A stretch of 40,056 nt of DNA from a virus. The stretch covers positions 1 through 40,056 of IMG/VR virus record IMGVR_UViG_3300006030_000046. One strand, 5' to 3'. Below the pieces are notes generated by a model. That model ran no database searches, was not told the origin of the DNA, and saw only the letters and a list, made by a program, of their open reading frames with translations. Within the stretch, counting starts at the first letter, position 1; each line of letters begins with the position of its first letter. The translations under genes and the position numbers were made by a program. Positions 1 to 40,056 of this stretch are shown here, in pieces.

Positions 1-144
1 GGCAGCACGTACAGAACAACTTCCAGTAGCCGAAAACGTAGGGGGAGTATGAGTCGCAGAACCAGAACAAGTGGCAGCACGTACAGAACAACTTCCAGTA
101 GCCGAAAACGTAGGGGGAGTGTGCGTTGCAGAACCAGAACACGT
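1..144 (-). repeat. 72-bp tandem repeat inside the LamG-domain gene
   Basis: Bases 1-72 recur at 73-144, almost identical over the first 48 bases and more diverged at the end. The unit is 24 codons, so the frame is kept, and it encodes a Cys/Ser/Thr-rich segment containing THTPPTFSATGSC. The array continues beyond position 1, so copy number is unknown. Confidence 0.85.
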
Positions 145-1038
145 AGCCGCCCCAACAGTAACGGCTGCTGTGCCGGAAGCAGAAGAAGCAGAAGGTTTTG
201 GAAATGGACGCGAATACCTTGGTGTCCGAAATAAATCAAACCGAGTCTGCGGATCGTAAATCGCCATGACCTCTGGGGCAGAGATCGCCCGGCGATACAT
301 CCGAAGATCGAAAATATGACCTTGCCAGAAATTGCCGTAAGAAACACCAGATTTATCCGCACCCGCAACAATAAAGGCTCCGGTACTCAGATCAGGGTCA
401 CTGCTCTGTGTGTTTTGACCATGGAAGATTCCATTCACGTAAATACGTCTGTCGGTAGTGCTATGCCACACACCACAGATATGAGTCCATTTAGACGTTG
501 GAACTGATCCATTAGCCGAACTTACTGATCGAAAGACGTTATTGTTGACTGTGTTGATACTCGCTAGTCCGCTGTCTTTGTCTGCCCACAGATAGTGGGC
601 ATACCATGATCCACCGTTGTCACGACCCATCCACCAAACAACACCGTTCGCGGTTCCCCAAGGACGAATCCAAATGGATACTGAGAATGGCGGAGCAACC
701 GGGAATGGCTGGGGACCGTTTTGACCTCCAGTAGCACTGCCTCCCGAATAGGTCAAGCCGGTCATGTAAACGCCAGAACCGTCAAAGAATGGAGCAGCGA
801 ACGGAAACGCGGAGCCAAACGGACCGCTTACATGGCTGGCGTCAGGATAGGAGCGACCAGAACCATTGAGATTAGCAGTCTTGAACCCAGATACATACTC
901 CCTAACAACACCGCTTCCCGTTCCGTGCGGGTGAGCCCCTGGATACCACTGGCACAGACCGAAAGCCTGAAGGCTGTCACGATTGATCGTGATCGGCCCA
1001 TCAATAGGTAATCCGTAATTTGGTCCGTAGAGTGGCAT
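1..1038 (-). CDS. LamG / concanavalin A-like domain protein, C-terminus beyond window
   Basis: An open frame of 346 codons runs from ATG at 1038 to the window edge with no stop, so the C-terminus is missing. The start overlaps the previous stop as TAATG. Residues about 110-265 read as a LamG/concanavalin A-like jelly-roll: a strand FSVSIWIRPW, then WTHICGVWH followed by RRIYVNG, and the closing LRMYRRAISAPEV, which is the usual end of LamG_3-type domains. After residue about 285 comes a Ser/Thr/Ala/Cys-rich tail with a 24-residue tandem repeat. This domain type binds sugars or proteins and is common in phage tail or adsorption proteins, so a virion surface role is inferred. The glycosyltransferase and two small probable virion genes lie just upstream. 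A secreted host-like protein is the alternative. Confidence 0.8.
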   Translation of the reverse strand, partial: MPLYGPNYGLPIDGPITINRDSLQAFGLCQWYPGAHPHGTGSGVVREYVSGFKTANLNGSGRSYPDASHVSGPFGSAFPFAAPFFDGSGVYMTGLTYSGGSATGGQNGPQPFPVAPPFSVSIWIRPWGTANGVVWWMGRDNGGSWYAHYLWADKDSGLASINTVNNNVFRSVSSANGSVPTSKWTHICGVWHSTTDRRIYVNGIFHGQNTQSSDPDLSTGAFIVAGADKSGVSYGNFWQGHIFDLRMYRRAISAPEVMAIYDPQTRFDLFRTPRYSRPFPKPSASSASGTAAVTVGAATCSGSATHTPPTFSATGSCSVRAATCSGSATHTPPTFSATGSCSVRAA

Positions 1039-1496
1039 TAAGCGTAAGCATCCGTCTTAGGTTTACACTTAAGAGTCCAACCTAAACTCAACGTGGCATT
1101 CGTTTTGTTTTCCACAAAGAATTGGCAATTCTCTGTAATCGGCACGTTGGGGCAGGAAAAGTACCCACTGGAGGCTGCCGTATAAGGGGGAATAGAAATC
1201 ACCCCCACGAGTGCAGAAGAGTAAGCCGGGGCAGCCGTTTGAGGTGTCGGGGCATCATTTGTTCCATCAATGTCCAAATCTCGTCTGTAAATGTTCAAAA
1301 AATTGGACAGGCTAGAAATGGAACCCCCGAACGTCCCATACAAGGCAACATCCACCACTGGATAATTGAAGTGGTTCGAGGAGGCCAATGCCGTTGCAAT
1401 ATCAGCCGTCCCAGACATGGAGCCGGCTGCAACACTGGCCCCATTGGAAACCATTGTCATTTGGGTACTGGAGGCGATTGTTCGGTACGTGGGCAT
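1038..1496 (-). CDS. Probable virion-associated protein, unknown function
   Basis: A 152-residue protein rich in Ser, Ala, Thr and Asn with no charged clusters, a composition typical of phage surface or decoration proteins. The N-terminus begins MPTYRTIASSTQMTMV with no signal peptide. No catalytic motif is visible. The start lies 40 bases inside the 3' end of the glycosyltransferase gene and the stop overlaps the LamG gene start as TAATG, so it is probably translated with both. A structural role is inferred from composition and neighbourhood only. Confidence 0.65.
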   Translation of the reverse strand: MPTYRTIASSTQMTMVSNGASVAAGSMSGTADIATALASSNHFNYPVVDVALYGTFGGSISSLSNFLNIYRRDLDIDGTNDAPTPQTAAPAYSSALVGVISIPPYTAASSGYFSCPNVPITENCQFFVENKTNATLSLGWTLKCKPKTDAYA

Positions 1497-2230
1497 TTCG
1501 CTTTATCCTCCCAAGATTTGGCTAACTGAATCATGGTGTCCCAACGGTACTCAAACTGACCGAGGTGTCCCACCATCTTACTAGCATCGTGATCCACAAG
1601 ACATGGAAACCCTGCTTTCCTGGCCCGACCGAAAAATGGATTGTCTTCCGTTGTGTAAGTATCCAGTTCCGGCACATATTCTGGCAAAAACCACGGTTTC
1701 TGGGTGTTACGGAATACTCGTGTTTCGATCAAACACAACCCAAAGCCGATATAGGCGACCTCTTGTAAACCGTAAGAATTTGGCGTTGTTGGTACTCTTT
1801 TGGAGCCATCCAAACTTACAGCAATGAAATCAATGGGGAGCTGCTTAAACGTATAGTTCACCCCCACAATCGGCTGTCTCCGCCCCAATAACAAATCCAC
1901 CGCTTGAGGTTCAAATGTCATGTCGTCATCAATGAACAAAATATGGGTGCAATCCGTTTGGAGCGCCTCCAAAGCCCCTTGTTCCATGAGGTGTCGATTT
2001 GGAAGGCAAGGCTTCCCATAGGTAGCACAAGAAGACAACGCCTCCCGATTAGAATGGATCACCGAAGATTGTTGGAGTTGAAGGGAAAGCCCAATCGCTG
2101 CCGGCTGTCTGGTACGGCAACCTCCCCCAGCGAAATAGGCGATGAGGGAAGCAATAGAAAACGTAGTCCTTCCCTCCACCCGCCCCGATGTTGGAATGCC
2201 AATCAAAATCTTAAGTTCTTCTACAACCAT
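1457..2230 (-). CDS. GT-A fold glycosyltransferase
   Basis: A 257-residue protein with a family-2-like GT-A layout. The N-terminal strand KILIGIPTSGR resembles the nucleotide-sugar binding start, and ILFIDDDMTFEP (residues about 97-108) holds the metal-binding acidic DxD-type cluster at 101-103. Later come GFGLCLIETRVF and TEDNPFFGRARKAGF, the acceptor-side acidic motif typical of this fold. The enzyme would transfer a sugar from a nucleotide-sugar donor. In phages such proteins modify virion proteins, host surface or DNA bases; the substrate cannot be told here. It lies directly before two probable virion genes, which makes virion glycosylation or host-surface change more likely than DNA glucosylation. 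No membrane segment is visible. Confidence 0.8.
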   Translation of the reverse strand: MVVEELKILIGIPTSGRVEGRTTFSIASLIAYFAGGGCRTRQPAAIGLSLQLQQSSVIHSNREALSSCATYGKPCLPNRHLMEQGALEALQTDCTHILFIDDDMTFEPQAVDLLLGRRQPIVGVNYTFKQLPIDFIAVSLDGSKRVPTTPNSYGLQEVAYIGFGLCLIETRVFRNTQKPWFLPEYVPELDTYTTEDNPFFGRARKAGFPCLVDHDASKMVGHLGQFEYRWDTMIQLAKSWEDKAKCPRTEQSPPVPK

Positions 2231-2256
2231 TTCCCACCCACCTTTTCCTACTTACC

Positions 2257-2769
2257 TTAGGCCATAATTTCACAAACGTCCGACGCCGAAAGAATACCCT
2301 CCCAAGACAAAGAGGCTGGCGTTGGTTTGGACCCGTCACCACTTGCCGTGGAGGCCAGCAACTTTTCTGCAATAGAAGCTTGTCGTCGCATCACGTTGCG
2401 ACAATGAGCTTTGTGAGCCGTATCCTTCGCGGTGGAACCCGTAAAAACCACGGCAAAAGCTCCTGGAATGTTTTCTTTGCTGGGGTCAATAGACCCCGAA
2501 GAAAATAACTCATCCCAGACTTTCATTTGCTGCAAAGAACAGGCAGCAAAAACCGTCCAGTCCCACAAGGTACCATCACCACTGCGGATAGAATAAATTT
2601 CCTGCTTTGTCACGCTCCTGCGAAAAACCCAAAGAGCTGGACTAGCAGGAGCGTTAAGACTATCAGCAATGGCTTGGTGTCTTCCTGCCGCGTGATGCCC
2701 GGCCAACGTAGGGTCCGCCAAGACAAAAGTCTTGAGGGTCTGTTTTTGGAGGGGAGTGCCTTCCCACAT
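2257..2769 (-). CDS. Conserved-looking phage protein, unknown function
   Basis: A 170-residue soluble protein. The start ATG overlaps the previous stop as TAATG. The sequence has a hydrophobic, Trp-containing middle (TLWDWTVFAACSLQQMKVWD), a helical basic stretch HCRNVMRRQASIAEKLL and an Asp/Ser-rich end. No motif points to an enzyme. It belongs to the small late-gene cluster between the tail/virion-like genes, so a minor structural or assembly role is possible, but I do not recognise the family. Confidence 0.65.
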   Translation of the reverse strand: MWEGTPLQKQTLKTFVLADPTLAGHHAAGRHQAIADSLNAPASPALWVFRRSVTKQEIYSIRSGDGTLWDWTVFAACSLQQMKVWDELFSSGSIDPSKENIPGAFAVVFTGSTAKDTAHKAHCRNVMRRQASIAEKLLASTASGDGSKPTPASLSWEGILSASDVCEIMA

Positions 2770-3218
2770 TACCGAATTTCCTTATCCTTGGTAACAGGTT
2801 CGCGGTCGCCGTTCAGCTCCCAAACAAACCACAAGAGGTGGAACAAAGCATTCTTCAAATCACCCGGAGGCAACACTTGGAACAAGCCTGTTCCAGTATT
2901 GTTCGCACACAAATTCAGCTCACTCTCCCAAGGAATGGCATCCCACAACTGGCGTCGCAGGTCATCCGTAAGCTCCCGAGACTCGGCTTCCAAGCCAGAT
3001 GGCCCCCGAACCCGAAACTTAGAGCCTTTGGACTCCGGCAAATCCCACCACAACCGAACGCAAGTAAACAGCTTTTGAGCCATTTCTTGAAGTTGAGGGT
3101 CTTCAATGCCTTCCAAAGTTTTCTTGTACTTTTCCAGCAACTCGTCTGTAAGTGGAGGGGCAAAACAAGCCACCGTATGATCTTGATTTCGTGCCCCCAA
3201 CTTGATTTCCGTCGCCAT
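2769..3218 (-). CDS. Unknown late-region protein
   Basis: 149 residues from ATG at 3218. A longer frame upstream to 3296 exists, but AAAGGGG nine bases before 3218 and the preceding stop at 3238-3240 favour the shorter form. The protein is mixed alpha/beta with several Trp residues (FTCVRLWWDLPES, LFHLLWFVWELNG) and no signal peptide or catalytic signature. Its stop overlaps the next start (TAATG), so the two are probably coupled. Function unknown. Confidence 0.65.
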   Translation of the reverse strand: MATEIKLGARNQDHTVACFAPPLTDELLEKYKKTLEGIEDPQLQEMAQKLFTCVRLWWDLPESKGSKFRVRGPSGLEAESRELTDDLRRQLWDAIPWESELNLCANNTGTGLFQVLPPGDLKNALFHLLWFVWELNGDREPVTKDKEIR

Positions 3219-3237
3219 AAGATAAACCCCTTTCTTC

Positions 3238-3645
3238 TTAGCTAATTGGAACGGTAACCGTAAACGAACCAATGGCGATCGTGCCACCAGCCACAATCAC
3301 GGAGTTGTTGAATGAAAGATCCCCACTCCCCTGACCACAGGAACCATCCGCGACCACGGTTCCATCACTGTCCACCAAGGTAAAGCTCAGTGCCGTTCCA
3401 CTGGCGTCCGCCGAGGTGTCGCTGGTAATCGCACTCGCCGTGGCAACACCCGTGGCAGCATCCCCAAAGGCTGGATCACTGCTGAAGGGACACGTACCCA
3501 ACAGATTCCCGTAAGCCCCTCCCACGCTCCCCGGCTGGGACCCATCATAGACCTTGACACTACCCGCCGCTGCCCCAGCGTCAATGAGGTCCACAATCCC
3601 ATTACAAGCAGCATTTCTAGCCGCCGTAGAAAGTCTTAAAGCCAT
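3238..3645 (-). CDS. Probable phage structural (virion decoration-type) protein
   Basis: 135 residues. The N-terminal helix MALRLSTAARNAACNGIVDL, with an invariant-looking AARNAAC, is followed by a Gly/Ala/Ser/Thr-rich beta region ending in TIAIGSFTVTVP. That layout, a short helix then a jelly-roll-like beta region with few charges, resembles small tail or head-decoration proteins of tailed phages. No signal peptide is present. The gene is flanked by the one-membrane-span coiled-coil gene (3647-4012) and small late genes. The structural role is inferred. Confidence 0.65.
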   Translation of the reverse strand: MALRLSTAARNAACNGIVDLIDAGAAAGSVKVYDGSQPGSVGGAYGNLLGTCPFSSDPAFGDAATGVATASAITSDTSADASGTALSFTLVDSDGTVVADGSCGQGSGDLSFNNSVIVAGGTIAIGSFTVTVPIS

Positions 3646-3646
3646 A

Positions 3647-4012
3647 TCAGTTTCCTTTTAACCCCGCGATTAAAACTTCCAACCTTTGGAGTTGGACAAG
3701 AATTTGCGTTTGCTGGTCCCGAACCTCTTCAGCTCGCTTTTCCAAAACCTCCACTCGTTTCTTCCACTCAATAGAAGGGAGTTCGCTAATTCTGGCGTCA
3801 ATAGACTTGAAGGCCACCGCTGCTTCCGTTTTCGTAAAACCCTCGCTCTGTCGAAACGCTCGGTTTTCCACGGCCTCAATAGAGACCCAACCTAAGACCC
3901 CAGTAAGACTCCCGGCCAAAACCGGAAGCGACCATCGCATAAACCGTAACAGAACTCCATCTACCGCTTTACTAACAGAATCAGAGTTTTCCAATTCTTG
4001 TTGCGGTTTCAT
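3647..4012 (-). CDS. Membrane-anchored coiled-coil protein (XhlA/spanin-like layout)
   Basis: 121 residues. One hydrophobic span (SLPVLAGSLTGVLGWVSI, residues about 28-45) is followed by a long amphipathic helix, residues about 60-117, with heptad-like Leu/Val spacing (EVRDQQTQILVQLQRLEVLIAGL). A single anchor plus coiled coil is the layout of several phage lysis accessory proteins and tail-associated proteins. Sequence alone does not decide. It precedes a probable structural gene by one base. Confidence 0.6.
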   Translation of the reverse strand: MKPQQELENSDSVSKAVDGVLLRFMRWSLPVLAGSLTGVLGWVSIEAVENRAFRQSEGFTKTEAAVAFKSIDARISELPSIEWKKRVEVLEKRAEEVRDQQTQILVQLQRLEVLIAGLKGN

Positions 4013-4054
4013 TTCTGCCCTCTACTTTCTCGTTCATGGTGTGAAACAAGCAAA

Positions 4055-4333
4055 CTAGTCTACGAAATTGTTGGATTGGTCCTTCGAATCTTCTGGGTAT
4101 TGAGTGGTACCAACAACTGTAACAGAAATAGACTCTAGTTTCTTGCAATCCTTTTTCGTCACACCCCAAATCAACTCTACTGCTCGAGGGCACATATTGT
4201 TGAAAGCTATTGGATCTCCTGGAACAGGGTAAGCATCCTGGGTTTCCGTATCGCCTACAAAAACAATCAATGGCTTGTGTGCCGTGAGCAACCACAAGCC
4301 ATTGGTTCTTCGCGTTAAATACCCGCGGATCAT
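4055..4333 (-). CDS. Small unknown protein
   Basis: 92 residues. Its ATG overlaps the TGA of the 4330-4536 gene as ATGA, which selects this frame over a competing frame ending at 3981. The sequence starts with a basic stretch (MIRGYLTRRTNG) and a hydrophobic strand KPLIVFVGDTE, then a Cys/Pro region (NNMCPRAVELIWG). No recognised domain. Confidence 0.6.
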   Translation of the reverse strand: MIRGYLTRRTNGLWLLTAHKPLIVFVGDTETQDAYPVPGDPIAFNNMCPRAVELIWGVTKKDCKKLESISVTVVGTTQYPEDSKDQSNNFVD

Positions 4334-4536
4334 TTGCCCTTGCTGGCCTTCAGTTCAATGGCTTTCTTTCCCAAGCCCACGAGAGCCATGGAAATTGCCT
4401 CTTCAATGGCCACAACATCAGGATATTCCAACCCACGGTAGTGGCTCGTCATGGTAGCCCCTACAGAGCCGTCCGGCTTAATAACCTCCATGGTAAGCTT
4501 CAGCTCCATTCGTTCTTCTTTTGGTTCTACTGGCAT
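4330..4536 (-). CDS. Small unknown protein
   Basis: 68 residues from ATG at 4536. An upstream in-frame extension to 4608 is rejected because AAGGAG lies about ten bases before 4536 and the previous gene stops at 4541. The protein is acidic/basic mixed (PKEERMELKLTMEVIKPDG) with a helical end rich in Lys. It is coupled to the next gene through ATGA. No domain recognised. Confidence 0.6.
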   Translation of the reverse strand: MPVEPKEERMELKLTMEVIKPDGSVGATMTSHYRGLEYPDVVAIEEAISMALVGLGKKAIELKASKGK

Positions 4537-4540
4537 TTTC

Positions 4541-4963
4541 TTAATCTCCTTCTTTCTTCTTAGTGGCGGCTCCGGCCTCCACCATACGTGAACTCGTGTC
4601 CTTCCCATCGACGACCAACCTACCTAAGAGTCGTCCAAATGTAATGGATTGGCTTAAGTTTGAATGAATTGGAATGGTGAGTTGTCCGTTCTTACCAGCA
4701 ACAAACTCTTCCAATTTCTTTTTAGACTTTAGGCCATCCTCTTTTTCTTCGCCCGTAATTTCTGGAGCCCAGCAATCAAGTAGCCGGACACTGACCCGCA
4801 CCGTTACATCCACTGTAACAGTATCCCCGTCGTGAACCGAGACTACTCGGCAAGGAAGAATGATAAACCCTTGAGCGGTACTTCCATCTTGGGCAAATAC
4901 GTAGGCAAGAAAACACAACACAAAGAAACAAGACAACATGGAGGAGGCTACTGCGGACTTCAT
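4541..4963 (-). CDS. Exported staphylococcal nuclease-like (SNase) protein
   Basis: 140 residues from ATG at 4963. The N-terminus MKSAVASS plus a hydrophobic core SCFFVLCFLAYVFAQ is a signal peptide, probably cut after AYVFA-Q. The remainder matches the SNase OB-fold: CRVVSVHDGDTVTVDV (the DGDT calcium-side motif), then VRLLDCWAPEI, equal to the family RLxGIDAPE segment, and FGRLLGRLVVDGK, equal to YGRxLxxxxxDG. The candidate catalytic residues are the Arg of VRLL, the Glu of APE and the Arg of FGR. Such enzymes cut DNA and RNA outside the cytoplasm. A longer start at 5029 is rejected because it would hide the signal peptide. The gene follows a structured terminator, suggesting its own control. 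Confidence 0.8.
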   Translation of the reverse strand: MKSAVASSMLSCFFVLCFLAYVFAQDGSTAQGFIILPCRVVSVHDGDTVTVDVTVRVSVRLLDCWAPEITGEEKEDGLKSKKKLEEFVAGKNGQLTIPIHSNLSQSITFGRLLGRLVVDGKDTSSRMVEAGAATKKKEGD

Positions 4964-4975
4964 TAAAACACCAAC

Positions 4976-5056
4976 TTTGTAAAAAGAAGCCCCTGGGGTG
5001 GCAGGTTGAAGGCAAATCAACTGTCGCACGGGCTGGGATGCGACCCCCAGGGGCTC
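4976..5056 (-). terminator. Large structured terminator before the SNase gene
   Basis: On the minus strand GAGCCCCTGGGG (5045-5056) pairs with CCCCAGGGGCTTC (about 4985-4997), followed by a T-rich run ending near 4979. A second hairpin, GTCGCA against TGCGAC (5023-5044), sits inside the loop. It starts eight bases after the stop of the 5064-5579 gene, so it ends that transcript, and it lies only 13 bases before the next ATG. Confidence 0.65.
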
Positions 5057-5063
5057 CGGGTTT

Positions 5064-5579
5064 TCAGGGGTTCGGAATAGGGGGCATCAACCCAGTACCA
5101 CCCACAAAATCGGGTCTCTCCTCAACAACCGGCTGAGGAGCTGGCTTCGTTGCCAAGTAAGTAGCCAATCCTGCGGCTGGTCCTCCTAAAGCTAATCCAG
5201 CTCCGACCAACCCTACTTTCGCTAAAGTAGACAATCCAGAACCTTGCGTTCCAACCCCTGACGGAGACGATAATGGGGCGGGTGGTTGCTGGTAATAATG
5301 AATCTCATCCCCTACACGAATACCCATAGCGTCCCCTTCTTCTGTTAGGGAACTCGAACTGTTGGGGTCAGTCATACCCAGCATACTCGCCTGATGATTT
5401 TTGGTCTGTTCCCGTTGGGACTTCAGTAGCTCCTGGGCGTCCTGAAGCATCATGGCCTCGTGCGCTTGCCGAATTCCCATCCACCTCTCCAGTGCCTTTT
5501 CCGTGTTGCTTTTCAAATTCGGCAACTGCGGCAGAGACTCGTTGGGCGGTGTCGTGGAGGTGTTTTCTGAAGCTACCAT
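5064..5579 (-). CDS. Unknown protein with C-terminal membrane segment
   Basis: 171 residues. AGAAGG nine bases before ATG at 5579 supports the start. The N-terminal half is polar with a helical stretch (AHEAMMLQDAQELLKSQREQ), the middle is Ser/Pro-rich, and residues about 118-145 form a Gly/Ala-rich hydrophobic segment (LAKVGLVGAGLALGGPAAG), then a Pro-rich tail. Small proteins of this kind occur in phage structural regions. It overlaps the 5368-5682 frame by 212 bases. No family recognised. Confidence 0.6.
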   Translation of the reverse strand: MVASENTSTTPPNESLPQLPNLKSNTEKALERWMGIRQAHEAMMLQDAQELLKSQREQTKNHQASMLGMTDPNSSSSLTEEGDAMGIRVGDEIHYYQQPPAPLSSPSGVGTQGSGLSTLAKVGLVGAGLALGGPAAGLATYLATKPAPQPVVEERPDFVGGTGLMPPIPNP

Positions 5580-5682
5580 TTTTGAAAGCCCTTCTTAGGT
5601 CTTGCTGCCGGGAGGCCGCTAGATCGGATTGATTAGCGGCCTCCCGAAGTGCAGCGAGCCGGGCTTCGTTAGAACTAGTCAC
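5368..5682 (-). CDS. Possible overlapping small protein
   Basis: 104 residues starting at GTG 5682, with GAGGGG six bases upstream. The first 60 residues are helical and charged (NEARLAALREAANQSDLAAS); the end is low complexity. Its last 212 bases overlap the 5064-5579 gene in another frame. Either both are real, or the two represent one protein joined by a frameshift, or this frame is translated only in its first part. The good ribosome site is the main support. Confidence 0.4.
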   Translation of the reverse strand: MTSSNEARLAALREAANQSDLAASRQQDLRRAFKNGSFRKHLHDTAQRVSAAVAEFEKQHGKGTGEVDGNSASARGHDASGRPGATEVPTGTDQKSSGEYAGYD

Positions 5683-5699
5683 ACGAAACCCCTCAAAAA

Positions 5700-5900
5700 T
5701 TACTTCCCGTCCGGCGAACCGTATTGGGGATGAGGGCCTTGGATGTATCGCACACCCAAGCCCTCAGTCAAAGAAACATTCGACTTACCTTCCAGGTAGT
5801 CGTACCGAAGGTTCTCCGCATAATGCGCAGCACCGTCGGCTTGCCGCTGAGCTCCATTCATTGCATGGATCTTCAGCATTCCGTAATCTTCCGGTCCCAT
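5700..5900 (-). CDS. Small unknown protein
   Basis: 66 residues from ATG at 5900, chosen because AAGGAG lies eight bases upstream; a GTG at 5921 in the same frame has a poorer site. The protein is soluble (GPEDYGMLKIHAMNGAQRQA, then a Tyr/Gly-rich end RYIQGPHPQYGSPDG). It stands between the protease gene and the overlapping pair. Function unknown. Confidence 0.6.
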   Translation of the reverse strand: MGPEDYGMLKIHAMNGAQRQADGAAHYAENLRYDYLEGKSNVSLTEGLGVRYIQGPHPQYGSPDGK

Positions 5901-5957
5901 TTGTAGGACTCCTTCGATCACTCACCTACTATTCACCCAACCCTGCGAAAACAGCGT

Positions 5958-7163
5958 TTACCGAGGCGAAGTAGTGTATTGTTGACCCCTGATATCCTGA
6001 AGCCGAATTGGCCCTGGATAGGGGTAATATTGCTCACCCACCAATTGTCCATAAACGTCATACCGCTGAACGTGAATTGGTGGAAGTTTTTTAAGGATCG
6101 CGGCAGCAATGGCATCCATATCAATCACCGCGTCTTTGCCGGCTGGCCCCCGTTCCCCTGCTGGTCCGGCTGGACCTTTTTCTCCGGCTGGTCCGGCTGG
6201 TCCCTTAAAACGTGGATCACTCGCCAATTTCTCCACCAACTGTCCCACCAGTTTCTCGGTATCCAATGCCGGAGCTGGTGGCTGAGCCACTGGAGGAGTT
6301 ACTGGAGGCTGTTGAGGCACAAGAGGAGGCGGCTGAGTTACTGGAGGCTGTTGGGGAGCCTGAATGGGGCTCCCAGGGGTTCCAATGGGGACAACAGGAG
6401 ACCCCGGAGCACTTGGAGGAGGTACCTGAGAAATAGGCGATTTAGGAGGCATCATGCCCCCGTAGTCCCCACCACCATAAGACGGCTGGGACGGCCCGCA
6501 AAACCCACCAAAACAACCCCCACCACGACTAAAAATCTGGCGGGCTTGGGGGTCCACCTCAATAAACTCTGTAACCCATTTTTGAGCAAGGCTACGAACA
6601 AAGCTTACGGGAGTGGAAGCACTTTCCTTACGACTACCACCTCCCCAGTTCACGGCAGTTAGACGACCCTGCTCATCAAACAACCCACTGCCAGAGTCAC
6701 CACTAATAGACTCCACACTAGAATCCCACACTGGCACACCGGGAGCCCGATGGCCACTGATTTTCATGAACTTCCCTGTTCCTTGTTTTAGTACAGAATC
6801 CCCACCATACCCAAACAAGAAACATGGCTTCGCCGGCTGAGGGTCTTCTCCCAATTCCACCCATTCCACGTCTCCTTGTGGAATGTAGATCAAGGCTAGA
6901 TCCGCTTGGGTGTCTCGGCTTACAACGTACCCTTCCCACCGCTTGCCCAAGAGTGGATGCAAAACTTCAGCCCGGCTGGCTCGGCCCACCACATGAGCAT
7001 TTGTCACAACAGCCCATTTAGAAATGCCCGTGGAACTGCCCCCACTTCGCCCACCACCACCAGAATTAACCCATACTCGGTAACTGGCTCGGGCTGGATG
7101 GGATTGTGCTTGGGCTACAGCCGAAAAAACAAACAACAAGCCAAGAAGGAACAAACGGTTCAT
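5958..7163 (-). CDS. Exported trypsin-like serine protease with collagen-like segment
   Basis: 401 residues from ATG at 7163, which overlaps the previous stop as ATGA; a longer frame to 7454 is a chance extension. Residues 1-20 (MNRLFLLGLLFVFSAVAQAQ) form a signal peptide. The chymotrypsin/HtrA-type triad is visible: VVTNAHVV with His57, DTQADLALIYI with Asp88, and SGDSGSG with Ser157. After about residue 220 comes a long Pro/Gln-rich linker (PPPLVPQQPPVTPP), then Gly-X-Y repeats (GPAGPAGEKGPAGPAGERG, about 320-343) that resemble a collagen trimerisation stalk, then a 58-residue tail with IAAAILKKLPPI. The protein should be exported and act as an endopeptidase, possibly as a trimer. It lies two genes after a holin-like protein, which suggests a late role at the envelope. 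Confidence 0.85.
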   Translation of the reverse strand: MNRLFLLGLLFVFSAVAQAQSHPARASYRVWVNSGGGGRSGGSSTGISKWAVVTNAHVVGRASRAEVLHPLLGKRWEGYVVSRDTQADLALIYIPQGDVEWVELGEDPQPAKPCFLFGYGGDSVLKQGTGKFMKISGHRAPGVPVWDSSVESISGDSGSGLFDEQGRLTAVNWGGGSRKESASTPVSFVRSLAQKWVTEFIEVDPQARQIFSRGGGCFGGFCGPSQPSYGGGDYGGMMPPKSPISQVPPPSAPGSPVVPIGTPGSPIQAPQQPPVTQPPPLVPQQPPVTPPVAQPPAPALDTEKLVGQLVEKLASDPRFKGPAGPAGEKGPAGPAGERGPAGKDAVIDMDAIAAAILKKLPPIHVQRYDVYGQLVGEQYYPYPGPIRLQDIRGQQYTTSPR

Positions 7164-7426
7164 CGAAAAATCCCCAAGGGGTCCAACACCTTTTTCCATG
7201 GAGGCGTTGTGTCCACCAACACAGAGGCTCCCTCCAATGGAACCACTTGAACAACTCGACCACGAAATCGGTTTTCTCCAAACCAAGCCGGCTTCAAAAG
7301 AAGCACCGATTTCCCAGGGATACCTAGAGGAGGCTGCATAGGAGGCGGTGGAGCCTGAATTGGAGATTGGGCTCGTACGCTTCCCACCAACACCAACACA
7401 CAGAGCAAACAAATCAAGTTCTTCAT
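7160..7426 (-). CDS. Small exported protein
   Basis: 88 residues with a clear signal peptide (MKNLICLLCVLVLVGSVRAQ), a Pro-rich segment and a short beta-like region containing RVVQVVPLEGASVLVD. It is coupled to the protease gene by an ATGA overlap, so the two are probably made together. A partner, inhibitor or carrier for the protease is possible, but nothing in the sequence proves it. Confidence 0.7.
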   Translation of the reverse strand: MKNLICLLCVLVLVGSVRAQSPIQAPPPPMQPPLGIPGKSVLLLKPAWFGENRFRGRVVQVVPLEGASVLVDTTPPWKKVLDPLGIFR

Positions 7427-7428
7427 CG

Positions 7429-7692
7429 CTATCTCCTTGCGCCAAACTTTGCAAGCCCTCGACTTCCCGTGTACCCGAGAGTCGAAAGGACCATTAACGC
7501 CAATGCGATAAGACGCATATGACGATCACTTTCCACCAAGCCACTGACGTAGAGGGCACAAAGAAAATTCGTTAAAAGAGTGAGCCACCACTCTGTCGTC
7601 TTGTACCCGGGACCAGACCCATTAGAGGAAGACACCTCTGCCTCTAATGCAGTGGAATCTAGAACCTCTGGAGTTTGATTAGACTCTGCCAT
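7429..7692 (-). CDS. Holin-like two-span membrane protein
   Basis: 87 residues from ATG at 7692, with GGAGGG ten bases upstream; a frame to 7719 is also open. A polar N-terminus precedes two hydrophobic spans (WWLTLLTNFLCALYVSGLV, about 33-51, and MRLIALALMVLSTLGYTG, about 57-74) separated by a short polar turn, and the end is basic (RGLAKFGARR). This is the layout of class II holins. It sits between the terminase and a group of exported proteins. Holins are a structural class rather than a sequence family, so the call is tentative. Confidence 0.55.
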   Translation of the reverse strand: MAESNQTPEVLDSTALEAEVSSSNGSGPGYKTTEWWLTLLTNFLCALYVSGLVESDRHMRLIALALMVLSTLGYTGSRGLAKFGARR

Positions 7693-7741
7693 AAACAGCC
7701 AACCCTCCATATACGCCAAAACTTATGTTAGGGATTCCAAG

Positions 7742-9313
7742 TTACTCATCAAACACAACTCCAAGAGACCGACGAACTGGTCCCCCATGAGCCTCCATAA
7801 TTTCCAAAAACTCTGCTGGCATCTGTTGTATTTCTTCTTTGGTAAGATCTGTCCCATCCAACACCAACTCGTCTTCGTCCATAAGCCGACGAGTCCCTGA
7901 ATCCAACATGGCCATCGCCCGGGGCAGCATCAAAACAAGAGCCGTCCCAACATCGGCGTGACCCGTTTCGTCCGAAACAGCCTCCAGCCGAAGACCATAA
8001 CTCTTTTCCACAATATTAAATTTTCCAAAGTCAGCCCGAAGCCTCCCCTCTAAATCTTCGTAGCTCTCCAATCGCCGACTGGAAATAAGCGATTTCAATG
8101 TATTCGCCATTTCATTAAGATTCTTACCCGAAAAGTTTACTTGCTCCGTTTGGACCCCCATGCGTGCGAGACGTTGCATCATGAGTTTAGCCTGATGCGG
8201 GTCGTAACAAAGCCTCTCCACCCGAAAATGCCGGCAGAGCTTTAAGCAAGAATTTTCAACATCAAGCAAATCTACTTCCCCCGTCTCGGCTGAGGGTTCC
8301 CACGCTCGAATTAACACCACTCGAATTAACTGGAGTCCATAATGAATTCCAGCGATTACGAAACCCGCATGATCATGGTTGACCCCAACATCTAGACCAG
8401 CAATATACCTCCATTGGGGAATAGGTTTCGTAAGCTCCTTAAGTTCTGGTTTGAATATGGAATCAATGTCACCCTCGTCAAAGGCATCCCCTTTACCACT
8501 AGCCCATTGCCCCCACCAAAGACGCTTATAACGGGAAGGGGGATTCCGTCTTCTAGCGTCTTCTAAACTGGATTTGGAATGCCAAGGGGCTGGCTTATCC
8601 CAAATAAAAGTTCTCCAGTCTGGACTCGCTAAAGCGTTTTTGCGAAGAATTTCTGCTTTAGTCCCACGAAAACCAGCATTGGTCGCCAAAATAACGACTC
8701 CATCTGGCACCCCATCCGCATTATCCAAAAGGTTTTCCACGAACTCCCACTTCGTAACGTGGCTCAATTCGTTGATCACCAAAAGATTAGGAGTTTCCCC
8801 GTGGGAACCCGCCACGTCCGCAGCAATGATATCAATTTCAGCCAAACCTCCCTTATGAATCACTTTATTGGCTTGGAGCTCAACAAACTGATCCAACCAC
8901 GGGTTCTGAAAAAGAATATCAGAAATACGACGTTTGATAATAGCGGCCTGATCCCGATCAGCCGCCCCAACTTGAATATAGAGTGGTTTCTGGGGGAAGC
9001 AAACCAACCAAAGCAATGAGGCTCCAATGTCCCCGTCTTTAGAAGCTTTCTTGGTACGCTCAATCCAAAAACGACGCAAAGGAGGCATTGTGCCATCCCG
9101 AACAGCGTGTAAAGAAGGAGCTAGACTGGCGAAGGTCTCCTGTTGAAAAGGAGCCAAGCAAGACCCCAAAAGACGGGGACCTTGACCAGAAGGAATTTTT
9201 AGACCTTGAATAAAGAGAGTAAAATCACGTGGACAAAAAGCCCGATAGGCTTTTTCCACTTTGATGGATTCTTCTTCCCAGTCTGTAAATTCAGTTTTCT
9301 TTTTTCCTGCCAT
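7742..9313 (-). CDS. terL: Terminase large subunit (packaging ATPase-nuclease)
   Basis: 523 residues, the usual TerL length. ATPase part: a degenerate Walker A at 84-94 (IERTKKASKDG), Walker B plus catalytic Glu at NLLVINELSH (176-185, Glu182), and the coupling motif ILATNAG (208-214). Nuclease part, RNase H fold: GLDVGVNHDHAG (Asp308), YDPHQAK (Asp371) and GHADVGTALVL near residue 470, which together supply the metal-binding acids. The protein pumps phage DNA into proheads and cuts concatemers. A terminator hairpin ends only seven bases before the ATG and no Shine-Dalgarno sequence is visible, so how it is expressed is unclear. The expected small subunit is not next to it; a candidate is at 21235-21975. 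Confidence 0.9.
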   Translation of the reverse strand: MAGKKKTEFTDWEEESIKVEKAYRAFCPRDFTLFIQGLKIPSGQGPRLLGSCLAPFQQETFASLAPSLHAVRDGTMPPLRRFWIERTKKASKDGDIGASLLWLVCFPQKPLYIQVGAADRDQAAIIKRRISDILFQNPWLDQFVELQANKVIHKGGLAEIDIIAADVAGSHGETPNLLVINELSHVTKWEFVENLLDNADGVPDGVVILATNAGFRGTKAEILRKNALASPDWRTFIWDKPAPWHSKSSLEDARRRNPPSRYKRLWWGQWASGKGDAFDEGDIDSIFKPELKELTKPIPQWRYIAGLDVGVNHDHAGFVIAGIHYGLQLIRVVLIRAWEPSAETGEVDLLDVENSCLKLCRHFRVERLCYDPHQAKLMMQRLARMGVQTEQVNFSGKNLNEMANTLKSLISSRRLESYEDLEGRLRADFGKFNIVEKSYGLRLEAVSDETGHADVGTALVLMLPRAMAMLDSGTRRLMDEDELVLDGTDLTKEEIQQMPAEFLEIMEAHGGPVRRSLGVVFDE

Positions 9314-9319
9314 AGAATG

Positions 9320-9350
9320 CTACAAAAAAAGGGACCGGATCTCTCCGGTC
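9320..9350 (-). terminator. Rho-independent terminator before terL
   Basis: On the minus strand GGGACCGGA-GAGA-TCCGGTCCC is a perfect nine-base stem with a four-base loop followed by seven T. It lies 100 bases after the CAP-protein stop and seven bases before the terL ATG. Confidence 0.85.
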
Positions 9351-9450
9351 CCCTCTGACTAGCTGAGGAAACACTACAACTAGTCAACACACAACAACAG
9401 GAAACAACACCCACCTCCTCGGAACCGGACTTTTCCAAATTACCAACGCT

Positions 9451-9987
9451 TTAACGTCGGGACAATCGGACTCTGGAAAACGACCGAACCCGAACCCGTG
9501 TAGAAGAACGGACATTCGAAAATCCAAGACCCCAATCCACCCCACTATGGGCCTGAGCATGAATGCTCACAGCATGTCCCCCACTGTACCCGAAACCCAC
9601 GCAAGGGGCACCGCACAGGAGATTTGCATTGTGACCACCACTCCTGATCCACATCTGAATGGAGCCAACCGGGTCAGAGCCAATCGCCACATTCTCGTTG
9701 ACTCCCCACGAACTATGACGCATTACCCCAGCGGAAGCATTTGCTTCTGCCAAGCGTTGGGCTTGCCGGCAGAGCCCTAGATCCAAAACCTGCCGAACCA
9801 AACCATGCCGCTCCCGATGTTGGCAATGGAGTTCGTACATCGTCTGGATTTCTTGGGTAACGCACTCGCACTTCTCTTTGGGGCATTGGCAAGCCTGTTC
9901 TTGTTTCTTGCAGCCACAAGAAGGTTCCGCGGCTCCCAAGACACTAGCCCAACAAATCCCCATGCCCACCAACAAAGATCGAAACAT
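9451..9987 (-). CDS. Exported CAP/SCP-domain protein
   Basis: 178 residues from ATG at 9987, seven bases after GGAGG; longer starts at 9990 and 10083 are less well placed. Residues 1-20 form a signal peptide (MFRSLLVGMGICWASVLGAA). A Cys/Lys-rich linker follows (CGCKKQEQACQCPKEKCEC). From about residue 70 the CAP (SCP/PR-1) signature appears: AQRLAEANASAGVMRHSS with His91, WGVNENVAIG with Glu98, and WIRSGGHNANLL with His119, the usual metal/active-site set. The C-terminus is basic (Arg/Ser-rich). CAP proteins are exported and some bind lipid, metal or act on cell walls. Their presence in a phage is unusual. The basic end could bind an anionic surface or DNA. Confidence 0.8.
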   Translation of the reverse strand: MFRSLLVGMGICWASVLGAAEPSCGCKKQEQACQCPKEKCECVTQEIQTMYELHCQHRERHGLVRQVLDLGLCRQAQRLAEANASAGVMRHSSWGVNENVAIGSDPVGSIQMWIRSGGHNANLLCGAPCVGFGYSGGHAVSIHAQAHSGVDWGLGFSNVRSSTRVRVRSFSRVRLSRR

Positions 9988-10012
9988 CATCCATCCTCCA
10001 AAAAGTAACGTC

Positions 10013-10207
10013 CTAATCGGTAGACTCACACGACGAGCCCAACCGGAACAACACAAAAAACAAGAAGAAGCTAAGCGCCCCAAGAGAGATCAAAAGGTAA
10101 CCAGCCAACAAGTAATCCTGTTCCACTGCACTGTCACGAACCACAAGACCGCCATAATAGGCATGGGTAAGAAAAGGACTCGCAAACAACACTTTCCAAA
10201 ATCTCAT
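10013..10207 (-). CDS. Small membrane protein
   Basis: 64 residues from ATG at 10207, eight bases after GGAGG. Two hydrophobic stretches are visible: VLFASPFLTHAYYGGLVV near the N-terminus and YLLISLGALSFFLFFVLF (about 37-54). It precedes the CAP-protein gene by 25 bases. A role in lysis or envelope change is possible from location, but the family is unknown. Confidence 0.6.
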   Translation of the reverse strand: MRFWKVLFASPFLTHAYYGGLVVRDSAVEQDYLLAGYLLISLGALSFFLFFVLFRLGSSCESTD

Positions 10208-10223
10208 CACTAAAACCTCCATG

Positions 10224-10269
10224 AAAAATTCTTTGGACGGCTAGTGGGGCTTCCCAACCGTCCAAAGAA
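10224..10269 (-). terminator. Rho-independent terminator
   Basis: TTCTTTGGACGG (10258-10269) pairs with CCGTCCAAAGAA (10229-10240), a perfect 12-base stem around a 17-base loop, followed by TTTTT on the minus strand. It ends 17 bases before the 10207 start codon. Confidence 0.8.
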
Positions 10270-10336
10270 AGCCAAATGTGGAATTGTCGATTCTATTTCT
10301 GTGTGTAACCTCCCAGCTGTGCGTCTATTGGATGAG

Positions 10337-10365
10337 ATAGTAATTGCCCCAGCGTAGACAACCAA
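10337..10365 (-). promoter_or_regulatory. Weak sigma70-like promoter candidate
   Basis: TTGGTT (10360-10365) and TACTAT (10337-10342) are 17 bases apart on the minus strand. The match is only partial. If used, transcripts would meet the terminator at 10224-10269 after about 60 bases, giving a short leader or small RNA. Confidence 0.2.
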
Positions 10366-10398
10366 TGGCCCTACGCAAGCCACGAGTCTTCCAAGCTC

Positions 10399-10632
10399 TT
10401 ACGATGTGGGCGATGGAGCCTCGCAAAAATGACCACCCGTTGGTCTTGGGTTACCCGGAACCACGTACAGAATACTCGTCCCCACAGTAATCGGTCGGCC
10501 TTCTTTGTCAAAAACCGCCAGATTAACGCAAGTATCGCTCCAAACGCAGACCACCAACCCAAGCAGAGCCGAATGGGGCTCCGGCTTCCCCGGCGGATAA
10601 TAGTGAACAGTTTGACCAAGAAATGGTTTCAC
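10399..10632 (-). CDS. Conserved-type small phage protein
   Basis: 77 residues from GTG at 10632, with AAGGAAA five bases upstream. The sequence GQTVHYYPPG, then VCVWSDTCVNLAVFDKEG, then TSILYVVPG and a GG-x-FCE ending (GGHFCEAPSPTS) has the pattern of a short beta-rich protein that I recognise as recurring in tailed-phage genomes without known function. It is flanked by two terminators and so may be a single-gene transcript. Confidence 0.7.
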   Translation of the reverse strand: MKPFLGQTVHYYPPGKPEPHSALLGLVVCVWSDTCVNLAVFDKEGRPITVGTSILYVVPGNPRPTGGHFCEAPSPTS

Positions 10633-10667
10633 TTTTGTTTCCTTAAACGATCAAAAGGAATTGGTGT

Positions 10668-10705
10668 AAACAGAGAAAGCCTGGAGGAGCGACCTCCAGG
10701 CTTTC
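10668..10705 (-). terminator. Rho-independent terminator
   Basis: GAAAGCCTGGAGG (10693-10705 read on the minus strand) pairs perfectly over 13 bases with CCTCCAGGCTTTC (10675-10687) around a five-base loop; a weak T tract, TCTGTTT, follows. It lies 26 bases after the stop at 10731. Confidence 0.7.
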
Positions 10706-10730
10706 TTGCGTTCTTCAAAGCGTCCCAAAG

Positions 10731-10967
10731 CTATGTCGACCTTAACCTGGAACCACCCCTAAGAACTTGGCAGTGTACGTGAGAAGCCATTTTTGCTCCC
10801 CACGAACTGCTGCCGGCCGCGCCGACGACGTTCACTGGCAAATAATATGGAGAGGGGAAACGATTTGGCTGGTTTTCATAATTAACCTCCTTTCTGCTAC
10901 TTCTACCTTGGGTTTGAGAAAAGGCACCCTTTTTTTCAGGGCGAGATTTAGGATCACCCCCTTTCAA
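10731..10967 (-). CDS. Small protein, start uncertain, possible frameshift
   Basis: 78 residues from TTG at 10967, a poor start with no ribosome site. A strong AAGGAG-ATG signal 26 bases upstream opens a different frame that stops after seven codons (MPQLNLR). One added base would join this start to the long frame as a natural N-terminus (MPQL...LKGGDPKSRPEKKG). A second strong signal, AGGAGG, precedes a 15-codon frame at 10832-10879. The sequence is polar and Ser/Gly/Lys-rich, ending KMASHVHCQVLRGGSRLRST. Function unknown; whether the gene is intact is unclear. Confidence 0.4.
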   Translation of the reverse strand: MKGGDPKSRPEKKGAFSQTQGRSSRKEVNYENQPNRFPSPYYLPVNVVGAAGSSSWGAKMASHVHCQVLRGGSRLRST

Positions 10968-11042
10968 CGCAAGTTGAGCTGAGGCATCTTAAACTCCTTT
11001 GGCCTTATGCTAACACATTCGGACCTGAGTTGCAAAACAAAC

Positions 11043-11435
11043 TCACCCCACCAACCGATGAATCATTTGATTCCGAACCGGGTTGAAACTCAAATCAATT
11101 TCCCAAACGTCGGAGCCGTCCTGGACTTCACGCATGGGACCCACTGCCTGAATACGTGTTCCGTCCAAGGACTCCAAACAATTGGGGGAGCTCACGTACA
11201 TATCGGCCAGCCAAGAAGGGCGACAACCAATTCCGTTGAGGTATTGCATTAACTCGTTACAGACCACCACTGTATTGCGCCAAGAATCATTAGAATTGGC
11301 GCCAACAGGACCTTCCACTACGTACCAGGGGGAAGTGCCAAATCGCCCGGAGACTTTAATTCCCAAACGATCTCCTGGCAAAGACACCACCTTCCAAACT
11401 GGAACGGATACCTCAGACTTGAGTTGCCCACCCAT
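11043..11435 (-). CDS. Unknown phage protein
   Basis: 130 residues from ATG at 11435; AGGAGG six bases upstream rejects the longer frame to 11693. Predicted mainly beta (VPVWKVVSLPGDRLGIKVSG, then WYVVEGPVG) with a Cys/Trp-containing centre (CRPSWLADMYVSSPNCLES). No membrane span or catalytic motif. It may be a minor structural or regulatory protein. Confidence 0.65.
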   Translation of the reverse strand: MGGQLKSEVSVPVWKVVSLPGDRLGIKVSGRFGTSPWYVVEGPVGANSNDSWRNTVVVCNELMQYLNGIGCRPSWLADMYVSSPNCLESLDGTRIQAVGPMREVQDGSDVWEIDLSFNPVRNQMIHRLVG

Positions 11436-11518
11436 AATCCACCTCCTAATCACCTTTCGAAAAAGAAAGGAAGACAGGAGTAAGTATATCACAAGTTCCA
11501 AACAAAACAAGGAGACCA

Positions 11519-11794
11519 CTACAAAATAGCGGTGAGAGTTTTCCCATGATCCACCCGCAATGGAGTACCACAACCAGGACATTTGACTCCTCCATTCTTT
11601 TTCGTGACTTCCAAGTAATTGCCGCAGGCTGGACAATGTCCGGAAGTGCGGTAAGAAATGGCTATGGTCACCAACAACAAAGTCAAGATCCAAAGAGGTG
11701 GAAACAAGAAACCCACAAGACCAGTCAACATAGCCAAAAACAGACTAAACAGTCTTGTAAAGAATCCCATACGTCGCAAAGGGGTTCGTAACAT
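11519..11794 (-). CDS. Membrane protein with cytoplasmic zinc ribbon
   Basis: 91 residues. Two hydrophobic spans (FTRLFSLFLAMLTGLVGFLF and LWILTLLLVTIAIS, residues about 12-48) lead into a zinc ribbon, CPACGNYLEV then KCPGCGTPL, spaced as CxxC-x16-CxxC. The ribbon probably holds one zinc and faces the cytoplasm. The family is not recognised. It is one of several zinc-ribbon miniproteins in this region. Confidence 0.7.
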   Translation of the reverse strand: MLRTPLRRMGFFTRLFSLFLAMLTGLVGFLFPPLWILTLLLVTIAISYRTSGHCPACGNYLEVTKKNGGVKCPGCGTPLRVDHGKTLTAIL

Positions 11795-11806
11795 GGCAAC
11801 ACTTCC

Positions 11807-12622
11807 CTATCCAAAGCGGGAGTTATCGCCCATCATTGGAGGGGCGAGGCGTGAAGAAATCGACTGCTGGTACCGTTCCAACGTATAGTAACCAAAAAGC
11901 TCAGAAAGCCCCAACATACCTTTCGTGTTAATCACACTATTGGGGTCCGACGGATCTTCAGACGAAGGCATGGCCTTGAGTATATGCCCAGTTTCATCAC
12001 CCATTTCACCATCCGCGTAAAATTGGAACGGAGTGGGGCTCACAAACGTACCATCAAAAACTTCCGTAATCACAGGCACTCGGCTCATAGGGTCTGGAAG
12101 CGCCAAGTTATTCCAACAGGCTGACTCCACAAGCAGAGTGGGGATCATTGCAATGTCGCCTCCTGTTTTTTCTTCAATGGCCCCAAACTGAGTGGCCACG
12201 AAAATCATGGGACAGTAACCCATTTTTACGAGGTGTTTCGCCAGCCGAATCATGGTCAGGGTGGACTGTTCTGCCGTGTCAAAGTTAATGTCCACACCAT
12301 CTGCGTCTTCATGGTCTGGAGCCAGCGGGAAAAATGTGATCACCCGCATATCAAATCGACGCCACTTTTCCACGCCAAGGGCCTTGTGCTCAGGACAAGA
12401 AGGAACGACTTCTTTTGCATACAACTCCTCCACAGTAAGGAGTGGAACACACCCCACAGAAAGGATATTGAGTGGGGAGGAAGAGCCTTTGTCGTGGAGC
12501 TCCTTTAAGAATGCAACCGTTTTTTGGACCATCCGTTGTCGAAATTGCTGGAGCTGCTGAGTCACAACTTGATCAATGGAAAGATTCGACCATTGGCTGG
12601 TGTCTTTTGGCAGTTCGCTCAT
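11807..12622 (-). CDS. Unknown 271-residue protein
   Basis: Soluble, with a helical N-terminus (VVTQQLQQFRQRMVQKTVAFLKEL), then VLTVEEL-like and TFFPLAPDHEDADGVDINFD, and an alternating alpha/beta middle containing RLAKHLVKMGYCPMIFVATQF. The pattern of a hydrophobic strand after a helix recalls small regulatory or accessory proteins, but no catalytic motif is visible. It precedes no obvious operon partner and lies directly after thyA. Function unknown. Confidence 0.65.
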   Translation of the reverse strand: MSELPKDTSQWSNLSIDQVVTQQLQQFRQRMVQKTVAFLKELHDKGSSSPLNILSVGCVPLLTVEELYAKEVVPSCPEHKALGVEKWRRFDMRVITFFPLAPDHEDADGVDINFDTAEQSTLTMIRLAKHLVKMGYCPMIFVATQFGAIEEKTGGDIAMIPTLLVESACWNNLALPDPMSRVPVITEVFDGTFVSPTPFQFYADGEMGDETGHILKAMPSSEDPSDPNSVINTKGMLGLSELFGYYTLERYQQSISSRLAPPMMGDNSRFG

Positions 12623-12692
12623 TTCTTATCCTCCTTCTTTTCTTGGTGGCCTAACCTAACTCACAACCATGTTCGGAACTGGCCCGCGAAAC

Positions 12693-13484
12693 TTAAACAG
12701 AAATTGGCGCCTGAATAAAGGGATAGGGATCGTAATCAAAAAACTCAATATCCGAAAACTGAAAATCAAAAATGGATTCCCGGTTCTTTAGCTTTAAGAC
12801 AGGCAGAGGTTTTGGAGTTCTCTCCAATTGCTTCCAAGCCTGAGCCAAATGATTACAGTAGAGATGAATATTCCCAAAAGCAAACCGCAGCCGAGCCGGG
12901 GCCAATCCGCAGACCTTGGCGATCATGTGCGTGAGCAGAGCGTAAGAGGCGATATTAAACGGAACCCCAAGAAAAACGTCGGCACTCCGCTGATACACTT
13001 GGCAAGACAAGTCGCCATCGTACACGTCAAACTGGAATAAGAGATGGCAGGGTGGCAAATGCATCTGTTCCAACTGGCCCACGTTCCAAGCACTTACCAC
13101 GAGCCGGCGACTGTTGGGGTCCTCCTTAATTCGCTTTATGACGTCTGCTATCTGGTCAATGTACTTCCCCTCGAGCGTTGGCCAACTTCGCCATTGGACC
13201 CCGTAAACAGGACCTAGCTCGCCATCGCTATCTGCCCATTGGTCCCAAATCCGAACCCCGTTTTCTTGGAGGTAAGCGATATTGGAGCTCCCTTGCAAAA
13301 ACCACAAGAGCTCGTGAACTATTGCCGGGATGATCATTTTCTTAGTGGTTAAGAGTGGAAAGCCTTCCCGCAAATCAATATCTAATGCCTCCCCAAATAA
13401 CCGAAGAGCCCCTGTCCCAGTTCGGTCCATTTGGTAGCAGCCCTGAGTCGTTACCTTATACAGCAAATCCAAGTAAGAACGCAT
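12693..13484 (-). CDS. thyA: Thymidylate synthase
   Basis: 263 residues, the family's standard length. The enzyme methylates dUMP to dTMP with methylene-tetrahydrofolate. Visible markers, numbered as in E. coli ThyA, are the active Cys146 in LPPCHLLFQF, Arg-containing SRRLVVSAWN, QRSADVFLGVPFN with Asn177, and HLYCNH near the end. Asn177 is the residue that favours dUMP; an Asp there would suggest a dCMP hydroxymethylase, so normal thymine is predicted. The gene raises dTTP supply during replication and fits with the MazG-like and DUF1599 genes upstream. ATG at 13484 starts the family N-terminus. Confidence 0.95.
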   Translation of the reverse strand: MRSYLDLLYKVTTQGCYQMDRTGTGALRLFGEALDIDLREGFPLLTTKKMIIPAIVHELLWFLQGSSNIAYLQENGVRIWDQWADSDGELGPVYGVQWRSWPTLEGKYIDQIADVIKRIKEDPNSRRLVVSAWNVGQLEQMHLPPCHLLFQFDVYDGDLSCQVYQRSADVFLGVPFNIASYALLTHMIAKVCGLAPARLRFAFGNIHLYCNHLAQAWKQLERTPKPLPVLKLKNRESIFDFQFSDIEFFDYDPYPFIQAPISV

Positions 13485-13489
13485 TTATT

Positions 13490-13786
13490 TTACTCCGAAA
13501 AATGAATACAGTGTTTTCGCTCACAACGAGCGTGAAAATGATTGTTTTCTGGGGAGAAGACAAACCGCAATACTTGCCCACAAAGGGGACAGGACATCTC
13601 CCCATGTTTTAGCTTCCGAAGAGTGGCTATTTCTTTCGCCACGGCGAACCCCAACACCAGGACCTCCACTAAGAGGTCTTGAACTTTCTTTTCTACCTTA
13701 GTAGTCACTCTTCTTAATCCTGGCATGGGAGTAATCTGATACCTATGTGGAATTGATTTTGGGTCGTCCGGCACACCCAACCTCAC
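13490..13786 (-). CDS. Zinc-finger miniprotein
   Basis: 98 residues from GTG at 13786, overlapping the previous stop as GTGA. The N-terminal half is a helix (VEKKVQDLLVEVLVLGFAVAKEIATLRKL); the C-terminus holds CPLCGQ...HFHARCERKHC, a Cys/His cluster likely to bind zinc. It may be a nucleic-acid or protein adapter. An alternative ATG at 13726 lacks a ribosome site. It ends five bases before thyA starts. Confidence 0.65.
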   Translation of the reverse strand: MRLGVPDDPKSIPHRYQITPMPGLRRVTTKVEKKVQDLLVEVLVLGFAVAKEIATLRKLKHGEMSCPLCGQVLRFVFSPENNHFHARCERKHCIHFSE

Positions 13787-14220
13787 CTAGAAAAATGTTC
13801 TGGGTAGAGCCGGCGATTAACGTCAATGGACAACCAGCTCGTCACGTAAAATTCCACACCGGAGGTGAAACGGTGAGAAAACTCCTTAAGGTCCAGAACA
13901 GGGGTAAACCGCTCCCGTGAGACGTTGCGGTCGTACTCGTGCTCTGCGGGGTCCTGGCCCCAGTACACAAGGCTAGAATAATCGTGGCCCGCCCAATTGG
14001 AAATGCACCACTCCCTCCCTTGGTAGAGAACACGGCTGCCGAGCTGAACCCGCCACAAAGAGTTCCAGCCAACACGAAACGCTTTGCAACAGTAAACAAA
14101 GGTCCAGAAAAAACGAAGGAGCCTCAATTTCCAAGGCTCCTCCAAATTTCTAGCGTTCTCCCATTGGATAATTGGAATGTTTTTGAGCACCCACCAAAAC
14201 CGACTCCATATCAACCACAT
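13783..14220 (-). CDS. Unknown aromatic-rich protein
   Basis: 145 residues, unusually rich in Trp and Arg (MWLIWSRFWWVLKNIPIIQW). The middle, LGSRVLYQGREWCISNWAGH then SLVYWG, looks like a small beta barrel of the SH3 or KOW type that phages use in short regulatory proteins. The end has FYVTSWLSIDVNRRLYPEHF. The N-terminal aromatic stretch could associate with membrane. Function unknown. Confidence 0.6.
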   Translation of the reverse strand: MWLIWSRFWWVLKNIPIIQWENARNLEEPWKLRLLRFFWTFVYCCKAFRVGWNSLWRVQLGSRVLYQGREWCISNWAGHDYSSLVYWGQDPAEHEYDRNVSRERFTPVLDLKEFSHRFTSGVEFYVTSWLSIDVNRRLYPEHFSR

Positions 14221-14222
14221 CG

Positions 14223-14471
14223 TTAAATCCCATCCCCAAAGAGTCCTTGCATTCTAACTGCCCGAACCTCCCGATAATCCAAAACGTCCCCTGGAGCCCA
14301 CACGATTTTACACGTAGGACAACGCATCTCGTGGTCATACTCATAACCAGCCCTCCACTTCCCATACTTACGGCATAAGGGACAGTAGGTTGCCGGCCAA
14401 CTGGCGTCCTGTTTATGGGCTGGATGAACGTCTTGCCACTGGGTTTCGTCCATAGGGTTATAGGTAGTCAT
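14223..14471 (-). CDS. Zinc-ribbon miniprotein
   Basis: 82 residues from ATG at 14471, inside the 3' end of the previous gene, with GAGG six bases upstream. A four-Cys ribbon is clear: YCPLCRKYGKW then MRCPTCKIVWAPGD (CxxC-x17-CxxC). A basic end follows. It probably binds zinc. Function unknown. Confidence 0.65.
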   Translation of the reverse strand: MTTYNPMDETQWQDVHPAHKQDASWPATYCPLCRKYGKWRAGYEYDHEMRCPTCKIVWAPGDVLDYREVRAVRMQGLFGDGI

Positions 14472-14751
14472 CTTCGTCCTCGTCGTCATCAATCACACTG
14501 GAAGCAAGTCTGTCCAACACAAACGAAATGTTTTGGAGCTGTTCTTCCACTTTTTGAATTTGGTGGATTTGTTGTTTGGTGAGCTGATTCCGCTCTTCCA
14601 ACAACACCTGAGTAACCCGGTTGTTCTCCAAAGTTTCCTCACGTGCCCCCTTGTTCGTGAGTCCAAGCATCCAGCCAAGACTAATCCCAGTAACAATGGC
14701 ACCGAAACTAACTCCAATGCCCCAAATCAAAGCGTCCAACAAAACTGCCAT
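14458..14751 (-). CDS. Membrane-anchored coiled-coil protein
   Basis: 97 residues. An N-terminal hydrophobic span (ALIWGIGVSFGAIVTGISLGW, split here at residues about 7-28) is followed by a charged helix with heptad character (VEEQLQNISFVLDRLAS) and a very acidic end (DDDEDEDDYL). GGAAACAAG precedes the ATG. The layout resembles small phage envelope proteins, such as superinfection or lysis regulators, but no family is recognised. Confidence 0.6.
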   Translation of the reverse strand: MAVLLDALIWGIGVSFGAIVTGISLGWMLGLTNKGAREETLENNRVTQVLLEERNQLTKQQIHQIQKVEEQLQNISFVLDRLASSVIDDDEDEDDYL

Positions 14752-14816
14752 CTTGTTTCCTTTCTAAAAGTTCTGTTCCCACAAACAACACAAATTTCCC
14801 GCCACCAATATCGTAG

Positions 14817-15017
14817 TTAGCTGTCGGCGTCCAAAATAAAAGCCAGAAATTTCCGCCCTTTGTAAGTCACCTCCCGAACAGAAAAATCATCATCAAAAAC
14901 GGGAATAAGCTGCCCTTCCCACTCAAAAAAACAGGGGAGATCCCCGGCCTCCCCTCGCGTCTTTTCCACTTGTTGTTGTAGCTCTTGAACCGTGAGTTGT
15001 TTCGATGACACTGGCAT
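14817..15017 (-). CDS. Small unknown protein
   Basis: 66 residues from ATG at 15017, eight bases after TAGGAG. A helical start (TVQELQQQVEKTRGEAGDLP) is followed by a beta-hairpin-rich end (CFFEWEGQLIPV, VREVTYKGRKFLAFILD). No motif known. Confidence 0.6.
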   Translation of the reverse strand: MPVSSKQLTVQELQQQVEKTRGEAGDLPCFFEWEGQLIPVFDDDFSVREVTYKGRKFLAFILDADS

Positions 15018-15028
15018 TAAAAACACTC

Positions 15029-15307
15029 CTACAAAAAAGTATCAGACCACTTATCGCAAACGTCTTCCGAATCCACAACCCGCTCCGCCCACACTTTGTC
15101 GTAAGCATCCCCTTCTAGTATTCCAACTTCTACTCCGTCCAAATAAACATGCGGAGCGGTAACAGGGTACTCACTTTGCCCGTGGATTTCAATTTTATCC
15201 CCATAAAAGCAAAGCAAATCCAACTTATAGGCAACCAATTTGGAGAACACACAAGAACCACAACACCGGACATGGGATTGCTCGTGGTGAGTTACTGGTC
15301 GTGTCAT
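15029..15307 (-). CDS. Zinc-binding small protein
   Basis: 92 residues from ATG at 15307, overlapping the previous stop as ATGA, with GGGGAG upstream. An N-terminal Cys/His cluster (HHEQSHVRCCGSCVFSK, then LDLLCFYG) may hold zinc; the remainder is acidic and beta-like (EYPVTAPHVYLDGVEVG). Function unknown. Confidence 0.6.
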   Translation of the reverse strand: MTRPVTHHEQSHVRCCGSCVFSKLVAYKLDLLCFYGDKIEIHGQSEYPVTAPHVYLDGVEVGILEGDAYDKVWAERVVDSEDVCDKWSDTFL

Positions 15308-15522
15308 TCTTCTCCCCTGCCATACCCAAACCATTTTCTAGCCATCTGTACTGCCTGTCGTCTCGCTAACTCACGAACCGTGAGAATCCTCTTGTTCTCT
15401 TCCGGTGTCGGATCGCACGTCCCGCCGCACTGGTAGCAGACCACGCGACAGAAACATGATTGCGTTTCTTTCCATGTCGCAACTCGCTGGGCGCCACATC
15501 GGCGGCAGATGTAATCCATCAT
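15304..15522 (-). CDS. Zinc-ribbon miniprotein
   Basis: 72 residues from ATG at 15522, seven bases after GGAGG. Two Cys pairs (ICRRCGAQR and CYQCGGTCDP) form a likely zinc ribbon, followed by a basic helix (TVRELARRQAVQMARKWFG). Coupled to the next gene by ATGA. Function unknown. Confidence 0.6.
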   Translation of the reverse strand: MMDYICRRCGAQRVATWKETQSCFCRVVCYQCGGTCDPTPEENKRILTVRELARRQAVQMARKWFGYGRGEE

Positions 15523-15536
15523 TCGTTCGCCTCCGT

Positions 15537-15989
15537 TCAGGCTTTCTTTTTGTCGAGAAACCTGTCGAGACCTTCCGCAACGCACTTATCCACAGCCTTC
15601 TTGACTGCGGAGATGATGGTGTGATCCATCATTGCCTTGACGGAATCGCTCTCAAGGTATTGCTTCACGGCCTCGCACACCAAAGAGTCTGTTGCCGACT
15701 TGATGGACGCCATAACCTCAGGACGCAGGGTAAACTTGGAGCCCCAACTGGCGTTGTTCCAGTTTCCAAGTTGTTGCTCGATAACCTGACGAGCGATTCC
15801 CCTGGCTTCGCCAATCGCTCGGTCCACTTCTTTCTGCATCTGCGATTTAATTTCAGGGGTGAGCAAGGCCTCCGAATACTTCTCCCGAATCGCCTTCACT
15901 GCGGCATGGGATAGCTCGATCATAGCTTCGGGATCTGCTTCCAGAAGCCTTTCTAGAACGGGAACGGTTAAGCGAATTGTAATAGTCAT
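15537..15989 (-). CDS. Helical protein, intact copy of a duplicated pair
   Basis: 150 residues, almost entirely helical, starting MTITIRLTVPVLERLL and rich in Ala, Glu and Lys. It is a close relative of the 16822-17264 gene, with which it shares long identical stretches (LTPEIKxQMQKEVDRAI, QWNNASWGSKF). The duplicate's frame is broken, while this copy reads to its natural end (VDKCVAEGLDRFLDKKK). The start overlaps the 15986 gene stop as ATGA. No domain is recognised. Confidence 0.7.
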   Translation of the reverse strand: MTITIRLTVPVLERLLEADPEAMIELSHAAVKAIREKYSEALLTPEIKSQMQKEVDRAIGEARGIARQVIEQQLGNWNNASWGSKFTLRPEVMASIKSATDSLVCEAVKQYLESDSVKAMMDHTIISAVKKAVDKCVAEGLDRFLDKKKA

Positions 15990-16276
15990 TCCTGCGGCCC
16001 CTTTCTCGTTGGCTTGCGAGTGTCTATCCTTTTAAGAATCTCACCAGCGATTTCATCATCGGTCGAGTTCTTGAATGGGTTTGGTTCTGCGGCATTTCGC
16101 ACAGCAAGAATATATTCCTCAGTTTGAGCCATCGCTTTCTTCACGAGTTCATTACTTTTACTTTCTGGTTTTCCGAGGTTTGCAAGGAAGCCAATAGCGT
16201 CCGCAATTCCTCCGTTATCAGGTATCGCAAGCTTGGATAAAACCAGATTTTGCAATTTGACTTTATTGGAAATCAT
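15986..16276 (-). CDS. Small unknown protein
   Basis: 96 residues from ATG at 16276, joined to the previous stop as TGATG. Mostly helical (NLVLSKLAIPDNGGIADAIG, NELVKKAMAQTEEYILAV), with a basic end. Between the two members of the duplicated pair. Function unknown. Confidence 0.6.
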   Translation of the reverse strand: MISNKVKLQNLVLSKLAIPDNGGIADAIGFLANLGKPESKSNELVKKAMAQTEEYILAVRNAAEPNPFKNSTDDEIAGEILKRIDTRKPTRKGPQE

Positions 16277-16593
16277 CACTTCCCCTCCAAAAACTTGCGG
16301 ACACGACTATGCCAGGATGCTTCTCCAAATGTTATGTTGACTTCATTATCTAGCCGCTTTTGGATTCGATGATAATGCTCCCGCAGCAACTCCACCGCTT
16401 CTTCGAGTGCTTTCGCTGTTTCACGGGATTTCGCCATTACCACGGCATCTTCGTAAGTTCCCTCTTGCATCCACGCAATTGCGTCCACCACATCATCTTC
16501 GTGGGGTGTTATCGCAATTCCTTGTGGCCCATTTCCAAATTCGTCTTGTTGGGACGTGTCTACAACAACATGCCACGGAACAAATGCACTCAT
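16276..16593 (-). CDS. Small unknown protein
   Basis: 105 residues from ATG at 16593, seven bases after GGAGG. N-terminal strands (VPWHVVVDTSQQDEF, GIAITPHEDD) lead to a long acidic/basic helix (TAKALEEAVELLREHYHRI). No recognised motif. Confidence 0.6.
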   Translation of the reverse strand: MSAFVPWHVVVDTSQQDEFGNGPQGIAITPHEDDVVDAIAWMQEGTYEDAVVMAKSRETAKALEEAVELLREHYHRIQKRLDNEVNITFGEASWHSRVRKFLEGK

Positions 16594-16597
16594 GACC

Positions 16598-16801
16598 CTA
16601 CCTCCCAAAGTCTGTACGGCGGATGCGAATAGTGTAGAGATAAATTAGCTCCCGAATGGAGCTGTCGGGGTAAACATCAATACGGACCCCATTGTGGAGA
16701 AAGAAACCACTCCTCCAATTGAACTGCCGCAACAAACGAATCGCCTCCTCCCCACGAGAGGTTACTGTTCCGTGGGTCGCAATTTTTGAGGTTAAATCCA
16801 T
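16598..16801 (-). CDS. Small unknown protein
   Basis: 67 residues from ATG at 16801, five bases after TTGAGG. Contains RGEEAIRLLRQFNWRSGFF and a beta-like end (VRIDVYPDSSIRELIYLYTI). Sits between the duplicated genes. Function unknown. Confidence 0.55.
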   Translation of the reverse strand: MDLTSKIATHGTVTSRGEEAIRLLRQFNWRSGFFLHNGVRIDVYPDSSIRELIYLYTIRIRRTDFGR

Positions 16802-16821
16802 AAACGCCTCAACCCCGCTAC

Positions 16822-17264
16822 TTAAGACTTAAGGAGTTTTTCTAAACCTTTTTCGACCTGCTTATCCACCGCTTTCTTAACTGCGGAGATAATGGCGTGA
16901 TCCATTGTGGCCTTGGCAGAATCACTCTCCAAGTATTTTTCACGGCCTCGTGCACCATCGTCTCCGTTGCCGATTTGAGGGACGCCATAACATCAGGACG
17001 TAAGGCAAACTTGGAGCCCCAACTGGCGTTGTTCCACTGTCCAAGCTGTTGCTCAATTGCTTGGGTGGCAATGATCTTGGCTTCGCAAATCGCTCGGTCC
17101 ACCTCTTTCTGCATCTGTGCTTTAATTTCAGGAGTAAGCAAAACCTCCGAATATTTCTCCCGTATCGCACCTACTGCCGCATGGGACAGCTCCATCATGA
17201 CGTTGGGGTCCGCTACCAGAAGACGCTCCAAAACAGGAACAGTTAAGCGAATTGTAATGGTCAT
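16822..17264 (-). pseudogene. Second copy of the duplicated helical gene, frame-broken
   Basis: This copy aligns with 15537-15989 from its start (MTITIRLTVPVLERLL) to EAVK. There an A5 run (16936-16940) is one base shorter than the frame needs. The reading frame then ends at 16842 with an unrelated tail (TWRVILPRPQWITPL). Adding one base restores YLESDSAKATMDHAIIS and a natural stop at 16822-16824, matching copy one. The loss could be a sequencing error in a homopolymer, transcriptional slippage or real decay. The close similarity of both DNA copies indicates a duplication. Function unknown. Confidence 0.65.
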
Positions 17265-17276
17265 TCAAATTGTCCT

Positions 17277-17639
17277 TTACCCTTGTGAAAATGGAACTAC
17301 GTTTTGCCCCCGTCTTCCCTTGTACCACGCCATCCTCACTTCGTTTAGTTCTTGCTGGTCGCCGGCAAGATAAACCCCCGCAAGGGATTCTTGGCACTGA
17401 GAACACTGGATACGGTAGGACAGGGCTTCCCCAAAATACTTGGCCGGACAGTCGCACTTGGGGCACCACTCCACTCCATAATCGTTCCCATAGTTGTGGC
17501 GGACCTCGGAAACCCGCCAAGCATCCTCAAACCCTTCCCGGTAGCCTTCCAAAAATCGGGTTCTTCCCAACCAGTAAAGAAGCCCCACGAGTGGGACCGC
17601 GTACATCAAAAAATCAATTAGGGAGTTTAGAAAACCCAT
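17277..17639 (-). CDS. Membrane-anchored zinc-ribbon protein
   Basis: 120 residues from ATG at 17639, ten bases after AGGAGG; a GTG at 17645 is the alternative. A hydrophobic N-terminal span (LIDFLMYAVPLVGLLYWLG) is followed by a four-Cys ribbon (WCPKCDCPAKYFG then IQCSQCQES) and a basic end. The ribbon should face the cytoplasm. Function unknown. Confidence 0.65.
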   Translation of the reverse strand: MGFLNSLIDFLMYAVPLVGLLYWLGRTRFLEGYREGFEDAWRVSEVRHNYGNDYGVEWCPKCDCPAKYFGEALSYRIQCSQCQESLAGVYLAGDQQELNEVRMAWYKGRRGQNVVPFSQG

Positions 17640-17664
17640 GATCACGGTACCTCCTAATCAACAT

Positions 17665-18024
17665 TTAGAAACGCCATACCTGCTTTCCAAGCTCTGGAGT
17701 TTTCGGGGGTTGTTTTCTGGACTGTCTAATTTTTCTAAGATCCCTGGCTCGCAATCGTTTGTATTCGGGGTCCCCATAGACCTCTTGAAAGGCTACCCGT
17801 GGGGTCTTCCCTGCCAGCACCCCGTAACAAAAACGGAGCAAATACTCAGCATCCGTAGGGGTCGTCTTGTATTGGAGTGACGTGTTGCCCCCTCTTTTGT
17901 TTTTGTCTGGGTTGGTGCAATCCGCCGTAAACAAGAACTGCCCGGCAGCCAGAGCACTCTCCCGCATATCTTTTCGGTACGAGACCACCCGGCGAATACC
18001 ACTCAAGAACCCTCGCATTCTCAT
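17665..18024 (-). CDS. Basic unknown protein
   Basis: 119 residues from ATG at 18024, eight bases after GGGAGGAG. Rich in Arg/Lys, with DAEYLLRFCYGVLAGKTPRV and a basic helix (RLRARDLRKIRQSRKQPPK) near the C-terminus. Nucleic-acid binding is plausible from charge only. Confidence 0.6.
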   Translation of the reverse strand: MRMRGFLSGIRRVVSYRKDMRESALAAGQFLFTADCTNPDKNKRGGNTSLQYKTTPTDAEYLLRFCYGVLAGKTPRVAFQEVYGDPEYKRLRARDLRKIRQSRKQPPKTPELGKQVWRF

Positions 18025-18043
18025 TTAATGAACTCCTCCCAAA

Positions 18044-18304
18044 CTAGTTATTATCTGAACGAGACAACCACGCCAGAGTCCCTATACACCAAAGAACATG
18101 AAAAATAATTAGAACAGCACGAACTCCTTTTACACCAGATGCTAATTCTAACTGTCCTTCAGAATTAGTTGTGTGCAACCAGAAAGGACCATAGACAACC
18201 AGCCAATCTCCAGCCAATAAGGTCCCACTGATTCCTAACACACAAAGAAGAATTACACCGAAAAGCAGCAAATACTCAAAAATGTCGTAAAGAACTCTTC
18301 TCAT
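18044..18304 (-). CDS. Small membrane protein
   Basis: 86 residues, overlapping the previous stop as ATGA. Hydrophobic spans are YLLLFGVILLCVLGISGTLL (about 11-30), a short WLVVYGPFWL, and VRAVLIIFHVLWCIGTLAWL (about 61-80). Function unknown. Confidence 0.6.
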   Translation of the reverse strand: MRRVLYDIFEYLLLFGVILLCVLGISGTLLAGDWLVVYGPFWLHTTNSEGQLELASGVKGVRAVLIIFHVLWCIGTLAWLSRSDNN

Positions 18305-18852
18305 TTTTTCTTTCCTTTTCGTAGTGCCTTCTTGACAGTCTTTTTCTTTCTGGCCTTAAGTTTTCGTCGTTCCAATTCCACCACTTTTTCTAGCAGTCTA
18401 ATCATGGCATAGGGTTTCTCCAAATCATACGTGGGATGTCCATCCGGCTGGCACGAAAAACAAGGTCTTCCACCATTTACTTGCAACACGGGACAATGAC
18501 CACAAGAATAACCGGGAGCAAGTGTCTTTTTCCAATACCTCTGGCAGAGGGAGCAAGTAGTGGTGTCAAAGTAAAACTCCTTTAGAAGCCAGCCATTTTC
18601 CATAATGCCCCCAGACGTATGCCGCAATTCGTATTGGCTTAAATTCTTAGGGAGGAGACCCTGCCATTTCTTAAGGGAGTGGAGAGCTGCCTCCAGAGGC
18701 CCCTGCCGAGCCGCCGTCCCCGCTGCAATGGGGTAGAACTTTTTCTTCCAATCCCGTAGTCCCAGTTTCTTTGGTGTCTTGGCCTTTTGGTTCGGTGTCT
18801 TGGGTTTGCTGGCGATACTTGGCTTGGACTTGGTCGATTTGCGTACGGACAT
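18301..18852 (-). CDS. Zinc-binding protein with Lys-rich ends
   Basis: 183 residues from ATG at 18852, five bases after GGAG. A basic N-terminus (KSTKSKPSIASKPKTPNQK) precedes a helical core (PLEAALHSLKKWQGLLPKNL), a Cys-rich module (CSLCQRYW, SCGHCPVLQVNGGRPCFSC) likely to bind zinc, and a very basic end (LKARKKKTVKKALRKGKKK). The charge suggests nucleic-acid binding. Its first 180 bases overlap the 18671-19144 gene in another frame. Function unknown. Confidence 0.65.
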   Translation of the reverse strand: MSVRKSTKSKPSIASKPKTPNQKAKTPKKLGLRDWKKKFYPIAAGTAARQGPLEAALHSLKKWQGLLPKNLSQYELRHTSGGIMENGWLLKEFYFDTTTCSLCQRYWKKTLAPGYSCGHCPVLQVNGGRPCFSCQPDGHPTYDLEKPYAMIRLLEKVVELERRKLKARKKKTVKKALRKGKKK

Positions 18853-19144
18853 AACAGCTCCAATCCCCTTCCACAATGCGTTGCACTTGGTTCCATAACT
18901 CCCGTGGCACCACGAGTACCACGGAACGATCATCCCCGCCAGAACACTGCGACTCCTTTGCAAGCCCTTGGATGAGCTTGGACAGTGTTAATTTCTGGCA
19001 CAACAGACTAAGGTCATACTCGTCATTCAAAAACTGCACTGTACCACAGTGCCATTTCTCCATCTTGGGGTAGGACTCAAAGTGGTCAATGCCACAAAAA
19101 GGGCACGGTCCTGGCGTCGTGTTCTTTTTCTTAGTCTTCCCCAC
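18671..19144 (-). CDS. Zinc-finger protein with overlapping low-complexity tail
   Basis: 157 residues. The N-terminus PCPFCGIDHFESYPKMEKWHCG carries a Cys/His cluster of the Lar/zinc-ribbon type. A helix with LSLLCQKLTLSKLIQGLAKE follows and then VVLVVPRELWNQVQRIVEG. The last third is low complexity and overlaps the 18301-18852 gene. The first two thirds are well supported; the tail may be a by-product of the overlap. Function unknown. Confidence 0.55.
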   Translation of the reverse strand: MGKTKKKNTTPGPCPFCGIDHFESYPKMEKWHCGTVQFLNDEYDLSLLCQKLTLSKLIQGLAKESQCSGGDDRSVVLVVPRELWNQVQRIVEGDWSCYVRTQIDQVQAKYRQQTQDTEPKGQDTKETGTTGLEEKVLPHCSGDGGSAGASGGSSPLP

Positions 19145-19233
19145 GGCAGAACTCCAAAAACAAATCCAAAAGTTTCCAAAACGCCAGAATCACAACAGTC
19201 ACCCAAAACAAATCACCCATCTAAGATCCCTCC

Positions 19234-19276
19234 AAAAAAAAACGCCACCCCTATTATCGTAGGGAGTGGCGTTTTA
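19234..19276 (-). terminator. Rho-independent terminator
   Basis: AACGCCACTCCCTA and TAGGGGTGGCGTT form a nearly perfect stem (19241-19254 against 19260-19273) with a five-base loop, followed by nine T on the minus strand. It ends the 21975-19300 gene group, 24 bases after the 19300 stop. Confidence 0.85.
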
Positions 19277-19299
19277 CCTCATTCGCAGCCGGCTCGGGA

Positions 19300-19521
19300 C
19301 TAAGCGTAGTACCGTCGCACTTTCCTCCAAGCCTTTACCGTCTTTTTCATGCCGGCAAAAATCAAAGCCCGGCACAAAATCTCGTCGGCTTGCTGATGGT
19401 TGTTTTCAAAGTCGTCCGTATGGCAATTTTCCGAGATCCGCTGAGCGTAAAGGTCGTCCATATCCACAAGGTCGGCCTTCTGTTTCTTTGGTTTCGTTGT
19501 CTTCTGTTTCTTTGTCGTCAT
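19300..19521 (-). CDS. Small phage protein of the HTDDFE type
   Basis: 73 residues from ATG at 19521, overlapping the previous stop as ATGA. After a Lys-rich start (MTTKKQKTTKPKKQK) the core reads DDLYAQRISENCHTDDFENN then HQQADEILCRALIFAG and ends WRKVRRYYA. This helical pattern, with HTDDFE and the terminal YA, recurs in many phage and prophage proteins of unknown function. Confidence 0.7.
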   Translation of the reverse strand: MTTKKQKTTKPKKQKADLVDMDDLYAQRISENCHTDDFENNHQQADEILCRALIFAGMKKTVKAWRKVRRYYA

Positions 19522-19781
19522 GTAATCCACCCACCGTAAGAACGCAAGTAATGGAACTCCACCCCCAGAAAACACCACCGCCATTCCCAATGCCCTTGGA
19601 AAGTGGAGAACCACTTGGGTACAAGAGCAAGCGAAAGTTTCGCCGTATAACCCCCATGAGCTCCAGGACCAGGAAGAACACACCAGACCAGCCGCAACAA
19701 CCGAATTTTCCCAGGGGCTCTTGTTCCCACCCACTTAAGAAAATACTGGTACGGTACACGATCATCGCCCAACAAAATCAT
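19518..19781 (-). CDS. Small unknown protein, start/stop coupled
   Basis: 87 residues from ATG at 19781. Both ends are coupled by ATGA overlaps to its neighbours, which supports this frame. Composition is aromatic and Gly-rich (VPYQYFLKWVGTRAPGKIR, FQGHWEWRWCFLGVEF). No motif known. Confidence 0.5.
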   Translation of the reverse strand: MILLGDDRVPYQYFLKWVGTRAPGKIRLLRLVWCVLPGPGAHGGYTAKLSLALVPKWFSTFQGHWEWRWCFLGVEFHYLRSYGGWIT

Positions 19782-20011
19782 GATTCCAACGCCTCCTTTA
19801 CTTTCTCCCACTTGGAACCAAACCGAACTTTCATTACCAAATCAAACGCCTCCGGCATGGTCATTTTCCGTTCGCTTCTCTTACACGCCACACATTCCCA
19901 GTACCCAAAGCCATCGCGGTAAGCAGCGACTTCCAACTCCCCGCCACAACTACAGCCATTGGCGATGCGCAGCCGCATATACATGAGGCGTTTCTTTGGT
20001 TTTACTTTCAT
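19778..20011 (-). CDS. Zinc-ribbon miniprotein
   Basis: 77 residues, ATGA-coupled to the MazG-like gene. Four Cys are spaced CSCGGELEVAAYRDG then WECVACKRSER, a likely zinc ribbon, and a basic N-terminus (MKVKPKKRLMYMRLR) precedes it. Function unknown. Confidence 0.65.
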   Translation of the reverse strand: MKVKPKKRLMYMRLRIANGCSCGGELEVAAYRDGFGYWECVACKRSERKMTMPEAFDLVMKVRFGSKWEKVKEALES

Positions 20012-20388
20012 TTTTCTAATGCCTCCCTTTCCTTGTCCAAGTCACGGACAAGGGCAGCATTCTCCGTAAATTTCTGGGGGTATCTGGCTTGCAACTTGGC
20101 GATATTCGAAGCCATAACTGTTTCCAAGGTCACCCCCAAAGCGTCACAAGCGAGAGCGACGTACCACATCAGGTCCCCTAGTTCTTCCACGCAATTCGTT
20201 CTATCCAAGGGTCGTCCGTAAAAAACAAATCGTTTCAGTGCATCCGTGAACTCCCCCACCTCTGTATCCATACCTTTGGAGGCATGGTCTAACCGGAGGA
20301 CACTTATCGCCCGCCGAATCACTTCGTCATCTACGGGGGCTTCCGTTCGGCAAGCCAATTCCACATAGTTTTTGGACGTAACACTCAT
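20008..20388 (-). CDS. MazG-like nucleotide pyrophosphohydrolase
   Basis: 126 residues from ATG at 20388, overlapping the previous stop as ATGA. The MazG/MazG-like all-alpha core is recognisable: EVGEFTDALKRFVFYG supplies the first acidic pair, NCVEELGDLMWYVALACD (the family's EExxD) the second, and the tail LETVMASNIAKLQARYPQKF is the usual NxxKLxxRYPxxF motif. Such enzymes split NTPs or dNTPs to the monophosphate and pyrophosphate, which can remove unwanted nucleotides or alter host signalling. The adjacent DUF1599 gene and thyA suggest a role in nucleotide pools for modified DNA. Confidence 0.8.
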   Translation of the reverse strand: MSVTSKNYVELACRTEAPVDDEVIRRAISVLRLDHASKGMDTEVGEFTDALKRFVFYGRPLDRTNCVEELGDLMWYVALACDALGVTLETVMASNIAKLQARYPQKFTENAALVRDLDKEREALEK

Positions 20389-21245
20389 AGGCTGCATTCC
20401 TTTTCAAAAGCATCGTTTTCTTCTGTCGCCGTAAAACACATTAACCACGTTGCCAGCAAAATGAAATAGCCAGCAAGGTCCAAATAGGTATCCCCTAAAC
20501 TTTCGGATTGGACCAGGCTCTTGTTTTTATTTTCTCGCAATTTCTTAACTCGTTGGAGCTTGTCCCCAACGCGAACAAGCATCGCCTCCTCAGGGTTCAC
20601 ATTTGGCACGAGCATGGACGGCTGGAAAACACTGGCTCCATAATCCGAGTTTTTGCGAATAAGGGTCGCCACCACGTGAACACCCATCTCGGCAAGGGGT
20701 AGCTGTTGGAGGTTTTCTTTGCCCAAGAGGGTTCGGCACAAAAGCTCCAAATCCCTTTCGGCTGTTGTCTTGGGTCGGCCGGCCTCTGCTTGCCCTGGCG
20801 GTCCCCAAGACGGCCAAATGTACTCCAACGTAGGTGGGACGAAAGATCGCTTGATTCCATTTGCTGCCAGAAAACAATTCACGCAATCCTCGGCCCTGCG
20901 AGTCCGTGCTCCTTGCAAATTATTCATTTGCACCAACTGTTCCAAAAGGGGTCCCCGCACAACCCATTGGAAAAAGGAGTGAAGAAGCGAACTGACCTCC
21001 AAATGGGTCATGGTCGGCTCTTTTTCTGGCGTAGCGTCTTTACAGTTCTGTTTCTCTCCTAGTGGGAGTGGGGGTTCTACGGCTGCCACGGGCACCTCCT
21101 GGTAAGTCATTTCTTTTTCTGGTCCTTCCCTCTTAATCTTCCCTTGTCCCACATCACTTTGGAACAATGGTTCCGCGAGGGGTCCATCCGCTATCACGTA
21201 GCCTCCATGCACCTGCTTTAATTTCACCACGTTATCACTCGTCAT
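20385..21245 (-). CDS. DUF1599 (nucleotide modification-associated) domain protein
   Basis: 286 residues, starting 11 bases inside the previous gene. The N-terminal 70 residues are of low complexity. The middle contains RRAEDCVNCFLAANGIKR and LEYIWPSWGPPG. The C-terminal 100 residues match the DUF1599 / Nmad1 pattern: LIRKNSDYGASVFQP, then AMLVRVGDKLQRVKKLREN and LGDTYLDLAGYFILLATWL. The family is MazG-related, helical, and has been linked by comparative genomics to DNA base modification. Here it precedes a MazG-like gene, and the deazaguanine operon lies elsewhere in the same window, so a role in supplying or limiting modified nucleotides is a fair inference. Confidence 0.75.
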   Translation of the reverse strand: MTSDNVVKLKQVHGGYVIADGPLAEPLFQSDVGQGKIKREGPEKEMTYQEVPVAAVEPPLPLGEKQNCKDATPEKEPTMTHLEVSSLLHSFFQWVVRGPLLEQLVQMNNLQGARTRRAEDCVNCFLAANGIKRSFVPPTLEYIWPSWGPPGQAEAGRPKTTAERDLELLCRTLLGKENLQQLPLAEMGVHVVATLIRKNSDYGASVFQPSMLVPNVNPEEAMLVRVGDKLQRVKKLRENKNKSLVQSESLGDTYLDLAGYFILLATWLMCFTATEENDAFEKECSL

Positions 21246-21975
21246 CGCTTTGTTCTTCCTGTTTTGCTTGTTCTTTCAACTGAGACCCAAGACCCAACTT
21301 GGGTTTCTCCACCGTCCGTCGCAAATCCTCTAACGCCAGTTTTGCCCGCATAATAGCTTGGGGGTCCCCTAACTTGGAAGTGTCCTCCGCCAACAAATGG
21401 CCATGGAGCACTTTGCCGTCCACCGAAACATTGGCCTTCACCTGATGCTTCCGTGGACGATGGTTCCCCTCTAGTCGGTTAATCTCCTTAAGACAATTTT
21501 GAATTACGTTAAGAAACGCTGGGTCCCCCGCTTGTCCTTTCACCTTGTCCGTAGTGACTTCTTTCTTAACCACCCCCTCTCCATCACAAATCTGGCACAC
21601 CTTACTTCCCCTCCCTGGAATCTTACTCTCTTTCCGTCCCAATCCATTGCAAGTCTCACAAGGCACCTCTTGCATCTGGGTCACCGTCTCCCTGGCATCC
21701 TGCCTGCTCCGTTGGTAACCCTCTGTTGCCACTTGGATCACATACTCCAACTGTCGTACACGGTACACCCTCCTCTCTAACGTCGTATTGGGTCCACTTC
21801 GAGTCCACGAATCAAAAATAAACTTCAAATCCAAGCTAATCGTTTTCTGGGTGACTCCAAACTTAGCCGCTAGTTGGAGTTGATTCGTAATTCCCCTCAG
21901 AAGACACTCCTCCAACACCAACAACCGTTTCCGACGTTCAATGGAAACATCCTTATTCTGACGATGTAGTCCCAT
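21235..21975 (-). CDS. HTH protein with DnaJ-type zinc finger; candidate small terminase
   Basis: 246 residues. Residues about 12-50 form a helix-turn-helix (GITNQLQLAAKFGVTQKTIS). A cysteine-rich loop, CETCNGLGRKESK and then CQICDGEG, repeats the CxxCxGxG motif of DnaJ zinc fingers and is inserted at about residues 104-134. A helical part with FLNVIQNCLKEINRLEG and an acidic end follow. HTH plus oligomer-forming helices fits a terminase small subunit, which binds DNA to start packaging, but the gene is far from terL; a transcription regulator is the other option. A palindromic site lies just upstream, 22010-22042. Confidence 0.6.
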   Translation of the reverse strand: MGLHRQNKDVSIERRKRLLVLEECLLRGITNQLQLAAKFGVTQKTISLDLKFIFDSWTRSGPNTTLERRVYRVRQLEYVIQVATEGYQRSRQDARETVTQMQEVPCETCNGLGRKESKIPGRGSKVCQICDGEGVVKKEVTTDKVKGQAGDPAFLNVIQNCLKEINRLEGNHRPRKHQVKANVSVDGKVLHGHLLAEDTSKLGDPQAIMRAKLALEDLRRTVEKPKLGLGSQLKEQAKQEEQSDDE

Positions 21976-22009
21976 TTCCGGCTATACCTTTCTTTTTCAT
22001 ACTAAAGAC

Positions 22010-22042
22010 AAACTCATGAGTTATTATTTTACTCATGAGTTT
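22010..22042. repeat. Two ACTCATGAGT palindromes forming an inverted repeat
   Basis: AAACTCATGAGT (22010-22021) and ACTCATGAGTTT (22031-22042) are exact reverse complements with a nine-base AT-rich spacer. Each arm contains the perfect palindrome ACTCATGAGT; their centres are 19 bases apart, about two helical turns. It covers the stop of the 22033-22377 gene and lies 35 bases before the HTH-gene start. No T tract follows, so an operator or RNA hairpin is more likely than a terminator. Confidence 0.7.
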
Positions 22043-22377
22043 ACCCGTAGTCCTACTGCGTCCAACAACTGGGAACGAACCACGGGAGAATGATCCGGAT
22101 TGTCCCACGTGGCATCCACAATCAACAACTGAAGCCGGGGATGGAGCTTCATAGATGCCGTAAAATTGGGGTGCCACCGTTTTTTGCCTGTTGCAAAGAA
22201 TTCAAACCAGACAACACGCAAGGGGGACCAACTGCTTATGGGAGTCACATGCAAGATAGCCCGTTGGTTTCGAATCTGGGTGGGAACCAGATCAAATTCG
22301 TAAGTATGTTCCCCATGAAAAACGGCTTGTTTCAGGAGATCACAAAAATCATCCACATTGGTAATCCCAGGGGACAT
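22033..22377 (-). CDS. Unknown small protein
   Basis: 114 residues from ATG at 22377, which overlaps the previous stop as TAATG, so the longer frame to 22425 is rejected. The sequence is beta-rich (TYEFDLVPTQIRNQRAILHV, RVVWFEFFATGKKRW) with LQLLIVDATWDNP towards the end. No catalytic motif. It follows the alpha-CTD-like gene directly, and the two may act together. Function unknown. Confidence 0.6.
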   Translation of the reverse strand: MSPGITNVDDFCDLLKQAVFHGEHTYEFDLVPTQIRNQRAILHVTPISSWSPLRVVWFEFFATGKKRWHPNFTASMKLHPRLQLLIVDATWDNPDHSPVVRSQLLDAVGLRVNS

Positions 22378-22763
22378 TATTTTTCCTCCCGCAATGGAAA
22401 CCCACAATCGCGCATCGTCGTACAAATCTGATTCAGAATCACAGGACCGAAATTACGAATGCCCGTCAATTCCCGGAGACTACAACGGGACAAAGAACCT
22501 ACGGAGCGGACGCCCCACTTTTCCAATTCATTCAAAATCCGTTGGGAGGTAAATATTTCAGAAAGTGGGGAACCAAATTCTATCGTAGGTGGTTTCTCCC
22601 TCACTTCCAAAAAAATCTTATCAATAGCTCCCTTAGCCGCATTGATATCCCCTTTCCACAAATTGATCTCCACCATCCGCAAACACTTCACCACCGCCCA
22701 TTCCGGCATGGGATCGTCCACGGCAATTGGAGGTTTCTTTTCTTTTTCGATACGCACAGCCAC
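22377..22763 (-). CDS. RNA polymerase alpha C-terminal-domain-like protein
   Basis: 128 residues from GTG at 22763, six bases after AGGGAG; a GTG at 22799 is possible but has no clear site. Residues about 68-125 resemble the alpha-CTD helix-hairpin-helix fold: LSEIFTSQRILNELEKWGV, then SVGSLSRCSLRELTGIRNFG and PVILNQICTTMRDCG. The RNFG turn equals the 'IRNFG' hairpin of bacterial RpoA. The alpha-CTD binds UP elements and activators. A phage copy could redirect host transcription or simply be a DNA-binding HhH domain. The N-terminal 60 residues are unrelated and helical. It overlaps the next gene by one base. Confidence 0.65.
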   Translation of the reverse strand: MAVRIEKEKKPPIAVDDPMPEWAVVKCLRMVEINLWKGDINAAKGAIDKIFLEVREKPPTIEFGSPLSEIFTSQRILNELEKWGVRSVGSLSRCSLRELTGIRNFGPVILNQICTTMRDCGFPLREEK

Positions 22764-22773
22764 ATGAATCTCC

Positions 22774-23596
22774 CTACTCAATCTTGAGGACAGTACCACA
22801 ACGAAGTTGATCGCTATGGGTCACCATAATGATTTGAACTTGTAACCGCTGGGAAATGGTTTCCAACATCTCCCGCACCCGCCCACGATATTCTTCGGAA
22901 ACATGCTTAAACGGCTCGTCCACTACCAAAAGACGTCTAGGGGCGGGACGGCTCAGGACAAGGCAAGCCAGACGTAAAGCAAACGCTACCACGTCCACCA
23001 CACCACCACCCGCCGCGTCTAAAAGCCCCACTTCCACCCCATCGCGTATTAAAGAAAAATCGGCTTCTGTTTTTCCCCGTTTTCGCTCTAAACGGATTTG
23101 GAACTGGTATGGGTTATCAAACACCGCTTCCAAGCAATGAGAAACAATACTGGCGACTTGTAAACAGGCATTTTCCTGAACCTTTTGCGCCACCCGTTGG
23201 AGAATGCCCTGAGCCGTTTGAGCCTCTTCCCAGGCTACCTGAGCCTCCTGGAGACGTTCCACCTCCTCACGAACCTGTTGACGAGCGTGATCCCATCTCG
23301 CGGTCTGCTTCTGGAGTTGTTTTTTCCATTTCTTGAGTTTCCCCGTCGAGTTTGGTACTCCAAGCATTCTCAAACTCCTCCAATTTGGCTTGGTACTGTT
23401 GTTCCAGCGTCCGCAGTTTTTTCTGCATTTTTGCCAACTGGGTTTCGGCCTCTTCCAAAGTATCGCAACCAAACTCAGCTTGGAGTTGGGAGAGGGCTTG
23501 CATGAGCGCCCCACTGGCTTTGTCCATTTCCCTTTGGAGGCGAACGAGCTTTGCCTGGAGCTCCTGATACCGCTGAAGCGTTAGATTGGAGTTCAT
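22774..23596 (-). CDS. SbcC/Rad50-like ATPase, C-terminal half, with internal frameshift
   Basis: The gene starts at ATG 23596 (ATGA overlap with the nuclease gene) and reads coiled coil (LQREMDKASGALMQALSQL, KMQKKLRTLEQQYQAKLEEF) until it hits a stop at 23267. The other half is in the next frame, from about 23325, again coiled coil (VREEVERLQEAQVAWEEAQ), then the ABC signature region (LDAAGGGVVDVVAFALRLA), Walker B LLVVDEP, and the H-loop IIMVTHSD, ending at 22774. The frames join if one base is removed, most simply in the A6 run at 23320-23325. Corrected length is about 273 residues. This half completes SbcC-N (24590-25510), forming the head with Walker B and signature. Error, slippage and programmed shift cannot be told apart here. 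Confidence 0.75.
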
Positions 23597-24609
23597 TTTG
23601 TGGTATGGTTTTCTAAAGAGCGTAAAATAAGGGTGCGAACCGTTTGGGACACCCGGGACAGTTCTATCTCCAAAATGTCCTCATATCGCAAACCAGTGTA
23701 ATCTTGCTGGGAGGATACCCGTTCCAAGTGGTCAGTAAACTGCTCCAAAAAGGTAGACACATCCACCGTTTGGCAAGCCTTTTCCGCCATTTCTGGGGCC
23801 GGCACTTGGAGCTTCTTGCGTTTTACCGTACCGTCCGAATACAAAATGCCCACGGAGGGGCGAAGCTTGGCCTCGTCCGAACGGCGAACGAAGAGCGGGC
23901 CGCAATTGTAGAACAGGGTATTTCCAACACGACACTCAAACGGGATGTGGTTATCCCCGCAAATCACCACATCAAAAGCCCGAAACACTTTCGCGAGCTC
24001 TTGTACGTTTCCCAAAGGGTCCCCATCGAGATGGCAATTTTTGGCGTCCGACCAGACATAATGGTGAACTAAAGCCACCCGTAGAGCAGTATGCCCGCCG
24101 AAATAAACCTTTTGGACCTCCCTTGTCTTGGTACGTCGTATCAGGTCCTCTTTGGAAAAGCCCCAAGGAAAACCCGCCAACGAAAAAGGGGCAACCTCCA
24201 TGGACTGGCACAAAGAAGAAGCCAGAACCGCACACTCCCGATAAGAGGTCAAATCAAAAAACGTATCGCACCACTTCATAAGCCCGTAAATGGACTTGTG
24301 ACACTGGCTTAAATTGTGATAGGGTAGATCATGCTGTCCTGGAATACAGAAAAACCCGTGACGAAACTTCCGCAACTGGAGTAAAGCAAAATGAGCTAAC
24401 TCCACCGAGCTATTCCAACGGTCAAATAAATCGCCGGCACACAAGACAGGAACCTCGTATTGCGTCGATAACTCGAGCACAGCCCCCAACCCCTGCTCCA
24501 TAACCCCAAACCAATCGGATTCTTTACGGCATGAGGGAGTGGTCGATTGCAAATGGACGTCCCCGCACACCACGGCTAAAGGAACTGGTTTACTTTCTTT
24601 TTCTTTCAT
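23593..24609 (-). CDS. sbcD: SbcD/Mre11-like nuclease
   Basis: 338 residues from ATG at 24609, with GGAGGT eight bases upstream; the frame extends to 24681 without support. Calcineurin-like metallophosphoesterase motifs: CGDVHLQ (Asp, His), AGDLFDRW (GDxxD), PGQHDLP (the GNHD site, Asn replaced by Gln), LVHHYVW, and CGDNHIPF in place of GHxH. These bind two metals, usually manganese. SbcD cuts hairpins and processes double-strand ends with its ATPase partner SbcC. Here it lies between the two SbcC halves, overlapping both by ATGA-like joins, so the three are produced as a unit. The analogue in T4 is gp47. The Gln in the GNHD position deserves a check. Confidence 0.85.
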   Translation of the reverse strand: MKEKESKPVPLAVVCGDVHLQSTTPSCRKESDWFGVMEQGLGAVLELSTQYEVPVLCAGDLFDRWNSSVELAHFALLQLRKFRHGFFCIPGQHDLPYHNLSQCHKSIYGLMKWCDTFFDLTSYRECAVLASSLCQSMEVAPFSLAGFPWGFSKEDLIRRTKTREVQKVYFGGHTALRVALVHHYVWSDAKNCHLDGDPLGNVQELAKVFRAFDVVICGDNHIPFECRVGNTLFYNCGPLFVRRSDEAKLRPSVGILYSDGTVKRKKLQVPAPEMAEKACQTVDVSTFLEQFTDHLERVSSQQDYTGLRYEDILEIELSRVSQTVRTLILRSLENHTTK

Positions 24610-25510
24610 TCCACGCACCTCCGCACAAAGGACATTGGCCTTCTTGACGTTGGCGATCCAGCTCTTGCTGGACTTCGGCACAAGACTTTCGGAACTGATT
24701 TAGCCTTTGCTGATAAACCGTCACAAAGTTAATACTGGACGTGAGCCTAGACACCGAGCTTTGAAGAGCTTTTTTAGCCGCAGCAAGTTTTTCTATTTCT
24801 TGCTGGCGTCTCACCAAATCTGGCACATGACGAAATTTCTGTTGGTTACTCTTAATTTTTTGAATCGTGTTTCGATTAGAAGCCAACTTTTCTATTTTTG
24901 TTCGTAAAAGAGAACACTGTTGTTCCAACTGATCCAAGTCTTGCATATCCCGAGCACAGTCTTGAACCCACCGTAAAGACTGCCGTTCTTGCTTGGCCTC
25001 CGTTAATCTTTCTTGAGTAAGCTCCACCACCAAAGATTGCCGTCGCACCTCACTGGCAATGTTCTTAAGGGAGGTGTCAATAATTTCCAAATCTACAATC
25101 TTGTTGAGTTCTTTACTCACTTGGCCGGCAGACAACGTAAGCCAAAAAGGGGAATCATGTTGGTCTTGAAAATTGTACTCCGAAACATTTAGAAAAGAGG
25201 CAATAGGAGCCGGCACCCCCGCCCCAAAAGAAACAAAAGCCTCCTCCCCATGATAATAAGCATTGGAGGCGGGTTGTCGGAGCCGGGTAATTTTCTGGCC
25301 ATCCACTACCAACTCAACAGACACACCACGGGCACCCGAACGCAAGAAAGAAAAACCACCCGGTTGATTTAATGCTACCCACCGTAAAGCCCGAATAATG
25401 GCTGATTTGCCACAATCCGTTGGCCCTACCAGAGTGGTTACCGTGGAGGAAAACTCAAGAACAAGTTTTTTATGTTTTTGAAAATTCCGAACCGTCAACT
25501 GTTCTAACAT
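24590..25510 (-). CDS. SbcC/Rad50-like ATPase, N-terminal half ending at the zinc hook
   Basis: 306 residues. The N-terminal lobe has the ABC head start (MLEQLTVRNFQKHKKLVLEF), Walker A LVGPTDCGKSAII (29-36) and the Q-loop region (VSEYNFQDQHDSPFWL). A long coiled coil runs from about residue 140 to 285. The protein then ends within 14 residues after a zinc-hook motif, CPLCGG, Cys293 and Cys296. The second coil, Walker B and signature are missing and are found in 22774-23596. It therefore represents the N-half of an SbcC split exactly at the hook. Start and end overlap with neighbours (TAATG and a 20-base overlap with sbcD). Confidence 0.85.
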   Translation of the reverse strand: MLEQLTVRNFQKHKKLVLEFSSTVTTLVGPTDCGKSAIIRALRWVALNQPGGFSFLRSGARGVSVELVVDGQKITRLRQPASNAYYHGEEAFVSFGAGVPAPIASFLNVSEYNFQDQHDSPFWLTLSAGQVSKELNKIVDLEIIDTSLKNIASEVRRQSLVVELTQERLTEAKQERQSLRWVQDCARDMQDLDQLEQQCSLLRTKIEKLASNRNTIQKIKSNQQKFRHVPDLVRRQQEIEKLAAAKKALQSSVSRLTSSINFVTVYQQRLNQFRKSCAEVQQELDRQRQEGQCPLCGGAWNERKRK

Positions 25511-25692
25511 TAGCGGAACCTTTCTTTAAGTTCTTCCTCCGCCAATTGGAGCAGTTCTTCTTGTTCCTTAAGCCACTTTTGGAAACGGTTAAAACAGAAA
25601 CGCCGACCAGCCACGGAAACAGTCTCCAAACCAATCGCATTTTTCAAAAGCTTTGTCGCCAACTGAAATTGCTCTTCAAGAGTCAGACCCAT
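25510..25692 (-). CDS. Small helical protein upstream of sbcC-N
   Basis: 60 residues, acidic and helical (EEQFQLATKLLKNAIGLETV, RFQKWLKEQEELLQLAEEEL). The stop overlaps the SbcC-N start as TAATG, so the two are coupled. It may be an adapter, but the family is unknown. Confidence 0.6.
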   Translation of the reverse strand: MGLTLEEQFQLATKLLKNAIGLETVSVAGRRFCFNRFQKWLKEQEELLQLAEEELKERFR

Positions 25693-25701
25693 AAAACACC
25701 C

Positions 25702-26280
25702 CTATCTCTTTAGTGGTGAAGTAAGTTTGCAAATTCCCGCTGGTTTCATATGTTCTAAAAGATACTGTAGACGAAATGTTTTTACCACGTCTACAAGAAA
25801 CGGAAACGAAAAAGACAGGGATAATGGAGGCTCAGGAATGTCTAATAACTCAAATTGGTACTGAGGCATAGAAACCAGAATTTCACGGGCATCCCGTTTG
25901 GTGATGAGCCACCAAGAAAGCGAACCAGAGCTTTCCCAAGCCTCCGTCGCCTGTCGCACCCAACCGTACCAAATGGCACAGGACTCTTTCGACCCGTCCA
26001 CTAAATCCAATGGAGAACCCTTAGAATAACCACGTTTCAATTCAATCGTGGTGAAATCTAAAAGCGGGACTCCAATCGGGTCCATAGCCATAATATCACC
26101 ATAGGAACCAGCAGTAGATTTCCCTTTTCGCTTTCTTACCGTTGCCCGTGCCCCACTTGTCGAAGTTCTCCAAAACACATCATCCCGCTTGCCCCCTGTC
26201 CACCAGCGAGACAACTCCCGACAAATATCCCGCTCAAACTGGGAGCCCTTCCCAGAACGATTTTTCTTTTTCTTTGCCAT
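25702..26280 (-). CDS. PD-(D/E)XK family nuclease (Holliday-junction resolvase-like)
   Basis: 192 residues from ATG at 26280. The nuclease core is recognisable: a basic start (KKKKNRSGKGSQFERDICRE), with GSQFERDICRELSRWW, then WRTSTSG, the acidic site GSYGDIMAMDP, and the E-x-K strand TTIELKRGYS. These match the archaeal Holliday-junction resolvase/RecB-like fold. Such enzymes cut branched DNA or remove DNA ends. It lies after the 5'-3' exonuclease and before SbcCD, a likely recombination and repair group. The C-terminal 70 residues are unassigned. Confidence 0.75.
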   Translation of the reverse strand: MAKKKKNRSGKGSQFERDICRELSRWWTGGKRDDVFWRTSTSGARATVRKRKGKSTAGSYGDIMAMDPIGVPLLDFTTIELKRGYSKGSPLDLVDGSKESCAIWYGWVRQATEAWESSGSLSWWLITKRDAREILVSMPQYQFELLDIPEPPLSLSFSFPFLVDVVKTFRLQYLLEHMKPAGICKLTSPLKR

Positions 26281-26284
26281 ACTC

Positions 26285-27124
26285 TTATTCCATAGGGGCA
26301 CGACCCACAAGACTTGTCATTCCCAATTTACGAGACACAGCCTCCCACTTTTCATTCGTTACCTTATCAGACTGCAATTCAATTGGGAGAACTCCTGGAA
26401 ATGGGAGGCGTACCAGTTTCAGGTTTCTTTTCCAAAAACTATTTCCCAAAACAATCTTGTTATAAGCCGAACTCTCCGGTTTTAATTTTCCCGCCAAAAA
26501 CTTAGCTGCTGTCTTTTCCCCCACGCCACGAACTCCCTCAATGTCATCCGTGGCACAACCAGCAATAGCTTTCACATCAGCCCATTGGCTTGGGGAAATC
26601 CCCCATTCTCTTTCAAATGTTTTCAATGAAGTCATTTTCTTAGAATGGGGATTCCAAATTTTCACACGAGGTCCGATCAACTGAAATAAATCGTGATCAC
26701 TACTCACAATAATACATTGGTCTTGGGCCAACTGGTCACACAGAGTAGCGATCAAATCATCTGCTTCAAATCCCCACTGCCAAAAAACATTCTGAAATCC
26801 AATTTTTTGAAGTATGGAAGTTCGTAACTGATGAATTTGAGTTTCTAAAGATTCCCGGGCTTCTTTTTCTGGCGCCGTGGCGTTTGTGTACCTCTCCCTC
26901 CGAGAAGATTTATATTTCGGATAAATTTCTTCCCGCTTGTCACACCCACGATCAAAGCAAAACACGATATCCGTGGTGCAATGGAGATCCATCAACGTCA
27001 ACACCTCCTTCAAAAACCCGTAAATGACTCCCGTGGATTTTCCACCGTAAGAGAGGTGACCCATTGTATGGAATGCCCGATGGCACAAGTAATTGGAGTC
27101 CACAAGAAGCCATGTCTTAGTCAC
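26285..27124 (-). CDS. 5'-3' exonuclease (FEN/PIN-type, T4 RNase H-like)
   Basis: 279 residues from GTG at 27124, which overlaps the previous stop as GTGA; an ATG at 27193 is possible but extends into the earlier gene. Motifs: TWLLVDSNYLCHRAF (first acidic site), VFCFDRG, FEADDLIATL, VSSDHDLFQL and the helix-three-turn GVRGVGEKTAAKFLAG. These define flap/5'-3' exonucleases, which remove RNA primers and 5' flaps. In this phage polymerase the 5'-nuclease is thus a separate gene, as in T4 and T7. A basic patch near residue 70 (YPKYKSSRRERY) fits the DNA clamp. Confidence 0.85.
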   Translation of the reverse strand: MTKTWLLVDSNYLCHRAFHTMGHLSYGGKSTGVIYGFLKEVLTLMDLHCTTDIVFCFDRGCDKREEIYPKYKSSRRERYTNATAPEKEARESLETQIHQLRTSILQKIGFQNVFWQWGFEADDLIATLCDQLAQDQCIIVSSDHDLFQLIGPRVKIWNPHSKKMTSLKTFEREWGISPSQWADVKAIAGCATDDIEGVRGVGEKTAAKFLAGKLKPESSAYNKIVLGNSFWKRNLKLVRLPFPGVLPIELQSDKVTNEKWEAVSRKLGMTSLVGRAPME

Positions 27125-27591
27125 ATCCACACCCCAAAATTCTTGATTATAGGCTTGGAAAACTTCTGCATTACCGTTTCCACAATACCACAATCTGAAT
27201 TATTCCTGCCAAAAATATGACAAAAATAAGCGGCAGTAGGTGGCTCCGGTCGTGGTGCCACACATTTCATTGCCACCCGAATACAATCCCTTTCAAACCA
27301 AGAAAGGGGTAACCCCGTGCGATCGTAGCTTCCATTCGGCACAAACTTCGAGTCATGTGGATCTTGTGTAACCACACCCCAGACACGATTTTTAATGAGT
27401 TGAATATTAGCAGAAAACTCCTTAATGGGGCGGCCTTTTACCGACGAAATTCGGCCCAACGCTTTGGAAAGATTCACCATTTCACGTTCTACTTGCGTCG
27501 CAGTTTCTAGCGGCAGCAGCCGGCTAAACACAATGCTTGTCTCCACATTAGTCCAAGTAGACTGAAACTTTTTTCTATTCTTGTACCTCAT
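27121..27591 (-). CDS. Unknown protein in recombination block
   Basis: 156 residues with AGGAG a few bases before the ATG. It begins with a basic stretch (MRYKNRKKFQSTW) and contains IQLIKNRVWGVVTQDPHDSK, then SYDRTGLPLSWFERDCIRVA and PPTAAYFCHIF. No catalytic or metal-binding motif was identified. Its place between RecA-like and exonuclease genes suggests a replication or recombination role. Confidence 0.6.
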   Translation of the reverse strand: MRYKNRKKFQSTWTNVETSIVFSRLLPLETATQVEREMVNLSKALGRISSVKGRPIKEFSANIQLIKNRVWGVVTQDPHDSKFVPNGSYDRTGLPLSWFERDCIRVAMKCVAPRPEPPTAAYFCHIFGRNNSDCGIVETVMQKFSKPIIKNFGVWM

Positions 27592-27592
27592 T

Positions 27593-28693
27593 TCATTTCT
27601 CCTGAGTGGAGTCCGTCACATACCGATTCTTGCGAACTAGCCGGCACGCTTCTTGGACCTCTTTCCATGCCCGTCCAACGGCTAACCGCAATTCATCTTC
27701 CAAATCATTTTCTTCAATGTGCCGAATCAATTTCTCTCGGGAACCAGTAAAACCGCCGAAACTTCCCGTCTTAATAATCCCACGATTTTCTGTAAGCAAA
27801 TCCTCACCAATCAAATAATCCACACAACTCCCAATATCATCCACTCCCAAAGAATGATAGATGGGAATTTCCACAGTATGGTCTTGTCCGGTGATGCGAT
27901 TCTTTTTTACTTGAATCTTTACTTGCACTCCAATCTGCCTGGCTTGTCCTCTCACCGTTTTCTTCAACTTTTCTTTCACAGAGGTCCACAACTCCAAACA
28001 AGCATAAAATTTGAGTGCGTGACCTCCAGAACGAGTTTTCTTTTCAAACCCGAAACCTAAGTTATCCCGGGTCTGATTGATAATAATAAGAATGGAACCC
28101 GTTTTCCGGAGATGGGGTAAAATTCGCCGCAAATTCCCGGAGTTTTTCTTCGCCTTTCCATCCCCATAAGAACCTGGGACCTCTTTGCCGGCCCGATACG
28201 CTTTCTTAGCGTCATCAAATTTAGAAGTTTCATCCTCACTGGACAGCACATCCATAGAGTCCAAGAGATAAATAAATGGAGTCCCCTTTTTAATAGCGTC
28301 GTCCAAATGGTAGTAAAACTCTTCTACGGTAGAACTGTAAACAGGCTCCCCATCCTCTATCGCTGGAGACTCAAGACGATCGGCCAAGGACTGTCCAAAG
28401 TAATTGGAAACATCCATTAAAGCCCCATCTTCAGCATTGTCGTAAATCAAACGGTAACCGTCAAAATTGGGGTTAATCGAGGCTTCTGCTAAACACCCCA
28501 AGCAAAGCCACGTCTTTCCGCTATTACTATCCCCCACAAAAAAATAGTATTTTCCTTTGAGCAAGCCTCCCCTTGTACGATTCGAACAGGCCAAGTTCAC
28601 AAGGGTGGACCCAGTGCTCAGTAGATCTTTATTCTGAATTGGTTTCGATTGCATGAGTTTTAATTGCTCCAATATTTTTTCGGTCGAAATCAT
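27593..28693 (-). CDS. RecA/UvsX-like recombinase
   Basis: 366 residues from ATG at 28693; a longer frame to 28750 overlaps a terminator and is rejected. ATPase core: GDSNSGKTWL (Walker A, 54-63), a strand with RLIYDNAEDGAL, FIYLLDSMDVL (Walker B), and IIINQTRDNLGFG followed by KTRSGGHALKF, as in RecA loop 2 and UvsX. The DNA-binding loop region is basic (GDGKAKKNSGNLRRILPHL). It forms filaments on ssDNA and drives strand exchange, with the gp32-like and UvsY-like genes just upstream. The terminator at 28704-28738 lies just 11 bases before its start. Confidence 0.85.
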   Translation of the reverse strand: MISTEKILEQLKLMQSKPIQNKDLLSTGSTLVNLACSNRTRGGLLKGKYYFFVGDSNSGKTWLCLGCLAEASINPNFDGYRLIYDNAEDGALMDVSNYFGQSLADRLESPAIEDGEPVYSSTVEEFYYHLDDAIKKGTPFIYLLDSMDVLSSEDETSKFDDAKKAYRAGKEVPGSYGDGKAKKNSGNLRRILPHLRKTGSILIIINQTRDNLGFGFEKKTRSGGHALKFYACLELWTSVKEKLKKTVRGQARQIGVQVKIQVKKNRITGQDHTVEIPIYHSLGVDDIGSCVDYLIGEDLLTENRGIIKTGSFGGFTGSREKLIRHIEENDLEDELRLAVGRAWKEVQEACRLVRKNRYVTDSTQEK

Positions 28694-28703
28694 AACATTA
28701 CCT

Positions 28704-28738
28704 AAAAAAAAGGGAGGGTCCCTATTAAGGACCCTCCC
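28704..28738 (-). terminator. Rho-independent terminator before the recA-like gene
   Basis: GGGAGGGTCC pairs with GGACCCTCCC (28712-28721, 28729-28738) around a seven-base loop and is followed by eight T on the minus strand. It lies 51 bases after the ssDNA-binding gene stop. Confidence 0.85.
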
Positions 28739-28789
28739 CGAATTACCCACTTCATTTCCACCTACACAAACAAAGTGGGTTTCCTTTAA

Positions 28790-29911
28790 CTAAAATGGAA
28801 TGTCGTCGTCCTCGTCGTCTTCCACTGGAGGCTTTTTCTTCTTCGGCGGAGGTGCGTCTGGAAGTTTTTTCTTCGGTGCTGGCTCGTCATCGAAATCGTC
28901 ACCGTCCTCGTCGTCTTCCACCGGAGGCTTTTTCTTCTTCGGAACCGGCACTTCGTCCTCGTCGTCGTCCTCTACATCTACGGGTGGAGCTTTCTTTTTC
29001 TTCGGTGGAGGTGCATCGTCCTCGTCACCGTCCTCGTCGTCTTCCACCGGAGGCTTTTTCTTCTTCGGTGGAGGTGCATCGTCCTCGTCACCGTCCTCGT
29101 CGTCTTCCACCGGAGGCTTTTTCTTCTTCGGTGGAGGTGCGTCGTCCTCGTCACCGTCCTCGTCGTCGGCTCCATCCTCATCTTTCTGTAAGAAAATGGC
29201 CTTCAGTTTTTCCGTGGAAAGAATAATGGGCATGTTGTCTAAACATGGAGCCGATTCTACCAAATCAGGGTCCAATGCTTTAGAGCGCAACTTGAATTGG
29301 ATGTCCACCACCTCACAAAACGTATTGCCACCCAGCGATTTTTCCTCCGCGGTGATCTTAAGGGTACAACCATCGTCTGGATTGGCAAACCGTTTGAACT
29401 GCTTTTCGTCCTCATCCAAATTCCGCAACCGCGTGTCCAGCAACTTGCCGAACAAGTGGAACGAAACATCCCAAAGCTGAATACCTTTATCCGGTTCAGC
29501 ATAGTTGTAGATCAAAAACAACTGCCGCTCTTTGGGACTCAGTGACTTGATCAACTCCTCATCTGCATTAGGGTCGTCTGCCAAAGACGCCCGATAACTG
29601 CAAATAGGGCACGTCTTGCCAGCCGTTTTTCGCGGACAGACGTAAGCATCCTTGTTCGCCCCAATATCCCGGTGAACGAAGAAGGTTCGTTCGTAGTAAA
29701 GCTGTCCAGGCTTACAAAAGGGATTTCCCTCACCAGTCGTAAATGGGATGATGTCGAAACGGTAGGTTCCCGGTCGTTTCAATTGAAACAAACCAAGCCC
29801 TTCCGGAATTTTCAACGTAGTGCGGTCGAACCCCGTTTTATGGTTCCGTAGCCGACCCTCCACATTTACTTCGCGCCGTTGTTCTCGACGCTCCCTGTCC
29901 GTTTTACTCAT
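28790..29911 (-). CDS. gp32-like ssDNA-binding protein with repeat tail and SSB-type tip
   Basis: 373 residues; AAAGGAG seven bases upstream. Residues 1-240 resemble T4 gp32: a basic N-terminal arm (MSKTDRERREQRREV), an OB-fold with FHVSW-like strands, and a zinc site formed by CPRKTAGKTCPICSYR. Then comes a low-complexity tail of about 120 residues built from a 21-residue unit containing DAPPPKKKKPPVEDDEDG, repeated about five times. The protein ends EDDDIPF. That DDDIPF tip is the same as the partner-binding tip of bacterial SSB and not the T4 gp32 end. It should cover ssDNA and recruit replication proteins; the DDDIPF end may let host SSB partners join. Confidence 0.85.
   Translation of the reverse strand: MSKTDRERREQRREVNVEGRLRNHKTGFDRTTLKIPEGLGLFQLKRPGTYRFDIIPFTTGEGNPFCKPGQLYYERTFFVHRDIGANKDAYVCPRKTAGKTCPICSYRASLADDPNADEELIKSLSPKERQLFLIYNYAEPDKGIQLWDVSFHLFGKLLDTRLRNLDEDEKQFKRFANPDDGCTLKITAEEKSLGGNTFCEVVDIQFKLRSKALDPDLVESAPCLDNMPIILSTEKLKAIFLQKDEDGADDEDGDEDDAPPPKKKKPPVEDDEDGDEDDAPPPKKKKPPVEDDEDGDEDDAPPPKKKKAPPVDVEDDDEDEVPVPKKKKPPVEDDEDGDDFDDEPAPKKKLPDAPPPKKKKPPVEDDEDDDIPF
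28800..29170 (-). repeat. 63-bp tandem repeats encoding the SSB tail
   Basis: A 63-base unit (21 codons: EDGDEDDAPPPKKKKPPVEDD-like) recurs at about 28970-29160 in three good copies, with shorter, diverged copies to 28805. It explains the spurious Ser-rich frame on the plus strand. Confidence 0.8.
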
Positions 29912-30065
29912 TTACATTCTCCTTTTCAAAGTAACGGATAGACTGCAATACGCCAAAAGTGACTATTTTCGCCGCGTAAAACAGCCAAAACAACGATCCA
30001 AAAAAGACCACCAAGAAACACAAGATCCAACACAAGACCCACAACACACCCGCAACCCACTCCAT
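29904..30065 (-). CDS. 53-residue membrane protein between mediator and SSB genes
   Basis: ATG at 30065 is six bases after GGGAG, and TGA of the previous gene is four bases upstream. The frame reads a strongly hydrophobic peptide (MEWVAGVLWVLCWILCFLVV then FFGSLFWLFYAAKIVTFGVL) and ends with a charged QSIRYFEKENVNE. Its stop overlaps the ssDNA-binding gene start by a few bases (AATGAGTAA). One or two membrane spans are likely. A membrane protein in a replication operon could anchor the replisome or be a lysis or immunity factor. Function unknown. Confidence 0.65.
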   Translation of the reverse strand: MEWVAGVLWVLCWILCFLVVFFGSLFWLFYAAKIVTFGVLQSIRYFEKENVNE

Positions 30066-30068
30066 AGG

Positions 30069-30551
30069 TCACTCCCGTTCTGTTTTTGTGACCGAATTTC
30101 TTACACTCCTTTTCACAATATCCTCTCCTACAGATTTATCCATCTTCGTCACCGGAGTGGCAAAATAATGCTGACCGTGGAGGTTCACCAGATTCTCCAA
30201 TGACCGCTTGCGATGGTCCAATGCCGTTACAGCCGCTTGTAACACATTGACCCGAAACTTTAGATCCACAACAACTTCTTTCACCTTACGAAATTTCGCA
30301 TGAGCCTCCACCGCTTGCTCTACCGCTTTTTCCGTAATCTTGGCCAAACCAAAGTCTTCCGGTTCCGCTCGTATCATAGAGTCTAGCTTTGCCCGAACCA
30401 CCCCCACATTGGCTTCGGCCTCATCCAATAACTTCCGAGCTTCCGCTAACTGCTTGGCATACCGGAAAAAAAGTTTCGGTTGATTTTTCCACTCTTGATC
30501 CAAAGCATACTCATCCACTTCCAAAATGGATTCAATGTCTTCGTCAGCCAT
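30069..30551 (-). CDS. UvsY-like recombination mediator (probable)
   Basis: 160 residues; GGAGG seven bases before the ATG. The protein is acidic at the N-terminus (MADEDIESILEVDEYALD), then nearly all helical with repeated Lys/Glu (LLDEAEANVGVVRAKLDSMI, EKAVEQAVEAHAKFRKVKEV). The C-terminal third (LDHRKRSLENLVNLHGQHYF then ATP) matches the pattern of phage UvsY-like mediators, which load the recombinase on SSB-coated DNA. Position next to a gp32-like and a RecA-like gene supports this. Sequence evidence alone is moderate, so the name is a family-level call. Confidence 0.6.
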   Translation of the reverse strand: MADEDIESILEVDEYALDQEWKNQPKLFFRYAKQLAEARKLLDEAEANVGVVRAKLDSMIRAEPEDFGLAKITEKAVEQAVEAHAKFRKVKEVVVDLKFRVNVLQAAVTALDHRKRSLENLVNLHGQHYFATPVTKMDKSVGEDIVKRSVRNSVTKTERE

Positions 30552-30583
30552 AAATAAACCTCCACCACCATAATCGGAATGGA

Positions 30584-31513
30584 TTAACCACCATGACCAA
30601 GTACATCAGAACAAGACAAAATTAGTCCAGCTTTTTTTGTATCATAGTAGTTGTCTCGGAAACAATTCATAACAAAAAGTGCTCGCTTTACCATCGCTGG
30701 AGTCTTGTTGGCAAGAACAATAGAAGAACAGTAACCAAGCACCATCCACCGAATACTTTCTGGATCTTCGGTAACCTCTTTAAGAAGCTTCGCCACATCA
30801 GTCCAAGTAACCCTTGGATTAAACAATGCTCTAGCCAACTGAATAGCTTGAGCCTTGGCGTCCACGGACTGAAGCATTTGGAGCTGTTCCGTAGAATTAG
30901 GCAGCTCCAAAACCTGTCCTAACAAAACCAATAACTTTCTTGCGGACCCCTCCGCCGTTTCTACCAACCGATCCACCACGTCTTCTTCTAACTGGGCTTC
31001 CTCCCTTTGCAATACCTTAGCCACTAATTCTTTTGCTTTAGTGGGTGTGAGAGCCTTTACCGCCACCACGGTTGCCCGTGTCTTAATCGTGGCGATCAAC
31101 TTATCTGGATCTGTCGTCGCCATGAAGAAATAGACGTGTTTTGGGGTATCCTCCAACATTTTCAACAAAGCATTTTGAGCATCCCCGGTGAGCTTGTGGG
31201 CTTCGTCAATGAGCCAAATGCGGCAGGAGCCACCCAAAGGGGACAGACCCATACGTCCCCGAATTTCTCTCACCATATCAATGCCACGGAAATCCGCGCA
31301 ATTGATTTCCACAAAATCTGTATCTGCACACTCCAACTTATTTTTTAGAATCCTGGCAAGAGTAGTCTTCCCACACCCCGATGGACCCGTGAATAACAAA
31401 AAATGTGGGAGTTTGCCCTTGGTCAAATAACCGTTCAACATCGCAACGGCTTGTTCCTGACCCAGTACAGATTTGAAAACCCCTGGTCGATATTTCTTGT
31501 AAAGCTCTTCCAT
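30584..31513 (-). CDS. Clamp-loader ATPase (DnaX/gp44/RFC type)
   Basis: 309 residues. AAA+ core: YRPGVFKSVLGQE (the RFC-box entry), FTGPSGCGKTTLAR (Walker A, 43-50), WLIDEAHKLTGDAQNALLK (Walker B and sensor 1), then FFMATTDPDKLIATIKTRA. The usual SRC arginine finger is replaced by KTRATVV, a change also seen in other phage loaders. The loader opens the sliding clamp (34168-35220) and places it at primer ends. The stop at 31524 of the polymerase gene is ten bases upstream. No small subunit (gp62-like) is apparent in the window, so a single-gene loader or an unrecognised partner is possible. Confidence 0.85.
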   Translation of the reverse strand: MEELYKKYRPGVFKSVLGQEQAVAMLNGYLTKGKLPHFLLFTGPSGCGKTTLARILKNKLECADTDFVEINCADFRGIDMVREIRGRMGLSPLGGSCRIWLIDEAHKLTGDAQNALLKMLEDTPKHVYFFMATTDPDKLIATIKTRATVVAVKALTPTKAKELVAKVLQREEAQLEEDVVDRLVETAEGSARKLLVLLGQVLELPNSTEQLQMLQSVDAKAQAIQLARALFNPRVTWTDVAKLLKEVTEDPESIRWMVLGYCSSIVLANKTPAMVKRALFVMNCFRDNYYDTKKAGLILSCSDVLGHGG

Positions 31514-31523
31514 TCAAAAATCC

Positions 31524-32924
31524 TTAAAGTGCAAACTTGTAAATGTCATCCACTTTCTTTTTGTCGTGCCAAGAACCACCTACGGGGGTCACCTCCGCCT
31601 CAATCTTAAGGTTTACAATAATCCATTTCCAATGCTCCATTAACCGATCCACCATGATCTCTTTGGCCAAAATCAAATAGTCTTGGACACAACTCACATG
31701 CACATCGGCCAAAATACTGTCATGGATTTGACCTACCAACAAAGCGTCCATCTTCCGCCGGCGAAGCTGACGAGAAATTTGAATAAAGGACCAAAGAAGA
31801 CAATGGAAAGCAGACCCTTGAATCGGGTAATTGATCACGTCATTTCGCCCGTAAATTCCATCAATACGAAATCCAGTTAAGGTATTAAATCCCCCATTTT
31901 TCAAGTAACTCTCAAACCAATCTTCCCGCCACCTTCCATATACCTGAAAACGCCGACCCCAAAAATCGTCTTCCACATCTTTCAAATGATCCATGAAAGT
32001 TCCCGGTTCTGGCTTGTAATCAGACACAGAACCCAACTTCGTAACTCCCTTAGCCGCTAAATGATCTTTAACCCGCGTCCCATCTTCCAAAGTCAAAGAC
32101 ATGGAATCCAAAGCATTCCACAAATTAACAGCACACTGGGCATAGTAACTCCCATAAAATTCTGGAAAGACGAACATATTCTTCCCACAATAACGAAGCT
32201 GCTTAGTGACCTGTTTTGGCTTCAGCTTGTAACATTGAGCCGCCATATCCCGGTGCATATCTTTTCCGGGATTTTCAATGTACTGAATCATCGTGGGGTC
32301 TTTGTGGTAACAAGCCGCCACCAAAACCTCTACACCAGAATAATCCAATTCCACCAACACCCGATCTTTCCCACGAGGAATAAAACAAGAACGAATGTAC
32401 GCCCCAACTTCTTGATCCCGAATCGGAATGTTTTGGAAATTGATACTGTCACTAGAACTGCGGTAAGTTCTAGCTATGTGGAGATTGAAAAAAGAGTGGA
32501 GGTAGCCGTCGCACACCTCCCGCTGCAACCCCAAAAGAAAAGTACCATGAAGTTTTTTCCACCTCTCTATTTCCAGAAACATTTTGCAAAAGGGGTGATC
32601 AATATTAGCAAGAGTGGCCTCGTCCAAAATGTAACGATTCGTGTCATGGTTCTGCTCCCCCTTAAATCCCAACTCCTTAAACAAAATTCTAGCCAACTGA
32701 GGACGACTCCCCATGTTGGCCTTTCCCCCGTAAATCTTTAACCACAATCGCCAAACGTCTGTCTGCCGTATCTGGGCGGTCAGCTGTTTAACACGGCCTT
32801 CCACCTCTTGGATGTTAGCCGTCAGACGTTCCACATCTACACAAATCCCATTTGCCTCCATACCAGAAAACTCTACCAACCCATCACGCAAAAGCTGGTA
32901 AGCCTCAAAAGTAACTGGTTTCAT
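31524..32924 (-). CDS. Family A DNA polymerase, polymerase module only
   Basis: 466 residues from ATG at 32924, overlapping the UDG/exonuclease gene stop as ATGA. Family A motifs: INFQNIP (160s), motif A VELDYSGVEV (Asp194), motif B KQLRYCGKNMFVFPEFYG (241-258, here Cys where most have Phe/Tyr), NYPIQGSA (365-372), and motif C QIHDSIL (Asp402). The finger/palm core is complete, but the proofreading domain is absent and is encoded by the previous gene. The enzyme copies phage DNA with clamp, loader, SSB and exonuclease from neighbouring genes. The split at the exonuclease/polymerase border is unusual. Confidence 0.9.
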   Translation of the reverse strand: MKPVTFEAYQLLRDGLVEFSGMEANGICVDVERLTANIQEVEGRVKQLTAQIRQTDVWRLWLKIYGGKANMGSRPQLARILFKELGFKGEQNHDTNRYILDEATLANIDHPFCKMFLEIERWKKLHGTFLLGLQREVCDGYLHSFFNLHIARTYRSSSDSINFQNIPIRDQEVGAYIRSCFIPRGKDRVLVELDYSGVEVLVAACYHKDPTMIQYIENPGKDMHRDMAAQCYKLKPKQVTKQLRYCGKNMFVFPEFYGSYYAQCAVNLWNALDSMSLTLEDGTRVKDHLAAKGVTKLGSVSDYKPEPGTFMDHLKDVEDDFWGRRFQVYGRWREDWFESYLKNGGFNTLTGFRIDGIYGRNDVINYPIQGSAFHCLLWSFIQISRQLRRRKMDALLVGQIHDSILADVHVSCVQDYLILAKEIMVDRLMEHWKWIIVNLKIEAEVTPVGGSWHDKKKVDDIYKFAL

Positions 32925-34171
32925 AGCCAATCTTTCATGGAAATACCAAATTGAACCATTTGCTTTTCAGCAACACGGTACTCCAACAAAGAGTCCAATC
33001 CATTGTAAAGCAAAAGATCATGGAGGTTCACTTGCTCTAAAATCTGATTTGTGCGCAAGTTAGAATTATTGGAAGACAGAAACTTGGAAATGTGATCATC
33101 GTAACTCTCCGCTCCCAACAATACAAAAGATTGGAACTTTAACCCACAAATTCCAGGTCTGTTATCTAATGCGTGTGCTGCAGTCATCGTACACCACGCC
33201 CAATTCTTAACGGGCTTGCCAAACTCCATTCTGGACCAACGATCCTCCATTTTGAGATTACTGGCGATCTTAGGCATAGAAGAACGAATTAACCGTCCCA
33301 TCGCCGGCACAGCAGCACCACGCCAAGGAAATGCTATGGTTTTCTTCCCATTCCAACATACGGAACAAGACAAAATTTCAGCATCAAACCAATCTGGCTT
33401 GAGCATAGTGGTCTCGTAATCAAATGCCACAACACCACCACGCTCTACCATCTTGTCCAAAATTCTAGCCGCCTCATCCGTATCTAAAACGAGTTCAACC
33501 TCCTTAATTTCGTTTGGTATCTCGTCATATGGACGACCAGATAATTGAAGGGCTGATTCCAAATGCCGACGAAACCACAAATTAGGAACCGGATCTTTTT
33601 TACGGGACTCTAGAGTGCGTAAAACATAATTCGGATCATATGTGGGGCAAATCCAACAATTCCATTTCCGACACGGAATTTGAAATCCAGTCCAACGGCT
33701 CAAAATACCAACATCCTCTTTCCAAATCGATCCAATGATACTCTGAACCGCTTCGTAACCCAACAAAAGGATGACTTGTGGCCGCAACTGCTCAATAGTG
33801 CGTATTAAATTTGGACGGCAATAACCAATCCTGTCTGAAATGGAAACTTCGACATTCCCCTCATTTTGTTTTTTAGACAAATGACAAATGAGGGCGTTGT
33901 CATACCAGTAATCTTCCTCAGGATCACCACCCAAAGATCTCAAAGTTCGTTTAAGAAACTTACCAGTCCGTCCTACAAAATGAGTCCCTTCTAAATCCTC
34001 CTCTTTCCCTGGAAAGTCGCCCACAATTAAAATTCTTCGGCGCCCATTACCACTAAAAGACATCTTTGGGGATTTGCAGCCCTTGTAAAGACCACAAGCC
34101 CCACAAAGCGGAATTGTGGGGCTTGGTTTCTTACTTTGGGCCAGTGTAGAACCGGAAAAAAAGCCTTTCAT
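32921..34171 (-). CDS. Uracil-DNA glycosylase fused to 3'-5' exonuclease
   Basis: 416 residues; ATGA overlap with the clamp gene. N-terminal 210 residues match family 4-type UDG: an iron-sulphur Cys set (CGACGLYKGC at 23-32, C118 and C175), GDFPGKEEDLEGTHFVGRTG (the GExPGxxED motif), and TYDPNYVLR in place of the usual HPSxxLR. C-terminal part has the DnaQ/Pol A exonuclease motifs: FDYETT (Asp251, Glu253), NLKMEDRW (Asp310), and YNGLDSLLEYRV (YxxxD, Asp393). It would remove uracil and proofread DNA. SPO1-like phages have a UDG domain fused to a whole polymerase; here the fusion is UDG-exonuclease and the polymerase is separate. The loss of His in the HP motif may lower UDG activity. Confidence 0.85.
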   Translation of the reverse strand: MKGFFSGSTLAQSKKPSPTIPLCGACGLYKGCKSPKMSFSGNGRRRILIVGDFPGKEEDLEGTHFVGRTGKFLKRTLRSLGGDPEEDYWYDNALICHLSKKQNEGNVEVSISDRIGYCRPNLIRTIEQLRPQVILLLGYEAVQSIIGSIWKEDVGILSRWTGFQIPCRKWNCWICPTYDPNYVLRTLESRKKDPVPNLWFRRHLESALQLSGRPYDEIPNEIKEVELVLDTDEAARILDKMVERGGVVAFDYETTMLKPDWFDAEILSCSVCWNGKKTIAFPWRGAAVPAMGRLIRSSMPKIASNLKMEDRWSRMEFGKPVKNWAWCTMTAAHALDNRPGICGLKFQSFVLLGAESYDDHISKFLSSNNSNLRTNQILEQVNLHDLLLYNGLDSLLEYRVAEKQMVQFGISMKDWL

Positions 34172-35220
34172 TCTACAACAGCCTCTTCAGCTGGTTCCGT
34201 TTCTTTCTCTGCCGCAGGAGCACCAAGACACGTAACGTAGGTGAAACCTTTTCCTTCCACCTTCAAACGCTCCTGGGAAATCTCGCATTCGTTATACCGC
34301 TGTGTGATCTCAGACAACAATTGGGGTGACACCAAAAAAAGAATAGGCTCACCGTCATACTGGATCTTCTTGGTCTCCGTGTACCAACCAGAAATGCCTT
34401 GCCCACGAATCCGCAACTTACCCGGACGCAACTCAATAGTTACTTGATTGGCGTCCACATTTTCTGCAGAAAAAACACTGGCCTTTTCGGCAGCTTCCAC
34501 CAATCCCTTGGGTAAGGTCGTCTTAATACCACGACATTTCAACAACTTGGAAAGATCTGGGAACTCCTCGATGTAACGCCTACAAGAAAGAATCAATCCA
34601 GACGAAGAACGAAAATGCAACCAAGACTTGGTTTCGGAAAACTCAATCATCCCCAAAGAAGTGATGTGCTTAACACTGGAGCCGCGCACCAAAAATTCCT
34701 CCCTGACATTAGTCGTGAGAGCATATCGGCACAATTGCGTGTTATCGCAGGCTTCCAAATAATCGGGATGGACATGAACGCATGTCATAGAAAAGAAAGA
34801 TTCGTCTTTTCCAACGCAAGTCTGGACAATTCCAATTGCCTCCAAAAACTCCGCCGGCAAAGGCTTCCACTTTTTAGGCAACTCTACAGAATCAATAGGG
34901 AGTAAGAAATCAGACTCCCGACGAATCCCAAGAGTGCGACGCTTTCCAAACAACTGGATCTCCCCTTCCGCTTCCACCACCTCCAGTTCTTCATCCGGTA
35001 GTTTGCGCAGAATAGCCAAAAAAGGAGCAGCCTGAATTGCACCTTCCAATGGAAGGTTACACTCATGACTGCAAGCAATTTCCTCGTTAAACGTAAAAAC
35101 CATTCCACCACGGAAACAAAAACAACTGCTCTGCTCCACAATCTCCCGAGTGGACAGGCCGGGCTGGACCGATTCCAATTGCTGCAACAACAGCTCACGA
35201 TTTACCTTTACCACGAACAT
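34168..35220 (-). CDS. Sliding clamp (DnaN-like)
   Basis: 350 residues. A beta-rich three-domain length (three times about 110) and the pattern of DnaN: N-terminal MFVVKVNRELLLQQLESVQPG, the middle EFLEAIGIVQTC, and the C-terminal segment EPILFLVSPQLLSEITQRYN with a ridge-like VKVEGKGFTYVTCL. It should encircle DNA and tether the polymerase. The C-terminal Glu/Ala-rich tail (AAEKETEPAEEAVVE) is unusual and may regulate partner binding. The loader gene is downstream. ATG 35220 overlaps the 35195-35395 gene by 26 bases. Confidence 0.75.
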   Translation of the reverse strand: MFVVKVNRELLLQQLESVQPGLSTREIVEQSSCFCFRGGMVFTFNEEIACSHECNLPLEGAIQAAPFLAILRKLPDEELEVVEAEGEIQLFGKRRTLGIRRESDFLLPIDSVELPKKWKPLPAEFLEAIGIVQTCVGKDESFFSMTCVHVHPDYLEACDNTQLCRYALTTNVREEFLVRGSSVKHITSLGMIEFSETKSWLHFRSSSGLILSCRRYIEEFPDLSKLLKCRGIKTTLPKGLVEAAEKASVFSAENVDANQVTIELRPGKLRIRGQGISGWYTETKKIQYDGEPILFLVSPQLLSEITQRYNECEISQERLKVEGKGFTYVTCLGAPAAEKETEPAEEAVVE

Positions 35221-35395
35221 TCCCTTTCTTCTTCAAGTAGTTTTCTTTCCGCTTGTCCTTGATCATCTTAAAACGCTTGGTCAATTTTCCAGATTGGTAC
35301 ATTGGCCAAAACGTCAACATCAGAGTGCATTCGTTTCTCAAAGCTATTTCTGGCTGAGACCAATGACTCCCATCCCCTGAATAGTAAAGGATCAT
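35195..35395 (-). CDS. 66-residue protein coupled to the DpdA gene
   Basis: The ATG at 35395 overlaps the DpdA gene stop as ATGA. The sequence begins MILYYSGDGSHWSQPEIAL, then TLMLTFWPMYQSGKLTKRFK and ends with a basic stretch (KKKGNVRGKGKS). The opening resembles the small 'YYSGxGS...PE..L...MLTF' proteins that I associate with phage deazaguanine loci. A DNA-contacting or helper subunit of DpdA is possible, but this has not been shown. It also overlaps the clamp gene start, linking the modification and replication operons. Confidence 0.6.
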   Translation of the reverse strand: MILYYSGDGSHWSQPEIALRNECTLMLTFWPMYQSGKLTKRFKMIKDKRKENYLKKKGNVRGKGKS

Positions 35396-36342
35396 ATGAG
35401 ACCGAACCCCTTAATGGAAACCCGGTTCTTCAAATGGAATGGAAATGGATAAGCCGGCATCGATTCCACCATTCGTTGGTAAAACATCAGATTTGCATAC
35501 CGCCTTTCCACGTGTCTCGTCACCACACCATATTCCAAAACTTCGTAAGTGCCATCGGGATTCCACTTCCACTTCCCAAGACCAACTCCAATATCAGACA
35601 ACCACTTACGAACGATAGCTTTCTCTCCGGAGGATAACGTGAAATAATGATAGCCACGTTCCCTTCGCTTGGGTGAATCAATGCTCACACCCAAGATATA
35701 AGGCTGTTCCGTAAAGACAAACTCACCCCGGCGCTGGTGAGGGACAGAAATGCCACCAAAAGCCCCAATCTTTGTCCAACTGGTGCTGTCCACCGAATAC
35801 CAAGGGTACCGCAACAACAACTCGTAAGACGTCACACCAAAGCCATGAATACGGACTCGGGGACAACGAGAGGGGTTGTCACACAAAAAATCAAAGCAAC
35901 GATCCAACCACCCACGGCAATGTTCTTGAGTAAGACTTCCAACCAATCCACCAAGAGCAATAAAATCGTAACCCTCGTCCACATAACGCTTCAACCAATC
36001 CAAAGAAGTGCGATAATGGACAACAGGAACCGGATTCAACCCGTGAGTCTGTTCTAAATACTTTTGATTGCGATACGTGAGTTCTGGATTTGGAATGGCG
36101 TCCACATTGGCATAGTGGTCTATGGCATAGTGGAACTTTTGAACAAAAGCGGCATAGCTGTCAAGGTACTCATAAAAGTCAGGAGTGTCGTAATACGCCC
36201 ACTGATCTGTTTTATTTTCCTTGGCATACTCTGCCGCTTTAGTCCAAATAGTGAAAGCCCCACTATCTAAAAAATGGGACTTTACACAACCACACTCCCA
36301 ATCCTCATTAGGATCAGGCAAATTCAATTTCTCACGAACCAT
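35392..36342 (-). CDS. dpdA: DpdA-type DNA deazaguanine transglycosylase
   Basis: 316 residues. The TIM-barrel pattern of tRNA-guanine-transglycosylase relatives is visible: HFLDSGAFTIW (the first aspartate of the TGT active site), NVDAIPNPELTYRNQKYLE, VPVVHYRTSLDWLKRYV, FIALGGLVGS, VRIHGFGVTSYELLLRYPW then YSVDSTSW (second aspartate and substrate site). Phage DpdA enzymes exchange guanine for preQ0 in DNA. The upstream genes QueD, QueE, QueC and FolE make preQ0, so the product is likely dPreQ0. No QueF, ArcS or Gat domain is in the window, so no later step is predicted. It is joined to FolE by one base and coupled to the next small gene. Confidence 0.8.
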   Translation of the reverse strand: MVREKLNLPDPNEDWECGCVKSHFLDSGAFTIWTKAAEYAKENKTDQWAYYDTPDFYEYLDSYAAFVQKFHYAIDHYANVDAIPNPELTYRNQKYLEQTHGLNPVPVVHYRTSLDWLKRYVDEGYDFIALGGLVGSLTQEHCRGWLDRCFDFLCDNPSRCPRVRIHGFGVTSYELLLRYPWYSVDSTSWTKIGAFGGISVPHQRRGEFVFTEQPYILGVSIDSPKRRERGYHYFTLSSGEKAIVRKWLSDIGVGLGKWKWNPDGTYEVLEYGVVTRHVERRYANLMFYQRMVESMPAYPFPFHLKNRVSIKGFGLI

Positions 36343-36343
36343 T

Positions 36344-37276
36344 TCAGTCCTGCCTGCGAATGAGGGACAGAAACTCGTTACGTGCCTCCGGTTTCTCCCG
36401 AAATGCTCCAGTCATGCTCGAGGTCACCATAACGGAAGATTGCTTAGAGACGCCCCGTGCCACCATGCACAAATGAACTCCCTCTAGCACGCAAGCGGCC
36501 CCCAACGGATGGAGGTACTTGTCCAGGGCTTCAGTAACCTGCTGGCAAATTCGTTCCTGAACTTGTAAGCGCCGACAATAGATTTCCAAAATACGAGCCA
36601 ACTTGGAAACCCCGATCACTTTGCCATTTGGGATATACGCGATGTGAGCCTTACCATGAAACGGCAGCATATGATGCTCACAACAGGAAATAAATTCCAC
36701 ATTGCGCAATACCACCATTTCATCACATGGTTCTTCAAAAACAGTAATAACATCTCCAGGATTCCGTTTGTAGCCGGCAAACAATTCATCCCACGAACGT
36801 ACCACTCGATCCGGAGTCTTAAGCAATCCATCCCGATTGCAATCTTCCCCAAGGTACTGAAGAATACGACGCACATTATCTTGGGGACCGTCCTGTTTTT
36901 GCTGGCGCTCCCATGGAAAAGAAATCCACGAACAAATGTTCTCCTGGGGTTTATCCACCAACGCCAAAAACCCAACAGCGTCAGGATATTCCCGCATGTA
37001 GCGATCTCTGGTACTCCCACTATCCACCAAATCATCCACAAAGAGATCGGCATCACAAGGATCTTCAACCAAAGTGTAGTGGTCTGAGTAGTTCAAAAAC
37101 ATGGCCCCCACGGGAAGACCACCATTGGGGATCGCGTAAACTTTCATACGAACCTCTCCAGCCTGATCCCGGGAGAGTCGCAGAAAATGACTTGATCTCA
37201 AAAAGTCCGCTTCTTGAAGCAAACGCAAAAAGCGTCGCCGAACTTCACCATAGGAAAAATTTACAATCTCAACCAT
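36344..37276 (-). CDS. folE: Phosphoribosyltransferase-GTP cyclohydrolase I fusion
   Basis: 310 residues from ATG at 37276, overlapping the csrA stop by a few bases. Residues 1-125 are a phosphoribosyltransferase-like domain with VYAIPNGGLPVGAMF and the PRPP loop DLFVDDLVDSGST (77-89). Residues about 130-310 are FolE: RVVRSWDELFAGY, ISCCEHHMLPFHGKAH with zinc Cys199 and His, GVSKLARILEIYCRRLQVQE, GVHLCMVARGV with Cys270 and MVTSSMTGAFRE. FolE opens GTP to dihydroneopterin triphosphate, the first step of preQ0 and folate. The extra domain could supply or salvage a guanine nucleotide, or regulate the enzyme. It does not occur in the usual FolE. Confidence 0.85.
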   Translation of the reverse strand: MVEIVNFSYGEVRRRFLRLLQEADFLRSSHFLRLSRDQAGEVRMKVYAIPNGGLPVGAMFLNYSDHYTLVEDPCDADLFVDDLVDSGSTRDRYMREYPDAVGFLALVDKPQENICSWISFPWERQQKQDGPQDNVRRILQYLGEDCNRDGLLKTPDRVVRSWDELFAGYKRNPGDVITVFEEPCDEMVVLRNVEFISCCEHHMLPFHGKAHIAYIPNGKVIGVSKLARILEIYCRRLQVQERICQQVTEALDKYLHPLGAACVLEGVHLCMVARGVSKQSSVMVTSSMTGAFREKPEARNEFLSLIRRQD

Positions 37277-37454
37277 GATGTTCCGTTTCCTTTCTAGCAT
37301 CCACAATAGCTTGAATTTCGGATCGGTTGATAGTGACCTCTCGTGGGGCTTCGATTCCCAGCTTCACATGAGTTCCAGACACTTCCACCACCAACACGCG
37401 AATATTGCCACCAATGATAATAGATTCATTGGCTTTTCTACTTAGCACCAACAT
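37269..37454 (-). CDS. csrA: CsrA-type translational regulator
   Basis: 61 residues, the normal CsrA length. The sequence MLVLSRKANESIIIGGNIRV, then KLGIEAPREVTINRSEI, has the conserved RNA-binding residues Leu4, Arg6-like and Arg44. CsrA binds GGA loops near Shine-Dalgarno sites and changes translation or mRNA stability. Its presence between queC and folE suggests it acts on this operon or on host mRNA. The leader of folE contains AAGGAAACGGAAC, with two GGA motifs, a possible target. It begins three bases after queC ends. Confidence 0.9.
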   Translation of the reverse strand: MLVLSRKANESIIIGGNIRVLVVEVSGTHVKLGIEAPREVTINRSEIQAIVDARKETEHHG

Positions 37455-37456
37455 GA

Positions 37457-38149
37457 TTACACCTCCTTGAGAACAATTTCCCGAGATTCGTATTCAATCG
37501 GATCTGGCAATCCATTTGCCGCAAAAGCAGCCAAACGCTCCTGACAAGACCCACACTTACCACAAGCCACGGGCTGGTCTTTGTAGCATGTGCGAGTAAG
37601 AATATACGGCACTTGATACCGTAGGCCATACTCCAAAATTGAATTCTTATTCATATTCAAAAATGGAGTCATGAGCTTAATACGACCATCCGTGCCGTAA
37701 TGAATAGCGGCAGCCATTGCACTCACAAAATCTGGCCGGCAGTCCGGATAAATAGCGTGATCACCAGAATGGACTCCCATCCACACTTCTACGGCATCAG
37801 TGCTCCACGCTAAGCCGGACAGAATAGAGGCAAAAATAAGATTGCGTCCAGGAACCACGGTCTGTTCCATAGACTTAGCCTCGTAATGACCTTCCGGAAT
37901 TGGACCTCCTTGACGCAAAAGGTTGCTCCTCAACAGCGCCCCCACGTTATTAAGATCCACCAAATCGTAGGGCACAGAATAGTGACTCGCCAAGTTAGCG
38001 GCAGCCGCATTTTCATAAGAATTGTGCTTGGAGCCGTAACAAAATCCAACAGCACGAACTACCTTGCGTCCACTCTCAATCATGGACGCAAACAACGTGG
38101 CTGAATCCATCCCACCACTCAATGACAGAACCGCAGGAATACGACCCAT
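37457..38149 (-). CDS. queC: 7-cyano-7-deazaguanine (preQ0) synthase QueC
   Basis: 230 residues from ATG at 38149. PP-loop ATPase: LSLSGGMDSATLF (SGGxDS, residues 11-16), then YGSKHNSYE, VVPGRNLIFASILSGLAW, and the zinc site CYKDQPVACGKCGSCQER at the C-terminus. QueC converts 7-carboxy-7-deazaguanine to preQ0 with ATP and ammonia. It is next to queE and queD. Gat-QueC fusions of archaeosine-type phages are absent, so this is a normal QueC. Confidence 0.9.
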   Translation of the reverse strand: MGRIPAVLSLSGGMDSATLFASMIESGRKVVRAVGFCYGSKHNSYENAAAANLASHYSVPYDLVDLNNVGALLRSNLLRQGGPIPEGHYEAKSMEQTVVPGRNLIFASILSGLAWSTDAVEVWMGVHSGDHAIYPDCRPDFVSAMAAAIHYGTDGRIKLMTPFLNMNKNSILEYGLRYQVPYILTRTCYKDQPVACGKCGSCQERLAAFAANGLPDPIEYESREIVLKEV

Positions 38150-38150
38150 T

Positions 38151-38942
38151 TCATTCCACTCCAATCAACTTGTGCAACTGAACACCCAAACGATAACCGA
38201 ACGTCATACAAGACTTGACCACCGCCTTAAGATGCAAGTCATTGCGCTGTGGATCTTGAACATCCACGGGCTGCAAGTAAATGTCCTGAGGGGGAGTGTT
38301 GAGAGGAGGTCTAGCCGGCATAAAATTGGAGCCCAACACGCTAGAAGGCAATCCGTCTTCAGCGTGGACCTGATCGCACTCCATTACATATTTCCAACAA
38401 TCAATATGAGGCAAAAGACTATCACTAACCTTGACCGCCTTGGGACTACACACCACCGTGAAAGCAACACGTCTTTTATGTGTCCCACCATACTCGCTAT
38501 GGAGCTTTGAGAGAAATTTAGCATCACCAGCCGTCGTTCCATTGGTTTCAACTTGGACGCTAAAACCACCGTCCAACAACGCTTCTATCAAATGAAATAC
38601 GTTTGGTTGACGGAATGGCTCCCCACCAGTAATCACCACCAACGGATTCACAGAATACTTAGTCACCCCAATTGGCCGACCATATAACGGAACTGGTCGC
38701 TGAACCAAAGCTATTTGTGAAACCAAATCAGGAATGCTAAACTGCCGGCGCCCCTTTGTATATTGTGTATCACATAAAGGGCATTTCAAATTACATCCAG
38801 CCAACCGAACAAAAGTGGAGAGCACGCCAGCAAATGGACCCTCCCCCTGAATGGTACTCCAAACATTGATCACATCCAGTTTCGCAATTTCAACTGGACT
38901 CACTCCTACCAAAAGCCTTTCAGGTTTCTGGTCATTTAGCAT
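38151..38942 (-). CDS. queE: 7-carboxy-7-deazaguanine synthase QueE (radical SAM)
   Basis: 263 residues from ATG at 38942, nine bases after GGGGAG; a longer start at 39008 (TAATG overlap with queD) is equally open. The radical SAM site reads CNLKCPLCD (CxxxCxxC), after NVWSTIQGEGPFAG, and VVITGGEPFRQPN binds SAM; VETNGTTAGD follows. QueE rearranges carboxytetrahydropterin to 7-carboxy-7-deazaguanine. The sequence continues with FTVVCSPKAVKV and a long C-terminal part typical of QueE. It should act between QueD and QueC. Confidence 0.9.
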   Translation of the reverse strand: MLNDQKPERLLVGVSPVEIAKLDVINVWSTIQGEGPFAGVLSTFVRLAGCNLKCPLCDTQYTKGRRQFSIPDLVSQIALVQRPVPLYGRPIGVTKYSVNPLVVITGGEPFRQPNVFHLIEALLDGGFSVQVETNGTTAGDAKFLSKLHSEYGGTHKRRVAFTVVCSPKAVKVSDSLLPHIDCWKYVMECDQVHAEDGLPSSVLGSNFMPARPPLNTPPQDIYLQPVDVQDPQRNDLHLKAVVKSCMTFGYRLGVQLHKLIGVE

Positions 38943-39007
38943 AGTACAAATCTCCCCATAATAGAAATTCCCTTCCCTACATAATCGGCCCTGATGGACC
39001 AAAGGCA

Positions 39008-39463
39008 TTACCCTGGACCCACACCCCAAGACGCCGAACAGTTTTCCGTTTCCAACACCAACACTCGTGAAATAAAACCAGGACCATAAGCAGGAGAGAA
39101 ATGCTTGTTTCCAAGTTCCAACAAAAATCCCGCCATATTCTCAGCAGTAGGGTTAAACGGCACCACCGCTAATCCAGTTCCATCTAACTCACGAAACGAC
39201 TCAAGTAATGGGTCCTCACTCCACAAAATCATACGGTGATCCCAATTTTCGTCTAACCAAGGCTGGTAAAACCTCTTGAGTTCTCCAAAATCAATGACCC
39301 GTCCCACAATATCTAACGCCCTGGAACTAGCGGTAACATACGTTACATAGTTGTGCCCGTGGAAATGCTTGCATTTAGACTCGTGGTTCACCACTCGGTG
39401 ACCAGCGCAAAAATGCAACCGACGTGTCGCAGTAATAACAGAGGAATCATCAAACAAAACCAT
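39008..39463 (-). CDS. queD: 6-carboxytetrahydropterin synthase QueD
   Basis: 151 residues; AAGGAG before the ATG. The PTPS-like fold shows its zinc His set (RRLHFCAGHR, CKHFHGHNY), with the catalytic Cys in ESKCKHFHGHNY and the family acid in LETENCSASW. QueD converts the FolE product to 6-carboxytetrahydropterin. It is the first gene of the operon, after the 39494-39528 terminator. Asp/His in VIDFGELKRF and DHRMIL match the conserved positions. Confidence 0.9.
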   Translation of the reverse strand: MVLFDDSSVITATRRLHFCAGHRVVNHESKCKHFHGHNYVTYVTASSRALDIVGRVIDFGELKRFYQPWLDENWDHRMILWSEDPLLESFRELDGTGLAVVPFNPTAENMAGFLLELGNKHFSPAYGPGFISRVLVLETENCSASWGVGPG

Positions 39464-39493
39464 AATTATGGCTCCTTCTTTTCGGGTACCAAC

Positions 39494-39528
39494 AAAAAAA
39501 AAAGACTAGCGGTTCGCCGCTAGTCTTT
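39494..39528 (-). terminator. Rho-independent terminator before queD
   Basis: AAAGACTAGCGG and CCGCTAGTCTTT (39517-39528, 39501-39512) form a 12-base stem with a four-base CGAA loop, followed by ten T on the minus strand. It ends 31 bases before queD, and 27 bases after the stop of the winged-helix gene. It also reads well in the other direction. Confidence 0.9.
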
Positions 39529-39555
39529 TTAAGAAACACAACTGAATGGAGAGGA

Positions 39556-40056
39556 CTACTCGCTGTCCAACCAATACCCATTATCGTTCCGTTGGACAGA
39601 AAGCCCCTTATACGTCTTGAGGTGATAGCTCAATTGGACGTTGACCGTCTTGGCCATGGACTCCTCCTCCCGATCCGGAAACTTCGAAACCAAAGCCTCC
39701 AAAATCTTAGCCTTAGTGATCGGGTGCTTCTCCGTAGCCTTCTTCAAGCACTCCACAATGGAGGCGATAACACCCGGACGCTGTTCACCATTCTTCTTCG
39801 CCTTCTTCTTGGCCTTGGGGGCCTTAGCCGGCACGTCCTCGTCGTCCGTATCCGTGTCAGCCTCCGGTTCTGCCTTCGCCTTTTTCTTGGCCTTAGCCGG
39901 CACGTCCTCGTCGTCGTCAACCTCCGGTTCGGCCTTCGCCTTCTTCTTGGCCTTGGGAGGGGCCGGCACGTCCTCGTCGTCCGTGTCAGCGTCCGTGTCA
40001 GCCTCCGGTTCTACCTTCGCCTTTTTCTTGGCCTTGGGGGCCGGCACGTCCTCGTC
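39556..40056 (-). CDS. Winged-helix protein with Lys/acidic repeats, N-terminus missing
   Basis: The frame is open to the right window edge, so the start is outside and the GTG at 40047 is internal. Residues up to about 95 are repeats of AKKKAKAEPEADTDTDDED type. The last 75 residues (QRPGVIASIVECLKKATEKH, PITKAKILEALVSKFPDREE, TVNVQLSYHLKTYKG, QRNDNGYWL) look like a winged helix, as in histone H1 or HARE-HTH domains. A nucleoid-like or transcription role is likely. The tail style resembles the SSB repeat tail. Confidence 0.7.
   Translation of the reverse strand, partial: DEDVPAPKAKKKAKVEPEADTDADTDDEDVPAPPKAKKKAKAEPEVDDDEDVPAKAKKKAKAEPEADTDTDDEDVPAKAPKAKKKAKKNGEQRPGVIASIVECLKKATEKHPITKAKILEALVSKFPDREEESMAKTVNVQLSYHLKTYKGLSVQRNDNGYWLDSE
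39800..40056 (-). repeat. Tandem repeats in the winged-helix gene
   Basis: Imperfect repeats of about 66-75 bases carry AAGAAGAAGGCG-like Lys codons followed by Asp/Glu codons (TDTDDEDVPA). At least three copies are in the window and the array runs past 40056. Confidence 0.75.

What the first reader, a model, noticed from the sequence alone, without database searches (positions are those of the whole stretch)
4541..9987. Cluster of exported enzymes around the terminase: a protein-based lysis idea
Four exported proteins (CAP, trypsin-like, 88-residue, SNase) and a holin-like protein lie together, and no peptidoglycan hydrolase is visible in the window. If the host has a protein-rich envelope, proteases could do the job of an endolysin. 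This is a hypothesis.
Basis: inference. Interest (0 to 1): 0.65.

Follow-up and report, generated by a model that had tools for sequence, protein, structure and literature searches.

The report
Phage terminase-linked secreted protease cluster
A phage that probably infects Planctomycetes, and a clade of its uncultured relatives, keep exported proteins and a protein-cutting enzyme just downstream of the DNA-packaging gene, where one relative also has a known holin, and no ordinary cell-wall enzyme could be found anywhere in the phage's genome; this hints that proteases help open the host at lysis, but nobody has tested it.

Summary
CAP (9987-9451), an 88-residue protein (7426-7160), a trypsin-like protease (real start 7163, stop 5958) and an SNase-like protein (4963-4541) carry Sec-type signal peptides. 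A two-helix holin-like protein (7692-7429) sits just downstream of terL, and holin-like, 88-aa and trypsin genes abut or overlap. The window is a fragment, but an 86-kb IMG/VR record of the same phage overlaps it at both ends, giving a closed ~93.8-kb map. These are the only convincing exported proteins in the genome (chance of such clustering ~9e-4). In 11 of 11 distinct relatives with enough sequence, a trypsin- or papain-type peptidase lies 1.6-5.5 kb past terL; signal peptides concentrate there (14/83 ORFs vs 9/1245 elsewhere), and one relative has a true holin family there. So 'proteases in a lysis-type locus' gains support. 'Proteases replace the endolysin because the host wall is protein' does not: the likely host phylum has peptidoglycan, and an unrecognised lysin or host autolysins remain possible. 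Best reading: a terminase-linked envelope-breakdown module using exported endopeptidases. Function is untested.

The parts
9451..9987 (-). Exported CAP/SCP-superfamily protein, 178 aa, signal MFRSLLVGMGICWASVLGA, Cys-rich stretch before the CAP domain
   Evidence: profile to PDB CAP/SCP; planctomycete homologues 32-42%
9331..9352 (-). Strong intrinsic-terminator-like hairpin (GGGACCGGA GAGA TCCGGTCCC then T7) between CAP and terL
   Evidence: (-37 kcal/mol for the 81-nt region, z -4.9)
7742..9313 (-). terL, terminase large subunit, 523 aa
   Evidence: phrog_9 2.2e-24; relatives 42-58%
7429..7692 (-). Holin-like small membrane protein, 87 aa, two hydrophobic helices, motif GY[KR]T[TS]E[FW]W ... 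LGYT.SR
   Evidence: neighbours in other phages include amidase, M15, lysozyme, glycosidase
7160..7426 (-). Exported 88-aa protein of unknown function, signal MKNLICLLCVLVLVGSVRA; good SD (AAGGAG)
5958..7163 (-). Exported trypsin-like (S1, HtrA/DegP-like) serine protease, 401 aa, with Pro-rich linker, collagen-like repeats and C-terminal LPPIHVQ... segment; start overlaps the 88-aa stop (ATGA)
   Evidence: same architecture directly downstream of terL in L370
5700..5921 (-). 73-aa protein, homologue at the same place in L370
   Evidence: 8e-4
5368..5682 (-). 104-aa protein, unknown
5064..5579 (-). 171-aa protein with glycine-rich hydrophobic segment; homologue in L370
   Evidence: 4.6e-5
4541..4963 (-). 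Exported SNase-like (thermonuclease-type) protein, 140 aa; syntenic non-exported SNase in L370
3647..4012 (-). Membrane helix + coiled-coil protein, 121 aa (spanin-/XhlA-like by shape only); similar-shape genes in the same block of most relatives
   Evidence: no PDB match

Best explanation
The stretch is a terminase-linked envelope-breakdown (lysis-type) module. After terL come, apparently translationally coupled, a holin-like membrane protein, an 88-aa exported protein and an exported trypsin-family endopeptidase with a collagen-like stalk; an exported SNase-like nuclease and a membrane-anchored coiled-coil protein follow. Inferred mechanism: the protease is secreted by Sec and accumulates outside the inner membrane, perhaps held by the 88-aa partner or the membrane potential; when the holin-like protein depolarises the membrane, the protease cuts envelope proteins (wall/outer-membrane tethers, S-layer or stalk proteins, or pro-autolysins), helping the cell burst, while the nuclease thins released DNA. 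The peptidoglycan itself is cut by host autolysins or by a phage enzyme not yet recognised. Shown: gene set, export signals (by sequence), catalytic residues, gene coupling, absence of recognised peptidoglycan hydrolases, and clade-wide recurrence of peptidases and secreted proteins there. Inferred: every functional step.
For: Operon geometry. No recognised lysin in the closed ~93.8-kb map. Same-architecture exported protease directly after terL, then the 73-aa, 171-aa and SNase homologues in the same order, in L370. An exported trypsin-like plus a papain-like peptidase in L348; papain C1A-type peptidases in eight relatives by profile, two more by eye: two unrelated peptidase clans occupy one locus. 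L347 has an annotated-holin-family gene at +1.9 kb after the terL match start. Holin-like family beside amidase, M15, lysozyme and glycosidase genes elsewhere. Signal peptides: 14/83 ORFs downstream of terL vs 9/1245 elsewhere. Some viral structures similar to the papain type are annotated with peptidoglycan-binding or N-acetylmuramidase. Exported lysis enzymes triggered by holin depolarisation are a known principle (PMC6116005).
Against: No functional data. Most holin-like relatives (about 65 of 79) have no recognised lysin next door, and many sit beside capsid or tape-measure genes, so 'holin' is a family guess. L370 has no holin-like gene between terL and protease. A Sec-exported enzyme does not need a holin for release. 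A terminator separates CAP from the operon. The structural genes after this block mean the peptidases could instead serve virions. Lysin absence rests on HMMs only.
Confidence: 0.43

Rival explanations
1. Secreted accessory enzymes unrelated to lysis: CAP, protease and nuclease are periplasmic or extracellular cargo for superinfection exclusion, surface remodelling or digestion of host material; lysis is done by an unrecognised lysin.
For: CAP has cellular homologues in Planctomycetes and lies behind a terminator; SNase and thioredoxin-like secreted genes in the block fit accessory cargo; many genes of the genome are unassigned.
Against: Does not explain why peptidases of two unrelated families always sit after terL, nor the coupling of protease to a holin-like gene.
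Confidence: 0.32
2. Entry or virion enzymes: the peptidases are carried in or on virions to breach a protein coat at entry, or process structural proteins.
For: Collagen-like repeats match tail-fibre PHROGs; the block is followed by tail-fibre-like genes (Laminin_G); the papain-type peptidases of relatives mostly lack signal peptides.
Against: Window, L348 and L370 proteases carry Sec signals, unusual for virion proteins; head-maturation protease and MuF genes lie elsewhere.
Confidence: 0.13
3. Strict version of the reader's idea: the host wall is mainly protein, and the exported proteases fully replace an endolysin.
For: No recognised peptidoglycan hydrolase in the closed map nor, by homology to six lysin seeds, in 142 loci of relatives; peptidase always present after terL.
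Against: Likely hosts are Planctomycetota, whose tested members have lysozyme-sensitive peptidoglycan (PMC4432640).
Confidence: 0.08
4. Non-lytic (chronic) release, as reported for Phage-ZRK32 of a deep-sea planctomycete, so that no endolysin is needed.
For: Literature precedent only (PMC10945688).
Against: This is a tailed phage with terL, portal, capsid and tape measure and a ~94-kb genome, and it has a holin-like gene.
Confidence: 0.03

Closest known systems
Exported-endolysin lysis systems (Sec-exported Lys44 of Oenococcus phage fOg44; SAR endolysins), PMC6116005
   Same: Enzyme with its own export signal, encoded next to a holin-like protein; a holin could act by depolarisation
   Different: The enzyme is a trypsin-family endopeptidase, not a muralytic enzyme; no activity shown
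Canonical terL-linked holin/endolysin cassettes
   Same: Position downstream of terL, coupled genes, holin-like gene; relative L347 has an annotated holin family there
   Different: No recognisable peptidoglycan hydrolase anywhere in the mapped genome
HtrA/DegP-type S1 proteases (5y28 1.7e-5)
   Same: Trypsin fold by sequence, catalytic triad, periplasmic destination
   Different: No PDZ domain seen; Pro-rich linker, collagen-like repeats and a C-terminal segment shared with L370
Papain-family C1A peptidases of uncultured Caudovirales (BFVD A0A6J5QDM8 and others)
   Same: Same fold and motifs as the relatives' peptidases in this locus
   Different: Present in relatives, not in the window phage; role unknown there too
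CAP/SCP superfamily proteins of Planctomycetota
   Same: Exported CAP domain, 32-42% identity
   Different: Phage copy has a Cys-rich N-terminal stretch and a basic tail

Membership tests
Holin-endolysin lysis cassette | Encodes a peptidoglycan hydrolase | tested here: not met
   No Pfam or PHROG lysin in cassette or rest of closed map; Amidase_2 and M15_3 absent even at E<=10
Holin-endolysin lysis cassette | Encodes a holin | tested here: inconclusive
   Small two-helix protein; no PHROG or Pfam holin match, but its family neighbours lysins in a subset of phages
Holin-endolysin lysis cassette | Late expression and lysis phenotype | not testable with these tools
   Needs host and time course
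S1 trypsin-like serine peptidase | Family profile and His/Asp/Ser triad | tested here: met
   Trypsin_2 2.2e-15; H57, D88, S157; DegP-like PDB hits
S1 trypsin-like serine peptidase | Export signal (periplasmic type) | tested here: met
   MNRLFLLGLLFVFSAVA|Q by own scan
CAP/SCP superfamily | CAP domain similarity with conserved His and Trp/Ser-x-x-His motifs | tested here: met
   Single sequence below Pfam reporting, profile A6 to CAP structures, invariant H91, W113, H119
SNase/thermonuclease | SNase profile and catalytic residues | tested here: inconclusive
   PHROG endonuclease 9.9e-14, Pfam 17.7 bits vs cut-off 21; by eye the Arg35/Glu43/Arg87 equivalents are kept and the Ca-ligand Asp40 equivalent is Trp
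i-/o-spanin pair | TM-anchored coiled-coil plus outer-membrane lipoprotein | tested here: inconclusive
   TM+coiled-coil at 3647-4012; no lipoprotein partner flagged in the signal scan
Papain C1A peptidase (relatives only) | Cys/His/Asn motifs and fold | tested here: met
   Profile A10 to 3ois 9.2e-14; AlphaFold model pLDDT 75 matches 3ois, cathepsins

The most novel reading that the evidence does not exclude
A clade of tailed phages of Planctomycetota lyses its hosts with endopeptidases (exported trypsin-type or papain-type, swapped for one another at one terminase-linked locus) instead of a dedicated phage peptidoglycan hydrolase, either by cutting protein tethers of the envelope or by activating host autolysins.
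Probability: 0.2. Interest if true: 0.85.

Novelty: new variant of a known kind. Interest (0 to 1): 0.6.

Why it matters
Known dsDNA tailed phages are taught to need a muralytic endolysin. A clade in which a true endopeptidase always occupies the terminase-linked slot, with no recognised peptidoglycan hydrolase in the one genome that can be mapped in full, would either reveal a protease-dependent way to open diderm bacteria or expose a new lysin family. Both are directly testable, and they bear on the long debate about planctomycete envelopes and on phages of a phylum with few isolates.

Tried and rejected
'Window too small to tell': solved with the 86,048-bp record. Close relatives by single-protein search: none for TerL, trypsin or CAP; MCP, UvsX and a TerL alignment then opened the clade. 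Planctomycete chromosomal TerL homologues: no synteny. Cellular trypsin hits: generic DegP or spurious. Protein 11807-12622 was mistaken for ThyA (ThyA is 12693-13484), so those empty results mean nothing; the true ThyA is uninformative on host. AlphaFold of the window trypsin alone failed (pLDDT 41). Second CAP-bearing viral contig L225: its suspected terminase neighbour could not be confirmed. Paper searches for protease-based phage lysis found no precedent in the held library.
Full report
What the window is. The window is an entire IMG/VR virus record of 40,056 bases, a likely fragment, with nearly all genes on the - strand. PHROGs and Pfam show 7-deazaguanine (queuosine-type) genes, clamp, a DNA polymerase in two ORFs, clamp loader, UvsY, UvsX, exonuclease, RusA and SbcC-like genes, thymidylate synthase, MazG, terL and one structural protein, but no portal, capsid or tape measure.

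The missing half. A TerL search returned an 86,048-base record, IMGVR_UViG_3300025848_000034, 100% identical over terL. BLASTN shows window 1-29028 equals that record's first 29.0 kb reversed, and window 36764-40056 equals its last 3.3 kb. The window thus bridges the record's ends across 7.7 kb, giving a closed map of about 93.8 kb. The other part holds portal, MuF, prohead protease/capsid, tape measure, tail-fibre-like proteins, transferases, helicase, primase and DnaB.

No recognised peptidoglycan hydrolase. PHROGs or Pfam was run on essentially every plausible gene of the map, including ORFs in gaps. No amidase, lysozyme, transglycosylase, CHAP, NlpC/P60, M15 or M23 family appeared. In some searches only the best 25 families are printed, so a match weaker than about 1e-3 could be hidden. 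Amidase_2 and M15_3 were also sought directly in six frames up to E=10 with nothing found, while the control genomes rang. Absence by HMM is not proof of absence.

The cluster. CAP, 88-aa, trypsin-like and SNase-like proteins have Sec-type signal peptides. The trypsin start is ATG 7163, overlapping the 88-aa stop; the 88-aa gene starts 3 nt after the holin-like stop with a good SD. The trypsin-like protein has the full triad (H57, D88, S157), a Pro-rich linker, collagen-like repeats and a C-terminal segment. CAP was confirmed by a profile with planctomycete homologues. A strong terminator hairpin separates CAP from terL, so CAP probably belongs to the upstream transcription unit. A simple signal-peptide scan found no other convincing exported protein in the genome; four such genes within 5.45 kb of a 93.8-kb circle has probability about 9e-4.

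Host. The phage CsrA (window 37269-37454) is closest to CsrA of Planctomycetaceae/Schlesneria-type genomes. The CAP protein has homologues in 5 of 11 and, at a stricter threshold, 9 of 246 planctomycete genomes, and in 0 of 28 genomes of other phyla. Planctomycetota is the likely host phylum (inference).

The holin-like family. An alignment with two homologues from planctomycete bins retrieved at least 369 IMG/VR relatives. Among 121 same-strand neighbours in 55 loci, Pfam found Amidase_2 (4), M15_3 (3), phage lysozyme (1), Rv2525c-like glycosidase (1) and a lytic-transglycosylase-type DPBB domain (1); some lie within about 10-310 bases. That is roughly four times what one lysin per about 50 genes would give (own estimate). 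Most relatives have no lysin next door, and many sit beside capsid or tape-measure genes, so the holin assignment is plausible, not proven.

The clade. The major capsid protein and UvsX have many relatives (51-64% and up to 69%), and a TerL alignment retrieved TerL relatives, the closer ones at about 39-58%, with flanks. In eleven distinct relatives with at least 5 kb after terL (L345, L347, L348, L349/L350, L351, L352, L354, L356, L357, L366, L370) a peptidase lies in the block. L370 has an exported trypsin-like protein of the same architecture (signal, protease, collagen repeats, LPPVRMQ... tail) about 100 bases after terL, followed by homologues of the window's 73-aa, 171-aa and SNase genes in the same order. 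L348 has an exported trypsin-like and a papain-like peptidase. Eight relatives carry papain C1A-type peptidases by profile (A10 to 3ois, 9.2e-14; model pLDDT 75 matches 3ois and cathepsins); L345 and L366 are papain-like by eye only. L347 has, 1.9 kb after the terL match start, a gene whose relatives are annotated holins in many phages. Signal peptides occur in 14 of 83 ORFs in this block against 9 of 1245 in other sampled parts of the same clade (Fisher p about 2e-12, not corrected for relatedness). Six lysin seeds hit nothing in 142 clade loci, 1.37 Mb. This is the strongest evidence: unrelated peptidase families keep returning to one terminase-linked, secretion-rich locus.

How it most likely works. 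Shown: genes, signals, catalytic residues, coupling, clade recurrence, lack of recognised lysins. Inferred: late expression; Sec export; activation or release when the holin-like protein depolarises the membrane, as for exported endolysins (PMC6116005); cleavage of envelope proteins; wall cleavage by host autolysins or an unrecognised lysin; DNA thinning by the SNase. The relatives' papain-type enzymes mostly lack signals and could be holin-released; two viral proteins of similar fold are annotated as N-acetylmuramidase or peptidoglycan-binding, a weak hint to lysis.

Rivals are secreted cargo unrelated to lysis, virion or entry enzymes (the collagen repeats and nearby tail genes fit), strict replacement of an endolysin, and chronic release (PMC10945688). 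None is excluded.

Noticed in passing
window 37269-37454: Phage-encoded CsrA (Pfam CsrA 3.3e-22 on the identical gene of the 86-kb record); a post-transcriptional regulator carried between queuosine-type genes.
   Followed up: partly
window 35392-39463: TGT-like, FolE, QueC, QueE, QueD set: probable 7-deazaguanine DNA modification.
   Followed up: no
window 31524-34171: DNA polymerase in two adjacent ORFs matching successive parts of one PHROG (phrog_17 475-825 and 832-1238): a split polymerase or a frameshift.
   Followed up: no
L356:10649-12478: Papain-like peptidase interrupted at its catalytic Cys by an intein-like stretch (CHTEDTEVLSNRGW ... VLISGN|CW), by eye.
   Followed up: no
window 9331-9385: Two tandem stem-loops, the second a strong terminator, ending 17 nt upstream of the terL start codon.
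   Followed up: partly
window 15664-15963 and 16939-17238: 80% identical 300-bp direct repeats: recent gene duplication (15537-15989 and 16842-17264).
   Followed up: no
window 1-144; 39834-40056; 28802-29173: 72-bp tandem repeat at the very start; repeats encoding Lys/Ala-rich acidic tails at the end and in the SSB gene.
   Followed up: no
L003:17242-18990 and L007:3996-6782: ADP-ribosyltransferase family matches (PF03496 in two proteins of the set A2); the MuF-like head protein matches ADP-ribosyltransferase PHROGs.
   Followed up: no
L005:12785-13441: Phage-encoded sigma-70 region-2 protein (Pfam 4.9e-7).
   Followed up: no
L225:9926-10273: A second, unrelated viral contig (45 kb) encodes a CAP relative (40% over about 80 aa).
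   Followed up: partly
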